Origin: a bacterium
Lineage (GTDB): Bacteria > Bacteroidota > Bacteroidia > Chitinophagales > Chitinophagaceae
Direction: 5' to 3'
DNA length: 45,458 bases
NCBI GenBank assembly: GCA_027364635.1
Contig: DAHXOZ010000006.1
Span: forward strand, 1-45,458
In this document: positions 1-45,458 of the stretch, in pieces
Position numbering within the stretch: the stretch's first letter is position 1
How the letters are laid out: each line of letters starts with the position of its first letter
The notes under the pieces: model-generated
What the model was told of the DNA's origin: nothing
Seen by the model: the letters and a program-made list of their open reading frames with translations, nothing else
Database searches by the model: none
Made by a program: the position numbers and the translations under genes

Positions 1-1
1 A

Positions 2-241
2 AAAAAAGCTATCGCTCAAATTCCCGGAGTTATAAGTTCGCATGACTTGCATGTATGGTCATTAACATCCGGGTTAAATGCATTAAGTGTGCATGTAGTT
101 ATTAATAAAGAAGCAATCCCCGATGAAACATTAAAGCTCATTACAGATAAACTAACCAAAGGTTTTACAATTGCACATACTACGATTCAGATTGAAAGCG
201 AAAATTATATTTCATTACAACTTAATTTTTTATGTGATTAA
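2..241 (+). CDS. CDF-family cation efflux protein, C-terminal end (5' truncated by window)
   Basis: The reading frame is open from base 2, so this is the last 79 codons of a longer gene; the track's start at 47 is only an internal TTG. It encodes the cytoplasmic C-terminal domain of a cation diffusion facilitator (CzcD/ZitB type), which exports Zn, Cd or Co by proton antiport in the inner membrane. The diagnostic element is the HDLHVWSLTSG stretch after 'IPGVISS', followed by the alternating beta/alpha pattern of the CDF tail and 'IAHTTIQIE'. It is the only supportable plus-strand gene and converges on czcB. The membrane part lies outside the window, so metal specificity cannot be read. Confidence 0.85.
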   Translation, partial: KKAIAQIPGVISSHDLHVWSLTSGLNALSVHVVINKEAIPDETLKLITDKLTKGFTIAHTTIQIESENYISLQLNFLCD

Positions 242-250
242 TAACAAACA

Positions 251-1552
251 CTATTCTTCTTCACCGGCATTTGTAATTATTGCCATGAGATAGAATGCGC
301 CATTAGTAACAATTTTTGAATTGTCCGGAACATTTTCAAGAGCGGTCACTTCTGTATAGCCGCCGTTTGTGATTCCTTTTTTTACTCTTATCCGTTCAAA
401 ATTAAATGAGGGCTCTCCATTTTCTTTTGATGAATTACTATGAGCGCTGTCCTGTATTTGTATAAAAATATAGTCACTGCCGCTAAAGCTTACCACTGCA
501 TTGGAAAGAACAGCGGTTGATAAATTATTGCCAATGTTTATCAATCCAATCACATTCATGCCTTCAATTAGTTCCTTTACAGGATTGTTTATTTCTGCAT
601 GAACAGGAATTGTTTTTGTTTCATTTTCAAATGCGCTTCCTATAGAATAAATTTTTGCACTAAAGGTCTTACCCGGCAAATTGGTAAGCGTGAAATCCAC
701 ATTTTGATCAATTTTGACTTTTGGTAAATCCTGTTCATACACAAAAAGATCAAGATGTAAATGAGAGTTATCCACTATCTGCATGAAGGTAGTGGAAGGG
801 TCAACAGTTAATCCCAAATTAACATTGACCTTAGCAACATTTCCGTTGATAGGACTTCTCACACTTATTGAAGATGTAATATTGTCTGCAGAAATAGATG
901 AAGCATTCATGCCAATTAAACTGAACTGGCTTTGCAGTGAGTTTACTCTTGCAACTAATGATTTGTAATTTGATGTTGCCTCCTGCACTACTCTCTGAGC
1001 GTTTACATTTTCTTTGGCAAGCTCCTGCTGACGTTCATAATTTGCTTTAGACAAACTTAACTGCGCCTGCGCTTCCAAATAATCCTGTTGCATCTTTATA
1101 AATTCAGGATTAACTATTGTAGCGAGCTTCTGCCCTTTGCGTACATTATCGCCCTCCTGTACATAAATTGATTTAATAGTTCCACCCAAAGGGGAAGTGA
1201 TGGTGGCTTTGCTTTGCGGTGGCACACTTAAAAAACCAGTAGCTTTTAAAACATCAGCAAGATTTTTTTTCTCAAAACTGCCTAACTGAATGTTGATAGC
1301 CTTGTATTGTTTTTGCGATATGGCCACTTCCTTTGCCACGTCTGCTGATTCGGTATCTGTAGCTTTTACAGATGTTGTATCCATTGTTGTGCCTCCTGTT
1401 TTATTTGTTTCTTTAGAAGCGTCTGACTTAGCTCCACAGGAAATAATAGATACAGAAAGAAAGGTTAGCAGAATAAAGCCATAAATTTTGGGGATCATTT
1501 TATTAAATAAATATTTCATTGTTTTTAATTTGATAGTCTTTTTAAATTCCAT
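251..1552 (-). CDS. czcB: RND periplasmic adaptor lipoprotein (CzcB/CusB family), cassette 1
   Basis: Membrane-fusion adaptor that couples the inner-membrane CzcA pump to an outer-membrane channel for divalent-metal efflux. The N-terminus holds a lipoprotein signal with lipobox SIISC near residue 39. Then come a biotinyl/lipoyl-like half-motif ('GGTIKSIYVQEGDNVRKGQKLA', quoted in part), a long alpha-hairpin rich in Gln/Ala/Glu (about 150-215), the second lipoyl half 'SPINGNVAKVNVNLG', and beta-barrel and membrane-proximal domains. The annotated start gives a long n-region; Met12 or Met19 would give a more normal signal peptide. It follows czcA by 17 nt in the same operon. The length of 433 aa is normal. 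Confidence 0.85.
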   Translation of the reverse strand: MEFKKTIKLKTMKYLFNKMIPKIYGFILLTFLSVSIISCGAKSDASKETNKTGGTTMDTTSVKATDTESADVAKEVAISQKQYKAINIQLGSFEKKNLADVLKATGFLSVPPQSKATITSPLGGTIKSIYVQEGDNVRKGQKLATIVNPEFIKMQQDYLEAQAQLSLSKANYERQQELAKENVNAQRVVQEATSNYKSLVARVNSLQSQFSLIGMNASSISADNITSSISVRSPINGNVAKVNVNLGLTVDPSTTFMQIVDNSHLHLDLFVYEQDLPKVKIDQNVDFTLTNLPGKTFSAKIYSIGSAFENETKTIPVHAEINNPVKELIEGMNVIGLINIGNNLSTAVLSNAVVSFSGSDYIFIQIQDSAHSNSSKENGEPSFNFERIRVKKGITNGGYTEVTALENVPDNSKIVTNGAFYLMAIITNAGEEE

Positions 1553-1569
1553 TACTATTTTATTTTAGA

Positions 1570-4500
1570 TTATGTTTCAGTTACTGTTTCTATGCTGTTA
1601 TTTTTTTTATTTTTTTTCCCGGAAAATAGAATATAGAGTGCCGGTAAAACGATCAGGGTTAAAGCTGTTGCAGAGAAGATGCCGCCAATAACTACTGTAG
1701 CTAATGGTCGTTGTACTTCAGCTCCCTGTGAAGTGGCAAGCGCCATGGGTAAAAATCCCAAGGCAGCGAGAAACGAGGCCATTAACACGGGCCGCAGAAT
1801 AGCTCTTGTACCGTGTATCACTCTTTCTTTCACATCTGCCATTCCTTCCTTTTGAAGCTTGTTGAAATAATTGACAAGTACAATTCCGAACAGAACTGCT
1901 ACTCCGAAAAGAGCAATAAATCCAACACCCGCACTAATACTAAAGTTTATCCCACGCATCCATAGAGCGAATACGCCGCCGATTGCTGAAAAGGGAATGG
2001 CGGTATAAATGAGCAATGCCTGCTTTACAGAGTCAAAGGCTGCGTACAATAATAAAAATATCAGCACGAGTGCGATCGGTACGGCTATCATTAAGCGTTG
2101 AGTGGCTTTAACGAGATTTTCAAACTGGCCGCCATAAGTATAATAATATCCTGTTGGAAGTTTTACCTGTTCCCCTAACTTTCTTGAAATCTCTTCCACC
2201 ACAGATTTTACATCCCTTCCACGTACATTAATACCAATCACAATTCTTCTCTTTGCATCTTCCCTGCTTATTTGTGCAGGCCCGTTTACATAATCAATTG
2301 TGGCTACTTGTTTAAGTGGGATTTGCCCTCCACTAGGTAAAGGGACAAAAAGATTACGTACATCTTCAATGTCTTGCCTTTGTGCTTCACTTAACCGTAC
2401 TACTAAATCGAATTTTCGCTCATTTTCAAAAACAGTACCTGCTTTTTCTCCGGCAAAGGCTGTGCGAAGAATGCGATTCAAATCCTGGATATTTAAACTG
2501 TATTGGGCAACGCGGTCACGATTATAAGCCACAGTAATCTGTGGTAAACCCGTCACTTTTTCTACCTGTGGAGAAGCGACTCCTTCGACTGTTTCAATTA
2601 CTTTAGCAGTTTTGTCTGCATAAAAAGCAAGCGAGTCAAGATTTTCGCCGAAAATCTTAACAGCTATATCCTGTTTTACCCCGGTCATCAATTCATTAAA
2701 GCGCATTTGTATTGGCTGAGAGGCTTCGAAAGACACTCCGGGAATTACTCTAAGTGCTTTCAGCATGGTGTCTTGTAAAGTTTCCCTGCTGTGTGCTGTT
2801 GTCCATTCTTTTTGGTCTTTTAAAATAACAGTAATGTCACTGGCTTCGGGCGGCATTGGGTCAGTAGGAATTTCCGCACTGCCGGTTTTACTAACTACTT
2901 CTTTTACTTCAGGGAAACGAAGTAAAATCGTTTCTACCTGTTTATTATTATCAAGGCTTTGAGACAGGGATGAACCTTGCGGCAAAATAGAACTAAAAGT
3001 AAAATCGCCCTCTTCAAGTGTTGGAATGAACTCTCCGCCTAATCTTGAAAAGATGAAAACTGTTGCTATTAGAAATAATACAGCAATTCCGATTACCGCG
3101 AATTTTCTCTTAATAGCAAAATTGATCAGCGGCCTATATCCTCTTTGAAATAAATCCATCAGCTTGTCACTAAAATTCTTTTTATGCGTAGTTTTTTTGC
3201 TAAGCACTAAAGAGCTCATCATCGGAATGTAGGTAAGTGAAAGTATCAATGCACCAATTACTGCGAATGAGACGGTCATGGCCATAGGGCCAAACATTTT
3301 TCCTTCAATACCAACAAGGGTCAAAATAGGAATGTAAACTATTAGAATAATAAATTGTCCGAAAGTAGAGCTGCTGGCTACACTGGAAGCAGACTCATAT
3401 ACCTCGCTGTTCATTTGCTCTGCTGTAAGCATACCAGCGCCCTTGTGATGCCGGTGGCTTTGTGTAATTCGGTGCAGCACTGCTTCAACAATAATTACAG
3501 CGCCATCCACTATTAATCCAAAATCCAAAGCGCCAAGTGACATAAGATTTCCTGAAACATGAAATAAATTCATTAGGATAACCGCAAACAACATAGCGAG
3601 GGGAATAACCGAGGCTACTAAAAGCCCTGCTCTAAAATTCCCAAGAAGAAGAACCAACACGAAAATTACGATCAACGCACCATCTAAAAGATTGCTTTCG
3701 ACTGTTGCTATACTTTTATTAACCAGTACAGTACGGTCAAGGTAAGGCTCAATTCTAACCCCTGCTGGTAAAGATTTCTGAATATCCGGCAGTTTATTTT
3801 TTATGGCTTCCACTACATCAGCGCTGTTTGCGCCTTTTAGCAGCATTACTACGCCGCCAACAACTTCTCCTTCTCCATTGCGTGTCATAGCGCCGTAACG
3901 AATGGCGCTTCCAAATTGAACAGTTGCCACATCCCGAATAAGAACGGGCGTTCCGTTAGGATTTGTTTTTACAACTATTTTACCAATATCTTCCAAAGAG
4001 GTAACCAAACCCAACCCGCGTATAAAATAAGCATTGGGTTTTTTATCTATGTAAGCCCCGCCCGTATTTTCATTATTTTTTTCCAATGCATCAAACACCT
4101 GTGGTATGGTTATATCCATACTCTTTAGCTTGATAGGATCAATGGCCACTTCATATTGTTTTAACAAGCCGCCAAAGCTGTTCACCTCTGCAACACCCGG
4201 CGTTCCTAAAATTCTTCTTGCTACCACCCAGTCCTGCAATGTTCGTAAATCGGATGCACTGTATTTATTTTCATATCCTTTGTCAGGACGAATCACATAT
4301 TGATAGATTTCCCCTAACCCTGTACTTACGGGCCCCATTTCGGGTGTACCGGTACCTGGTGGTATTTCTCCTTCAGCCTCTTTAATTCTCTGGGCTACCA
4401 GTTGCCGTGCAAAATATATATCTACATTGTCTTTGAATACAATAGTAATTACTGATAGTCCAAAACGGCTAATGCTCCGGATTTCAACTAAGTCAGGCAG

Positions 4501-4725
4501 TGTAGCCATGCTGCGTTCTATAGGGAAAGTCACAAATTGTTCAACTTCCTGAGAAGCAAGGGTAGGGCTCGTTGTAATAACCTGTACCTGATTGTTGGTA
4601 ATGTCAGGCACTGCATCAATAGGAAGCTGGGTTAATGAATAGGTTCCATAGATGATTAATGCTATGGTGAAAAGGCCGATTGCAAATTTATTTTTTATTG
4701 AGAATTGAATGATTTTATTGATCAT
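1570..4725 (-). CDS. czcA: HME-RND heavy-metal efflux pump (CzcA family), cassette 1
   Basis: Inner-membrane proton/metal antiporter of the heavy-metal RND family, 1051 aa, full length. The start MINKIIQFSIKNK, TM1 and 'PIDAVPDITNNQVQV' are typical. The TM4 relay LDFGLIVDGAVIIVEA (about 400-415) keeps both Asp residues and the Glu, which is the divalent (Zn/Co/Cd) CzcA pattern rather than the monovalent CusA pattern. In the second half, around residue 940, it reads AVLFGIVLVNYF where the paralogue at 8017-12384 reads AVLNGIVLVSEF, so a conserved region has changed. Unlike its paralogue it has no TolC domain and no separate TolC gene is nearby. It starts 11 nt after the microprotein gene. Confidence 0.93.
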   Translation of the reverse strand: MINKIIQFSIKNKFAIGLFTIALIIYGTYSLTQLPIDAVPDITNNQVQVITTSPTLASQEVEQFVTFPIERSMATLPDLVEIRSISRFGLSVITIVFKDNVDIYFARQLVAQRIKEAEGEIPPGTGTPEMGPVSTGLGEIYQYVIRPDKGYENKYSASDLRTLQDWVVARRILGTPGVAEVNSFGGLLKQYEVAIDPIKLKSMDITIPQVFDALEKNNENTGGAYIDKKPNAYFIRGLGLVTSLEDIGKIVVKTNPNGTPVLIRDVATVQFGSAIRYGAMTRNGEGEVVGGVVMLLKGANSADVVEAIKNKLPDIQKSLPAGVRIEPYLDRTVLVNKSIATVESNLLDGALIVIFVLVLLLGNFRAGLLVASVIPLAMLFAVILMNLFHVSGNLMSLGALDFGLIVDGAVIIVEAVLHRITQSHRHHKGAGMLTAEQMNSEVYESASSVASSSTFGQFIILIVYIPILTLVGIEGKMFGPMAMTVSFAVIGALILSLTYIPMMSSLVLSKKTTHKKNFSDKLMDLFQRGYRPLINFAIKRKFAVIGIAVLFLIATVFIFSRLGGEFIPTLEEGDFTFSSILPQGSSLSQSLDNNKQVETILLRFPEVKEVVSKTGSAEIPTDPMPPEASDITVILKDQKEWTTAHSRETLQDTMLKALRVIPGVSFEASQPIQMRFNELMTGVKQDIAVKIFGENLDSLAFYADKTAKVIETVEGVASPQVEKVTGLPQITVAYNRDRVAQYSLNIQDLNRILRTAFAGEKAGTVFENERKFDLVVRLSEAQRQDIEDVRNLFVPLPSGGQIPLKQVATIDYVNGPAQISREDAKRRIVIGINVRGRDVKSVVEEISRKLGEQVKLPTGYYYTYGGQFENLVKATQRLMIAVPIALVLIFLLLYAAFDSVKQALLIYTAIPFSAIGGVFALWMRGINFSISAGVGFIALFGVAVLFGIVLVNYFNKLQKEGMADVKERVIHGTRAILRPVLMASFLAALGFLPMALATSQGAEVQRPLATVVIGGIFSATALTLIVLPALYILFSGKKNKKNNSIETVTET

Positions 4726-4736
4726 ACTTTAAGGAA

Positions 4737-4892
4737 TTAATATTTAGTCACGAGCTGGTAGTATCTAATGATTATAGCTATAATTGCGCCTATCATTAAA
4801 ATGGACAGGAGGATTATAGTAATAGTCCTGATAACCCTGAACCTGGGCCGGGAAGAAACTCTGCGTTTCTTTTTACTAAATTTTGTGGTCAA
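4737..4892 (-). CDS. small single-pass membrane protein (51 aa), czc-associated, copy 1
   Basis: Unrecognised microprotein. A basic head (KFSKKKRRVSSRPRFR) is followed by one strongly hydrophobic helix (about residues 22-42) and a short polar tail ending LVTKY; inferred topology is N-in. The track starts it at 4937, but the paralogous copy at 12400-12552 has a 1-nt indel upstream that closes that frame. The only conventional start shared by both is the TTG at 4890-4892, in the identical context ACGCCAATTTTGACC. Most nucleotide differences between the copies fall in third codon positions, which argues for selection on the protein. It sits directly before czcA. A pump accessory peptide, by analogy with AcrZ of AcrB, is inference only. 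Confidence 0.6.
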   Translation of the reverse strand: MTTKFSKKKRRVSSRPRFRVIRTITIILLSILMIGAIIAIIIRYYQLVTKY

Positions 4893-4913
4893 AATTGGCG
4901 TATGTAAAAAATG

Positions 4914-4931
4914 AAACAGGATTGCCTGTTT
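4914..4931 (-). terminator. conserved hairpin between DUF6660 gene and microprotein, copy 1
   Basis: On the minus strand AAACAGG-CAAT-CCTGTTT forms a perfect 7-bp stem with a 4-nt loop, followed by CATTTTTT. It looks like a weak intrinsic terminator or attenuator placed upstream of the pump genes. The same stem occurs at the same position in the second cassette. Confidence 0.5.
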
Positions 4932-4965
4932 AAGCAAATAAAAGAATAAGCTTTATGTAAGAATA

Positions 4966-5280
4966 TTACGCCAATTGAGGTGGTTGCCAGATAGACAATG
5001 AAATCTCTTTAATAAAGGATGAATAGAAGGTGTTATACCTTTTTATTAATTCAGGTTTAACAGGAATTAATTTCGCTATTTTTTGGGGAACAGGAAAACC
5101 AGCACAACAAGTGCAAATACAAAATGGTGAGCAGGCATCTTTGGTTGTACGGTTCGTCTGTTGATGATTTGATTTTTGTATTTCTGTTTTTACTTTACTC
5201 ATAGCCTTAGCTCCATCAGCACAGGGTATTATGCTCATCGCCAAAACTATAACCGCTAATATGAAAGCTAAAAATTTCAC
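4966..5280 (-). CDS. DUF6660-like small Cys-rich exported protein, copy 1
   Basis: A 104-aa protein of the Bacteroidota family I recognise as DUF6660; function unknown. A signal-like N-terminus (MKFLAFILAVIVLAMSIIPC) precedes a Cys motif ACSPFCICTCC (about 50-60), a likely metal-binding cluster, and the family tail ISLSIWQPPQL. The start is GTG at 5278-5280, aligned exactly with the TTG start of its paralogue at 12935. A Bacteroidota -7 box ends only 5 nt upstream, so the mRNA may be nearly leaderless. It is the first gene of cassette 1; a periplasmic metal-binding or sensing accessory is inference. Confidence 0.75.
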   Translation of the reverse strand: MKFLAFILAVIVLAMSIIPCADGAKAMSKVKTEIQKSNHQQTNRTTKDACSPFCICTCCAGFPVPQKIAKLIPVKPELIKRYNTFYSSFIKEISLSIWQPPQLA

Positions 5281-5285
5281 GGGTG

Positions 5286-5293
5286 CAAAAATA
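5286..5293 (-). promoter_or_regulatory. Bacteroidota -7 promoter element for cassette 1
   Basis: TATTTTTG on the minus strand matches the Bacteroidota -7 consensus TAnnTTTG and ends 5 nt before the GTG start of the DUF6660 gene. No clear TTTG -33 element lies 19 nt upstream. Confidence 0.4.
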
Positions 5294-5404
5294 GTCTTTT
5301 ACTTTAAATAAATTTTCCAGAAAAGCAAAATATTGAAAATTGCTATTAAAAGCAATCTTTTCTTAAAAATATTTATTTTGGGGAACAGGCAACAAATTAA
5401 CTTT

Positions 5405-5518
5405 TTACAAACTCAATTTTATGCCTGCATTATAGACAAATCCTTCCAAGGCTGCATAGATATATTTAAAGATCGGGTTAGTAATTGTTCCGGTGTAATG
5501 GCTCTCAAATTTTGTTGA
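5405..5518 (-). pseudogene. C-terminal remnant of a TonB-dependent-receptor-like outer-membrane protein
   Basis: The 397-nt gap 5281-5677 holds no intact gene. On the minus strand, after a TGA at 5519-5521, 37 codons read ...YTGTITNPIFKY then IYAALEGFVYNAGIKLSL and stop. The alternating pattern and the end '-YNAGIKLSL' look like the last beta-strands of a TonB-dependent receptor. No start or upstream barrel is present, so it is probably a decayed gene end. The assignment rests on pattern only. I see nothing else in the gap beyond the promoter listed above. Confidence 0.4.
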
Positions 5519-5677
5519 TCAGCTAAACTAATTGCTGCTTTTTGCTTAATAAAACTCAAGAACCAGCAAGCGCATGGCTTTTTTTATTTCTGTTTTCATT
5601 GCTGTTTATTGGTGCTTTTAGCCCGGAAAGTTTTTAAATAACCCAAATAATTTCGACCAGGCTATTTCATATACAGT

Positions 5678-6034
5678 TCAATTTTTTACCCAACACAAGG
5701 CTTTATCTTTTTCATCTAACTCAAAGAAATTAATTTCTGCCTTAATGAAAGGCCTTATTAAACGTAAAATCAAATAATGCCATTTTTTTTCACAGACCAG
5801 TACTATTTTTTCATAACAGCCGATGTGTTGCAGATCAAATTTTACATCATCCCAAAATGCTTTCATCTGGTATTCTTCAAAACTTACTATTTCAAAATAC
5901 CAACAAATCTTCTTAAATTTTTTTAAAGCATTTGTTATAACCGGCAATAATTTTTTATAATCAGCATCAGTTAACTTATCAAATGCTCTTGTTGCGATGA
6001 TGTTTCCTTTTGTTTCTGCTAAAACTTGTATCAT
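5678..6034 (-). CDS. SpoIIAA-like / STAS-SEC14 domain protein
   Basis: A 118-aa protein resembling the SpoIIAA-like family (PF11964): small soluble alpha/beta proteins related to the CRAL-TRIO/STAS fold. It shows 'RAFDKLTDADYKKLLPVI' early, a central 'CWYFEIVSFEEYQMKAFWDD' and a basic/aromatic helix before the C-terminus, as is usual for the family. The role is unknown; relatives are often found beside membrane-stress and transport genes. It is 238 nt downstream of mgtC with a perfect inverted repeat in between, so it probably has its own promoter. Confidence 0.7.
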   Translation of the reverse strand: MIQVLAETKGNIIATRAFDKLTDADYKKLLPVITNALKKFKKICWYFEIVSFEEYQMKAFWDDVKFDLQHIGCYEKIVLVCEKKWHYLILRLIRPFIKAEINFFELDEKDKALCWVKN

Positions 6035-6067
6035 AAAGATTTTTTTAAGTGATTAAGAGTTGTAAAA

Positions 6068-6098
6068 TGCATGTACCACTTTACTAATGGTACATGCA
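6068..6098. repeat. perfect 11-bp inverted repeat upstream of the SpoIIAA-like gene
   Basis: TGCATGTACCA, a 9-nt spacer, then TGGTACATGCA. It lies about 34 nt upstream of the ATG at 6034. The arms carry GTAC cores and there is no T-tract on the minus strand, so an operator fits better than a terminator. The rest of 6035-6272 shows nothing further. Confidence 0.5.
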
Positions 6099-6272
6099 AT
6101 TAAGGCTGCTTCATTTGCTGTGCTCCATGATATGCATGGCAAGCCTGTTTGCATTTAGCTGTTAGCACAATCTAAAAGCTTTGGATGAGAGCTTTATGCT
6201 TGTACCCTGGTGATCTCTATTTTACTGGGTTTCCATTTTATTAAAATTAAGTGTGAAAAAATGATATAGTTG

Positions 6273-6743
6273 TTACTGATCACTTTTGTCAATATTATTA
6301 TCCGTGTTTTTTATCTTGTTCTTCCATTGCATATACCATTTTCTACGTTCTAACGACAACAAAAAATAAATCATTAAAGATGCAGTTATAGCAATGAAAA
6401 ACATATCTAACCCTATGGCTACACCTACAGCAGCGGTACACCAAACAGTAGCTGCTGTAGTTAAACCATGTGAAGACTTTGAGTCCTTGTTCCGGTAAAT
6501 AATTCCGGCTCCCAGAAAGCCAATACCTGTTACGATGTTTGCTACTATTCGCGAAATAGAAGTAACATCATCGTCAATGTTTTCCGCAATAGCAGTAAAC
6601 AGGGTTGCTCCTAAACACACTGCTGCATAGGTTCTTATACCCGCATCTTTTCCCTGTCTTTCCCGGTCCAGGCCAATGAATAAGCCTAAACCAAATGCTA
6701 CAATAAGTTTGGGAATAATGATTAATTCAAATTCTATATTCAT
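6273..6743 (-). CDS. MgtC/SapB family inner-membrane protein
   Basis: A 156-aa membrane protein with the MgtC/SapB core: GLGLFIGLDRERQGKDAGIRT (quoted short of full), 'GATLFTAI', then 'GIGFLGAGIIYR' and 'GLTTAATVWCTAAVGVAIGL', four to five TM helices in all. MgtC proteins affect Mg2+ homeostasis and inhibit F-type ATPase in some bacteria; here only membership of the family is visible. The C-terminal cytoplasmic ACT-like domain of long MgtC proteins is absent. It follows czcB of cassette 2 by 51 nt and is probably the last gene of that operon. Confidence 0.85.
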   Translation of the reverse strand: MNIEFELIIIPKLIVAFGLGLFIGLDRERQGKDAGIRTYAAVCLGATLFTAIAENIDDDVTSISRIVANIVTGIGFLGAGIIYRNKDSKSSHGLTTAATVWCTAAVGVAIGLDMFFIAITASLMIYFLLSLERRKWYMQWKNKIKNTDNNIDKSDQ

Positions 6744-6794
6744 TTTAGAAGATTTAAAATGATTAGGTTTTAATTATATCTATTTAGCCAATGC

Positions 6795-7994
6795 CTATTC
6801 CTCCTCTTCTGTATTGTGCATTTTAGAAAGTAAATCATAAGCCCCGTTCGTAACTACTTTGCTTTCCATATTAAAGTTGGAAGGCAATTGCACACCGGTA
6901 AAACCGTTTTCAGTAACGGTGATGCCAATTTCAATTTTTCTGAATTTTATATGTTCATCAGCAGTACTATCCTGGCCTTTCGTATTTTGCCCAACTTCTG
7001 CATTTGATTTGTCTTCATCCAGAATAAAAATATAATTTTTGCCGCCAGCCTGAACAACTGCCTTTTGTGGTAAGGCGGTAGTTTGGGAAGCGCCAATTTC
7101 TATGATTGCATTAATAAACATGCCCGGTATAAGAGAAGGCGCCGGATTGATTAACCGGCCACTTACAAGAACGGTTCTGTCGGCATCAATATCTTTACCA
7201 ATCAAAAATATTTCTGCTATGCGTTCTACACTATCCCCTGTGGCTTTAAAGCGTATTTTCTGATTCATCTTTATTTGGGACAGATCCTTTTCAAACACTT
7301 TTACTTTTACCAGTATGTTTTTGGTATTGGCCATATCTGCAAGTACTTCATTAGGGCCAACATATTTTCCTACATTAGAATAAACATGCGTTATGTATCC
7401 GCTAATCGGCGCGTGAATGCTCACACGTGATGTAAAGTTGCCGGACTTTACACTTGCCGGATTAATATTTGCCAACCGCAGTTTAGATTTCAAACCCTCA
7501 ACACGGGCAACCATAGTATTATATTCGCTACCGGCTCTTTGCAAAGATTTCCGGGCTGCAATATTTTCTTTTACCAATTCTTCCTGGCGCGACATATCTT
7601 GTTTCAGAAAAGATAACTGGCTGCTGCTTTCCATATAATCCTGCTGCATTTGTAGAAATTCAGGATTTTCTATTACAGCAATCACCTCTCCCTTTCTTAA
7701 ATATTTACCTTCTATTACCGGCGTGCTTTTTATAATACCGCCGTAATGTGCTGTAATGCTTATGAACTGATTGGGCGGCACATCCAAGGTGCCGGACGCT
7801 TTTATGTAACTACCCAAATTGGTCATGGAAACATTACCCAATTGAACATTTGCATTGTTGTATTGGTCTTGTGAAAATTCTACCAAATTAGGGTCTTGTA
7901 TTTCTGTTACTACCGCTTTTTCTTCTGTTTTGGCGGTGCAGGCTGCAAACAATATGGTGATGGCGAATAAACTTTTATACATTATTTTATACAT
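6795..7994 (-). CDS. czcB: RND periplasmic adaptor lipoprotein (CzcB/CusB family), cassette 2
   Basis: Adaptor paralogous to 251-1552. The lipobox LFAAC at about residue 19 follows a short hydrophobic segment, so the annotated start (MYKIMYKSLFAIT) is good. Lipoyl halves 'GGIIKSTPVIEGKYLRKGEV' and 'APISGYITHVYSNVGKYV' flank the Gln-rich alpha-hairpin (about 115-180). The tail 'SKVVTNGAYDLLSKM' matches the 'SKIVTNGAFYLMA' tail of the other copy. It starts 22 nt after the CzcA-TolC gene. It lacks the heavy-metal-binding CPMHP domain seen in the Cus adaptors of this window. Confidence 0.88.
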   Translation of the reverse strand: MYKIMYKSLFAITILFAACTAKTEEKAVVTEIQDPNLVEFSQDQYNNANVQLGNVSMTNLGSYIKASGTLDVPPNQFISITAHYGGIIKSTPVIEGKYLRKGEVIAVIENPEFLQMQQDYMESSSQLSFLKQDMSRQEELVKENIAARKSLQRAGSEYNTMVARVEGLKSKLRLANINPASVKSGNFTSRVSIHAPISGYITHVYSNVGKYVGPNEVLADMANTKNILVKVKVFEKDLSQIKMNQKIRFKATGDSVERIAEIFLIGKDIDADRTVLVSGRLINPAPSLIPGMFINAIIEIGASQTTALPQKAVVQAGGKNYIFILDEDKSNAEVGQNTKGQDSTADEHIKFRKIEIGITVTENGFTGVQLPSNFNMESKVVTNGAYDLLSKMHNTEEEE

Positions 7995-8016
7995 GCTATT
8001 TCTATTTTAATTTTTT

Positions 8017-11000
8017 TTAAAGACCGGAAATTAATTCCAGTTCTATTGCGGTTAAGTTATATTGATTAATTACTTCTATGTATTGACGGCGGACATTGTT
8101 GGCATTGTTTAAAGATTGGGATAATTGATAATAATCAATTTCACCTGCCTCAAATGCTCTTTGAGATTTGTTGATAAGCAATTCTGCCTGTGGCAAAGCG
8201 GTTTTGCGGAAATAGCCGATTTGTATCTGAAGCCTTCTTAAATCTGAAAGAAGCAAGGTGCCTCTTTGGGAAAGACCGAAATAAAATGCCTGTACTTCTG
8301 CTTCACGTATCTGCATATTTATTTCCGCAGCACGTATTTTCGCCTTTTGTGGTTTGGCAAAAAGGGGAATACTGATTCCTGCTTCAATGCCCTGGAACCG
8401 CTTACCTGCACCATAGTATTTTTCCCCTCCATTTTTTGGATGATTGCCCACTAATGACTGATTAAAGTATCCTACGCTAAAATCCGGAAGAAGCCTGGCC
8501 TTCTGCACCTTTATTTCTTTTGCCGCTACTTCTATCTGGCTGCGCAATGATTGCAATACCGGATTGTTTCCCAGGATAGAGCTATCCAAACTTAATAACA
8601 CTGTTTTCTCTTTCAACACGCTATCCTCAATACCTGTGATAGTGGTATCATTCATATACTTGCTTAAGAGTTTTAAGTTCGTGTTGATGTACTCATCTAC
8701 CTGTTGCCGTTGGGCAATGGCTTCCTGCAATTGGGTGTTGGCATTGTATTTTTCCAGAATATTCGTTTCACCGGTATTAAACCGGATCTCAGCAGCTTTT
8801 AAAACCCGTTCATACAAAGTGATTAAGGTATCTGCCAATTTTCGCTGTTCATTCCTGTAAAGCAATTGGTGATAAACATTCTTTACCTGAAAGGCTATCT
8901 GGCTCTGATAAATCTTCAGTTGAGAACGGCTGGCGCCTATAGAGGCATCTGCAAGTTCTTTAAGCCTTTTTAGGTAAACAGGATTTGGAATGTTTTGGGT
9001 AATGGTAATGTTATTGTCGTAAGGTATCGGGCTATTGTACTGCCCGTAAGTGAGGTTGATATTGGTTTTACCGATATCTCCTGTACTTCCTTTTAACGTT
9101 TGCTGATATTCGACACCCAGATTTCCTACTCTCATATTTGGATTAGCACTTAGAGAATTGGTTACTGCTGTCTGCAAATTCACTTTATTACTGACAGGGC
9201 TTTGTGCGTAGGAATAATTGGTACTACCCAACAATAAAAACAATATGGTTATGATAGTAGGAATTGTGGACTTTCTTCTCCTTATCTTTATTTTTTCAAA
9301 CATGGTATAAAGCACCGGCAATACAATGAGCGTTAAGAATGTCGCTGTTATCAATCCACCTATAACAACAGTAGCCAAAGGCTTTTGAACTTCTGCACCG
9401 GCACCATGTGATAATGCCATTGGTAAAAACCCTAACGAAGCAACAGTAGCAGTCATTAATACAGGCCGTAGCCTTGTTGCGGTACCTGTAAGAATAATCT
9501 TGTTCAAATTACGCATACCATTCTTTTTTAGCTGGTTAAACTCACTGACCAGCACAATTCCGTTTAGCACAGCTACCCCAAACAGTGCAATAAATCCAAT
9601 ACCTGCGGAAATACTGAAAGGCATTCCTCTTAGCCATAATGCGAATATGCCACCTATAGCAGATAGGGGAATGGCTGTAAAAATTAATAAGGAATATTTG
9701 ATAGAACCAAAAGCAAAATATAGTAATAAAAGAATCAGGCCCAGCGCTACCGGAACGGCAACAGATAATCGTTTATTAGCTTCTTCCAGGTTTTTGAACT
9801 GGCCGCCATAAGTAATGAAATAGCCCGTGGGCATTTTTATTTTCGCATCAATCTTTTGTTGCATTTCTTTTACCACCGAAGCAATATCCCTGCCTCTTAC
9901 ATTGAAGCCAACGATAATTCTTCGCTTACCATCTTCTCTCTGAATTTGGTTAGGGCCTAATTGAAAGCTTATATTCGCAACCTGTTCCAATGGAATATTT
10001 TTTCCGTCTTTGGTGGTAACAAAAAGCCTTTTTACATCATCTATACTTTGGCGTTCTGCTTCCTGAAGGCGTACTACCAAATCAAATCGCTTTTCTCCTT
10101 CAAATACAGTACCGGCAACACCACCTGCAAATGCGGTGTTAATTGCCTGGTTAATGTCTGAAACATTCAATCCATACTGAGCAATTTTATCACGATTGAG
10201 TTTGATAGAAATCTGTGGCAGTCCGGTTAACTGTTCCAGGTATAAATCCTCCGCACCTTTTACCGTTGGAACGATAGCGCCTATTTTTTTTGATAATTCT
10301 GTTAATACCTGCAGGTCTTCGCCAAATATTTTAATACCCACATCTTGTTTAACACCTGATAATAATTCATTGGACCGCAATTGGATTGGCTGAGAAAACC
10401 CGAATGTAACACCCGGAATTACTTCAAGGCTTTTCTCCATCAGTTCAGTGAGTCCTTCCCGGGTCTCGGCGCTAGTCCATTCTGCTTTTGGCTTTAATAT
10501 AACGGTTACATCAGCAGCCTCAATAGGCATAGGGTCTGTGGGTATTTCAGACGAGCCAATTTTGCCAATCACTTCTTTTACCTCCGGAAATGTTTTCATT
10601 AAAATATCAGAAGCCTGGGTTACTTTATCTATGGATTGGCTTAACGAACTTCCTGTGAGCAACCTGGTTTCAATAGCAAAATCCCCTTCATCCAGGGTGG
10701 GTATAAATTCGCCCCCAAGAGTAGAGAATACAACTAATGAAATAGCCAGAAGGCCTACTGCAATACCCACTACTAATAATCTCATTCGTAAAGCGCCTTT
10801 AATAAGTGGCTCATACCACTTTTGAACGCGAGCCATCATTCTATCAGAAATATTCTTTTTATGACTGATATTCTTACTTAAAAACAAAGAACTAATCATT
10901 GGCACATAAGTAACTGATAAAATTAAAGCGCCCAGGATAGCAAAAGAAACGGTCTCAGCCATTGGCCTGAACATTTTACCTTCCACGCCTACCAATGCAA

Positions 11001-12384
11001 GAATCGGTAAATAAACTATTAGAATAATAATTTGTCCGAAAGCCGCGGAATTCATCATTTTTTTTGATGCAGTACCCACTTCGCTATCCATTTCTGCCTG
11101 GGTTATTCTTCCCGCCTTTCGACGAGCGATATGATGCATGGTAGCTTCTACAATAATGACTGCACCATCCACAATTAATCCAAAATCTATTGCGCCAAGG
11201 CTCATAAGATTGCCGGTTACACCAAACACCTTCATTAAGGAAATAGCAAAAAGCATGGCTAACGGAATCACAGAGGCGACTATCAATCCTGACCGTACAT
11301 TTCCAAGGAAAACGACCAGTACAAAAATTACAATTAATGCTCCTTCCAATAGATTTTTCTCAACAGTACTAATGGCTCTTGCTACAAATTCACTTCTGTC
11401 TAAAAATGGCTCTACAACAACTCCCTCCGGTAGGGATTTATTTATTTGAATCATTTTTTCTTTAACGCTGTTTACAACTGCACTCGCATTGCTTCCTTTT
11501 AACAACATTACAATACCACCTACCGCTTCTTTATCATTCCGGGTGAAGGCGCCATAACGATTAGCAGCACCAAATTTAACAGTGGCTACATCGCGGATGG
11601 TAACCGGAACGCCACTTTCTGTATTCTTTACTACAATTCTTTCAATGTCGCCCAGGTTTGTTATCAGGCCTTCACTTCTTATGAAATAAGCATTTGGTTT
11701 CTTATCAATGTAAGAACCACCGGTGTTTTGATTATTGTTTTCAAGCGCGGTAAATATGTCTGATATGGAAATATTGTAGCTCCTTACCCTGTCAATATTC
11801 AAAGCAATTTCATATTGCTTCAAATAACCGCCAAAGCTATTTACTTCCGCTATACCCGGGGTTCCTAACAATTGTCTTCTTACAATCCAATCCTGAATGG
11901 TGCGCAGGTCCATCGCATTGTATTTGTCTTCATATCCTTTTTTAGCATGTAACACGTATTGGTATATTTCACCCAAACCCGTGGAAATAGGAGCCATTTC
12001 CGGCAGGCCTAAGCCGGGCGCTATAGAATTTTTAGCTTCGGTTATCCGTTCTGATACTTGCTGGCGCGCCCAATAAATATCGGCATCATCATGAAATATT
12101 ACCGTAACTACTGAAAGCCCAAAACGGGAAATGGAACGCACTTCCTCAATTTCAGGAATGGTTGCCATGGTCTGTTCTACGGGGAAAGAAATAAATTGCT
12201 CTACTTCCTGTGCTGCCAGCGAAGGGCTTATTGTAATAATTTGAACCTGGTTATTGGTAATGTCGGGGATAGCGTCTATTGGTAATTTTGAAGCGCTCCA
12301 TGCCCCCCAAATAATAAGGGCGAGCGTAAAAATCCCTATAACCAGTTTATTTTTAATGGAAAAATCAATGATCTTATTTAGCAT
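8017..12384 (-). CDS. czcA: CzcA-type heavy-metal RND pump fused to a TolC outer-membrane factor
   Basis: A 1455-aa fusion. Residues 1 to about 1036 are a full CzcA-type antiporter ('PIDAIPDITNNQVQI'; TM4 relay IDFGLIVDGAVIIVEA with two Asp and Glu; 'AVLNGIVLVSEF' in the second half). After a basic linker (KIKIRRRK) comes a second signal-like segment, TIPTIITILFLLLGS...SYAQ, with an AQ-S cleavage-like site near 1061. About 394 residues of TolC/OprM family follow (coiled-coil repeats, 'GIEAGISIPLFAKPQKAKI'). The internal signal suggests the polypeptide is cut so that the TolC part reaches the outer membrane. Such fusions are known in Bacteroidota. Together with CzcB it makes a complete tripartite divalent-metal exporter. 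Confidence 0.92.
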   Translation of the reverse strand: MLNKIIDFSIKNKLVIGIFTLALIIWGAWSASKLPIDAIPDITNNQVQIITISPSLAAQEVEQFISFPVEQTMATIPEIEEVRSISRFGLSVVTVIFHDDADIYWARQQVSERITEAKNSIAPGLGLPEMAPISTGLGEIYQYVLHAKKGYEDKYNAMDLRTIQDWIVRRQLLGTPGIAEVNSFGGYLKQYEIALNIDRVRSYNISISDIFTALENNNQNTGGSYIDKKPNAYFIRSEGLITNLGDIERIVVKNTESGVPVTIRDVATVKFGAANRYGAFTRNDKEAVGGIVMLLKGSNASAVVNSVKEKMIQINKSLPEGVVVEPFLDRSEFVARAISTVEKNLLEGALIVIFVLVVFLGNVRSGLIVASVIPLAMLFAISLMKVFGVTGNLMSLGAIDFGLIVDGAVIIVEATMHHIARRKAGRITQAEMDSEVGTASKKMMNSAAFGQIIILIVYLPILALVGVEGKMFRPMAETVSFAILGALILSVTYVPMISSLFLSKNISHKKNISDRMMARVQKWYEPLIKGALRMRLLVVGIAVGLLAISLVVFSTLGGEFIPTLDEGDFAIETRLLTGSSLSQSIDKVTQASDILMKTFPEVKEVIGKIGSSEIPTDPMPIEAADVTVILKPKAEWTSAETREGLTELMEKSLEVIPGVTFGFSQPIQLRSNELLSGVKQDVGIKIFGEDLQVLTELSKKIGAIVPTVKGAEDLYLEQLTGLPQISIKLNRDKIAQYGLNVSDINQAINTAFAGGVAGTVFEGEKRFDLVVRLQEAERQSIDDVKRLFVTTKDGKNIPLEQVANISFQLGPNQIQREDGKRRIIVGFNVRGRDIASVVKEMQQKIDAKIKMPTGYFITYGGQFKNLEEANKRLSVAVPVALGLILLLLYFAFGSIKYSLLIFTAIPLSAIGGIFALWLRGMPFSISAGIGFIALFGVAVLNGIVLVSEFNQLKKNGMRNLNKIILTGTATRLRPVLMTATVASLGFLPMALSHGAGAEVQKPLATVVIGGLITATFLTLIVLPVLYTMFEKIKIRRRKSTIPTIITILFLLLGSTNYSYAQSPVSNKVNLQTAVTNSLSANPNMRVGNLGVEYQQTLKGSTGDIGKTNINLTYGQYNSPIPYDNNITITQNIPNPVYLKRLKELADASIGASRSQLKIYQSQIAFQVKNVYHQLLYRNEQRKLADTLITLYERVLKAAEIRFNTGETNILEKYNANTQLQEAIAQRQQVDEYINTNLKLLSKYMNDTTITGIEDSVLKEKTVLLSLDSSILGNNPVLQSLRSQIEVAAKEIKVQKARLLPDFSVGYFNQSLVGNHPKNGGEKYYGAGKRFQGIEAGISIPLFAKPQKAKIRAAEINMQIREAEVQAFYFGLSQRGTLLLSDLRRLQIQIGYFRKTALPQAELLINKSQRAFEAGEIDYYQLSQSLNNANNVRRQYIEVINQYNLTAIELELISGL

Positions 12385-12399
12385 TTTTAAAGAGGGTTA

Positions 12400-12552
12400 T
12401 TATTTAGTCACAAGCTCGTAGTATCTAATGATTACAGCTATGATTGCGCGTATCATCAAAATGGACAGGATGATTATAGTAATTGTTCTAATAATCCTGA
12501 ACCTTGGCCGGGAAGAAACTTTACGTTTCTTTTTACTAAATTTTGTGGTCAA
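12400..12552 (-). CDS. small single-pass membrane protein (50 aa), czc-associated, copy 2
   Basis: Absent from the ORF track. From the TTG at 12550-12552 the frame encodes a basic head (KFSKKKRKVSSRPRFR) and one hydrophobic helix, ending LVTK, then TAA. Against copy 1 at 4737-4892 I count about 14 base differences over the aligned 3' part, of which about 8 are in third positions, and the protein changes are conservative (V/I, L/I, I/V, R/K, Q/E) apart from G/R inside the helix. The frame upstream closes at a TAA and offers no other standard start. It sits 15 nt before the CzcA-TolC gene, the same place as copy 1. Function unknown. Confidence 0.6.
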   Translation of the reverse strand: MTTKFSKKKRKVSSRPRFRIIRTITIIILSILMIRAIIAVIIRYYELVTK

Positions 12553-12572
12553 AATTGGCGTGTTGCAAAATG

Positions 12573-12590
12573 AAACAGGATTACCTGTTT
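12573..12590 (-). terminator. conserved hairpin between DUF6660 gene and microprotein, copy 2
   Basis: AAACAGG-TAAT-CCTGTTT on the minus strand, followed by CATTTTG. The stem is identical to that at 4914-4931 and the loop differs by one base. Both stems persist although neighbouring bases changed, which suggests a kept structure (attenuator, terminator or processing site). Confidence 0.45.
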
Positions 12591-12623
12591 AAGCAAATAA
12601 AAGAATAATCTTAGGGGAGAGTA

Positions 12624-12935
12624 TTACGCCAATTTGGGTGGTTGCCAGACAGACAATGAAATTCCTTTAATAAAGGATGAATAGATGGTGTTATACCTTT
12701 TTTTTAATTCAGGTTTAACAAGAATTAATTTCGCTATAACCTGGGGAATGGGTGAATCCGTACAGCATGAACAACTGCAAATAGGAGGGCAGGTATCATT
12801 TAGCGGATTGTCATGCTGATAAGACGTTTTTGTTATCTCTGTCGTTGCCTTACTATTCATTGTATTTGCATCAGTACATGGCACTACGCTAAGTACTAAA
12901 ATTACAAGAGCTAATATGGAGGCTATAAATTTCAA
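12624..12935 (-). CDS. DUF6660-like small Cys-rich exported protein, copy 2
   Basis: A 103-aa paralogue of 4966-5280. Signal-like start KFIASILALVILVLSVVPC, Cys cluster TCPPICSCSCC in the middle, and an almost identical tail (RYNTIYSSFIKGISLSVWQPPKL). The start is a TTG at 12933-12935, at the same position as the GTG of copy 1. A degenerate -7 box (TACCTTCG) lies just upstream. It heads cassette 2, 88 nt downstream of the GDCCVxC gene. Probably periplasmic and metal binding; that is inference from the Cys cluster and its neighbours. Confidence 0.72.
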   Translation of the reverse strand: MKFIASILALVILVLSVVPCTDANTMNSKATTEITKTSYQHDNPLNDTCPPICSCSCCTDSPIPQVIAKLILVKPELKKRYNTIYSSFIKGISLSVWQPPKLA

Positions 12936-13023
12936 AGTTTTGCGAAGGTATATAATGTGATTTATAAAATGAAAATCAAATTTGAATGCAAGAGATTTTA
13001 ATAAAACTTTATCAAAAATTTAT

Positions 13024-13239
13024 TTATACACAACAGGATCGGTTAGTTTGCATCGGAGGACATTTTACAGAGCCATAACTACAGAAGACACAGCAATCAC
13101 CCTCCTTCGGTTTTAAAACTGTTTCACAGTTGGTACACTTATAAAAATACTGGCAGGCATCCGTGGGCATAGTTTCTTCTTTTTGAAAACCGCAATCCGG
13201 GCAGGTAATTGTTGACTGTAACGTTATTGTTCTTTTCAT
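13024..13239 (-). CDS. GDCCVxC domain-containing protein
   Basis: A 71-aa soluble Cys-rich protein carrying the exact family signature GDCCVFC (about 47-53). Other pairs are CPDC near residue 14, YKCTNC near 35, a 'SVKCPP' and a terminal RSCCV. The family is often next to mercury or other metal genes, and some members are selenoproteins with Sec in place of Cys; here the position is Cys. Zinc-ribbon-like metal binding is likely; no catalytic role is known to me. Its start lies immediately after the merTP stop, so it is translated with the mercury module. Confidence 0.8.
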   Translation of the reverse strand: MKRTITLQSTITCPDCGFQKEETMPTDACQYFYKCTNCETVLKPKEGDCCVFCSYGSVKCPPMQTNRSCCV

Positions 13240-13848
13240 TTATTTTAATTTTGTATGAGTTACTTTATATCCGGTTGAATTAATAGCCTTTGTAATTTCA
13301 GCAATATTTGTTTTTGAGTTGTCGAATTGAACCGTTGCATTCGCATTTTGATAGGATGCTTCCGACTTTAAAATTCCTTGCAACTTATTGACTTCGTAAT
13401 TTACTTCTTCGGTGCAGCCTTCACAAGTCATACCGCTTATTTTAAATTCTGCTGATTGAATATTTGATTTTTCAACAAATACTATTTGCTTTTCAGTCTT
13501 TGGAAAAAATATTTTTGAGTAGTAGGGAAACGCAATCATTACGGCTGCAAAAATGGTTACCAGCAAGAGAAATGATTTTGATTGAACAAACTTTGATTTC
13601 TCATCTGTAGCACAACCACAATCATCAGGATTCTTTCGTTTTAATTTCAGATACCATGCCAATGCTAATGCAGCGACTGATAATCCGATTAAATAAGGTC
13701 TTGCAGGTTCTATCCATAAAAAGGTAGCTGCAATACTGCTGCTTCCGGCAAGTAATGCAACAACGGGGGTTATACAACAAAGGGAAGCAGCAATTGCTGA
13801 AAGAACGCCAGCACCTGTAAATGTACCGGATGATTTTATAGGTATCAT
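13240..13848 (-). CDS. merTP: mercuric transport protein MerTP (MerT-MerP fusion), module A
   Basis: A 202-aa fusion. The N-terminal MerT part has three TM helices with the Hg-binding vicinal pair in TM1 (AASLCCITPVVALLAG) and a cytoplasmic Cys pair (DDCGCA, near 77). The C-terminal MerP-like HMA domain has ISGMTCEGC (about 138-146). It takes Hg2+ from the periplasm and moves it inward for reduction. The stop abuts the GDCCVxC gene and the start overlaps the regulator by 4 nt. No merA lies beside this copy; the only MerA in the window is in module B at 29411-30841. Confidence 0.9.
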   Translation of the reverse strand: MIPIKSSGTFTGAGVLSAIAASLCCITPVVALLAGSSSIAATFLWIEPARPYLIGLSVAALALAWYLKLKRKNPDDCGCATDEKSKFVQSKSFLLLVTIFAAVMIAFPYYSKIFFPKTEKQIVFVEKSNIQSAEFKISGMTCEGCTEEVNYEVNKLQGILKSEASYQNANATVQFDNSKTNIAEITKAINSTGYKVTHTKLK

Positions 13849-14222
13849 AGTGTTTCCAATTTTTGAGTTTGCTGGTTAATGTATTTGAAGAAAGGATTTA
13901 AAATCTTTAGGTTTTCCCGTGTAAGGGTATAATAAATGGTTTGTCCTTCCCTTCTGGTTTCTACAACATTTCCATCCTTTAATTTCCGTAAATGTTGTGA
14001 TACGGCCGGAATACTCATGCCTAAAATATCGGCGAGGTCGCAAGGGCACAATTCTTTTTCTTCTTCCAATAAATAAATAATTTTAAGCCTGGCTTCATTG
14101 CCCGCTAAAGCTAAAACGTTGGATAGCTGATTAAATGACTTTTGAGCCACTTTCAGCTTGTCTTTACAATTGTTTATTTGTTCCAAATCTGCAAACAATC
14201 TTATACAGGTATTATTTTCCAT
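13845..14222 (-). CDS. ArsR/SmtB-family metal-responsive repressor (CadC-like), module A
   Basis: A 125-aa winged-helix repressor. The recognition region is MSIPAVSQHLRKLKDGNVVETRREGQTIYYTL in outline (quoted here only to name it: 'MSIPAVSQHLRKL' then 'EGQTIYYTL'). Before it is LCPCDL, the C-x-C of the alpha3/CadC site, and Cys residues also lie near the N-terminus (NTCIRL, NNCKDK), as in CadC's alpha3N metal site. It probably senses Hg, Cd or Pb and releases its own promoter. A palindrome covering the -33 box lies just upstream. First gene of merR-like/merTP/GDCCVxC. Confidence 0.88.
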   Translation of the reverse strand: MENNTCIRLFADLEQINNCKDKLKVAQKSFNQLSNVLALAGNEARLKIIYLLEEEKELCPCDLADILGMSIPAVSQHLRKLKDGNVVETRREGQTIYYTLTRENLKILNPFFKYINQQTQKLETL

Positions 14223-14226
14223 TTAG

Positions 14227-14267
14227 CAAAGATAAAATATATAAGTATTTAAGCAAATGCTTAAATA
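14227..14267 (-). promoter_or_regulatory. promoter and palindromic operator of module A regulator
   Basis: Minus strand: -33 TTTG (14254-14257), a 19-nt spacer, -7 TATCTTTG (14227-14234), then 4 nt to the ATG, a textbook Bacteroidota promoter with almost no leader. A 22-bp perfect palindrome (14246-14267; core TTTAAGCAAATGCTTAAA) covers the -33 box and is the likely repressor site. A near-identical palindrome stands before the module B regulator. Confidence 0.72.
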
Positions 14268-14329
14268 AGAATAAATGCAAATTTCCTGTGAATAATAATA
14301 ACTCAGAACCAGTAGCACTGGCTCAAAAA

Positions 14330-14965
14330 TTACTTCCTCTTGAAACTACAAAAAACAAAATTCTGAATAGTGTTGAAAGGCGTGGTATGATTCACTTCAA
14401 TACATTTAATTCTGTCAAATGCTATTTCAAACCTTGCTGACATGGATGCTTCTGAATATTGTTTTATTTCTAATCCGCTACATTTCTTAGGCCCTTTTTC
14501 TGAAAAGGTACCAAGTATTAAGTAACCATCTTTTTTTATAGCATCTTCTGCAATGGATACATATTTGTATATGCTATCTTCAGTTGTTATAAAATGAAAC
14601 GCTGCCCTGTCATGCCAAAAATCAAATTGTATCGGTGGCTCAAAATCCGTTACATCTGAAACAACCCAATGAACTTTTGATGCTCTTGCTCCTAATCTTT
14701 GTTTCGCTTTTTCAATTGCATTTGATGAAATATCAAGCACCCAAATATTTTGATACCCTTTTTCAAGTAGTGCATCAACGAAATGGCTTTCCCCACCGCC
14801 TATGTCAATGATATTGGCAGTTACAGGCAGTTTGAATAATTCTATAAACTCCATTGAAGTCTTTGGATATTCTTGAAACCAGCTAACCTCCTTTTCACTT
14901 TTTGAACGGAAAATATTTTCCCAATATTCCTTTTCTGTTTTTGCCACAATGAGCAGGTTTATCAT
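14330..14965 (-). CDS. class I SAM-dependent methyltransferase
   Basis: A 211-aa soluble methyltransferase. 'YWENIF...EVSWFQEYP' is the usual N-terminus of this subgroup; motif I is IIDIGGGESHFVDALL (about 51-66), motif II 'IWVLDIS', and the middle 'FDFWHDRAAFHF' and 'GTFSEKGPKKCSGLEIKQYS' are subgroup hallmarks. Its substrate is unknown; related genes recur in metal, tellurite or thiopurine-type detoxification contexts. It starts 23 nt after copB, so the two are probably co-transcribed, although a TAnnTTTG box also lies in the gap. Confidence 0.8.
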   Translation of the reverse strand: MINLLIVAKTEKEYWENIFRSKSEKEVSWFQEYPKTSMEFIELFKLPVTANIIDIGGGESHFVDALLEKGYQNIWVLDISSNAIEKAKQRLGARASKVHWVVSDVTDFEPPIQFDFWHDRAAFHFITTEDSIYKYVSIAEDAIKKDGYLILGTFSEKGPKKCSGLEIKQYSEASMSARFEIAFDRIKCIEVNHTTPFNTIQNFVFCSFKRK

Positions 14966-14988
14966 TGTTTAAAATTGATACAAATTTA

Positions 14989-17073
14989 TCAACGCTTTAT
15001 TTTCAACATACTTGCATTTATTGCAACTACAATGGTACTAACGCTCATCAACGCCGCACCTGCCGCAGGGCTTAATAATATTCCATAGTTATACAAAACT
15101 CCCGCTGCCAATGGTAAGGCAATAACGTTGTAACCCGTTGCCCACATTAGGTTTTGCACCATTTTGCGATAGGTTGCTTTACCAAATAAAATCAGGTTGA
15201 CAATATCTTTTGGGTTACTGTTTACCAATATGATTCCTGCTGTTTCCGCTGCTATGTCACTGCCGCTTCCAACTGCGATTCCAATATCAGCCTGTGCCAA
15301 TGCGGGCGCATCGTTTACCCCATCGCCAGTCATGGCAACGTATTCACCTTTGCTTTGCAGGTCTTTTATCTTTTCTAATTTCTGATGCGGCAATACTTCT
15401 GCAATAAAACTATCCATGCCCAAAGTCTTGCTCACTGTTTCCGCAACATTTTTATTATCTCCTGTTAGCAAAATGGATTTGATGTTATTCTTTTTTAATT
15501 CCTGAATTGCTTCCTTTGATTCAAGGCGTATTTCGTCTGACAAAGCAATGTAGCCCGCCAATGCATTATCAATGATTACAAACACAATTGTTTCTGCAGC
15601 GTCTGTTTTAAAATTTTCCGGAAATGGAATATTATTTTCTTTTAAAAATCCGGGGCTTACTACTTTTACATTTTTGCCTTCCACAATAGCTTCCACGCCT
15701 TTGCCTGTAATGGCATTAAAATTTTCCGTTGCCGGAATCGTAATTTTTAAATCTTTTACTTTTTGTAAAATCCCTGTAGCAATCGGATGTTCAGAGTTTT
15801 GTTCCAATGCGGAAGCAATGCGAATCAATTCATTCTCTGATAAGCCATTTTGTAGGGAAACCACTTTTGAAACTTCAAATTTTCCGATGGTTAATGTGCC
15901 GGTCTTATCAAAAACCAATGTGGTTATTTTTCTGCTGTTCTCAAATGCAGTCCGGTTTTTAATCAGCAATCCATTTTTAGCAGATAAAGCCGTTGATTTG
16001 GCCACTACTAATGGCACTGCCAATCCTAAAGCATGAGGGCAACAAATTACTATCACGGTTACCATTCTTTCCATGGCAAACGCCAAAGTTTTTCCATCCA
16101 CATACCAATATATAAAAGTAGCTACACCTGCAAGAATGGCAATGCCCGTAAGCCATTGCGCTGCTTTATCGGCCAGCAATTGCGTATTGGATTTTGCATT
16201 CTGAGCATCCTTCACCAATTTAACCACCTGCGATAAATAAGAATCCTTGGCGCCATGAGCCACTCGTATTTTTAATGAGCCATTTCCGTTTAGTGAACCT
16301 GCAATTAACTGATCACCTTTTGATTTTTTTACTGGTTTAGATTCGCCGGTAAGCATACTTTCATTGAGATAACTTTCTCCGTCTTCAATGATGCCATCAG
16401 CCGCTACTTTTTCACCTGGCTTGATAAGAATAATATCGTTTTCTTTAAGTGTCTCCGTCTTTACATCCTTAACCTCAGCTCCATTAACCAAATGAGCATC
16501 TGCGGGCATCAATTGCACCAACAATTCTAGTTCTTTTGACGCCCCTGCTACTGATTTCATTTCTATCCAATGCCCTAAAAGCATGATAAGGATTAACGTG
16601 GCAAGTTCCCAAAAGAAATCCATTCCTTCTAAACCAAAAACAGTTGCCGAACTATAGATATAAGCTACGGAAATGGCGAAGCCAATTAATGTCATCATAC
16701 CGGGATTCCAGAATTTCATTTCCTGATACCAGCCTTTCAAAAAAGGCCATCCGCCATATAAATAAACAATGGTTGACAAAGCAAATAAAATGTATCCGGA
16801 ACCTGCAAACTTCCAGTCAACATCAAGCCAATGCTGTATCATAGGCGACAACAACAGAATTGGAATGGTTAGAATTAATGTAACAAAAAATCTCTTTTTA
16901 AAATCCATAATCATCATCGCATGATGGTCATGGCCTTCCATTCCCATTGATGGATTTGCATCATGATGCATGGAACTGTGGCCCATTTTACTATGATCCG
17001 CTTTATTAATTTTCTTCTCTATTTCTTTTTTAGACGTCATCTGATGGCCCGAATTGTGCTGATGATTTTCCAT
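14989..17073 (-). CDS. copB: copper-translocating P1B-type ATPase, CopB type
   Basis: A 694-aa inner-membrane ATPase that exports copper or silver to the periplasm. The first ~60 residues are His/Met-rich (HSKMGHSSMHHD, GHDHHAMM) with no CxxC HMA domain, which is the CopB (P1B-3) style. The transport motif is CPH (CCPHALGLAVPLV, about 344), also CopB-specific rather than the CPC of CopA. Phosphorylation site DKTGTLTIG at about 390, actuator TGES, and hinge MTGDGVNDAPALAQADIG near 590. Length and domain order are complete. The start is right beside the His-rich region. Confidence 0.93.
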   Translation of the reverse strand: MENHQHNSGHQMTSKKEIEKKINKADHSKMGHSSMHHDANPSMGMEGHDHHAMMIMDFKKRFFVTLILTIPILLLSPMIQHWLDVDWKFAGSGYILFALSTIVYLYGGWPFLKGWYQEMKFWNPGMMTLIGFAISVAYIYSSATVFGLEGMDFFWELATLILIMLLGHWIEMKSVAGASKELELLVQLMPADAHLVNGAEVKDVKTETLKENDIILIKPGEKVAADGIIEDGESYLNESMLTGESKPVKKSKGDQLIAGSLNGNGSLKIRVAHGAKDSYLSQVVKLVKDAQNAKSNTQLLADKAAQWLTGIAILAGVATFIYWYVDGKTLAFAMERMVTVIVICCPHALGLAVPLVVAKSTALSAKNGLLIKNRTAFENSRKITTLVFDKTGTLTIGKFEVSKVVSLQNGLSENELIRIASALEQNSEHPIATGILQKVKDLKITIPATENFNAITGKGVEAIVEGKNVKVVSPGFLKENNIPFPENFKTDAAETIVFVIIDNALAGYIALSDEIRLESKEAIQELKKNNIKSILLTGDNKNVAETVSKTLGMDSFIAEVLPHQKLEKIKDLQSKGEYVAMTGDGVNDAPALAQADIGIAVGSGSDIAAETAGIILVNSNPKDIVNLILFGKATYRKMVQNLMWATGYNVIALPLAAGVLYNYGILLSPAAGAALMSVSTIVVAINASMLKIKR

Positions 17074-17323
17074 AATGAAAATTTAAAAAAATCGGTGATA
17101 AAAAATTAAGAATTAAAATTATTGTTTCCTTGAAGCAATTCCAAAAACTCACAGAATTACAGATAATTTAGTCACAACAGTTTAGTAAAAAATTCTGAAC
17201 CTAACATACTTATTTGTTAAGTCAAGTTACCAAATACCATCTGATTTAAATGCATGCCGATCCCACTTCCGTACTCTATACGATTGAAAATGAATATACT
17301 TAGTCCTTTGTTATATAACAATC

Positions 17324-18655
17324 CTAAGATTCATGCGCTAATTTTTCAATTAACTCCCCAACTTTTTTTCGGGTACGCCAATAAACATCCTCCATAAACC
17401 GATGGGAAAACTCACCATTACGTCCAATACTCAAAAGATTTTCCACATTAGTTGACTGTTCAAAATCTTTTCGCTCCTTTTCATATTCGTTAAGAAAAAC
17501 AGGATAAGAAATGGTTGTACGTAAAACGGTACTACCTAAAAATTTATTTTTTACGCCGGGAATCACCGACTCAAGATGATCAAAACAAAGCTGCGTCAAT
17601 GTTTTTTCGTCCATGGCCCAGTACTCGTCATCTTTTTGACATCCAATATCAACAGTAATAATGGATTTCCCTTCCGGTGCCAACCAAGGCATTGAGCGAG
17701 TTACTTCAGTAATTCGGAAAAAAGGAAATTTATTTTCCGGAAACCAAAGAACGGTATCAGGTAATAACTTGCGCCCTTCTAAACGCAAATTCACAAACAG
17801 CATTGGCCGAAATCGAAAACGCTGAATCCCCTGCAAAACGGTTGTGCCTTTCACCATCTTTGCGAGAATATTTGCAGGCGCAGTACTAATAACCGCTGCC
17901 ACTTCTAGTATTTCTCCTTTTACCAGTATTGCAATCACTTTTTCGTTTTCCACCATAATTTCCTCTACAGGCGATTCCAGCCTAATCGAATCCTCTAAGC
18001 CTTCGGCAAGCTTTGAGCATAAGGTAGCAATTCCACCATTTGGATAAACATGCCATACAGATGGCTTTTCCGGCATCTCTCTGTTATAACCACAAGAAAC
18101 TGCGCGACCGGTAAGTACACTGGAAATTTTTAAATAAAGAGTTTTAAGAATGCTTCCAGGCAAACTTTCACCCACGGCCGGAGAAAGTTTTTCTGCGGGC
18201 GCTCCCGACCAGGCTTCGATAAGAGGAAGCGCAACTTCGTTAGCAATAGACGATCCAAACTGCATATTAAACCATTCAGCCGCAGAATTAGGCGCTTGCT
18301 TGTTATTGAATAATTTAATTTTAGTTTTTATAAAATTCAAAGACATTCTGGGTATTTGTATCAGGCCAAATGGATAATTGTAGCTTTTGCCTTTTAGCCA
18401 GACTGCTTCTCCGTAATGTTTTACCAATTGACATTCAGACCCTACCCCAATTGCATCAGCCAGCCGATTGGTTACAAAATGTGCACCAAAGTCATGGCTA
18501 AACCCGTCAGCATCTTTGAAACTGGTAGCGAGTCCTGCTATCTTATTGCCTGCTTCGAAAAGTACAAATGGAACGTTATTCTGTCTTAAAAAATTTGCTG
18601 CAGTCAATCCTGCAATCCCTGCCCCTATAATGGCAATAGGCTTTCCTGTGTTCAT
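17324..18655 (-). CDS. NAD(P)/FAD-dependent oxidoreductase (amine oxidase/protoporphyrinogen-oxidase-like)
   Basis: A 443-aa flavoprotein. N-terminal Rossmann fold IAIIGAGIAGLTAANFL (about 8-24) with an acidic residue (FEAG) binding the adenosine; then 'DGFSHDFGAHFV', the substrate-domain feature of protoporphyrinogen-oxidase and UDP-galactopyranose-mutase-like enzymes; and a C-terminal FAD motif region 'LLSIGRNGEFSHRFMEDVYW'. No signal peptide. The substrate is unknown. It lies between copB and a His-rich copper-module gene and is separated from copB by 250 nt that hold nothing I can name. A metal role is only guilt by association. Confidence 0.78.
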   Translation of the reverse strand: MNTGKPIAIIGAGIAGLTAANFLRQNNVPFVLFEAGNKIAGLATSFKDADGFSHDFGAHFVTNRLADAIGVGSECQLVKHYGEAVWLKGKSYNYPFGLIQIPRMSLNFIKTKIKLFNNKQAPNSAAEWFNMQFGSSIANEVALPLIEAWSGAPAEKLSPAVGESLPGSILKTLYLKISSVLTGRAVSCGYNREMPEKPSVWHVYPNGGIATLCSKLAEGLEDSIRLESPVEEIMVENEKVIAILVKGEILEVAAVISTAPANILAKMVKGTTVLQGIQRFRFRPMLFVNLRLEGRKLLPDTVLWFPENKFPFFRITEVTRSMPWLAPEGKSIITVDIGCQKDDEYWAMDEKTLTQLCFDHLESVIPGVKNKFLGSTVLRTTISYPVFLNEYEKERKDFEQSTNVENLLSIGRNGEFSHRFMEDVYWRTRKKVGELIEKLAHES

Positions 18656-18668
18656 ATAATTTAATGTA

Positions 18669-18738
18669 TTTAATGCTTAATAAAATAATTACCAACATGG
18701 ATAATAATACCATGAAGAAAATAACCTTAAGCATTAAA
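18669..18738. repeat. 12-bp perfect inverted repeat with nested hairpin
   Basis: TTTAATGCTTAA (18669-18680) and TTAAGCATTAAA (18727-18738), separated by 46 nt that contain a smaller CATGG...CCATG pair. The right arm abuts the TGA of the His-rich gene, so it may fold in that transcript's 3' end, or act as an operator for the oxidoreductase gene starting at 18655. Confidence 0.4.
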
Positions 18739-19218
18739 TCATATCTGAAAACTTTGGATAGCTATACGAATGTCTGGAATTGGGGGATGGTGATGCCGGA
18801 CAAAATATTTGATGTTTGCAGATAATCTAGAAGTATGTAGAACATCAATATTATAAAAAGAGGAAATTAAAGTGGTAAAAAATAATGCACTAGGCCCCGC
18901 AAAACTATGAGGCACAAATTTTTCAACCTGAGCAAATTTAATAACCTGATCATTGCAGCAATTATCCTTATTGTCTTTTGATTTATGATGTTCATCTGCT
19001 TCATCGTGATGATGAGAAGAACTTTCATGTGCCGCTATTCCAATTTCGTCGTGATGGTGAGAAGGGCTTCCATGATCTACTATTTCTTTTTCCTCATGAT
19101 GGCTAATATTGAACCACATATCTATACCAATAGCGCAGGCAAAACCTATAACCATATTCAGGGAAAATAGGATCAATAGAGAAGCCGCTTTTAATCGTAT
19201 AGAGATAGATGTTTTCAT
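18739..19218 (-). CDS. His-rich HYC_CC_PP family membrane-anchored protein, copy 1
   Basis: A 159-aa protein of the Bacteroidota HYC_CC_PP type. One N-terminal hydrophobic segment (ASLLILFSLNMVIGFACAIG), then a His/Asp/Glu-rich tract (PSHHHDEIG, SSHHHDEADEHH), the NCCND pair near 96, and the PP-containing tail RHHHPPIPDIRIAIQSFQI. The His tracts and CC would bind Cu, Zn or Ni. The last ~23 residues are nearly identical to copy 2 at 27317-27766, also at DNA level, so the two arose by a fairly recent duplication. Function unknown. Confidence 0.72.
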   Translation of the reverse strand: MKTSISIRLKAASLLILFSLNMVIGFACAIGIDMWFNISHHEEKEIVDHGSPSHHHDEIGIAAHESSSHHHDEADEHHKSKDNKDNCCNDQVIKFAQVEKFVPHSFAGPSALFFTTLISSFYNIDVLHTSRLSANIKYFVRHHHPPIPDIRIAIQSFQI

Positions 19219-19298
19219 AAAACTTTATGAAGATATATTTAATAATCAAATCCTAATAATTTTATTTTACTAAGCTTATAATTTTTATTTTTCAAAAC

Positions 19299-19320
19299 TT
19301 TTATAAGTCTGCTTATAAAA
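19299..19320. terminator. AT-rich perfect 9-bp hairpin downstream of methyltransferase gene
   Basis: TTTTATAAG-TCTG-CTTATAAAA lies 29 nt past the stop of the 19350-20303 gene on its strand, followed by GTTTTG. It may be a terminator, or an operator upstream of the His-rich gene whose start is at 19218. Confidence 0.35.
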
Positions 19321-19349
19321 TTGATCTCCAAAAATCCGTGGTTGGAATT

Positions 19350-20303
19350 TCATAAAGGCTTCTTCAAAACTACCCGTAAAAGTGCACCCTTTCCAAATTT
19401 TTGCAAAATAATATCCAGCATGGTAAAAACAGACAGCGAAACAGTAGATTTAAGTGTAAAGCGATTTATGATCCAGTTTGGCGCCTTAATGTCAACCAAC
19501 CAATTATGAATTGAATAAACCCAATTCACAGGGCTAACCTGGGTTTCTAAAACTTCAATGTCAAAATTAGTTTTGGCTGCAAGTTTGGCTAAAGAATTTT
19601 TATTAAATAAATTCCAATGTCGTGGAAAATGATAGCCCCCCCAATAGCGTCTTTTGAAAAAGCGGAAATCCAGGGAATCAGTGTTATCCGTAACGATCAA
19701 CAATTTCCCTCCAGGTTTCAAAAGCCTGCTAATTCCCTGTAAAACTTTATTTGGATTTTCAACGTGCTCAATGGTTTGGATAATAAATGCTCCATCATAG
19801 CTGTTTTCAGGTAGGTCAATAGATTCAACACTTCCACGATAAACAATCAAGCCTGATTCTTGTGCTTTTGCGACAGCCCGTTCATCCATGTCAATACCTT
19901 CAGGTACCCAGGATTTTTTTCCGTATTGACGTAATAATTTTAAATGAAAACCATCGCCACATCCTACATCCAAAATCCTGGCATCGTCAGCCAACCCTTT
20001 AAAGCTTTTTAGTAGTCGTTGAGCCTCAAGACGTGACCTGATTTTATGAACGATACCATAGTCTTTTTCGGAAAAATTAAAAGCATGATAGCTCGCAGGG
20101 TAAATTTTTTTAAATTCTGAAACCTTGGGACGCGGGTTTAAATAAACTAATCCGCATGAATTACACCTCATTGCCACAAAAGTATCTTCACTCGTATGGT
20201 ATTCAAAATCTTTGCCCTCACCAACGATTTCAGCATTATCTGATTCACAAACGCAACATTTAACTTGAATTAAGTCAAGTAGTTTATTTTGTAGATTTTC
20301 CAT
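19350..20303 (-). CDS. class I SAM-dependent methyltransferase with N-terminal zinc ribbon
   Basis: A 317-aa protein. The N-terminus has a four-Cys ribbon: CCVC near 16 and 'RCNSCGLVYLNPRP' near 47, typical of methyltransferases acting on sugars, lipids or surface polymers. SAM motif I is ILDVGCGDGFHLKLLRQYG (about 110-128), then 'GIDMDERAV', 'YDGAFIIQTIEHVENPNKVL' and 'GGKLLIVTDNTDS'. The C-terminal part is amphipathic and may touch the membrane. It is not obviously metal related. It sits between lgt and a His-rich gene and may be a passenger or a lipid/envelope-modifying gene. Confidence 0.8.
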   Translation of the reverse strand: MENLQNKLLDLIQVKCCVCESDNAEIVGEGKDFEYHTSEDTFVAMRCNSCGLVYLNPRPKVSEFKKIYPASYHAFNFSEKDYGIVHKIRSRLEAQRLLKSFKGLADDARILDVGCGDGFHLKLLRQYGKKSWVPEGIDMDERAVAKAQESGLIVYRGSVESIDLPENSYDGAFIIQTIEHVENPNKVLQGISRLLKPGGKLLIVTDNTDSLDFRFFKRRYWGGYHFPRHWNLFNKNSLAKLAAKTNFDIEVLETQVSPVNWVYSIHNWLVDIKAPNWIINRFTLKSTVSLSVFTMLDIILQKFGKGALLRVVLKKPL

Positions 20304-20465
20304 TTTTTAATTTTAGCAGTTAATTTTCTTTAAATATAAACCAATAAATAAAGCGTATTATCAAAGAATGCGTTTTTGTTTGCAGGAAACGGTTTGTTTT
20401 TCATTTATATTTTCCCAGATGAAACAATTAATTTACTTAATAAACCCAGATAATTACAAATGTGA

Positions 20466-21281
20466 TCAGGTTATTGATCTTCTGAAAACAAAATACAATC
20501 CAACTAAAATAAAAGGTATGCTTAAAATTTGACCCATATTAATTGGTAGTGCATTTTCAAATACTTCCTGGTTTTCTTTTAAAAATTCAATTATAAATCG
20601 AACAGAAAAAACAAGAATCAGAAACAGGCCAAATAAAAATCCTCTTTTTTGCTGTGTGCCTCTTTTTTTATAAATATTCCATAGAATAACAAAGATAAAG
20701 AGATAGCAGAGCGCTTCATAAATTTGTGTAGGATGGCGTGGAATAAAATCAACCCTTTCAAAAATAAAAGCCCAAATAATATTCGTGGGTTTGCCAATTA
20801 TTTCTGAATTAAAAAGATTGCCCACACGAATAAAGAAACCTGAAAGAGCAACAACAATTACCAACCTGTCTATCACCCACAAAAATGGTTGTTTGTATTT
20901 TTTGCAATACCATGCTAATGCAATAAGAATTCCAATGGCTCCTCCATGGCTTGCGAGGCCTTGATAACCTGTCCATTCAAATTTTCCCTGTTGTATGCTA
21001 AAAGGTAAAATAATTTCAAGCAAGTGATTTTTATAATAACCAAATTCATAAAAGAAACCCTGTCCTAATCTTGCACCAATCAATGTTCCCAAAATAATAA
21101 AAATGACAAGTTTATCTACGAGATGAATTGATACACTTTCCCGCTTATATATTTTTGACAATATCAGATAACTGAAAAAGAATGCGGCTGCAAACATTAA
21201 GGAATAATACCTGATTGCAAACCCTCCGATACGAAAGATTTCAGGATTGATATTCCAATGAATGTTTAAGAAAGATTGCAT
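20466..21281 (-). CDS. lgt: prolipoprotein diacylglyceryl transferase
   Basis: A 271-aa polytopic inner-membrane enzyme that transfers diacylglycerol from phosphatidylglycerol to the lipobox Cys. Family markers in order: 'YYSLMFAAAFF' TM1-2, GLASHGGAIG (about 108-117), the signature FFIRVGNLFNSEIIGKPT (149-166) with the essential Arg and Asn, and 'RHPTQIYEAL'. Probably an accessory copy, since Bacteroidota have a housekeeping lgt elsewhere; that cannot be checked here. It stands beside a run of predicted metal-resistance lipoproteins, which are its likely clients. Confidence 0.92.
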   Translation of the reverse strand: MQSFLNIHWNINPEIFRIGGFAIRYYSLMFAAAFFFSYLILSKIYKRESVSIHLVDKLVIFIILGTLIGARLGQGFFYEFGYYKNHLLEIILPFSIQQGKFEWTGYQGLASHGGAIGILIALAWYCKKYKQPFLWVIDRLVIVVALSGFFIRVGNLFNSEIIGKPTNIIWAFIFERVDFIPRHPTQIYEALCYLFIFVILWNIYKKRGTQQKRGFLFGLFLILVFSVRFIIEFLKENQEVFENALPINMGQILSIPFILVGLYFVFRRSIT

Positions 21282-21340
21282 GATTGCTTTTCTAATTATC
21301 TTTTTCTTAGATCTTTTCCTATTCTATCTTTTAAAACAAA

Positions 21341-21850
21341 TTATTTATTCAGTTCCTTTAATTTAGCTTTCATCATTTTTATTTCTTCCTGCTGGCTTGA
21401 AATAATTTCCTGCTGTAATTTTTTAATTTCAGGGTCTTGCGATTTTGATTGTTCACTCATCAGGATGGCTGCGGCATGATGCGGAATCATCCCTCTCAAA
21501 AATTGCCTGTCAGTAACGCCTGTTTGATATTGAATCAATAAAAAAAATGCAATTAATGCCGCAGAACTTATAGAAATAAGAACAGCATTCAGTTTTTTAT
21601 TCATATACATTTTCCCCATCAAGGCCAATTCAATTATCATCATAGGCATGGTCATTAAGCCTGCCATGTAAAATTGATTGATATTCGGATAGACGTTCGA
21701 CAGGCTGTTTGCCATTGAGTACATTAGAATGTACATTGAAATAAAAGACAGCACCAGCATGATGAATAATTTTCTGTATGTATTGTTGTTGCTCTTCATA
21801 TCCTTCATGCCATTCATCTTTTGCATATTTTTTTGATGATTATTTTCCAT
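21341..21850 (-). CDS. DUF305 family membrane protein
   Basis: A 169-aa protein. The track's 243-aa ORF runs back through the neighbouring Cys-rich gene in another frame; the start I choose is ATG at 21848-21850 (MENNHQKNMQKMNGM), which leaves a 70-nt gap. Two or three TM helices ('KLFIMLVLSFISMYILMY', 'LMTMPMMIIELALMG', a third near 110) precede the DUF305 core RGMIPHHAAAILMSEQS (about 126-142) and a charged coil. DUF305 proteins accompany copper-resistance genes; the His pair and Met-rich stretches suggest metal binding. Confidence 0.82.
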   Translation of the reverse strand: MENNHQKNMQKMNGMKDMKSNNNTYRKLFIMLVLSFISMYILMYSMANSLSNVYPNINQFYMAGLMTMPMMIIELALMGKMYMNKKLNAVLISISSAALIAFFLLIQYQTGVTDRQFLRGMIPHHAAAILMSEQSKSQDPEIKKLQQEIISSQQEEIKMMKAKLKELNK

Positions 21851-21920
21851 AAATATTTTTTTAGTAAAGAAATAAAAGGAAGAATGCAGATAAATTTTAC
21901 CTGCATTCTTTAAAAAAAAT

Positions 21921-22250
21921 TTACGCCATAGCCCTGCATGCTTCCGCGCATTTTTTACATGCTTCAGCACATTCTTTACAATGCTCTGTTTTATGCATTG
22001 CACATTCTGCTGCACAAGCATCGCAAATGTCTGCACAAATTTTACAGATGTCTTTTGCCTTGTTGCTCCCAATGCTCATGAGTTGCGCTGATGCATAACA
22101 GATTGCAGCGCATTCCATGTCTAACTGAATACATTTTGCCATCATTTTTACGTCATCTTCCTGCAAGCAGACAGATGCACAATGATTACAGATTGCTGCA
22201 CATTTTAAACATGCCTCAATACAACTTTTGTACGTGTGATAACCGGTCAT
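21921..22250 (-). CDS. four-helix-bundle copper storage protein (Csp/DUF326-like)
   Basis: A 109-aa protein with 19 Cys residues, mostly spaced C-x2-C or C-x3-C (CLKCAAICNHC, CKICADICDAC, CAEACKKCAEAC), the pattern of Csp-family bundles that hold many Cu(I) ions inside a four-helix core. There is no signal peptide, so it is the cytosolic (Csp3-like) type. It lies 96 nt downstream of the multicopper oxidase and 70 nt upstream of the DUF305 gene. Role: binds cytosolic Cu(I) tightly, as a store or buffer. Confidence 0.9.
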   Translation of the reverse strand: MTGYHTYKSCIEACLKCAAICNHCASVCLQEDDVKMMAKCIQLDMECAAICYASAQLMSIGSNKAKDICKICADICDACAAECAMHKTEHCKECAEACKKCAEACRAMA

Positions 22251-22346
22251 AATCGTTGATTTTATTTTGTTATGAAACTTGATTTATCGTTTATTTGTTT
22301 ATTTACTGCTTAATTGATTTCCTCATACCTGAAACCTCATATCTAT

Positions 22347-24938
22347 TTAATAGGTCAAAACAACGCCCGCACCCAAGCCCATATCACTATCAAGATGAGT
22401 AGATAACGCAAGCCATTTGGTGGTGATGTATCTAAATCCTGCTGTATATTCTTTATCAGTATTTACCCTAAAATTGAAACGTAGCCGTTTAGATATACCT
22501 ATATCTTCGCGGCTTAATTGAAAACGTAACTTTCCTTCACTATCAATAGAGCCATCGGCTATTACCAACATCGGCAGCGTGTATTCAACACCCACATGAA
22601 CCACCTGCCTGAAATTTTTTGTATTGGTTTGACCAAACAAATTTTTCCTGGGTGCAAGTAATTGCCCAAAAATATTTTTTTCACCCGGTATCAATGTTCG
22701 TTTACGAAAATCCCAACCTACATAAGGGAATAGCCATTGCATTACACCCAAATACCTTCCCAAATGGCTTTCACTCTCATAACCCATTTCTTTATTTAAA
22801 CCTATGCGCCATTCAGTTTGTAACCGGTAACGTGTATTAGCTAACATGGCTTCTCCATCGCTGCCATTACTTTCCAATCCTATTTGTGCCATCGGGTGCA
22901 GCATTTTGTCATCCCTTTTAAATTTCCGCCATGCTTGTGCGGGATTAGGAAATTCCGGATTCGGTGGCGAATTTTCATAACTGAAAACTCTTCCCATTCC
23001 ACTCATCATGTGATACAAAATATGACAATGAAAAAACCAATCGCCGCTTTCTGTTGCAGCAAATTCCAATGTATCTGTTTCCATCGGCATAATGTCCACT
23101 ACCGATTTTAATGGCGAATATTCTCCCTGATCATTTATCAATCTAAAAAAATGCCCATGCAAATGCATTGGGTGGCGCATCATAGTATTATTGAATAAAA
23201 TGATTTTTACATTTTCACCTTTTTTTATTAATATCTTATCAGATTCAGAAACGGTTTTGTTGTTGATGGTCCATACATAGCGGTTCATGTTTCCGGTAAG
23301 ATTAAATCGCAAAACCTTTGTTGGCCCATCACGTAAAGTAGTTTTTACGGGTGAACGCAACATGCCGTAATTCAGCGTTACAATGTCGGAACTATTGCCC
23401 ATGTCCATTCCGGCCATGCCATCTTCTTTAATAATGGAACCTGTGGTATCTTTCTTATTTGTATCATTCATCTCCATCCCCGGCATTTCACTTTTATTGT
23501 CATGGCTTTTGCCATCTTCATAACCAGTTATTTCAGGATACATCACATTGTTCATATCCATTGTTTGATTGGTCATGTCCATGCCTTCCATTGGTTTCAT
23601 ATCGCCATTCATTTTCATCATATCGTTCATCATTTTCATACCGGCGAAATATTTTAAAGTTGGTAATGTAGGGGCAGGCATTTTCATGCCGCTGCCCAGC
23701 CAGAGTGAACTATGGCCTGTTCTATCTTCTGAGGTAGCGCGAAATTCATAACTCATATTTTCAGGAATGGTTACAATTACATCGTAAGTTTCTGAAACAC
23801 CTACAATAAGCCTGTCAACCTCCACCGGAACTACATCCTGTCCATCGTTAGCAACAACCGTTAATTTACCACCCGCAAATTGCAGCCAGAAATAGGTAGA
23901 AGATGAACCATTGACAACACGAAGCCTTACTTTATCGCCTGCTTTAAATTGCGGTTGCTCATTCACAGGTCTTCCATTATTCAAAAACCTGTCATAAGCC
24001 ACATCGCTCACATCCATTGCCAGCATTCGTTTCCATTCGTTATTTATTTTGGTTTTAAAATGTCCGGTTCGGATGGCTTCAGCATAACTTTGTGTCGTTC
24101 CTTTTCTTATGGCATACCAATCAGTCGCATTATGCAAACGGCGATTTACTTCACCAGGTTTTTCATCTGTCCAATCGCTGAGTACCATGGTATATTCTTT
24201 CATCGGCGCTTCATCTCTTTTATGAAATACTAATGCTCCATACATGCCACTTTGTTCCTGTAATCCGGTATGGCTGTGATACCAATAAGTTCCGTTTTGG
24301 ACGATAGGGAATCTGAACAAATGCGTTTTCCCTGCTTCAATAGGTTGTGTAGTTAAATAGGGAACGCCATCAAAACGGTTGGGTAAAATAACACCGTGCC
24401 AATGAATCATGGTTTCTTCATTCATCATATTATGCACATAAATTTCTGCTGTATCGCCTTCAGTGAAATATAAGGTGGGCGCAGGAATGGTACCATTTAT
24501 GGCAATAGCATGTTTGGATTTTCCGGTAAAATTCACCGTGCTATCTTTTACATATAAATCATAACGTACAGTTTTAGGCGGCACATTGTTTACAATAACT
24601 GGCGTTGGTTTCTCCTGCGATTTTCCCATAGGCGATTTTCCCATAGGCATATCGTCCATTTTTTTCATCGGCATGGTATCCATCATATTTCCGGGCATTT
24701 TCATATTGCCCATATCCATTGGTTTTTCTTTGGATGAATCTTCGGCCATTTTCATTTCACTCATCATTTTCATTGCAGGCTTTTTCTTAGCTTTTGGCTT
24801 GGCAACAACTTTAGTTTTCTTCTTAGGCTGAACCTTTGTTTTGTTTTCTTTTTTAGACATATCCATACCCTTCATTTCCTGCGCCGATGCAAAAGAATAA
24901 AGAGAGAAAAGGAATGCTATTAGAATAATTTTTTTCAT
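22347..24938 (-). CDS. copA: periplasmic multicopper oxidase (CopA-type) fused to a CopB domain
   Basis: Starts at ATG 24936-24938 (MKKIILIAFLFSLYSFASAQ, a clean Sec signal); the track start 13 codons upstream is unlikely. 863 aa. A Lys/Met-rich linker (about 22-105) precedes the cupredoxin domains. Copper ligands: HWHG (179-182), WYHSHTG (about 220), HPMHLHGHFF, and HCHILYHMMSGM (637 on) with the type-1 Cys and axial Met. A Met-rich insert lies in the middle (MKMMNDMMKMNGD, MEGMDMTNQTMDM). From about 680 the chain continues as a CopB-like barrel domain ('MLHPMAQIGLESNGSD', 'YVGWDFR', tail GLGAGVVLTY), usually a separate outer-membrane protein. It oxidises Cu(I) to Cu(II). Confidence 0.9.
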   Translation of the reverse strand: MKKIILIAFLFSLYSFASAQEMKGMDMSKKENKTKVQPKKKTKVVAKPKAKKKPAMKMMSEMKMAEDSSKEKPMDMGNMKMPGNMMDTMPMKKMDDMPMGKSPMGKSQEKPTPVIVNNVPPKTVRYDLYVKDSTVNFTGKSKHAIAINGTIPAPTLYFTEGDTAEIYVHNMMNEETMIHWHGVILPNRFDGVPYLTTQPIEAGKTHLFRFPIVQNGTYWYHSHTGLQEQSGMYGALVFHKRDEAPMKEYTMVLSDWTDEKPGEVNRRLHNATDWYAIRKGTTQSYAEAIRTGHFKTKINNEWKRMLAMDVSDVAYDRFLNNGRPVNEQPQFKAGDKVRLRVVNGSSSTYFWLQFAGGKLTVVANDGQDVVPVEVDRLIVGVSETYDVIVTIPENMSYEFRATSEDRTGHSSLWLGSGMKMPAPTLPTLKYFAGMKMMNDMMKMNGDMKPMEGMDMTNQTMDMNNVMYPEITGYEDGKSHDNKSEMPGMEMNDTNKKDTTGSIIKEDGMAGMDMGNSSDIVTLNYGMLRSPVKTTLRDGPTKVLRFNLTGNMNRYVWTINNKTVSESDKILIKKGENVKIILFNNTMMRHPMHLHGHFFRLINDQGEYSPLKSVVDIMPMETDTLEFAATESGDWFFHCHILYHMMSGMGRVFSYENSPPNPEFPNPAQAWRKFKRDDKMLHPMAQIGLESNGSDGEAMLANTRYRLQTEWRIGLNKEMGYESESHLGRYLGVMQWLFPYVGWDFRKRTLIPGEKNIFGQLLAPRKNLFGQTNTKNFRQVVHVGVEYTLPMLVIADGSIDSEGKLRFQLSREDIGISKRLRFNFRVNTDKEYTAGFRYITTKWLALSTHLDSDMGLGAGVVLTY

Positions 24939-25022
24939 GTGTTTATTTTTATTGACAACATTTTTTCTTGTGAACAAAAACTGTTCTAAGAATTTTAAGT
25001 ATCACTTTTTTAAAAATTTTCA

Positions 25023-25490
25023 TTATGGATTTATTTTGTCAAGGCTATCTTTTGCATTCTGTGCCCAATCAATGATTAATGATTTTTCTTCTTTTGAGAG
25101 CCTTGCGTTTTTATGTATGATTGTATAAGAATACAGCGGCATTTCGCCATCTTTTATCTGGCTTGCTATTGCTTTCAATTTGCTTTGCTGCTTTCTGGCT
25201 GGATAAGATCCAAAGTCGCTAAAATTGAGATCCTTTTTTCCATGTTTAATATGATTTGCCAACATCCATGCAGCAGGCTGCACATAATTGTACCAGGGAT
25301 AATTGGTATTGTTGCTGTGGCAATCGTAACAGGCTGTTCGCAAAATATTTTGAACATTTTCGGGAACAGAAACTATTTTGGAAATATCAGTCGGTAAAAC
25401 CTGCCCGTTTGTGTTCCGGGCAGGTTGTATAAACTGAATCGCAATAAATACGATTAAAAAAACCAACAATATTTTTTTCAAAATACTCAT
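25023..25490 (-). CDS. haem-binding domain protein (single CxxCH, cytochrome-like)
   Basis: A 155-aa protein with an N-terminal anchor (KKILLVFLIVFIAIQFIQP) and then RTACYDCHSNNTNYPWYNYVQP (the CxxCH is near residue 54), the pattern of the haem-binding domain PF14376 common in Bacteroidota. Later conserved pieces are 'HIKHGKKDLNFSDF' and 'DGEMPLYSYTIIHKNARLS'. Probably c-type haem, facing the periplasm. It lies 84 nt upstream of the multicopper oxidase and 5 nt after a DUF3347 gene, so it could pass electrons in copper oxidation; that role is inference. Confidence 0.85.
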   Translation of the reverse strand: MSILKKILLVFLIVFIAIQFIQPARNTNGQVLPTDISKIVSVPENVQNILRTACYDCHSNNTNYPWYNYVQPAAWMLANHIKHGKKDLNFSDFGSYPARKQQSKLKAIASQIKDGEMPLYSYTIIHKNARLSKEEKSLIIDWAQNAKDSLDKINP

Positions 25491-25495
25491 GTTTC

Positions 25496-26062
25496 CTATT
25501 TTAAAGTTTCTTTTATCGCTCCACAGGTATCCATTTTTTTACCCAAATAAGGGTTTTTGATTTCCTTCATTTCACTAAGCCAGGTAGCTTTCCCATTATC
25601 ATACATTGGGCATGAATCCAGATACATTGTTTTATCTGTACCCACAGATTTTACCAGGTCGTACATGTCTTTACTAAGCATTTCAAAGTGTTCGCGCTGA
25701 TGGTCAATTTTGTCTCCGTTTTCATTAATGTGTTCGCTGTTTTCTTTTATATCACCAACCAAGCCAAGAAACACTTTTTTTTGTTCAGGTGTTAATGAGG
25801 AATTATCAAATTTTGATACGGCATCCAGAATTTCCTGGCCGTTTTTTGCTGCATCGCTGCTATTATCTGCTGCCAGAGAATTTTTTAAGTTTATGTAACC
25901 TGTTAAAATAGCATCTGCTGGTTTTGCATCGCTTACCATTACTGGTGCTGTAGCAGAAATTTGTGTGCTATCTGTAGCGCTTGCTTTGTTGTTATCAGTA
26001 GAATTGCAAGCTGTAAAACTAAGCGCTAAAATTGCGGCGCTAATAGCCATTATTGTTTTCAT
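25496..26062 (-). CDS. DUF3347 lipoprotein, copy a
   Basis: A 188-aa periplasmic lipoprotein (lipobox FTAC at about residue 19, then an STDNN linker). DUF3347 features: 'ILTGYINLKNSLAADNSSDA', 'QREHFEMLSKDMYDLVKSVG', then DSCPMYDNGKATWLSEMKEIKNPYLG and a C-terminal DTCG. The paired Cys-Pro-Met and TCG residues resemble the copper-binding ends of CusB-associated domains. Third of three tandem copies in transcription order. Putative periplasmic copper binding; not proven for this family as far as I know. Confidence 0.85.
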   Translation of the reverse strand: MKTIMAISAAILALSFTACNSTDNNKASATDSTQISATAPVMVSDAKPADAILTGYINLKNSLAADNSSDAAKNGQEILDAVSKFDNSSLTPEQKKVFLGLVGDIKENSEHINENGDKIDHQREHFEMLSKDMYDLVKSVGTDKTMYLDSCPMYDNGKATWLSEMKEIKNPYLGKKMDTCGAIKETLK

Positions 26063-26153
26063 TTTGTATTGTTTGAAATTGTTTAAAATAATAAAAAGTT
26101 ATTCCGATAAGTTATTTCAAAGAAAATATGCTTACCAGTTTAAGGTTAATAAT

Positions 26154-26726
26154 TTATTGAATAGTTTCCGTTGTTTTTCCACAAGTAAGCATCTCCGAGC
26201 CGAAATATGGATTTTTGATTTCTTTAGTTTCACTTAGCCATACTGCCCCCTTATTATCATTATACATCGGACAATAATTAGCATATACACGTTCACCTGC
26301 GGCAAATTTTTTTACCATGTCATACATATCTTTACTAAGCATATCAAAATGTTCACGCTGGTGTTTAATATTACCTGCATTCATTCCAATGTGTTCAGCA
26401 TGTTCTTTTGCATCTTCTGCTATATCTTCAAACGCTTTCTTTTCTTCATCTCTTAATATAGTTTTATCAAAATCATTCAATGCCTTTAGCATCTCATTTC
26501 CTGCGTTAGCGGCGCCTTTATCATCATCATTGACAAATGCGTTTTTCATTTGCAGGTATATTTGTAAAAGGCCGTTTACAGGTGAAGTAAAAGCTGAAAC
26601 CTTTTGTACAGCGTATTCCGGCGAACTATCATTCATTTTATTTGATTGCTCAGATTGATTGCTGCTGTTATTACAGGCAGATAGTGTGATTGCACCAATG
26701 GTAATAACAAAAAAAATATATTTCAT
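26154..26726 (-). CDS. DUF3347 lipoprotein, copy b
   Basis: 190 aa; lipobox LSAC near residue 18 followed by NNSSNQSEQSN. Same family as its neighbours: 'LLQIYLQMKNAFVNDDDKGA', 'HQREHFDMLSKDMYDMVKKF', 'NYCPMYNDNKGAVWLSETKE', 'IKNPYFGSEMLTCG'. Closest in sequence to copy a. The His pairs in 'DAKEHAEHIGM' are shared with copy a and add to the possible metal ligands. Confidence 0.85.
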   Translation of the reverse strand: MKYIFFVITIGAITLSACNNSSNQSEQSNKMNDSSPEYAVQKVSAFTSPVNGLLQIYLQMKNAFVNDDDKGAANAGNEMLKALNDFDKTILRDEEKKAFEDIAEDAKEHAEHIGMNAGNIKHQREHFDMLSKDMYDMVKKFAAGERVYANYCPMYNDNKGAVWLSETKEIKNPYFGSEMLTCGKTTETIQ

Positions 26727-26759
26727 TTTTAAGTTTTAAAATGTAAGCTATTTATGAGT

Positions 26760-27236
26760 TTACTGTATTGTCTCAGTCACTTTACCACAGGTAAGCATTG
26801 CATTTCCGAAATACGGGTTTTTTATTGTTTTACTGCTGCTAAGCCATGTAGCTTTTTTCATAGGGCAATACACATAATAAACCGGTTCGGAATTGAGTTT
26901 CACTTCTTTTGCCAGTTCAAACATATTTGCAGAAAATGTAGAGAAAGCTGCCCGTTGTTTTTTTAAATCCTTGCTTTCAGAAATTTTACTGGCATCTTTT
27001 AGCAACGCTTCTTTGTACGATTCGTGAATAATTTCAGAACTGATGCTATTAAGTGTTTTTACAAATTTTTCTGCATTAGTTGCCGCGTTATTTGCATCGC
27101 CGCTTACTAAAGCATCTTTTATGTTGTAATAAGAAGTGAGTAATTCTGAGGGTTTGGGGGTCGAAGTGTTTTGAGCAAAACTTTGTTGCACAAATGCTGT
27201 TGCACAGATGGCAACTATTAAAAGAATCTTTTTCAT
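26760..27236 (-). CDS. DUF3347 exported protein, copy c
   Basis: I start it at 27236 (MKKILLIVAICATAFVQQSFAQ), which gives a normal signal peptidase I leader; the track's extra 22 residues upstream look untranslated. 158 aa. DUF3347 features: 'LLTSYYNIKDALVSGDANNA', 'FSTFSANMFELAKEV', 'VYCPMKKATWLSSSKTIKNPYFGNAMLTCG'. Unlike copies a and b it is predicted soluble rather than lipidated and lacks the QREHF motif (QRAAF instead). First of the three in transcription order, downstream of a His-rich gene. Confidence 0.85.
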   Translation of the reverse strand: MKKILLIVAICATAFVQQSFAQNTSTPKPSELLTSYYNIKDALVSGDANNAATNAEKFVKTLNSISSEIIHESYKEALLKDASKISESKDLKKQRAAFSTFSANMFELAKEVKLNSEPVYYVYCPMKKATWLSSSKTIKNPYFGNAMLTCGKVTETIQ

Positions 27237-27316
27237 TTTATTTTGATTTAATGTTAATACAATAATTACAGGCATAGAAAGAAATCCATGCACGAGGGGC
27301 ATTGAAAAACATTAAA

Positions 27317-27766
27317 TCATATTTGAAAACTCTGTATGGCTATACGTATGTCCGGTATGGGGGGATGGTGTCGTCGGACAAAATATTTAATAGTTGAAAT
27401 TCTATTATTAGAAGATAGAAGATCAATATGGTAAAAAGAAGCAAGGAACGAAGTAAAAAATACCGGGCTGATTAAGCTAAAAGAAGTTGCAATATTCTTG
27501 TCAACCTGTTGAAATTTCATCACTTCATCATTGCAGCAATTGTCTTTGTCGTTATTTGTTTTTTGATGACTAACATCTGCTTCATCATGATGATGAGATT
27601 TATCGTGATGATGATTTTCCGTAGCTTCTATTGCACTTTCTTTATGATGATTTGAATTAAAACCCATGTTCATCCCAACCGCACAGGCAAATCCAATAAC
27701 AGTATTTAGTGAGAACACTATCAACAGGAAGGCTGCTTTAAATTGTATGGATTTATTTCTATTCAT
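27317..27766 (-). CDS. His-rich HYC_CC_PP family membrane-anchored protein, copy 2
   Basis: A 149-aa paralogue of 18739-19218. Hydrophobic N-terminus (AAFLLIVFSLNTVIGFACAVG), His tract (ENHHHDKSHHHDEAD), NCCND pair, and tail RRHHPPIPDIRIAIQSFQI. The next gene downstream on its strand, 80 nt away, is DUF3347 copy c. The two copies stand as direct repeats about 8.5 kb apart around the copper module. Possible periplasmic metal buffer. Confidence 0.72.
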   Translation of the reverse strand: MNRNKSIQFKAAFLLIVFSLNTVIGFACAVGMNMGFNSNHHKESAIEATENHHHDKSHHHDEADVSHQKTNNDKDNCCNDEVMKFQQVDKNIATSFSLISPVFFTSFLASFYHIDLLSSNNRISTIKYFVRRHHPPIPDIRIAIQSFQI

Positions 27767-27868
27767 TTAATTGATGCAAAGTTCCATTTTAATTTGGATA
27801 AAGCTATTCTAAAGTCGATAATTTTGAACTATTATCAAAAATGTTGCCGTTTTTATAACACTTTTCTT

Positions 27869-28081
27869 TTAAACTAACTCTTCTGCTTTATAACCTGCTT
27901 TTTCAACCGCTTTTATAACGTCGTTCTCACTATTACTTTCTGTTAAGACTGTTAGAGTTTTTTTGGGATTCTGTGTGTCTACTTTCCAGTTATCTTCTCC
28001 AAAGGTTTCATTTAATACAGGGGTAACTTTCGTTATACATGAACCACACATGATGTTGGTTTTTACTTGAATCGTTTTCAT
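27869..28081 (-). CDS. small HMA-domain metal-binding protein (copper chaperone-like)
   Basis: The start used is ATG 28079-28081 (MKTIQVKTNIMCGSC); the track's upstream 48 residues overlap the preceding gene and look non-coding. 70 aa, a single HMA fold: NIMCGSCITKVTPVL (about 9-23) with CxxC, then 'DNWKVDTQNPKKTLTVL' and 'VIKAVEKAGYKAEEL'. There is no signal, so cytosolic: a CopZ/Atx1-like Cu(I) carrier, possibly for CopB or the Csp store. The motif has MCGSC in place of the usual M-x-C-x2-C spacing. Confidence 0.82.
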   Translation of the reverse strand: MKTIQVKTNIMCGSCITKVTPVLNETFGEDNWKVDTQNPKKTLTVLTESNSENDVIKAVEKAGYKAEELV

Positions 28082-28173
28082 TGCTTTAAAATATTTTTTA
28101 GGATGTAAAATTAATTTTAGCACGGATAATTTTGTTACATAATTAAAGGAAAAAGTTACAAGATTTTGTGTGC

Positions 28174-29238
28174 TTATAGTTCTACAACCGAGGCATGAAT
28201 TTGCTTTTCGTTTTCCCATACACAAATTACATGATCCTTATCCAGCGCTTTTAAAACAGGCTGGCTACCTTTGCCAAGGACTTTTTTCTCTCCATTAGAA
28301 TTCATTAATACCACCTCTTCTTTCTCCGTCCATGTGTATATATTCTTATTATCGACAATTTCTAATGCGCAATCTCTTCCTTCTCCAATCTCTTTTTCGG
28401 GCTTGCCGGGTATTGCCGCAAAAATTGTATTCTTCCTTCTCCAAACAGTTTGTATTTCTCCGTTTTGGCTGATGGCCAAACTGCCTCCATCCATAGGGCA
28501 ACCATTTAACTTCCAGCTTCCGCTGCCTAATTTTTGCGCCTGTCCAAATGAAGCGCCACCATTGGAAGATTGGATCAAATACAAATCCCTGTTGCCATTC
28601 AGCCAATTCCGAAACATCACATATACCTGATTGCCTTTCATAACAACGGAAGGCTTGCAGCATTCGCACACAGTAGTATCTGGTGAAGTATAGATCATTT
28701 TGTTTTCAGACCAGGTTTTGCCTCCATCATTTGATTTGGCTCCGTATATTTTATTCCTTTTATTTCCTCTTAAATCCAACCATATTGCAAAAGCATTTTC
28801 CCCGTCTGCACTCAAAGCCATTAAACCTTCCTTTGCCACCGTATCTACATCGTTCACCCGGGCGCCCTGCTTCCACTTTCCATCTTCTTTATAGTAAGAA
28901 TATATATTTCCCGTAGAAGTACACGCTGTTATTATAACGCCATGATCAGTAGCTGAAACCTGTGTTCCCCTGGTGGCAAAAGAAAATAAATCAGGCAATA
29001 CATCCACGAGTGAAGGTGAAGAAAAAGAAATTCCCTTATCCGAAGAAGAGGTGTACATAATACTATCACCCACGCCATATACGAGATGAAGATGGTCGTT
29101 TTTATCTTTGACAATGTCCGGCATCTGACCATTGGCTATTACAAAATCGGCTTTAGAAAAAACTTTCTTTTCATTACACGCGATAATAATGCAAAAGGCA
29201 ATTGTAATTAAGAAAGATATTTTAAAGGGCTTGTACAT
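28174..29238 (-). CDS. BNR-repeat / sialidase-fold lipoprotein in the copper module
   Basis: A 354-aa lipoprotein: signal 'FKISFLITIAFCIIIAC' with the lipid Cys near residue 21. Asp-box (BNR) repeats predict a beta-propeller: SSDKGISFSS, SNDGGKTWSEN, SSNGGASFGQ. It has an unusual CECCKPSV (about 190-197) and NGCPMDGGSLA (about 245), Cys clusters not needed by sialidases, and the Arg triad of true sialidases is not evident. More likely a metal-binding propeller than a glycosidase; that is inference. The neighbours are HMA and HYC genes downstream and the cusB remnant upstream. Confidence 0.75.
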   Translation of the reverse strand: MYKPFKISFLITIAFCIIIACNEKKVFSKADFVIANGQMPDIVKDKNDHLHLVYGVGDSIMYTSSSDKGISFSSPSLVDVLPDLFSFATRGTQVSATDHGVIITACTSTGNIYSYYKEDGKWKQGARVNDVDTVAKEGLMALSADGENAFAIWLDLRGNKRNKIYGAKSNDGGKTWSENKMIYTSPDTTVCECCKPSVVMKGNQVYVMFRNWLNGNRDLYLIQSSNGGASFGQAQKLGSGSWKLNGCPMDGGSLAISQNGEIQTVWRRKNTIFAAIPGKPEKEIGEGRDCALEIVDNKNIYTWTEKEEVVLMNSNGEKKVLGKGSQPVLKALDKDHVICVWENEKQIHASVVEL

Positions 29239-29304
29239 TTTAAGTTGTTAAATTCTTAGCCGTGAGGCTGTGAGATGATTTATAAAATTATCACTAATAA
29301 ATTT

Positions 29305-29364
29305 CCTCTTACATTTTCATTCCACCCATATCCATTCCCGCCATTGGGCATGCGCCTTTTCTAA
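29305..29364 (-). repeat. cusB 3'-end remnant: direct repeat flanking mercury module B (left copy)
   Basis: About 60 nt that match 32409-32468, the 3' end of the cusB gene, with about 5 substitutions. Translated on the minus strand it reads RKGACPMAGMDMGGMKM then TAA, against RKGANPMAGMDMGGMKM in the intact gene. Similarity stops abruptly after CTTTTCTAA on the far side. It lies in the 172-nt gap between merA and the BNR gene, so the module arsR-merTP-merP-merA is bracketed by two copies. Confidence 0.8.
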
Positions 29365-29410
29365 TTTTTAATTGCATATCCGGTTTACAGAATAAAAATC
29401 GTTAATACTT

Positions 29411-30841
29411 TTAACTGGCACAACAACTCATTTTCTTTACATCGGTAGTAAAGGACATTGCAGCTAATTTCACTCCTTCACTTAAAGTAAGGTAAGGATG
29501 AAACATTCCAATGATTTCTTTTAATGGTATTTTGTATTTTATCATAAGGCTTAATTGCATTAGCAATTCACCACCTTCAGGTGCTACAATTCTTGCACCT
29601 AAAAGCAAATCATTTTCCGGGTTTCTAATCAGCTTAATAAAACCTCTTGTATCTAATGCTACTATGCTTCTTGGAATGTCCTTTAAATGGAATACGGTAA
29701 CCTGATGTGGAATATCTTTTTCTTCTGCTTCTCTGTCGTCTATGCCTACACCTGCTACTTGTGGATCAGTAAATACAACCCAAGGCAAAACAGAAAAATC
29801 TGCTTTCTTGTGATGTGCTTTGAAAGCATTGATTACAGCCTTGCCACCTTCATAGGCTGCTGTATAAACAAAAGGGGGATTAGTAGTAACATCGCCAATC
29901 GCAAATATATCTTCTGCACTTGTTCTAAGCAAATCATCTACTTTAATCAATCCTCTTTCAGTTGTTTCAATCCCTGTCTTTTCCAATCCTAATTCTTCTG
30001 TGTTTCCTTTTGTACCTGTAGCCACAACAATATGCGAAGCTTCTATGGCTTCTGTTTCATAGGCTGAATTAATGTAAGAAACTTTGATATTGTTTCCTTC
30101 TTTCCAAACTTTATTAACTGTTGTTCCTGAATGAATGATTATTCCTTCATCAATAAGATGTTTTTCTAATTCATCTGTAACGTCTTTTGCTTCTTTTGAA
30201 AGAATGCTTTTAGAACGTTGAACGATTGCAACTTTAGTTCCCATTCTTTGATATGCTTGTGCAATTTCCAAAGCAATATAACCTGCCCCTAAAATGATAA
30301 GAGACTGAGGTTGTTCTTCTAATTCAAATAATGTTTTGCTGGTTAAATAAGGCACATCGTTTATGCCATTGATTTGGGGTATCAAAGTAGTAGCGCCAGT
30401 TGCAATGATTATTTTAGAGCCTTTATAAAGTTCTCCATTCACTTCAACAATATTCTTCTCTATAAATTTTGCTTTCCCTTCTATTACTTTTAAATGTGGT
30501 AAGCCTGGTAACAGATCCATATACTTATGCTGCTGCATATCGTTTACCAAAGCTGTCTTCTGCTTAATAATTTCAGCAAAATTGATTGTTGGCTTTCCGG
30601 CAGTCACACCGTTAAAGTTTGAAACAGAAGCATGACGAATGCTTTCGGCTGCTCTTATTAAAAACTTCGATGGAACACAACCTACATTTACGCAAGTGCC
30701 ACCAAATGGCAAACCACCATTAATCATCAGCGTAGATACTTTCATGCTATCAGCATGAATAGCTGCTGCAAAAGCAGCCGAGCCACCACCTATAATAATC
30801 AGGTCAAACTTTTTTTCGGTATCAACGTTACAGCAATCCAT
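29411..30841 (-). CDS. merA: mercury(II) reductase
   Basis: A 476-aa cytosolic FAD/NAD(P)H disulfide oxidoreductase that reduces Hg2+ to Hg0. FAD motif LIIIGGGSAAFAAAIHA (about 14-30), redox pair GGTCVNVGCVPSK (Cys50/Cys55), NAD motif 'LIILGAGYIALEIAQAY', 'DIFAIGDVT' and the C-terminal vicinal Cys pair in KKMSCCAS that identifies MerA among its relatives. It lacks the N-terminal NmerA HMA domain but has an extra CC at residues 3-4 (MDCCN). Last gene of module B, 46 nt after merP. Confidence 0.93.
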   Translation of the reverse strand: MDCCNVDTEKKFDLIIIGGGSAAFAAAIHADSMKVSTLMINGGLPFGGTCVNVGCVPSKFLIRAAESIRHASVSNFNGVTAGKPTINFAEIIKQKTALVNDMQQHKYMDLLPGLPHLKVIEGKAKFIEKNIVEVNGELYKGSKIIIATGATTLIPQINGINDVPYLTSKTLFELEEQPQSLIILGAGYIALEIAQAYQRMGTKVAIVQRSKSILSKEAKDVTDELEKHLIDEGIIIHSGTTVNKVWKEGNNIKVSYINSAYETEAIEASHIVVATGTKGNTEELGLEKTGIETTERGLIKVDDLLRTSAEDIFAIGDVTTNPPFVYTAAYEGGKAVINAFKAHHKKADFSVLPWVVFTDPQVAGVGIDDREAEEKDIPHQVTVFHLKDIPRSIVALDTRGFIKLIRNPENDLLLGARIVAPEGGELLMQLSLMIKYKIPLKEIIGMFHPYLTLSEGVKLAAMSFTTDVKKMSCCAS

Positions 30842-30887
30842 AAATATGTATTTTAAAATGAAGCAATCTTTTGAGCGTAGTTTGCTT

Positions 30888-31244
30888 TTAGCCTTGTTTT
30901 GCAGTAGCTTTTTCGGAAACTGCTACAGCTTTATATCCTATTTTTTCTATAGCTTCAATAATATCGGCAACAGATGTTTTGGCAGGATTATATTTTATGG
31001 TAGCTAAATCACCGGGATACTCTACTTTCTGTTCAATAACTCCATCTATCGCTTTCAATGTGGTTGCTACATGATTGGAACAACCAGCACAAGTCATGCC
31101 CATGATTTTTAATTTAACTGTTTTAGGTTCTCCTTTAGTTACAGTTTTTATAGTCGTTTGAGCATTTGCTTTACTTTGTGCAATACCGCAAACCTGTGCT
31201 GCAATTACTAAAAATGAACCTGCGATAATAGAAAAGCTTTTCAT
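30888..31244 (-). CDS. merP: periplasmic mercury-binding protein MerP (HMA domain)
   Basis: A 118-aa exported HMA protein: signal segment 'FSIIAGSFLVIAAQVCGIA', linker, then VKLKIMGMTCAGCSNHV (Cys pair near 53 and 56) and 'IKYNPAKTSVADIIEAIEKIGYKA'. It picks up Hg2+ in the periplasm and hands it to MerT. It starts 3 nt after the merTP stop. Because MerTP also has an HMA domain, module B has two MerP-like domains. Confidence 0.88.
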   Translation of the reverse strand: MKSFSIIAGSFLVIAAQVCGIAQSKANAQTTIKTVTKGEPKTVKLKIMGMTCAGCSNHVATTLKAIDGVIEQKVEYPGDLATIKYNPAKTSVADIIEAIEKIGYKAVAVSEKATAKQG

Positions 31245-31247
31245 TTG

Positions 31248-31874
31248 TTATTTGTTTAAAAGTTCATAATTAGTTACCGTATATCCTGTTTTGGCGATAG
31301 CATTTTTAAGTTGCTCAACCGTTGTTTTTGACTTATCAAATTTGACGATGCTTGTTCCATTATCATAAAATGTTTGAGCATCAATTACACCCAATACTTT
31401 GTATATTTCGTTGTTTACTTCAGTCTCACATCCTTTACATGTCATTCCTTTGATAGCAAAAGAAGCCGTATTAATATTGTTACTTTCCACAACCACTATA
31501 TTTTGCTTCTGTGGCTTTGCATAAAATATTTGAGCATAATAAGGGAAAGCAATCAGTGTAATAGCAGCTATGGTAATAATTATTAAGAATGTTTTAGAAG
31601 CAAGGAAACTTTTCTTTTCAACTGCACAAGTTCCATCGGGACCACATGCTGCATTCTGTTTGGTGCTTATTGTTTTGTACCATGCAAAAGCTAATGCAGC
31701 TATAGCCAAACCAATTAAATAAGGTCGTGCTGGTTCTAACCATGAAAGTGATGAAGCTACGCCACTTGCACCTGCAAGCAATGCTAATACAGGCGTAATA
31801 CAACAAAGCGAGGCTGCAATTGCCGCTACTATTCCTACTCCTGTAGCCGTCTTTGATGATGGTACTTCTTTCAT
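31248..31874 (-). CDS. merTP: mercuric transport protein MerTP (MerT-MerP fusion), module B
   Basis: 208 aa, paralogous to module A's 13240-13848. MerT part with AASLCCITPVLALLAG in TM1 and a loop Cys pair spaced more widely (ACGPDGTC); the C-terminal HMA has IKGMTCKGC (about 144). The conserved 'SWLEPARPYLIGLAIAAL' marks TM2. The start overlaps the regulator stop by 4 nt (ATGA), so translation is probably coupled. Confidence 0.9.
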   Translation of the reverse strand: MKEVPSSKTATGVGIVAAIAASLCCITPVLALLAGASGVASSLSWLEPARPYLIGLAIAALAFAWYKTISTKQNAACGPDGTCAVEKKSFLASKTFLIIITIAAITLIAFPYYAQIFYAKPQKQNIVVVESNNINTASFAIKGMTCKGCETEVNNEIYKVLGVIDAQTFYDNGTSIVKFDKSKTTVEQLKNAIAKTGYTVTNYELLNK

Positions 31875-32251
31875 ACTTTTTGTTTTTTTCTATTGGTTAT
31901 CGTAATATGTTCAAAAAGAGGCCTTATAACTTTTAAATGTTCCTCCTTCATGGAATAAAAAATGGTTTGTCCTTCTCTGCGTGGCTGAATGATGCCGACA
32001 TCTTTCAATTTGCGTAAATGCTGGGATACTGCCGGAATGCTCATTTCTAAAATATCGCTTAAATCACAAACACATAAGCCACCTCCTTCTTCCTCTAATA
32101 AATAAAGTATTTTCAACCGCACCTTATTACCGGCAGCGCTAAGCACCTTGCTGAGACGGCTAAAAGAACTTTCAGCTGATTTAATTTTATGCCTACATTC
32201 CTTTATCAATAATTCGTCGGCATACAGACGTATACAATTTTGACCATCCAT
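31871..32251 (-). CDS. ArsR/SmtB-family metal-responsive repressor (CadC-like), module B
   Basis: A 126-aa winged-helix repressor very like 13845-14222: N-terminal Cys in NCIRLYAD and KECRHK, the LCVCDL alpha3 site, 'MSIPAVSQHLRKLKDVG' recognition helix and 'GQTIFYSM' wing. The shared Cys positions suggest the same CadC-type soft-metal site. It heads merTP-merP-merA and has an upstream palindrome of the same design as module A, so the two regulators could cross-talk. Confidence 0.88.
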   Translation of the reverse strand: MDGQNCIRLYADELLIKECRHKIKSAESSFSRLSKVLSAAGNKVRLKILYLLEEEGGGLCVCDLSDILEMSIPAVSQHLRKLKDVGIIQPRREGQTIFYSMKEEHLKVIRPLFEHITITNRKKQKV

Positions 32252-32265
32252 GTTCCAATTTTCAG

Positions 32266-32306
32266 CAAAGATACTCAGTGGTTTTTATTTAAGTAATTGC
32301 TTAAAT
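32266..32306 (-). promoter_or_regulatory. promoter and palindromic operator of module B regulator
   Basis: -7 box TATCTTTG (32266-32273, minus strand) and, 13 nt upstream, the palindrome at 32287-32306 (core TTTAAGTAATTGCTTAAA), which differs from the module A operator at only a few bases. No good TTTG -33 is found at 19 nt. The leader to the ATG at 32251 is short. Confidence 0.62.
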
Positions 32307-32375
32307 GTTAAAGAAATAATTTTCTCCCTTATTTACATTGCTTTTACAAATCGGTGTTTTACAATTGCCTACATG

Positions 32376-32402
32376 CACCTGCCTTCATTTCGTGGACAGG
32401 TG
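32376..32402 (-). terminator. hairpin downstream of the Cus operon
   Basis: CACCTGTCC-N10-GGCAGGTG on the minus strand pairs with one bulged T and lies just after the cusB stop. It is GC-rich compared with the surroundings but has no clear T-tract; a probable terminator between cusB and mercury module B. Confidence 0.4.
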
Positions 32403-32408
32403 GCACAG

Positions 32409-32468
32409 CCTCTTACATTTTCATTCCACCCATGTCCATTCCGGCCATCGGGTTTGCGCCTTTTCTAA
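32409..32468 (-). repeat. direct repeat flanking mercury module B (right copy, inside cusB 3' end)
   Basis: The 3' end of the intact cusB gene plus 4 nt beyond its stop. It matches 29305-29364 in the same orientation at about 55 of 60 positions; the two copies are about 3.1 kb apart and enclose exactly the four mercury genes and their promoter. Confidence 0.8.
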
Positions 32469-33723
32469 AAATATATTCGCTTTGTAAAAGATAAGCGCCC
32501 GATGTTACTACTGCGTCATTCTGCTGAATGCCTGATTTTATTTCAATCATATTCGCGCTTTCCATGCCGGTTTCAACCATCACGCTTTTAAATTTATTTT
32601 GAGAAGTTTCTATCCATACCATCGCCATTTTCCCGTCTCTTAAAACGGCATCTGATGGCAGGAAAAGAGCATTTACTCCGCCGGTTTTTACAGTGATATA
32701 AGCGGACATTCCCGGTTTCAGTTGATTTCCTTCATTGGTAACGGGTATCCTGATAAGATTGATTCTTGAAGCGGTATTTAATTCAGGATTTTGAAACGAA
32801 ATTTTGCCTGGAAATTTTTTTCCCGGAATGTCCGGTATTTCTATCATAACATTTTTCGCATTATTCAATTGTGCAAGTTGCGTAGCATATACCTGTGCTT
32901 CCACCCAAAGGGTCGAAAGGCCAGCGAGCTTTACTATACTACCTCCTTCGGAAACATAATCTCCTTCCTGTAGATTTAGCTCGGTGATATATCCTGATGC
33001 GGTACTGAAAAAAGTAGTGCGCGGATTAGCAAGCGCTCCTTTATTGATATTCTTTACTTGTTGCTCACTCATGCCCCAAAGAAGTAATTTGTTTTTTGCG
33101 GCATCAATAACATCATCAAAATTGATAACTGAATTGCCAAGCGTTTCTTTCTTTTGCAAAGCGAGTATATACTCTTGCTTTGCATTGTTCAATTCTTCGC
33201 TATAAATATCATATAGCGGTGCGCCTTTCGTAACATAATCGCCGATTTTTTTGAAATACAATTTCTCTATACGACCGCCAACTCTTGCGCTAACGTCATT
33301 TATTTTCGTTTGATCGAAATTCAACGTCCCGGTTAAAACCACTTGATTCCCTACGAAGGCATTACCGATTGTATCTAACTGGATATTTCCTAATTGCATT
33401 TGTTCAGGACTAAGAGCAAGTTCATCATTATCTGCCTGTTGATTGCTCTTCTTAACCGGTGTTAAGTCCATGTGGCAGATAGGACATTTGCCAGGTTTTG
33501 ATTCTACTACTTGAGGGTCCATTGAACACGTATAATAGATATCCGGGTCTGCCGCTATTTGTGTTTTATTTTTGCATGATGCAATTAACACCACAACTAA
33601 CAACATCAATGATGAAAAAATAATCAAACGATGTCTGCTCTTTCTTCTATTCAACTTAGGTCGAAATAGAGATTCCAAACTTGTTTTTTTTTGTGGCTTA
33701 TTATATTCAGAGACATTTTTCAT
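32413..33723 (-). CDS. cusB: CusB-type RND adaptor with heavy-metal-binding domain (second adaptor)
   Basis: A 436-aa periplasmic adaptor. A long basic N-terminus leads to a TM/lipobox segment (LMLLVVVLIASC). The heavy-metal-binding domain follows (YYTCSMDPQVVESKPGKCPICHMDL in outline: TCSMDP and CPICHMD), then lipoyl 'GGRIEKLYFKKIGDYV', alpha-hairpin, second lipoyl, beta-barrel, and a Met-rich tail (NPMAGMDMGGMKM) suited to Cu(I)/Ag(I). Starts 2 nt after the other adaptor. Together they may form the mixed adaptor ring of the Cus complex. Its 3' end is duplicated at 29305. Confidence 0.9.
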   Translation of the reverse strand: MKNVSEYNKPQKKTSLESLFRPKLNRRKSRHRLIIFSSLMLLVVVLIASCKNKTQIAADPDIYYTCSMDPQVVESKPGKCPICHMDLTPVKKSNQQADNDELALSPEQMQLGNIQLDTIGNAFVGNQVVLTGTLNFDQTKINDVSARVGGRIEKLYFKKIGDYVTKGAPLYDIYSEELNNAKQEYILALQKKETLGNSVINFDDVIDAAKNKLLLWGMSEQQVKNINKGALANPRTTFFSTASGYITELNLQEGDYVSEGGSIVKLAGLSTLWVEAQVYATQLAQLNNAKNVMIEIPDIPGKKFPGKISFQNPELNTASRINLIRIPVTNEGNQLKPGMSAYITVKTGGVNALFLPSDAVLRDGKMAMVWIETSQNKFKSVMVETGMESANMIEIKSGIQQNDAVVTSGAYLLQSEYIFRKGANPMAGMDMGGMKM

Positions 33724-33725
33724 GA

Positions 33726-34988
33726 TTACTGTTTTAATTTTATAAATCCTTCACTATCTATTAAAAATTGTGCATTTATTGCTACACTATCTTTTGTATC
33801 CAAACCATCAGTCACCTGGATTAAATTCTTAGCTACAATACCTGTACTTACCTGGTGTGCTTTAAAGACATTTCCTTTTTTTAGAAAAACTATTTTGTTC
33901 AATCCGAGGGAAAGCACCGATTCTTTTGGCAGCCAATTACTAAACTTTGTTTGAATGTTTAGCGTGGCTTTTACCTGGCTTCCTACAGGTATCATTGATT
34001 TGGAATTATTAATATAAACCCTTGCAGATATTGTTTTAGAACCATTTTTATAAAAGGGTTCTATAAAATTAATTTTAGAAAAAATCTTTTTATCAGGCGC
34101 CGTTTCAGGAATGATGGTTACCGGCGTACCAACTTTTATTAAGGAATTTTCTCCGGGAAAAAGGTTTAGAGTGACCCAAACATTATTCACATTATTTACC
34201 TGGAATACCGGCTGTCCTTTTTCTACATACATACCTTCCTTTATTGATAATTCACCCGATTCATTCATAGGAATTATTTGTTGTGATGAATTCATATTTC
34301 CTGTTTCATGTACATGGCCGGTGTAACTGCTATAAATGGTAACACTGTAGATCGCTTTACCTGTCGCAATAACTTTTTGCAATTGGTTATTATTCATGCC
34401 GAGCAATAACAATCTTTGTTTTGCTGCATTGATTAGCGGTGTGTTTGTTGGGTCATTTTTTATTAGGAACAATAAATTTTGTTGTCCCGTTAAAAGTTCA
34501 GGACTGTAAATATCCATCACTTTATCGCCCGCACGCACAGGCTGATAGCGGTATTTTATATACAGTTTTTCTATCCGTCCCGAAACTCTTGCCGATATCG
34601 TTTTCATAAATCTGGTATCATACTCCACGCTACCCAACGCATCTAATTGTATCTCCTGATTGGCAAATTGCATGGTGGTAACGGGTATAGAAGATACTAC
34701 TGTGTTATTATCGCTTTGAAGTAATGTTGAAAGGTCAACTTCCGAAATTTCCCTGCTTGCATTTTCTTTTTTTACCAAAGGCATTCCACAAATAGGGCAA
34801 TTGCCCGGCTCATGCCTTATTATCTGCGGATGCATAGGGCAGGTATAGGTTTCTTCTGTGCCAGCATTTGCTGAAACCTTTTTATCAGAATTGTCTTTGC
34901 ATCCCGTGAAAGTGAAAAAAGCAGTGGCAAGGATAAAAACAAAAGATTTCAGTATAATTGATTTTCTGATTTTCATATTCATATTCAT
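33726..34988 (-). CDS. cusB: CusB-type RND adaptor with heavy-metal-binding domain (first adaptor)
   Basis: A 420-aa lipoprotein (lipobox FTGC near residue 30). Domain HMBD: YTCPMHPQII and CPICGMPLV (about 48-72), then lipoyl halves around 'SGRIEKLYIKYRYQPV', a short hairpin and 'GMYVEKGQPVFQVNNVNNVW'. It delivers Cu(I)/Ag(I) to CusA and braces the tripartite pump. The ATG overlaps the cusC stop (ATGA), so translation is coupled. It differs from the second adaptor in lacking the Met-rich tail. Confidence 0.9.
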   Translation of the reverse strand: MNMNMKIRKSIILKSFVFILATAFFTFTGCKDNSDKKVSANAGTEETYTCPMHPQIIRHEPGNCPICGMPLVKKENASREISEVDLSTLLQSDNNTVVSSIPVTTMQFANQEIQLDALGSVEYDTRFMKTISARVSGRIEKLYIKYRYQPVRAGDKVMDIYSPELLTGQQNLLFLIKNDPTNTPLINAAKQRLLLLGMNNNQLQKVIATGKAIYSVTIYSSYTGHVHETGNMNSSQQIIPMNESGELSIKEGMYVEKGQPVFQVNNVNNVWVTLNLFPGENSLIKVGTPVTIIPETAPDKKIFSKINFIEPFYKNGSKTISARVYINNSKSMIPVGSQVKATLNIQTKFSNWLPKESVLSLGLNKIVFLKKGNVFKAHQVSTGIVAKNLIQVTDGLDTKDSVAINAQFLIDSEGFIKLKQ

Positions 34989-36244
34989 TTTTGTTCAAGT
35001 GTCTTATCCATCTGCACCTGAAGATTTAATAATTCCTGTAACTGGTCGAGATAATCGAGTTGGGTCATGTTGAGTGTTTGCCAGGCATCGAATAATTCAA
35101 ATAATTCTCCTGTGTTTTGTTCATAAGCCAACTGCATAGTTTGATAATTTTTTTTCAATGCCGGAATAATATTTCCTTCAAACAATTGCAATTGTTTTTT
35201 CTTACTTTTAATAGAAGAAAGTAATCCGTTAGCCTCTCCGGCAGCTTTATTGATAATTACTTGCTTCTCAGCTTCTATGGATTGGGCTTTCCATTTTAAA
35301 CTTTCAATATTGGCTTTATAAGAGCCCGAAGACCAGGGGGCTAACGGGATTTTAACCATAGCCATTAAAGAAAATTGCCAGGGGCTTTTTCCAAATCCCA
35401 TCATGTGATCATATTTAATTCCAAACTGCGGTAGTTGCCTCGTTCTTTCAAGATTCAGTTGAAGTTGATTGATCTCTAAATCCTGCATTACTGCTTTTAT
35501 ATCACTCCGATTCTGTAATAAATAGTTGCTATCAACAGGATTATAATTTTTGATTGTATAATTTGTGTCAATAACAAAGTTTTCATTCCTATCACGATTC
35601 ATTAAAGTATTCAACAGGATTTGTTTCTGCTTTATTTCGTTGTTCAATTGCTCGCGCTGGTTTTCTATTTTCCCCAACTCTGCTTTTGCTTTGTAATAAG
35701 CATTTAGTTTCCCCAGATTATTTTTGTACCGCAATTCTGTACTTTGAATCATAAAATTCAGCAGCTTTTCATTATCATTTAGTACGGTTTGTTTTTTTTC
35801 AATAACCAGCCAATCGTAATAATTTTTCTTTGCTTCGGCATATAAATTATTGAGAGAAAATTGTTTATTTTCTTTATTTACTGATGACAAAGCCTGCAGA
35901 TATGCTGCGTTGGCATTTTGTTCTTTTTTATTGGGAAACATTTGCGAAGCGCTAACCATGAAAGAACCCATTCCGTTTTGAGTGCCCCTTGGTGTAGCCA
36001 TAACTTTTGTAAGGCCAATATTATAGGGTGTCATATAAAAACCTGCACCAAATTCAGGTGGTGCCCAGCTTTTAGCGCCCTTGGCCACTTCATCCGAAGA
36101 GCGGATCTCTGCGTCATACATTTTCATTTCCGGATGATCTTTTTGGATGATTGAAAATATATTTTCAAGATTCATCTTTTGCTGTCCGTAAGTGGTTACA
36201 GCAAACAAACAAATAATGGAAATTCCTGTTAGTGATCGTTTCAT
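34985..36244 (-). CDS. cusC: TolC-family outer-membrane factor of the Cus system
   Basis: I start it at 36244 (MKRSLTGISIICLFAVTTYGQQ), which gives a normal signal peptide and a 4-nt gap after cusA; the track start is 13 codons upstream inside cusA. 419 aa. Typical TolC/OEP features: 'LENIFSIIQKDHPEMKMYDAEI', two coiled-coil repeats, 'FSLMAMVKIPLAPWSSGSYKANI' near the second strand, and 'NTGELFELFDAWQTL' at the end. It forms the outer-membrane exit of the Cus pump. Confidence 0.87.
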   Translation of the reverse strand: MKRSLTGISIICLFAVTTYGQQKMNLENIFSIIQKDHPEMKMYDAEIRSSDEVAKGAKSWAPPEFGAGFYMTPYNIGLTKVMATPRGTQNGMGSFMVSASQMFPNKKEQNANAAYLQALSSVNKENKQFSLNNLYAEAKKNYYDWLVIEKKQTVLNDNEKLLNFMIQSTELRYKNNLGKLNAYYKAKAELGKIENQREQLNNEIKQKQILLNTLMNRDRNENFVIDTNYTIKNYNPVDSNYLLQNRSDIKAVMQDLEINQLQLNLERTRQLPQFGIKYDHMMGFGKSPWQFSLMAMVKIPLAPWSSGSYKANIESLKWKAQSIEAEKQVIINKAAGEANGLLSSIKSKKKQLQLFEGNIIPALKKNYQTMQLAYEQNTGELFELFDAWQTLNMTQLDYLDQLQELLNLQVQMDKTLEQK

Positions 36245-36248
36245 AATT

Positions 36249-38189
36249 TTAATGTTTTGCATCAGGTACTTCAATTTTGCCATATTTTTTTAACTCGTAT
36301 TCTTTACTCATCAAAAAGATAATTGGCGTTACTAAAAGAATATGAATTGATGATGTAAATACTCCACCAATCATAGGAAGAACAATAGGTATCATCACAT
36401 CGCTTCCAACTCCTGAACTCCAAAGAATAGGAATCAGGCCAAAAAGGATCACACAAACGGTCATTATTTTTGGCCTTACCCGTTTGGCAGCGCCAAGTAT
36501 CACATATTCCCTTAAATCGGCTTTGCTAATGGTTTCCCTTGAATTGCCTTTTAATGCTATCAACTGATCCATCGCATCATAGAGGTAAATGATCATTACC
36601 ACACTGGTTTCCACCGCCAAACCAAACAGCGCAATAAAGCCAACAGCCACCGCTATTGATAAATTTACTCCCCAGAAGTATATCATGAATGCACCTCCAA
36701 TTAAAGCAAAAGGAAGAGAGACTAAACTTAACAAAGCCTCCCTAACAGAATGAAATGCAAAATACATGGAGAAAAAAATGATCAGCAACACAATCGGCAA
36801 AATGATCTTCATCGTTTTTTCGCTGCTCAATAAATTTTCATATTGTCCGCTCCAGTCAATAAAATAACCTTTTGGCAATTTAGTAAGCATCGTATTTAAT
36901 CTTGACTGCGCTTCCTGCACCGTTCCCGCAAGGTCTCTATCTCTTACATTAAACAAAACCGTTCCACGCAATAAGGCATTCTCAGAATTAATCATTGGCG
37001 GCCCTTCGGTAATCGCAATATCTGCCACTGCATTTAATGGAATCGGGCCAAACTCCTTGGTTTGTACCAGCAAACTTTTCAGCGCTTCCATATTATCCCT
37101 AAAATCCTGTCCATAGCGTGCGATGACCGGAAATCGTTGCCGGCCTTCGATTGTGGTTGTAAGTTTCATTCCGCCCAAGGCGCTCTGTACCACTGCGTTC
37201 ACATCATCCACGGTTAAACCATAACGGCTGATTTCGTCTCTTTTGATTTTAATGTCAATATACTTTCCACCTGTAATTGGTTCTACATACAAATCTTTCA
37301 CGCCGTTGATTCCCTGCAATTCATTTTTTATTTTTTGGGAAAAAGCGTAAATCGTATCCAAATTTTGTCCATACACTTTCACTCCAACATCAGTCCTGAT
37401 GCCGGTTGACAGCATATTGATGCGGTTAATGATTGGTTGTGTCCATCCATTGGTAACGCCGGGAATTTGCAATTTGCTGTTCAGTTCATTGATAATATCT
37501 TCTTTTGTTTTTCCGGCTCTCCATTCAGATTTTGGTTTTAATAAAACAATAGTCTCAATCATACTAATAGGAGAATTATCAGTGGCTGTATTCGCCCTTC
37601 CTGCTTTGCCTAAAACATTTTTCACTTCCGGCACGGAAGCAATAATTTTATCCTGAACCTGCAGGATTCTTTTTACTTCAGTATTAGAAACATCTGGCAT
37701 CATCACAGGCATGAATAATATAGAGCCTTCATCTAACGGCGGCATAAATTCGCGACCCAAACTTAAAATCAGTGGAATACTTACCAGTAAGGCAATGATA
37801 TTAATAGCTATGGTTGTTTTGCGCCATTTGATGCACAATCGAATGACAGGTTCATAAATCTTGCGCAATCCTTTATTTAACGGGTTTGCAGATTCAGGTG
37901 TAAATCTTCCTTTCAGAAAGAAGGAGATCAAGACTGGAGTAAGGGTTAACACCAGAATAGCATCTATTGCAATAATGAAAGTTTTGGTGTATGCCAAAGG
38001 ATGAAACAATTTCCCTTCCTGCCCCGTAAGTAAAAATATAGGAAGAAAGGAAGCAATAATTATAATAGTTGAAAAAAATACGCCTCTGGAAACCTGTTTG
38101 CATGAGCGTTCTATAATACTTAATCTTACCTCTTTCGGTATTTTTACATAATTCTTTTTAGTTACTATTTTTTTAAAAATGTTTCTCAT
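36249..38189 (-). CDS. cusA: CusA-type RND pump, C-terminal part of a split gene
   Basis: The start used is ATG 38187-38189 (MRNIFKKIVTKKN), one base after the stop of the N-terminal ORF. 646 aa, from just before TM5 ('GVFFSTIIIIASFLPIFLLTGQEGKLF') through the second periplasmic domain to TM12. It keeps the relay Glu (GLAVETSVVMIIYL, about 555) and Lys (RVRPKIMTV). With the upstream ORF it totals 1073 aa, the size of a whole CusA. The first ~20 residues are a basic, possibly amphipathic extension with no counterpart in E. coli CusA. Whether the two halves assemble is open. Confidence 0.85.
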   Translation of the reverse strand: MRNIFKKIVTKKNYVKIPKEVRLSIIERSCKQVSRGVFFSTIIIIASFLPIFLLTGQEGKLFHPLAYTKTFIIAIDAILVLTLTPVLISFFLKGRFTPESANPLNKGLRKIYEPVIRLCIKWRKTTIAINIIALLVSIPLILSLGREFMPPLDEGSILFMPVMMPDVSNTEVKRILQVQDKIIASVPEVKNVLGKAGRANTATDNSPISMIETIVLLKPKSEWRAGKTKEDIINELNSKLQIPGVTNGWTQPIINRINMLSTGIRTDVGVKVYGQNLDTIYAFSQKIKNELQGINGVKDLYVEPITGGKYIDIKIKRDEISRYGLTVDDVNAVVQSALGGMKLTTTIEGRQRFPVIARYGQDFRDNMEALKSLLVQTKEFGPIPLNAVADIAITEGPPMINSENALLRGTVLFNVRDRDLAGTVQEAQSRLNTMLTKLPKGYFIDWSGQYENLLSSEKTMKIILPIVLLIIFFSMYFAFHSVREALLSLVSLPFALIGGAFMIYFWGVNLSIAVAVGFIALFGLAVETSVVMIIYLYDAMDQLIALKGNSRETISKADLREYVILGAAKRVRPKIMTVCVILFGLIPILWSSGVGSDVMIPIVLPMIGGVFTSSIHILLVTPIIFLMSKEYELKKYGKIEVPDAKH

Positions 38190-38190
38190 T

Positions 38191-39474
38191 TTATTTAGGT
38201 TTATTAGCAGGATTGTTTTGCCATTCAGATAAGTTGTGATACGCGTTTTCCGACATGATAATGCCATTGTCAACAATAACTCCTATAGCCAGCGCTATCC
38301 CTGTAAGCGACATAATATTGGAAGAAAGGCCAAACGCATTTAGTAAAATAAAGCTGATGGCAATCGTGACGGGAATCTGGATAATGATATTCAGGGCGCT
38401 GCGCCAATGAAACAGGAAGAGTAAAACGATCAGCGAAACTGCGATCATTTCTTCTATTAATTTTCCTTTGATATTTTCTATGGCAGCTTCAATTAATGTG
38501 CTGCGGTCGTACGCGAATTTAAAATGAACTCCCTCAGGCAATCCTTTTTCAACCACTTCCATTTTTGCTTTTACATCATGAATTACTTTATCAGCGTTTT
38601 CCCCATATCGCATCACTACTATTCCTCCAACAACTTCTCCTTCGCCATTTTGATCAAAAATGCCTAACCGTTCGCCGCCGCCTAACTGTACTGTACCAAT
38701 ATCTTTTATCCTGACAGGAATACCGTTGTTATTGGCAATTCCTATGTTTTCGATGTCTTCTTTGTTCTTTATGTAACCAAGACCGCGAATAATGTAAGAC
38801 ATATCGCTCATCTCAAATTTTCGTCCACCAACATCATTGTTATTGGCTTTCACTTTGTTCATCACATCCATCAGCGAGATATTGTAATACTGCAATTTCA
38901 ATGGATCAACCACGATTTGGTATTGCTTTTCAAAGCCACCGAAAGATGCTATTTCTGCAACCCCGGGAACGGTTTGCAAAGCAAATTTGATGTACCAGTC
39001 CTGCAAAGTTCTTTGCTCGCCGAGGTCTAAATTTTTAGCGTCTAACGTGTACCAAAGAATATGCCCAACGCCTGTTCCATCAGGGCCGAGCGCAGGAGTA
39101 ACACCGGGCGGAAGCAAACGCTGTGCATAATTCAAGCGTTCCAACACGCGGGTTCTTGCCCAATAAATATCTACATTATCTTCAAAAATTACATACACAA
39201 AACTCATCCCGAACATAGAAGTGCCGCGAATGTTTTTGACCTTTGGAATACCCTGGAGGTTGGATACCAAAGGGAATGTGATCTGGTCTTCCATGATCTG
39301 TGGGCTTTGGCCTTCCCATTCTGTAAAAACAATTACCTGGTTTTCCGAAAGATCGGGAATGGCATCAATCGGATTTTTTTGTACGGCGTAGATTCCCCAC
39401 GCAAACAAGCTCAATGCAATTACCAAAACAATATACCTGTTGCGGAGTGAAAGTTCAATTAGTTTCTGAACCAT
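38191..39474 (-). CDS. cusA: CusA-type RND pump, N-terminal part of a split gene
   Basis: 427 aa: TM1 ('IVLVIALSLFAWGIYAV'), 'NPIDAIPDLSENQVIVFTEW', the first periplasmic domain with 'GTSMFGMSFVYVIF', and TM2-TM4 ending IGVIVDNGIIMSENAYHNLSEW. The single relay Asp (no DFG Asp) marks a monovalent Cu(I)/Ag(I) pump. The ORF then stops (KPK-TAA) in the cytoplasmic loop before TM5. The sequence reads CCT AAA TAA A ATG, so reinitiation on the second half is possible. First pump gene of the operon, 148 nt after a HYC_CC_PP gene. Confidence 0.87.
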   Translation of the reverse strand: MVQKLIELSLRNRYIVLVIALSLFAWGIYAVQKNPIDAIPDLSENQVIVFTEWEGQSPQIMEDQITFPLVSNLQGIPKVKNIRGTSMFGMSFVYVIFEDNVDIYWARTRVLERLNYAQRLLPPGVTPALGPDGTGVGHILWYTLDAKNLDLGEQRTLQDWYIKFALQTVPGVAEIASFGGFEKQYQIVVDPLKLQYYNISLMDVMNKVKANNNDVGGRKFEMSDMSYIIRGLGYIKNKEDIENIGIANNNGIPVRIKDIGTVQLGGGERLGIFDQNGEGEVVGGIVVMRYGENADKVIHDVKAKMEVVEKGLPEGVHFKFAYDRSTLIEAAIENIKGKLIEEMIAVSLIVLLFLFHWRSALNIIIQIPVTIAISFILLNAFGLSSNIMSLTGIALAIGVIVDNGIIMSENAYHNLSEWQNNPANKPK

Positions 39475-39622
39475 TGTTGATTATTTAATTCGTTTCCTTT
39501 TTAAGATTATGTACTAACTCCATTCAGTAGCAAAATGAAAAAGGAATAATAGTGAATTTGAAAAATAGAATGGACGTAGAATTGGCTTAAATAAAGCCTT
39601 GTCCGACAAAAGGAAGGTTAAA

Positions 39623-40009
39623 TCAAATTCTAAAAACGCAATTGAAAATATAATCCGGAACCGTATGAAGTAGCGGCGGCGCATTGCTTAGGTTAGCAAT
39701 ATAAATTTCCTGAGAAGGAAAATTAATTACCTGAAAAGATAAAGGAAATAAATGTAAATTGATAAAGTGTAAAACAGGTGTGCAAATTACATCAGCGGTA
39801 ACATGATTATCTTTTACTTTAAAGAATTGATATTTTGTTTTGCAGCAATCGCTTGTGCCATCATCGTTAGCACAGGTCTGTTGTTCGTGCTGCGTAATTG
39901 AAACAGTTACTGATTTTAAATTACCACAACAATAAAAACTTTTCAGACTTAACCCTAACGATGAGATAGAGTATATGCTAAGAAGTAATATGACGGTAAT
40001 TTTTTTCAC
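39623..40009 (-). CDS. HYC_CC_PP family protein, upstream of the Cus operon
   Basis: A 128-aa protein close to the classical HYC_CC_PP form: signal/TM (KKITVILLLSIYSISSLGLSL), FYCCGNLKS in the HYC position, TSDCCKTKYQFFKVKDNH (CC near 53), and NAPPLLHTV near the end. Start is GTG at 40007-40009 with a TATCTTTG box ending 8 nt before it. Less His-rich than the other two copies. Position suggests the first gene of the Cus transcription unit. Function unknown; probably envelope located. Confidence 0.72.
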   Translation of the reverse strand: MKKITVILLLSIYSISSLGLSLKSFYCCGNLKSVTVSITQHEQQTCANDDGTSDCCKTKYQFFKVKDNHVTADVICTPVLHFINLHLFPLSFQVINFPSQEIYIANLSNAPPLLHTVPDYIFNCVFRI

Positions 40010-40017
40010 TGTTCGCG

Positions 40018-40025
40018 CAAAGATA
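40018..40025 (-). promoter_or_regulatory. Bacteroidota -7 promoter element upstream of HYC_CC_PP/Cus genes
   Basis: TATCTTTG on the minus strand, ending 8 nt before the GTG start at 40009. The same octamer serves both mercury regulators. The nearest TTTG is 23 nt upstream, longer than the usual 19. Confidence 0.45.
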
Positions 40026-40131
40026 AAGTTATTTGAGATTCTGTTTTACAAAGAATTTCATAAGTTCGTATAATGTAATGGTAAATTTATGTACCAATTT
40101 GAAAAAATAGAAAGACTGAATTTAATAAAAT

Positions 40132-40166
40132 ATGATTTTGATCATCTAAAATATGATTTTAATCAT
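40132..40166. promoter_or_regulatory. two tandem FNR/CRP-like palindromes
   Basis: ATGATTTTGATCAT (40132-40145) and ATGATTTTAATCAT (40153-40166), within a near-perfect 21-bp tandem repeat, so the centres are two helical turns apart. The core TGAT-N4-ATCA fits Crp/Fnr-family sites. They lie 107 nt upstream of the -7 box of the HYC_CC_PP gene and just after the arsC remnant. The rest of 40010-40197 shows nothing else. Confidence 0.5.
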
Positions 40167-40197
40167 CGAAGGCCTTTAAAGATATTAAGGTTATAAA

Positions 40198-40603
40198 TTA
40201 TTTAGCAATAAAATCTTTAGAATAAGTTCTAATCATATTTCTTACTTCCCTGAACTTTTCCATTACCTCATTCTTCGCTGCCTTTTGCTTTTGCAGGATC
40301 ATAAAATTATAATGAATTTTTTTTGCCTCTGAGGGAAAGAGTGGCATCTTTCTTTTGCATTATCACATACGGTTATTACAAATCAAAATCAATATTCCGG
40401 TATTCTTCTATATTATTTGAGGTATGGTGCGAAATATCAATGCCGTCTTTTTTCATCACAGCAATGGCCCGCGAATTTACGCCATGCGTTTCAATGCCTG
40501 CAGAATATATTTTTGCTTTGCCATTTGCAAAATACCTTAAATAGCCTTCTGCTATCTGGCTGCGGCAACTATTGGCTATGCAAAGCACTAATACTTTTTT
40601 CAT
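40198..40603 (-). pseudogene. arsC: arsenate reductase (thioredoxin-type ArsC), frameshifted
   Basis: The intact start MKKVLVLCIANSCRSQIAEGYL carries the CX5R phosphatase-like loop, and 'YSAGIETHGVN' and 'DGIDISHHTSNN' follow. The ORF stops after IDFDL at 75 codons. Reading on through shifted frames restores the usual sequence: VITVCDNAKERC, then PLFPSEAKKIHYNF, then YDPAKAKGSEE, then EVMEKFREVRNMIRTYSKDF and stop. I infer three 1-nt deletions and one 1-nt insertion, mostly in short homopolymers. With these corrected the length is 408 nt, the normal ArsC size. Last gene of the ars operon; arsenate reduction from this copy is probably lost. Confidence 0.8.
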
Positions 40604-40622
40604 TTTAAATTTTGATTTCATT

Positions 40623-41396
40623 TTAAAACCCTTTTCTCAACATTTCTGCATACTCGTCAGGCAACGGGCTTGTTTCTATTGCCTTTGCAGCCGTTTCTAC
40701 GTCATAATCAAAACGGATAAAATCAATGCCAATACTGTCTTTATTGGAAATGCTGCTGTTCTCATTTATGGTAAGTATCACATAGCCGCCTTGAGGATTT
40801 CCATCCTTTGGTTTACCTACTGAACCAATGTTTATTGCATGACGATAATGAGTATCTTCATCTAACACTGATGGTAAAATTCTGTGATAAGGTTTGTGAG
40901 TATGACCAAAGCACATAATGTCTGCGTCAGCCTGTTCCATTATTCTTAATAGACTTTTTTCTTCCCTGTCTTCAAACAAATACTCATTTATTTTTCGCGG
41001 ACTTCCATGCACTAATAATAAATTGAGCTTATCATTATTCAACTGAAACTCTATTTTGATATGAGCCGGTAATGTTCTTAAATATTTTCTTTCATCTTCT
41101 TTGATAATCGAGTTGGTAAAAGAGATGGATATTTTGCCCATTTCTTTTTCATGTTCTTCTTTATAGGCACAACCGCAATCATCACTCTTTCTGCCAATCC
41201 CAAAATCATAATTGCCTGCAATTGTTGGAATATGCCTTTTTCTTATTTCACTGATTACTTCATTTGGCCAGATATTATAACCTACTAAATCGCCAAGGCA
41301 ATAAAGGGCATCAGGTTTACGATTTTCAACGTCTTTAAAAAAGGCTTCAAGTGCTGGTAGATTGGCATGAATGTCGGAAAATAATGCAATTTTCAT
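40623..41396 (-). CDS. metallophosphoesterase (calcineurin-like) in the ars operon
   Basis: A 257-aa soluble enzyme with all the dimetal ligands: DIHAN (8-12), GDLVGY, GNYD, HGSPR and GHTHKPY. It resembles the YfcE/MJ0936 phosphodiesterase group. An insert near 75 carries DDCGCAYKEEH, a Cys pair not needed for the metal site. It lies 9 nt after acr3 and 19 nt before arsC. The substrate is unknown; a role on arsenylated or phosphorylated small molecules is only suggested by position. Confidence 0.8.
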   Translation of the reverse strand: MKIALFSDIHANLPALEAFFKDVENRKPDALYCLGDLVGYNIWPNEVISEIRKRHIPTIAGNYDFGIGRKSDDCGCAYKEEHEKEMGKISISFTNSIIKEDERKYLRTLPAHIKIEFQLNNDKLNLLLVHGSPRKINEYLFEDREEKSLLRIMEQADADIMCFGHTHKPYHRILPSVLDEDTHYRHAINIGSVGKPKDGNPQGGYVILTINENSSISNKDSIGIDFIRFDYDVETAAKAIETSPLPDEYAEMLRKGF

Positions 41397-41405
41397 TTGT
41401 TGATT

Positions 41406-42488
41406 TTAAGCGTTTTGTAATTGTTGTTTTGAATAATATTTTCTTCTTAACCAAAAAGCCACATTCACCAGAGCAATTAATGCAGGCACTTCTACTAACG
41501 GGCCGATTACCCCCGCAAACGCCTGCCCTGAATTAATTCCAAAAACACCGATGGCTACTGCAATGGCTAATTCAAAATTATTTCCAGCTGCCGTAAAAGC
41601 TATTGAAGCATTCGTTGAATAATCCGCCCCCATTTTCTTGCCAATTAAGAAACTGACAAAAAACATCAGGACGAAATAAATGACTAAGGGAATAGCAATC
41701 CTTACAACATCCATTGGTATCTGCACAATCAATTCACCTTTTAAACTAAACATGATTACAATCGTAAAAAGTAACGCTATTAATGTAATTGGAGAAATCA
41801 TGGGAATGAATTTTTTCTCATACCATTCTTCACCTTTGAATTTTATCAATGAATACCTGCTTAGAATTCCTGCGGCAAATGGAATACCTAAATAGATAGC
41901 AACGCTTTCTGCAATTTGCCCGATAGTAATATTAACCTCTGAACCCGTAATGCCAAATAACGGAGGAAGAACTGATATAAACACATAAGCATAGACGCTA
42001 TATAATAATACCTGAAAAATACTGTTCAGCGCAACCAAACCTGCAGCATATTCTCTACTGCCTTCCGCTAATTCATTCCATACAATGACCATCGCAATAC
42101 AACGGGCAAGCCCAATCAGAATTAATCCGGTCATATATTCAGGATAACCGTGCAAAAAAACAATGGCGAGAATAAACATCAATACTGGCCCGATTATCCA
42201 ATTCAGAAACAACGAAACGCCCAATACTTTTGCATTTTTAAAAACCTCCCGCATTTTATCATACCTGACTTTTGCAAAAGGCGGATACATCATGAGGATT
42301 AATCCGATTGCCAGTGGAATATTTGTAGTTCCTGTTGAAAATGAATTAATAAATGCAGATGATGACGGAAAGAAGTATCCGATGGAAACACCAACAGCCA
42401 TTGCCAAAAAAATCCACAAGGTTAAATACCGGTCTAAAAAGCTTAATTTCTTTCTTTCATTTGCCGGAGCGCAATTGTTTGCTGTCAT
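41406..42488 (-). CDS. acr3: arsenite efflux transporter Acr3
   Basis: I start at 42488 ([22 protein letters not shown]), avoiding overlap with arsN1. 360 aa, ten TM helices. The Acr3 hallmark [16 protein letters not shown] is present with the essential Cys at about 130, and '[19 protein letters not shown]' is the conserved TM9 region with the Glu. It exports As(III) (and possibly Sb(III)) by proton exchange at the inner membrane. Confidence 0.93.
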
Positions 42489-42501
42489 TCTGTTTTTTTT
42501 A

Positions 42502-42993
42502 TTAAATCCCAATTGTTTTACTTCTTCTTTCCATTAAAATAGTATCTCTCCATTTCCCATTCATTTGCCCGATGCGTTCTCTTGTACCCAATATCCGAAA
42601 TCCAAACGCTTCATGAATTTTAATGCTTGCTATATTTTCAGGAAAAATCCCTGCCTGTAAAGTCCAGATATTATTCGCTTCGCTTTCTTCAATCAATTTC
42701 TGCAGTAGTTGTTTTCCCACACCTTTTCTCCTGGCTTTACCACTTACATATACACTTACTTCCGCTACGCCCGCATATACGCATCTTTCTGAAACCCCTG
42801 TAAGCGCTGCCCAACCTAAAATAATTCCATCTCCTTTTGCAACCATGCGACTATGTTGAAGGTGGTCGTTGTTCCATTCGTGCCAATCCGGTGACTGTTG
42901 TTGAAAGGTCGCATTGCCTGTAGCAATGCCTTCTTCATAAATTTGTTTTACCGCTTCCCAGTCTTTCGGAAGCATTTTATCTAAGATGATCAT
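42502..42993 (-). CDS. arsN1: GNAT N-acetyltransferase, ArsN1 (arsinothricin/phosphinothricin) type
   Basis: A 163-aa GNAT enzyme. Features of the PAT/ArsN1 group: '[20 protein letters not shown]', '[23 protein letters not shown]', acetyl-CoA loop [13 protein letters not shown] (about 91-103), and '[28 protein letters not shown]'. Such enzymes acetylate arsinothricin, an arsenic antibiotic. It lies between arsM and acr3, 13-14 nt from each, which supports that role over general phosphinothricin acetylation; the exact substrate is not proved by sequence. Confidence 0.83.
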
Positions 42994-43007
42994 TGAAAAT
43001 AATTTTT

Positions 43008-43853
43008 TTAATTACAACATCCCGGAGCACATCCACATTCTCTTTCTGAAGTTTTTTCTGCATAAACAGTAATACTAAAAATTCCCGCGTCTGAGTTTTT
43101 AAAAGATGCGATTTCATCTGCAGATAAATAATTACTTAAAATATCATCCGGAACAACGATTGTTTTTTCTTTCTGAATCATAATGTTTGTGAATCCGTTT
43201 GATTCTATCAATTCCAGGTAGGTTTGTTTTTGAATAGCACCTGAAACACAGCCTGCATACATCTCAGCAGCATTTTGAATGTTTGCAGGAAGATCGCCAA
43301 CTAACACAATGTCAGAAATACTGAAATGGCCACCTGGCTTCAATACCCTGAAGATTTCTTTAAAAACTCCTGATTTATTTGGAACGAGGTTTAAAACACA
43401 ATTGCTTACAATTACATCGGCAACATTAGAAGTAACCGGCATTTTTTCGATGTCGCCCTGACGGAATTCGACATTGTTTAATCCCCTTAATTCGGCATTG
43501 CTTCTCGCTTTTTCAATCATCGCAGGTGTAAAATCAATTCCTATCACTTTTCCTTTCTCGCCGGTTTCATAGCGGGCAACAAAAGCATCATTGCCCGCGC
43601 CGCTTCCCAGATCAATTACTACATCTTTTTTTTTAATTTTTGCAAATTGTGTCGGCAATCCACATCCCAAACCAAGATCTGCATCGGGATTGTAACCTTC
43701 CAAATGCTTATAATCTTCAGACATGATGTTGTACACTTCATCACTACAACAGCCGGAGCCGCAGCAGGATGATTGATTCGTTTCTTTGTCCTGTAAAGCA
43801 ATCTCTGAATATTTTTGCTTTACGATTTCTTTTAGACCATTTTCGTTTTCCAT
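43008..43853 (-). CDS. arsM: arsenite S-adenosylmethionine methyltransferase
   Basis: A 281-aa methyltransferase converting As(III) to methylated species. Cys-rich N-terminal stretch SSCCGSGCCSDE (about 28-39), 'GYNPDADLGLGCGLP' (Cys near 64), SAM motif VIDLGSGAGNDAFVA (about 79-93), 'NCVLNLVPNKSGVFKEIFRVLKPGG', and 'EMYAGCVSGA' (As-binding Cys). A short Cys tail (ECGCAPGCC) ends the protein. Preceded by its own copy of the ArsR operator; 54 nt after arsR. Confidence 0.92.
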   Translation of the reverse strand: MENENGLKEIVKQKYSEIALQDKETNQSSCCGSGCCSDEVYNIMSEDYKHLEGYNPDADLGLGCGLPTQFAKIKKKDVVIDLGSGAGNDAFVARYETGEKGKVIGIDFTPAMIEKARSNAELRGLNNVEFRQGDIEKMPVTSNVADVIVSNCVLNLVPNKSGVFKEIFRVLKPGGHFSISDIVLVGDLPANIQNAAEMYAGCVSGAIQKQTYLELIESNGFTNIMIQKEKTIVVPDDILSNYLSADEIASFKNSDAGIFSITVYAEKTSERECGCAPGCCN

Positions 43854-43873
43854 TATTTTATGTTTTTATTATT

Positions 43874-43889
43874 ATCGGAATATTACGAT
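43874..43889. promoter_or_regulatory. ArsR operator between arsR and arsM
   Basis: ATCGGAATATTACGAT, a near-perfect 16-bp palindrome (ATCG-N-AATATT-N-CGAT), 20 nt upstream of the arsM ATG. It matches the site in the arsR promoter at the conserved half-sites. Presumably lets ArsR tune arsM separately. Confidence 0.6.
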
Positions 43890-43907
43890 TAGTATTTGCA
43901 AAAAAAA

Positions 43908-44237
43908 TCAGCAACACTGGTTTGTTCCTTTGTAAGAATCAAAAAGCTGATTAAGTCTTTCTTTTGCTACCTTCCATTCCTTTTCATCAATACAGTAACA
44001 AACAGTTGCTCCATCAATGTCACCCTTTATTAATCCTGCCTGCTTTAATTCCTTCAAATGCTGTGAAACGGTGCTTTGTGACAAGGGAAGTTCGTCCACA
44101 ATGTCACCACAAATACACGCTTGCTTTTTTATTAATAAATTAAGAATAGCGACTCGTGCCGGATGGGCAAGCGCTTTGGCGTAATTGGCAATCCGGTTAT
44201 CCTTTAGTGTAAATTCTTCTGATTTTGTTGCCCCCAT
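43908..44237 (-). CDS. arsR: ArsR-family arsenite-responsive repressor
   Basis: A 109-aa winged-helix repressor. '[26 protein letters not shown]' carries a CxC beside helix 3, '[19 protein letters not shown]' is the recognition helix, and 'DGATVCYCI' the wing with two more Cys; the tail ends in NQCC. The As(III) site is likely built from these Cys residues. It heads arsR-arsM-arsN1-acr3-MPE-arsC and has an operator over its own -7 box. Confidence 0.9.
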
Positions 44238-44252
44238 GTTGTTTCTTTATTA

Positions 44253-44287
44253 ATCGCAAAATTACGATGTAATATTTACAGCACAAA
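44253..44287 (-). promoter_or_regulatory. arsR promoter with operator overlapping the -7 element
   Basis: Minus strand: TTTG (44284-44287), a 19-nt spacer, TAATTTTG (44257-44264), the full Bacteroidota promoter. The palindrome ATCGTAATTTTGCGAT (44253-44268) contains the whole -7 box, so ArsR binding would block the sigma factor. The rest of the 238-nt gap to 44475 holds only AT-rich sequence. Confidence 0.72.
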
Positions 44288-44475
44288 CATTTTTTAAAAA
44301 TTTTCGAAATATTTTTTTTAAGAATCCCTAGTTATCATAATTCTTAATAAATTAATTATCATTTTGAACTAAATGCATTTTGAAAGAAAAATAGAAATCC
44401 CAACTAATTGTTCGTTTACTGTTTTATGATAATAGAAAAAAGGTATATCCAATTTCTTTGTTGAGACAGTTAAAT

Positions 44476-45153
44476 TTATTTTGCTTTTTTTAAGTTTTCA
44501 ATTTTCCACAATGAATAATTAAGTTTATAAAATATCTTAAATACCAGGCAATACTCTTCAATTATTTTATCGATACTGAAATCTGTTGTCCAGGTAACCT
44601 GAAGTTGGCCTAAATTTCCAATTTCATTATTCTCTGCTATACCAATAAAATATTTTCTAAAGATTCTAAATATTGTTCCTTTATTAGTTTGAAAAAGTTC
44701 AGGATATTTACTTTTTACTGACTTTCCAAAATGCTCACTTTCCACTAATTCAAATTCTCCATACTGTGAAAGATTCAAAAAATCTATCCAAAAAGTATCA
44801 GCCATATTCTTAAGATTTTTGGAATGCCGGAAATAGGTGCTCAAATAAACTCCCTTTTCTCCAAGTCCTAAATAATAAGAAGATTTTGTCTTTTTGGAGT
44901 TTATAATTAATTCAGGGCCATAAAAATTTTCTGAAAATTTATCACTTTCAAAATCATCTTTAAAATTTCCAAATTCCAGTGCCATTTCAAAAATTTTAAA
45001 AAATACATTAACTACTTCATAAAGTAATTTAATTTTATCTTCCCCTGAAAGCTTCTCAGAATATGGCGCTTTGCGATAAGAATTTATAAGATTTGTCCAA
45101 GTATCAAAATATTCAGACTGATTTGTGATTATTTTCTTTAAACGATTTTCCAT
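44476..45153 (-). CDS. hypothetical protein (225 aa)
   Basis: No family recognised. The protein is soluble-looking, rich in Phe, Tyr, Lys and Glu, with no signal peptide, TM helix or Cys cluster. Helical stretches ('KIKLLYEVVNVFFKIFEMAL') alternate with beta-like segments ('YLGLGEKGVYLSTYF', 'LGQLQVTWTTDFS'). The start is ATG 45151-45153, with a TAnnTTTG box about 38 nt upstream. There is no link to metal resistance in its sequence; it may mark the edge of the island. The ORF length and codon use argue that it is real. Confidence 0.6.
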   Translation of the reverse strand: MENRLKKIITNQSEYFDTWTNLINSYRKAPYSEKLSGEDKIKLLYEVVNVFFKIFEMALEFGNFKDDFESDKFSENFYGPELIINSKKTKSSYYLGLGEKGVYLSTYFRHSKNLKNMADTFWIDFLNLSQYGEFELVESEHFGKSVKSKYPELFQTNKGTIFRIFRKYFIGIAENNEIGNLGQLQVTWTTDFSIDKIIEEYCLVFKIFYKLNYSLWKIENLKKAK

Positions 45154-45190
45154 AATTAATCTTTATAAAGCTACTACCAAAGCGAGGAAA

Positions 45191-45198
45191 CAAATGTA
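45191..45198 (-). promoter_or_regulatory. candidate -7 promoter element for the hypothetical gene
   Basis: TACATTTG on the minus strand fits TAnnTTTG and would give a leader of roughly 30 nt before the ATG at 45153. No clear -33 TTTG at 19 nt. Confidence 0.3.
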
Positions 45199-45242
45199 AT
45201 TATCAGAAAAATCAGAAAGATAAACTAATAGCTTTTAGTGAC

Positions 45243-45302
45243 ATAGCAGTACTCCCGCTTTATTCTATAAAAATGGGAAAATATTGTCGGGAGAACTGCT
45301 AT
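45243..45302. repeat. 15-bp inverted repeat, 30-nt spacer
   Basis: ATAGCAGTACTCCCG (45243-45257) pairs with CGGGAGAACTGCTAT (45288-45302) at 14 of 15 positions. It stands in the last 305 nt of the window, which hold no gene I can support. It could be a terminator, a mobile-element end or a recombination site; nothing decides between them. Confidence 0.55.
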
Positions 45303-45348
45303 GAATTGAAAGTAACGGATGTATTGAGATTGACTCGTTCCTCACCAA

Positions 45349-45433
45349 ACACAATACAAGATTCATAAATGAAAAGACATTCGCACCACATCCTTCATTC
45401 TTTCGGAAGAGGTGCTTGTAAAGAGTATTGTGT
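45349..45433. repeat. 9-bp inverted repeat near the right edge
   Basis: ACACAATAC (45349-45357) and GTATTGTGT (45425-45433), 67 nt apart. It may extend a larger folded structure with the neighbouring repeat. A 20-codon minus-strand frame ending at 45395 lies inside the right part and might be the end of an adjacent gene. Confidence 0.3.
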
Positions 45434-45458
45434 ATCCAGCTTTTTCGCTCCTTCCTTC

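Follow-up and report, generated by a model that had tools for sequence, protein, structure and literature searches.

The window, the whole 45,458-nt stretch of DNA that was analysed, carries two operons in the order DUF6660, microprotein, czcA, czcB, so that in each a short reading frame lies between a gene for a DUF6660 protein and a gene for a CusA/CzcA-family RND pump. Their genes are as follows.

251-1552, minus strand: czcB-like membrane-fusion protein of cassette 1 (PF16576)
1570-4725, minus strand: czcA copy 1, a CusA/CzcA-family RND pump of 1051 aa (PF00873, TIGR00914), 11 nt after the microprotein stop
4737-4892, minus strand: microprotein copy 1 of 51 aa (TTG, 50 codons and a stop; TTG at 4892-4890, stop at 4739-4737), with a basic N-terminus, one TM helix and a RYYQLVTKY end
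4966-5280, minus strand: DUF6660 copy 1 (PF20365, E 7e-13), exported-looking and Cys-rich (CSPFCICTCC), ending IWQPPQLA
6795-7994, minus strand: czcB-like membrane-fusion protein of cassette 2 (PF16576)
8017-12384, minus strand: czcA copy 2 (PF00873 and PF02321, TIGR00914), 15 nt after the microprotein stop; a single 1455-aa polypeptide joins the pump to an outer-membrane factor domain
12400-12552, minus strand: microprotein copy 2 of 50 aa, with a TTG start and 88% identical to copy 1
12624-12935, minus strand: DUF6660 copy 2 (PF20365, E 3.7e-11), ending VWQPPKLA

A sequence-only reading had picked out the frame at 4737-4892 and its copy at 12400-12552 as encoding a Lys/Arg-rich head followed by one hydrophobic helix, and the sequence bears this out. 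AlphaFold2 models copy 1 as a single helix (residues 16-50, with pLDDT 90-96 over residues 21-50); one TM helix in about 50 residues is an AcrZ-like size and architecture. The concentration of basic residues at the N-terminus suggests that this end is cytoplasmic. The TTG start proposed for both copies holds, because relatives have GTG or ATG starts at the aligned position; most family members start with ATG.

The same reading had stated beforehand that a frame confined to the two copies would count against it. We found the frame conserved well beyond them, in many genera. Comparison of the 51-aa protein with 99 related genomes gave close relatives in the equivalent position in other genera. 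A profile built from eight members and run on 195 genomes of the taxonomic family gave true matches from E 3.5e-23 to about 1e-4, with a clear gap before the noise, and 26 of the 27 matches with E <= 1.2e-4 lay between DUF6660 and czcA (a second copy in genome G157 is counted among these). Other genera yielded strong profile matches (E 1e-15 to 1e-23), all but one between DUF6660 and czcA, and searches of the whole order and class brought in members from other taxonomic families, with the same gene order. Scanning named genomes with a narrower profile gave 20 named loci, with members in Flavihumibacter, Sediminibacterium, Lacibacter cauensis, Niastella vici and Paraflavitalea, cultured isolates among them. 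Members occur in about 38 Bacteroidota genomes, nearly all of them between DUF6660 and czcA; three different members used as queries found no match in a plasmid collection. Many of the sampled genomes are metagenome assemblies, and four copies (L043, L044, L046 and L147) look frameshifted, some perhaps through assembly errors.

Members are about 46-63 aa long and share a layout of basic head, Arg and Lys ahead of the helix, an Ala that is invariant in 30/30 non-redundant members, and a [KHR][YF][YF][RHK] motif near the C-terminus, in its narrower form [KHR][YF][YF]R. For member pairs more than 60% identical, dN/dS was mostly 0.05-0.5, with an excess of third-position changes, well below the value near 1 that the sequence-only reading had named as adverse. 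Judged by the wider family, the microprotein is under purifying selection, and on these sequence grounds the short frame is a genuine gene encoding a small membrane protein. None of the 22 members scanned reached the curated cut-off of any Pfam or NCBIfam family, and the family is apparently unnamed and without an entry in either. With its fixed position beside HME-RND pump genes, this agrees with the earlier description of a conserved but undescribed membrane microprotein. Among solved structures we found no homologue (best E 0.25), and conservation was not concentrated on one helix face, as a packed interface might show (p 0.49).

The two window copies differ at 14 bases over 50 aligned codons (5, 1 and 8 at codon positions 1, 2 and 3), with 8 synonymous and 6 non-synonymous changes and a dN/dS of 0.21. 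The count made earlier, 14 changes of which 8 are third-position, was right, but not the aligned length of about 43 codons that went with it. The whole block of DUF6660 3' end, spacer and microprotein is about 80-92% identical between copies, and identity drops sharply at the czcA start. Because the spacer is as conserved as the frame, the window pair is poor independent evidence of selection, and the inter-copy changes offered as such evidence carry little weight. We therefore rely on the wider family for selection.

We aligned the two window operons with an orthologous one from a congener (L005). Operon 2 matched L005 along most of its length (mostly 77-92% in the upstream region and czcA); operon 1 matched operon 2 and L005 well only in DUF6660 and the microprotein, with identity down to mostly 50-75% once czcA begins. 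CzcA1 and CzcA2 differ by 35% in their N-terminal parts and fall in separate clades. Because the pumps belong to different clades and identity breaks at czcA, the likeness of the microproteins does not come from whole cassettes duplicated long ago. The two paralogous efflux cassettes of the sequence-only reading are thus not simple paralogues; what they share closely is the DUF6660-microprotein block, which probably came to stand before a different czcA through recombination, by transfer or conversion.

The gene ahead of the microprotein resembles a known kind of regulatory leader. According to PMC9973294, CutF is exported and binds Cu, and a Pro-rich motif at its C-terminus slows the ribosome that makes it, which opens a stem hiding the start of the next gene. 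CutF-like proteins are there defined by a Pro-Pro within about 15 C-terminal residues, a Cys/His metal-binding motif and an N-terminal Sec signal peptide; many come from Bacteroidota, and ACR_tran pumps are listed among the genes downstream (PMC9973294). We found a Pro-Pro inside the last 16 residues in 115/115 DUF6660 proteins, nearly all as W-x-P-P, and candidate metal-binding Cys motifs of the C[ST]PFCxCxCC type in most of the 115; the N-terminus is hydrophobic by eye. DUF6660 is a putative CutF-like leader with the published sequence features, and by analogy with CutF it may stall ribosomes and sense metal. None of the open-access papers searched names DUF6660, and an earlier description may exist outside them.

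A second kind of Cys/Pro-Pro leader-like gene is present in the window (39623-40045, minus strand), encoding an HYC_CC_PP family protein (NF047658) just upstream of a third CusA/CzcA-type pump (36249-39474, minus strand). This pump is split by a frameshift, in the gene or in the assembly, into two overlapping ORFs (38191-39474, covering ACR_tran 2-419, and 36249-38276, covering ACR_tran 420-1019). MerT-HMA, ArsR-type regulator, P-type ATPase and multicopper oxidase genes lie at 13240-17073 and 22347-24977 (minus strand), and the contig resembles a metal-resistance island.

In both copies and in L005, the end of DUF6660 can pair with the ten bases preceding the microprotein start (about -21 kcal/mol, z about -5). 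The elements in the window are as follows.

4893-4902, minus strand: outer stem 3' arm of copy 1, directly ahead of the microprotein TTG (TACGCCAATT)
4914-4931, minus strand: inner hairpin of copy 1, AAACAGG-caat-CCTGTTT and then a T-rich stretch, within the outer stem
4967-4976, minus strand: outer stem 5' arm of copy 1, formed by the last DUF6660 codons and the stop codon (AATTGGCGTA); fold -21.2 kcal/mol, z -5.0
12552-12561, minus strand: outer stem 3' arm of copy 2, extending to the first base of the TTG
12626-12635, minus strand: outer stem 5' arm of copy 2; fold -21.5 kcal/mol, z -4.7

In a swap test we paired the DUF6660 end of each locus with its own next gene or with the next genes of other loci. 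At loci without a microprotein, native pairs were clearly more stable over positions -24 to 0 of czcA (-7.20 versus -3.40 kcal/mol, 0/5000 permutations), and the signal was concentrated at -30 to +6. At loci with a microprotein, native pairing at its start reached -5.84 versus -5.00 kcal/mol (19/5000), and pairing at czcA gave 283/5000; the arm signal is weak across microprotein loci (0.8 kcal/mol) and strong in both window copies. No swap signal appeared within the GGTTATG-start clade, and small unexplained signals were also seen inside the coding region (+24 to +60). By eye, L041 has TTAGCC/GGCTAA where L042 has TTAGTC/GACTAA, a suggestive change on both sides of the pairing. Folds and swap tests together predict an mRNA stem that would shield the start of the next gene, clear ahead of czcA and weaker ahead of the microprotein. 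We rejected the idea that the inner hairpin is only a terminator, as hairpins are also present at loci without a microprotein. No Rfam family was found in the window.

Across loci, the microprotein starts 61-88 nt behind DUF6660, and the gap from the microprotein to czcA is 3-17 nt in 32/33 of them. Because czcA starts so closely behind the microprotein stop, its translational coupling to the microprotein is likely, and from its position the microprotein is probably made when the pump is made. A few loci depart from this arrangement. In L058 (G030; 1414-3096, plus strand) the microprotein frame is open into czcA without a stop, a possible natural fusion; we did not rely on it as a Rosetta-stone fusion, since an N-in helix would turn CzcA the wrong way round and czcA still has an ATG of its own. 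L052 (G153; 1390-1659, plus strand) holds an orphan relative with a P-type ATPase-like gene on one side and genes for bestrophin and a CDF exporter on the other, surroundings that once more have to do with metals. L235 (G692) has a second, intact copy beside a czcA remnant, after an MntR-like regulator gene, in what looks like a decaying cassette. L041/L066 and L064 have, upstream of DUF6660 and about 700 nt ahead of the microprotein, another kind of small ORF with one TM helix and a basic head (MKRKKQPATKGKTKK...). It comes behind the C-terminal end of a longer ORF that has a membrane anchor; a similar small ORF occupies the microprotein position in L139.

We then compared the microprotein with its two neighbours at 33 loci, using the N-terminal 480 residues of CzcA. 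Microprotein distances correlated with those of DUF6660 (Mantel r 0.52, 0/2000; partial r 0.50), a correlation that linkage may explain in part, and not with those of CzcA once DUF6660 was allowed for (partial r 0.006). CzcAs about 2% apart in this region carry microproteins 70-80% apart. A microprotein is present in 13-16 of 85 DUF6660-czcA pairs, and in none of those sampled with a spacer under about 230 nt. Its presence requires 13 changes on the CzcA tree, against 28.6 in shuffles; it is clustered, yet scattered over the tree and not confined to one clade, and we rejected a single-clade origin with one CzcA type. Because there is no co-variation with CzcA and most DUF6660-czcA operons lack the microprotein, CzcA-type pumps do not generally depend on it. 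The lack of co-variation also argues against a tight, specific CzcA interface. The microprotein as a CzcA subunit, as first proposed, is so far unsupported by these comparisons, and direct binding to CzcA, which that reading inferred, finds no backing in co-variation.

These results bear on what the microprotein is for. We consider it a little short of an even chance that it is an accessory membrane protein belonging to the pump module and that a metal-sensing nascent leader releases its translation, along with that of the czcA coupled to it. Its position is what suggests an action on the pump, this being the simplest use for a co-made membrane protein. The main rival has the microprotein serving the DUF6660 leader instead, for example near the translocon or the nascent DUF6660 chain, or as a translational relay ORF that hands the leader's signal to czcA, in which case the membrane helix would merely keep the mRNA or ribosome at the membrane. 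This would suit a microprotein that tracks DUF6660 and not CzcA, a block that moves as a unit in the window with its break at the czcA start, and arms that appear to gate the microprotein start where there is one. However, linkage alone makes adjacent genes co-vary, most DUF6660 leaders manage without a microprotein and pair directly with czcA, and the residue-level conservation of the helix and YYR motif exceeds the needs of a relay, so we regard a role in serving the leader as unlikely.

The two orphans, one in the P-type ATPase/bestrophin/CDF set (L052) and one beside the czcA remnant and MntR-like gene (L235), would fit a general metal-stress membrane protein that shares the operon by chance and acts on something else, such as lipids, a protease or another transporter. 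Only about 2 of some 40 loci are orphans, however, and a czcA remnant remains at L235, which makes such a protein rather unlikely. In another reading the microprotein is a small membrane anti-sigma factor like CnrY, with a periplasmic sensor as its partner. Such a factor would be a small single-TM protein with a predicted cytoplasmic N-terminus beside a periplasmic-looking Cys-rich protein, and there is a weak, sub-threshold Sigma_reg_N match (E 0.02). We hold this very improbable: the window operon has no sigma factor gene, the N-terminal part has about 15-30, mostly basic residues, and DUF6660 is CutF-like rather than CnrX-like. Finally, structured RNA or recent gene conversion could imitate conservation where there is no gene at all, as might be read from the inter-copy spacer, conserved as much as the frame, and from the RNA structure upstream of the microprotein. 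The spread over many genera, the conserved residues, low dN/dS, open frames and ATG starts, and above all the codon conservation across the family, speak so strongly against this that we find it scarcely credible.

The small accessory proteins known for RND pumps come chiefly from the drug pumps of Enterobacteria, and we know of none described for heavy-metal RND pumps. CydX and KdpF-type proteins are small membrane subunits, each a tiny single helix, encoded in operons next to a large complex; the microprotein gene likewise adjoins a large complex to which it could belong, but no homology of the protein to any Pfam or NCBIfam family was found, and the pump is a candidate partner. The likeness to CnrY/CnrX of Cupriavidus is that of a small membrane protein beside a periplasmic one in an RND metal operon; in contrast, the microprotein operon is without a sigma factor, and no family match is significant. 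AcrZ, the 49-aa modulator of AcrB in E. coli (Hobbs 2012; PMC7267776), is also a single-helix small membrane protein tied to an RND pump and co-regulated with it. AcrZ acts on a drug pump, however, whereas the microprotein gene stands between the leader and pump genes of an operon for a heavy-metal pump, and the AcrZ N-terminus is periplasmic (PMC7267776), whereas that of the microprotein is predicted to be inside. We rejected homology to AcrZ (hhalign probability 0.5%). A protein of the AcrZ family would also be expected to bind the transmembrane domain of its RND pump, a contact to which the missing co-variation with CzcA lends no support. The HME-RND accessory subunit of the sequence-only reading is so far unsupported: the likely topology is the reverse of that of AcrZ, and near-identical CzcAs carry very different microproteins. 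With CruR (PMC9426467) and the CutF-like (DUF2946-type) nascent-chain sensors that precede metal genes (PMC9973294), DUF6660 shares size, Cys motif, C-terminal Pro-Pro and a downstream stem; it differs in that the first gene behind it is the microprotein, not the main metal gene. The passages of PMC9973294 consulted make no mention of a microprotein-type gene behind a CutF-like leader.

Starting from what computation established, namely the gene family, the selection on it, its position, the leader sequence features and the complementary arms, we propose the following for the accessory protein of the pump module. The nascent DUF6660 chain would bind metal outside the membrane, and the ribosome, slowed on the Trp-Gln-Pro-Pro codons near the C-terminus, would sit over the final codons and stop of DUF6660. 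Left uncovered, this stretch would pair with the start of the next gene; with the ribosome on it, that start would be free. The microprotein would be translated first behind the switch, and coupling would carry translation on into czcA, which in most members begins 3-17 nt farther on. With its predicted cytoplasmic N-terminus, one helix and short C-terminus bearing the YYR-type motif, the microprotein would sit in the inner membrane alongside the pump, which it would assist or modulate without being essential. In this scheme the stalling and metal sensing of DUF6660 are supposed from CutF. Possible, but on the doubtful side, is a broader reading in which these proteins form a new RND-associated class, gated by a nascent-chain metal sensor. 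The leader would first open translation of the microprotein, which, made together with the pump through coupling, would tune whichever CzcA follows, with leader and microprotein as an exchangeable control cassette.

The family supplies many natural variants in culturable genera, among them Flavihumibacter, Sediminibacterium, Lacibacter, Niastella and Paraflavitalea. Its loci also suggest that DUF6660 exerts control of the CutF type, the RNA arms at each locus being matched to the start of whichever gene comes next, and that leader and microprotein form a cassette that may be exchanged ahead of different pumps.

Follow-up and report, generated by a model that had tools for sequence, protein, structure and literature searches.

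In this work we have analysed a window of 45,458 nucleotides (positions 1-45458) from a genome of the family Chitinophagaceae, in which the gene of a CusA-type RND permease is divided between two open reading frames (ORFs). The genes and features of the locus are the following:

38191..39474, minus strand: cusA N half, an ORF of 427 aa with TM1-TM4 and the first periplasmic loop
36249..38189, minus strand: cusA C half, an ORF of 646 aa with TM5-TM12 and the second periplasmic loop
38187..38193, minus strand: the junction TAA-A-ATG in the sequence, that is, the N-half stop, 1 nt and the C-half start
34985..36283, minus strand: TolC/CusC-type outer membrane factor (Pfam OEP, 4.7e-28), overlapping the C half by 35 nt
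33726..34988, minus strand: CusB-type adaptor with an N-terminal heavy-metal-binding domain (Pfam HlyD_D23 and HMBD; match to the CusB model)
32413..33723, minus strand: second CusB-type adaptor with a heavy-metal-binding domain (Pfam HlyD_D23 and HMBD; CusB model, 1.5e-44)
39623..40009, minus strand: small protein of the HYC_CC_PP family (NCBIfam NF047658, 1.7e-8), just upstream of the N half and possibly, with some uncertainty, the first gene of the operon

On the minus strand the junction reads ...AAT AAA CCT AAA TAA, A, ATG AGA AAC...; the N half ends in NKPK, and a single A at position 38190 lies between the halves, the ATG of the C half occupying 38187-38189. The C half starts with a basic stretch, MRNIFKKIVTKKNYVKIPKEVR, with a net charge of +7. 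Compared with E. coli CusA, the N half aligns with residues 8-431 (E 8e-136) and the C half with residues 440-1042 (E 3e-164), and combined they span the whole protein with just a few linker residues unaligned, so that no part of the pump is missing. The Pfam ACR_tran model is broken at its position 419/420, with 2-419 in the N half and 420-1019 in the C half. The separate halves score 607.6 and 472.8 bits with the NCBIfam model for the CusA/CzcA family, TIGR00914, and miss its cut-off of 701 because each of them is too short; the summed score would pass it. In the alignment, the Cu(I)-binding Met triad M573/M623/M672 corresponds to M160/M210/M259 and E625 to E212, the triad being entirely within the C half, while the proton relay is divided: CusA D405 is D402 of the N half (38269-38271), and E939 and K984 are E527 and K574 of the C half.

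A structure was predicted with AlphaFold2 from a joined single chain (TAAA read as one step) and an alignment of separate halves plus a few natural fusions. The joined model, of moderate confidence (pLDDT 73.5, pTM 0.71), finds its best PDB matches in E. coli CusA and CusBA, with TM-scores of 0.86-0.90; from its input, what it supports is the CusA fold, not a two-chain assembly. Junction residues 428-441 have a pLDDT below 50 and lie between helix 387-419 (TM4) and helix 447-475 (TM5), a position that in RND pumps is a cytoplasmic loop. The original prediction, made from these letters alone, had described two ORFs of 427 and 646 aa joined through NKPK-TAA, one A and ATG, the second with a basic N-terminus and all the remaining CusA domains, the relay Asp, Glu and Lys kept, and the break between TM4 and TM5 outside the membrane; the ORF coordinates, the alignments and the predicted helices agree with it on every one of these points.

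The operon partners expected for a CusA-type permease, a CusB-type adaptor and a TolC-type channel, are present according to Pfam and NCBIfam. By its homology, Met triad, relay and operon, the split locus is thus classified as a CusA-type (HME, Cu+/Ag+) RND permease, and its lack of a single polypeptide is counted as a variant and not as an exclusion, since re-fused members are nested among its relatives. The other two RND permeases of the window (1570-4725 and 8017-12384; CzcA-like) have no Met triad, and Leu/Val stand at the positions of E939 and K984, so the CusA-type gene is the split one. The second of these, at 8017-12384 on the minus strand, is a single ORF of 1455 aa in which a CzcA-like permease is naturally fused to a TolC-type outer membrane factor, the reverse of the split CusA that the window also contains; frames of 1450-1490 aa like this one occur in other genomes. 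With translations judged by eye, the window resembles a metal-resistance region, with three RND systems, a copper P-type ATPase, a multicopper oxidase, and mercuric-reductase-like and arsenic genes.

How widespread is the split? It had been proposed to look for it in related strains, and this search found it throughout the close relatives, isolates and complete plasmids included. Within the genus, the 1-nt gap recurs identically in two relatives (L005, L007), and in a third (L004) the halves overlap by 4 nt at this position, which excludes chance or error. A stand-alone C-half frame of ~640-680 aa was found in the genus, the family and the order, and altogether ~140 distinct related loci across Bacteroidota bear the same split. 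Nearly all of the 80 loci from named genomes are split, among them loci of Ferruginibacter, Sediminibacterium, Hydrotalea, Pedobacter, Mucilaginibacter, Larkinella and Rufibacter, with L112 as the sole fused exception. The split is also present in complete plasmids of Haliscomenobacter, Adhaeribacter and Spirosoma, and for the first two RefSeq gives two separate genes, each named 'efflux RND transporter permease subunit'. In a phylum-wide sample, full-length C-half matches of at least 56% identity were split, and a group of other lineages at ~53% was fused (~1049 aa); sampling the class more densely added split members that branch deeper, with a few fused genes among the split ones. Two Hymenobacter plasmids (L140, L141) carry a further diverged pair whose C-half gene is interrupted again and apparently decaying. 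On Spirosoma linguale plasmid pSLIN02 (L224, 3548-6905) both halves are intact ORFs, yet no protein is listed; one locus tag, Slin_6876, is skipped in this stretch, which is possibly annotated as a pseudogene.

Trees were built from the N and C halves with the junction columns omitted (FastTree, 96 rows; IQ-TREE, 63 rows). All split and permuted members fall in one clade with a support of 100, adjoining the fused outgroups, and the permuted loci are monophyletic within it, also with a support of 100. These eight loci of one clade have the operon order C half - TolC - CusB - CusB2 - N half (gene identities taken from L201 with Pfam), with the N half 3.5-5.9 kb downstream of the C half. A putative ninth case, L107_225, was judged to be an adjacent copy truncated where the locus ends, and we left it out of the tree. 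Four fused genes (L112, L188, L181 and L187) are nested within the split clade, and the tree requires four state changes. Topologies in which all fused genes group together, or in which any of these four joins the ancestral fused genes, are rejected by AU tests, and with them an ancestral fused state in place of re-fusion. These data are most simply read as a single split, a single permutation and three or four re-fusions, the latter in nested lineages that appear to have re-fused cusA; loss of the stop codon could suffice where both frames already agree.

Both halves have been maintained with their key residues. R83, D405, E567, M573, D617, M623, E625, R669 and M672 are conserved in 140 of 140 split pairs. 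E939 is kept in 131 of the 140, with Gln in 9, and K984 in 133, with Ile/Leu/Val in 7, so some members of the split clade lack an intact relay. The changed relays (L030, L092, L172, L176-L178 and L213-L215; L190, L191, L193, L194, L200 and L206), with Gln at E939 in one group and Ile/Leu at K984 in another, arose after the split. Where computable, dN/dS was 0.016-0.040 across both halves; comparing the window with the relatives nearest to it gives 0.023-0.026 (N half) and 0.034-0.040 (C half), values that are approximate since synonymous sites are near saturation. Judging from these ratios, strong purifying selection acts on both halves. At the level of sequence, then, these are two separate conserved genes, both constrained, with composite catalytic residues. 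This gives strong support to the stable two-piece pump that had been suggested from the window, and from it we infer two stable polypeptides, their assembly and the export of Cu/Ag.

We propose that a single CusA-type Cu(I)/Ag(I) permease gene was cut once at the cytoplasmic TM4-TM5 loop, in a common ancestor of the pumps that form this large Bacteroidota clade, and that both genes have been retained ever since. The N half (TM1-4) and the C half (TM5-12) would be translated as two polypeptides, in the window probably by termination-reinitiation across TAAAATG, would insert separately into the inner membrane, and would then pair into one CusA-like protomer. By the positive-inside rule, the basic N-terminus of the C half would help TM5 to start on the cytoplasmic side. 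Such a terminus is frequent among relatives and not universal, the C halves of Mucilaginibacter beginning with MTTAERIKII, and we rejected it as a necessary feature. Three N+C pairs, six chains in all, would form the trimer docking with the two CusB-type adaptors and TolC. In E. coli CusA, TM4 carries D405, which is hydrogen-bonded to K984 and E939; this helix is thought to couple proton import with metal export, and the protomers work independently (PMC8092243). In the split pumps TM4 belongs to the N half and its relay partners to the C half. An N+C pair is thus the natural expectation for each protomer, and proton-driven export would need correct pairing because the relay is formed between chains. 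We hold it very probable that CusA is stably encoded by two genes at these loci, and that its halves come together in the membrane as the usual trimer, here of six chains.

The halves might instead form a non-standard assembly, with an altered stoichiometry or with partly separate functions or partners, as separate genes that are distant or permuted in some lineages could be expressed unequally, and the relay residues are changed in some subclades. This seems unlikely to us. The genes are co-located, and the copy numbers of the N and C halves were equal (1:1, 2:2 or 3:3) in each of the 53 class-sample genomes that had a match; the distances of the two halves are correlated (r = 0.89), as would also be expected from co-inheritance alone. 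Furthermore, the residues of one mechanism are divided between the halves, and, to judge from the natural re-fusions, a covalent product with the halves at 1:1 works.

A programmed ribosomal frameshift or stop bypass, with a fused CusA as the real product, is very improbable. Stop and start are indeed very close in most loci, and the C-half frame of the window is already open 5' of the N-half stop codon. The halves overlap in 64 of 132 distinct adjacent pairs (in 49 by exactly 4 nt); the distance is 0-12 nt in 50, 13-100 nt in 6 and more than 100 nt in 12, so that 114 of the 132 junctions are overlaps or have no more than 12 nt between the halves. However, the frame relation varies between loci, all three classes occurring among adjacent pairs (59/39/19), 124 of the 132 junctions have no -1 slippery heptamer, and the window junction has no strong RNA fold (z = 0.58). 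The constant frame relation with a slippery site or stimulatory structure that marks a programmed-frameshift gene is thus missing, and we rejected the locus as a member of that class. Frameshifting would be impossible in lineages with a permuted order or with inserts, which measure 57-1073 nt in 15 loci; in several loci the halves are separated by unrelated sequence or other ORFs, for example by the 620 nt of L220 and the 1073 nt of L092, the latter including a small ORF resembling a heavy-metal-binding domain. Given the inserts, the varied frames and the permuted order, the halves are two independent genes and frameshifting is not their general mechanism. The coupled translation suggested in the original prediction fits the window and most relatives (the same 114 of 132 junctions), but tight coupling is not essential, since some relatives have the halves separated by these inserts or in reversed order 3.5-5.9 kb apart. 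Short or overlapping junctions may favour local and roughly equal synthesis, which, to judge from the spaced and permuted operons, would be helpful at most.

To the remaining reading, a one-piece cusA broken by an indel in this genome, be it a recent frameshift as originally offered, a pseudogene or an assembly error, we give practically no credence: the source of the window is a draft bin of 527 contigs and 85% completeness, and changing one base could merge both frames, but every close relative, isolates and complete plasmids included, shares the split, which is ancestral to a Bacteroidota clade of many families, with differing junction lengths, conserved catalytic residues and a dN/dS of ~0.03 (~0.02-0.04 in both halves).

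RND pumps are treated as single 12-TM chains forming trimers. We consider it likely that the two-gene CusA represents a class of stably heteromeric RND permeases with the relay running across two polypeptides per protomer, which originated in a single ancient split, was later spaced, permuted and several times re-fused, and was overlooked by surveys and models made for full-length proteins only. The pump family is known, and the halves are in public annotation as RefSeq permease subunits; our literature search, in which subscription journals were thinly covered, found no paper describing a split CusA or a split RND pump. A recent phylogeny of HME pumps dropped matches shorter than 852 aa and so could not have seen the split (PMC10872679). 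Annotation is affected as well, as such a length filter misses split pumps and each half stays below the cut-off of the CusA/CzcA model. Every pump unit would need two pieces joined, though the proton path that powers it crosses both. A protomer of 4 TM + 8 TM, with the relay Asp on one chain and Glu and Lys on the other, offers a natural test system for the folding, assembly and proton-transport coupling of RND pumps, in which the halves can be separately mutated, tagged and dosed.

How does the split pump compare with known systems? The HME-RND Cu(I)/Ag(I) exporter CusA of E. coli (PDB 3k07, 3ne5) is homologous along both halves (~42% identity) and has the same Met triad, Asp/Glu/Lys relay and operon partners of the CusB and CusC/TolC types. 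In contrast, E. coli CusA is one chain of 1047 residues, and here there are two ORFs and two genes, in the order A-N, A-C, C, B, B2 with two CusB-type adaptors; the mapped Met-relay positions M403, M486, M501 and M755 are not Met here, and K678 is Arg. The nearest outgroup in the tree consists of fused CusA-type pumps (L131-L136 and L142-L147 of the phylum sample, and L139 from the Pelobacter plasmid pPRO1), with ~46-61% identity in both halves and the Met triad kept; unlike the split pair, they are single continuous ORFs of 1049-1133 aa. The heteromeric pump MdtBC is likewise an RND trimer of two different gene products, and MdtB and MdtC, which come from a gene duplication, are each complete permeases (PMC8277102), whereas each product of the split cusA is an incomplete half. 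SecD/SecF, of the RND superfamily, is encoded by two genes in some bacteria and by one in others; there the division falls between two 6-TM units, whereas the CusA described here is cut into 4 TM + 8 TM, inside the first repeat.
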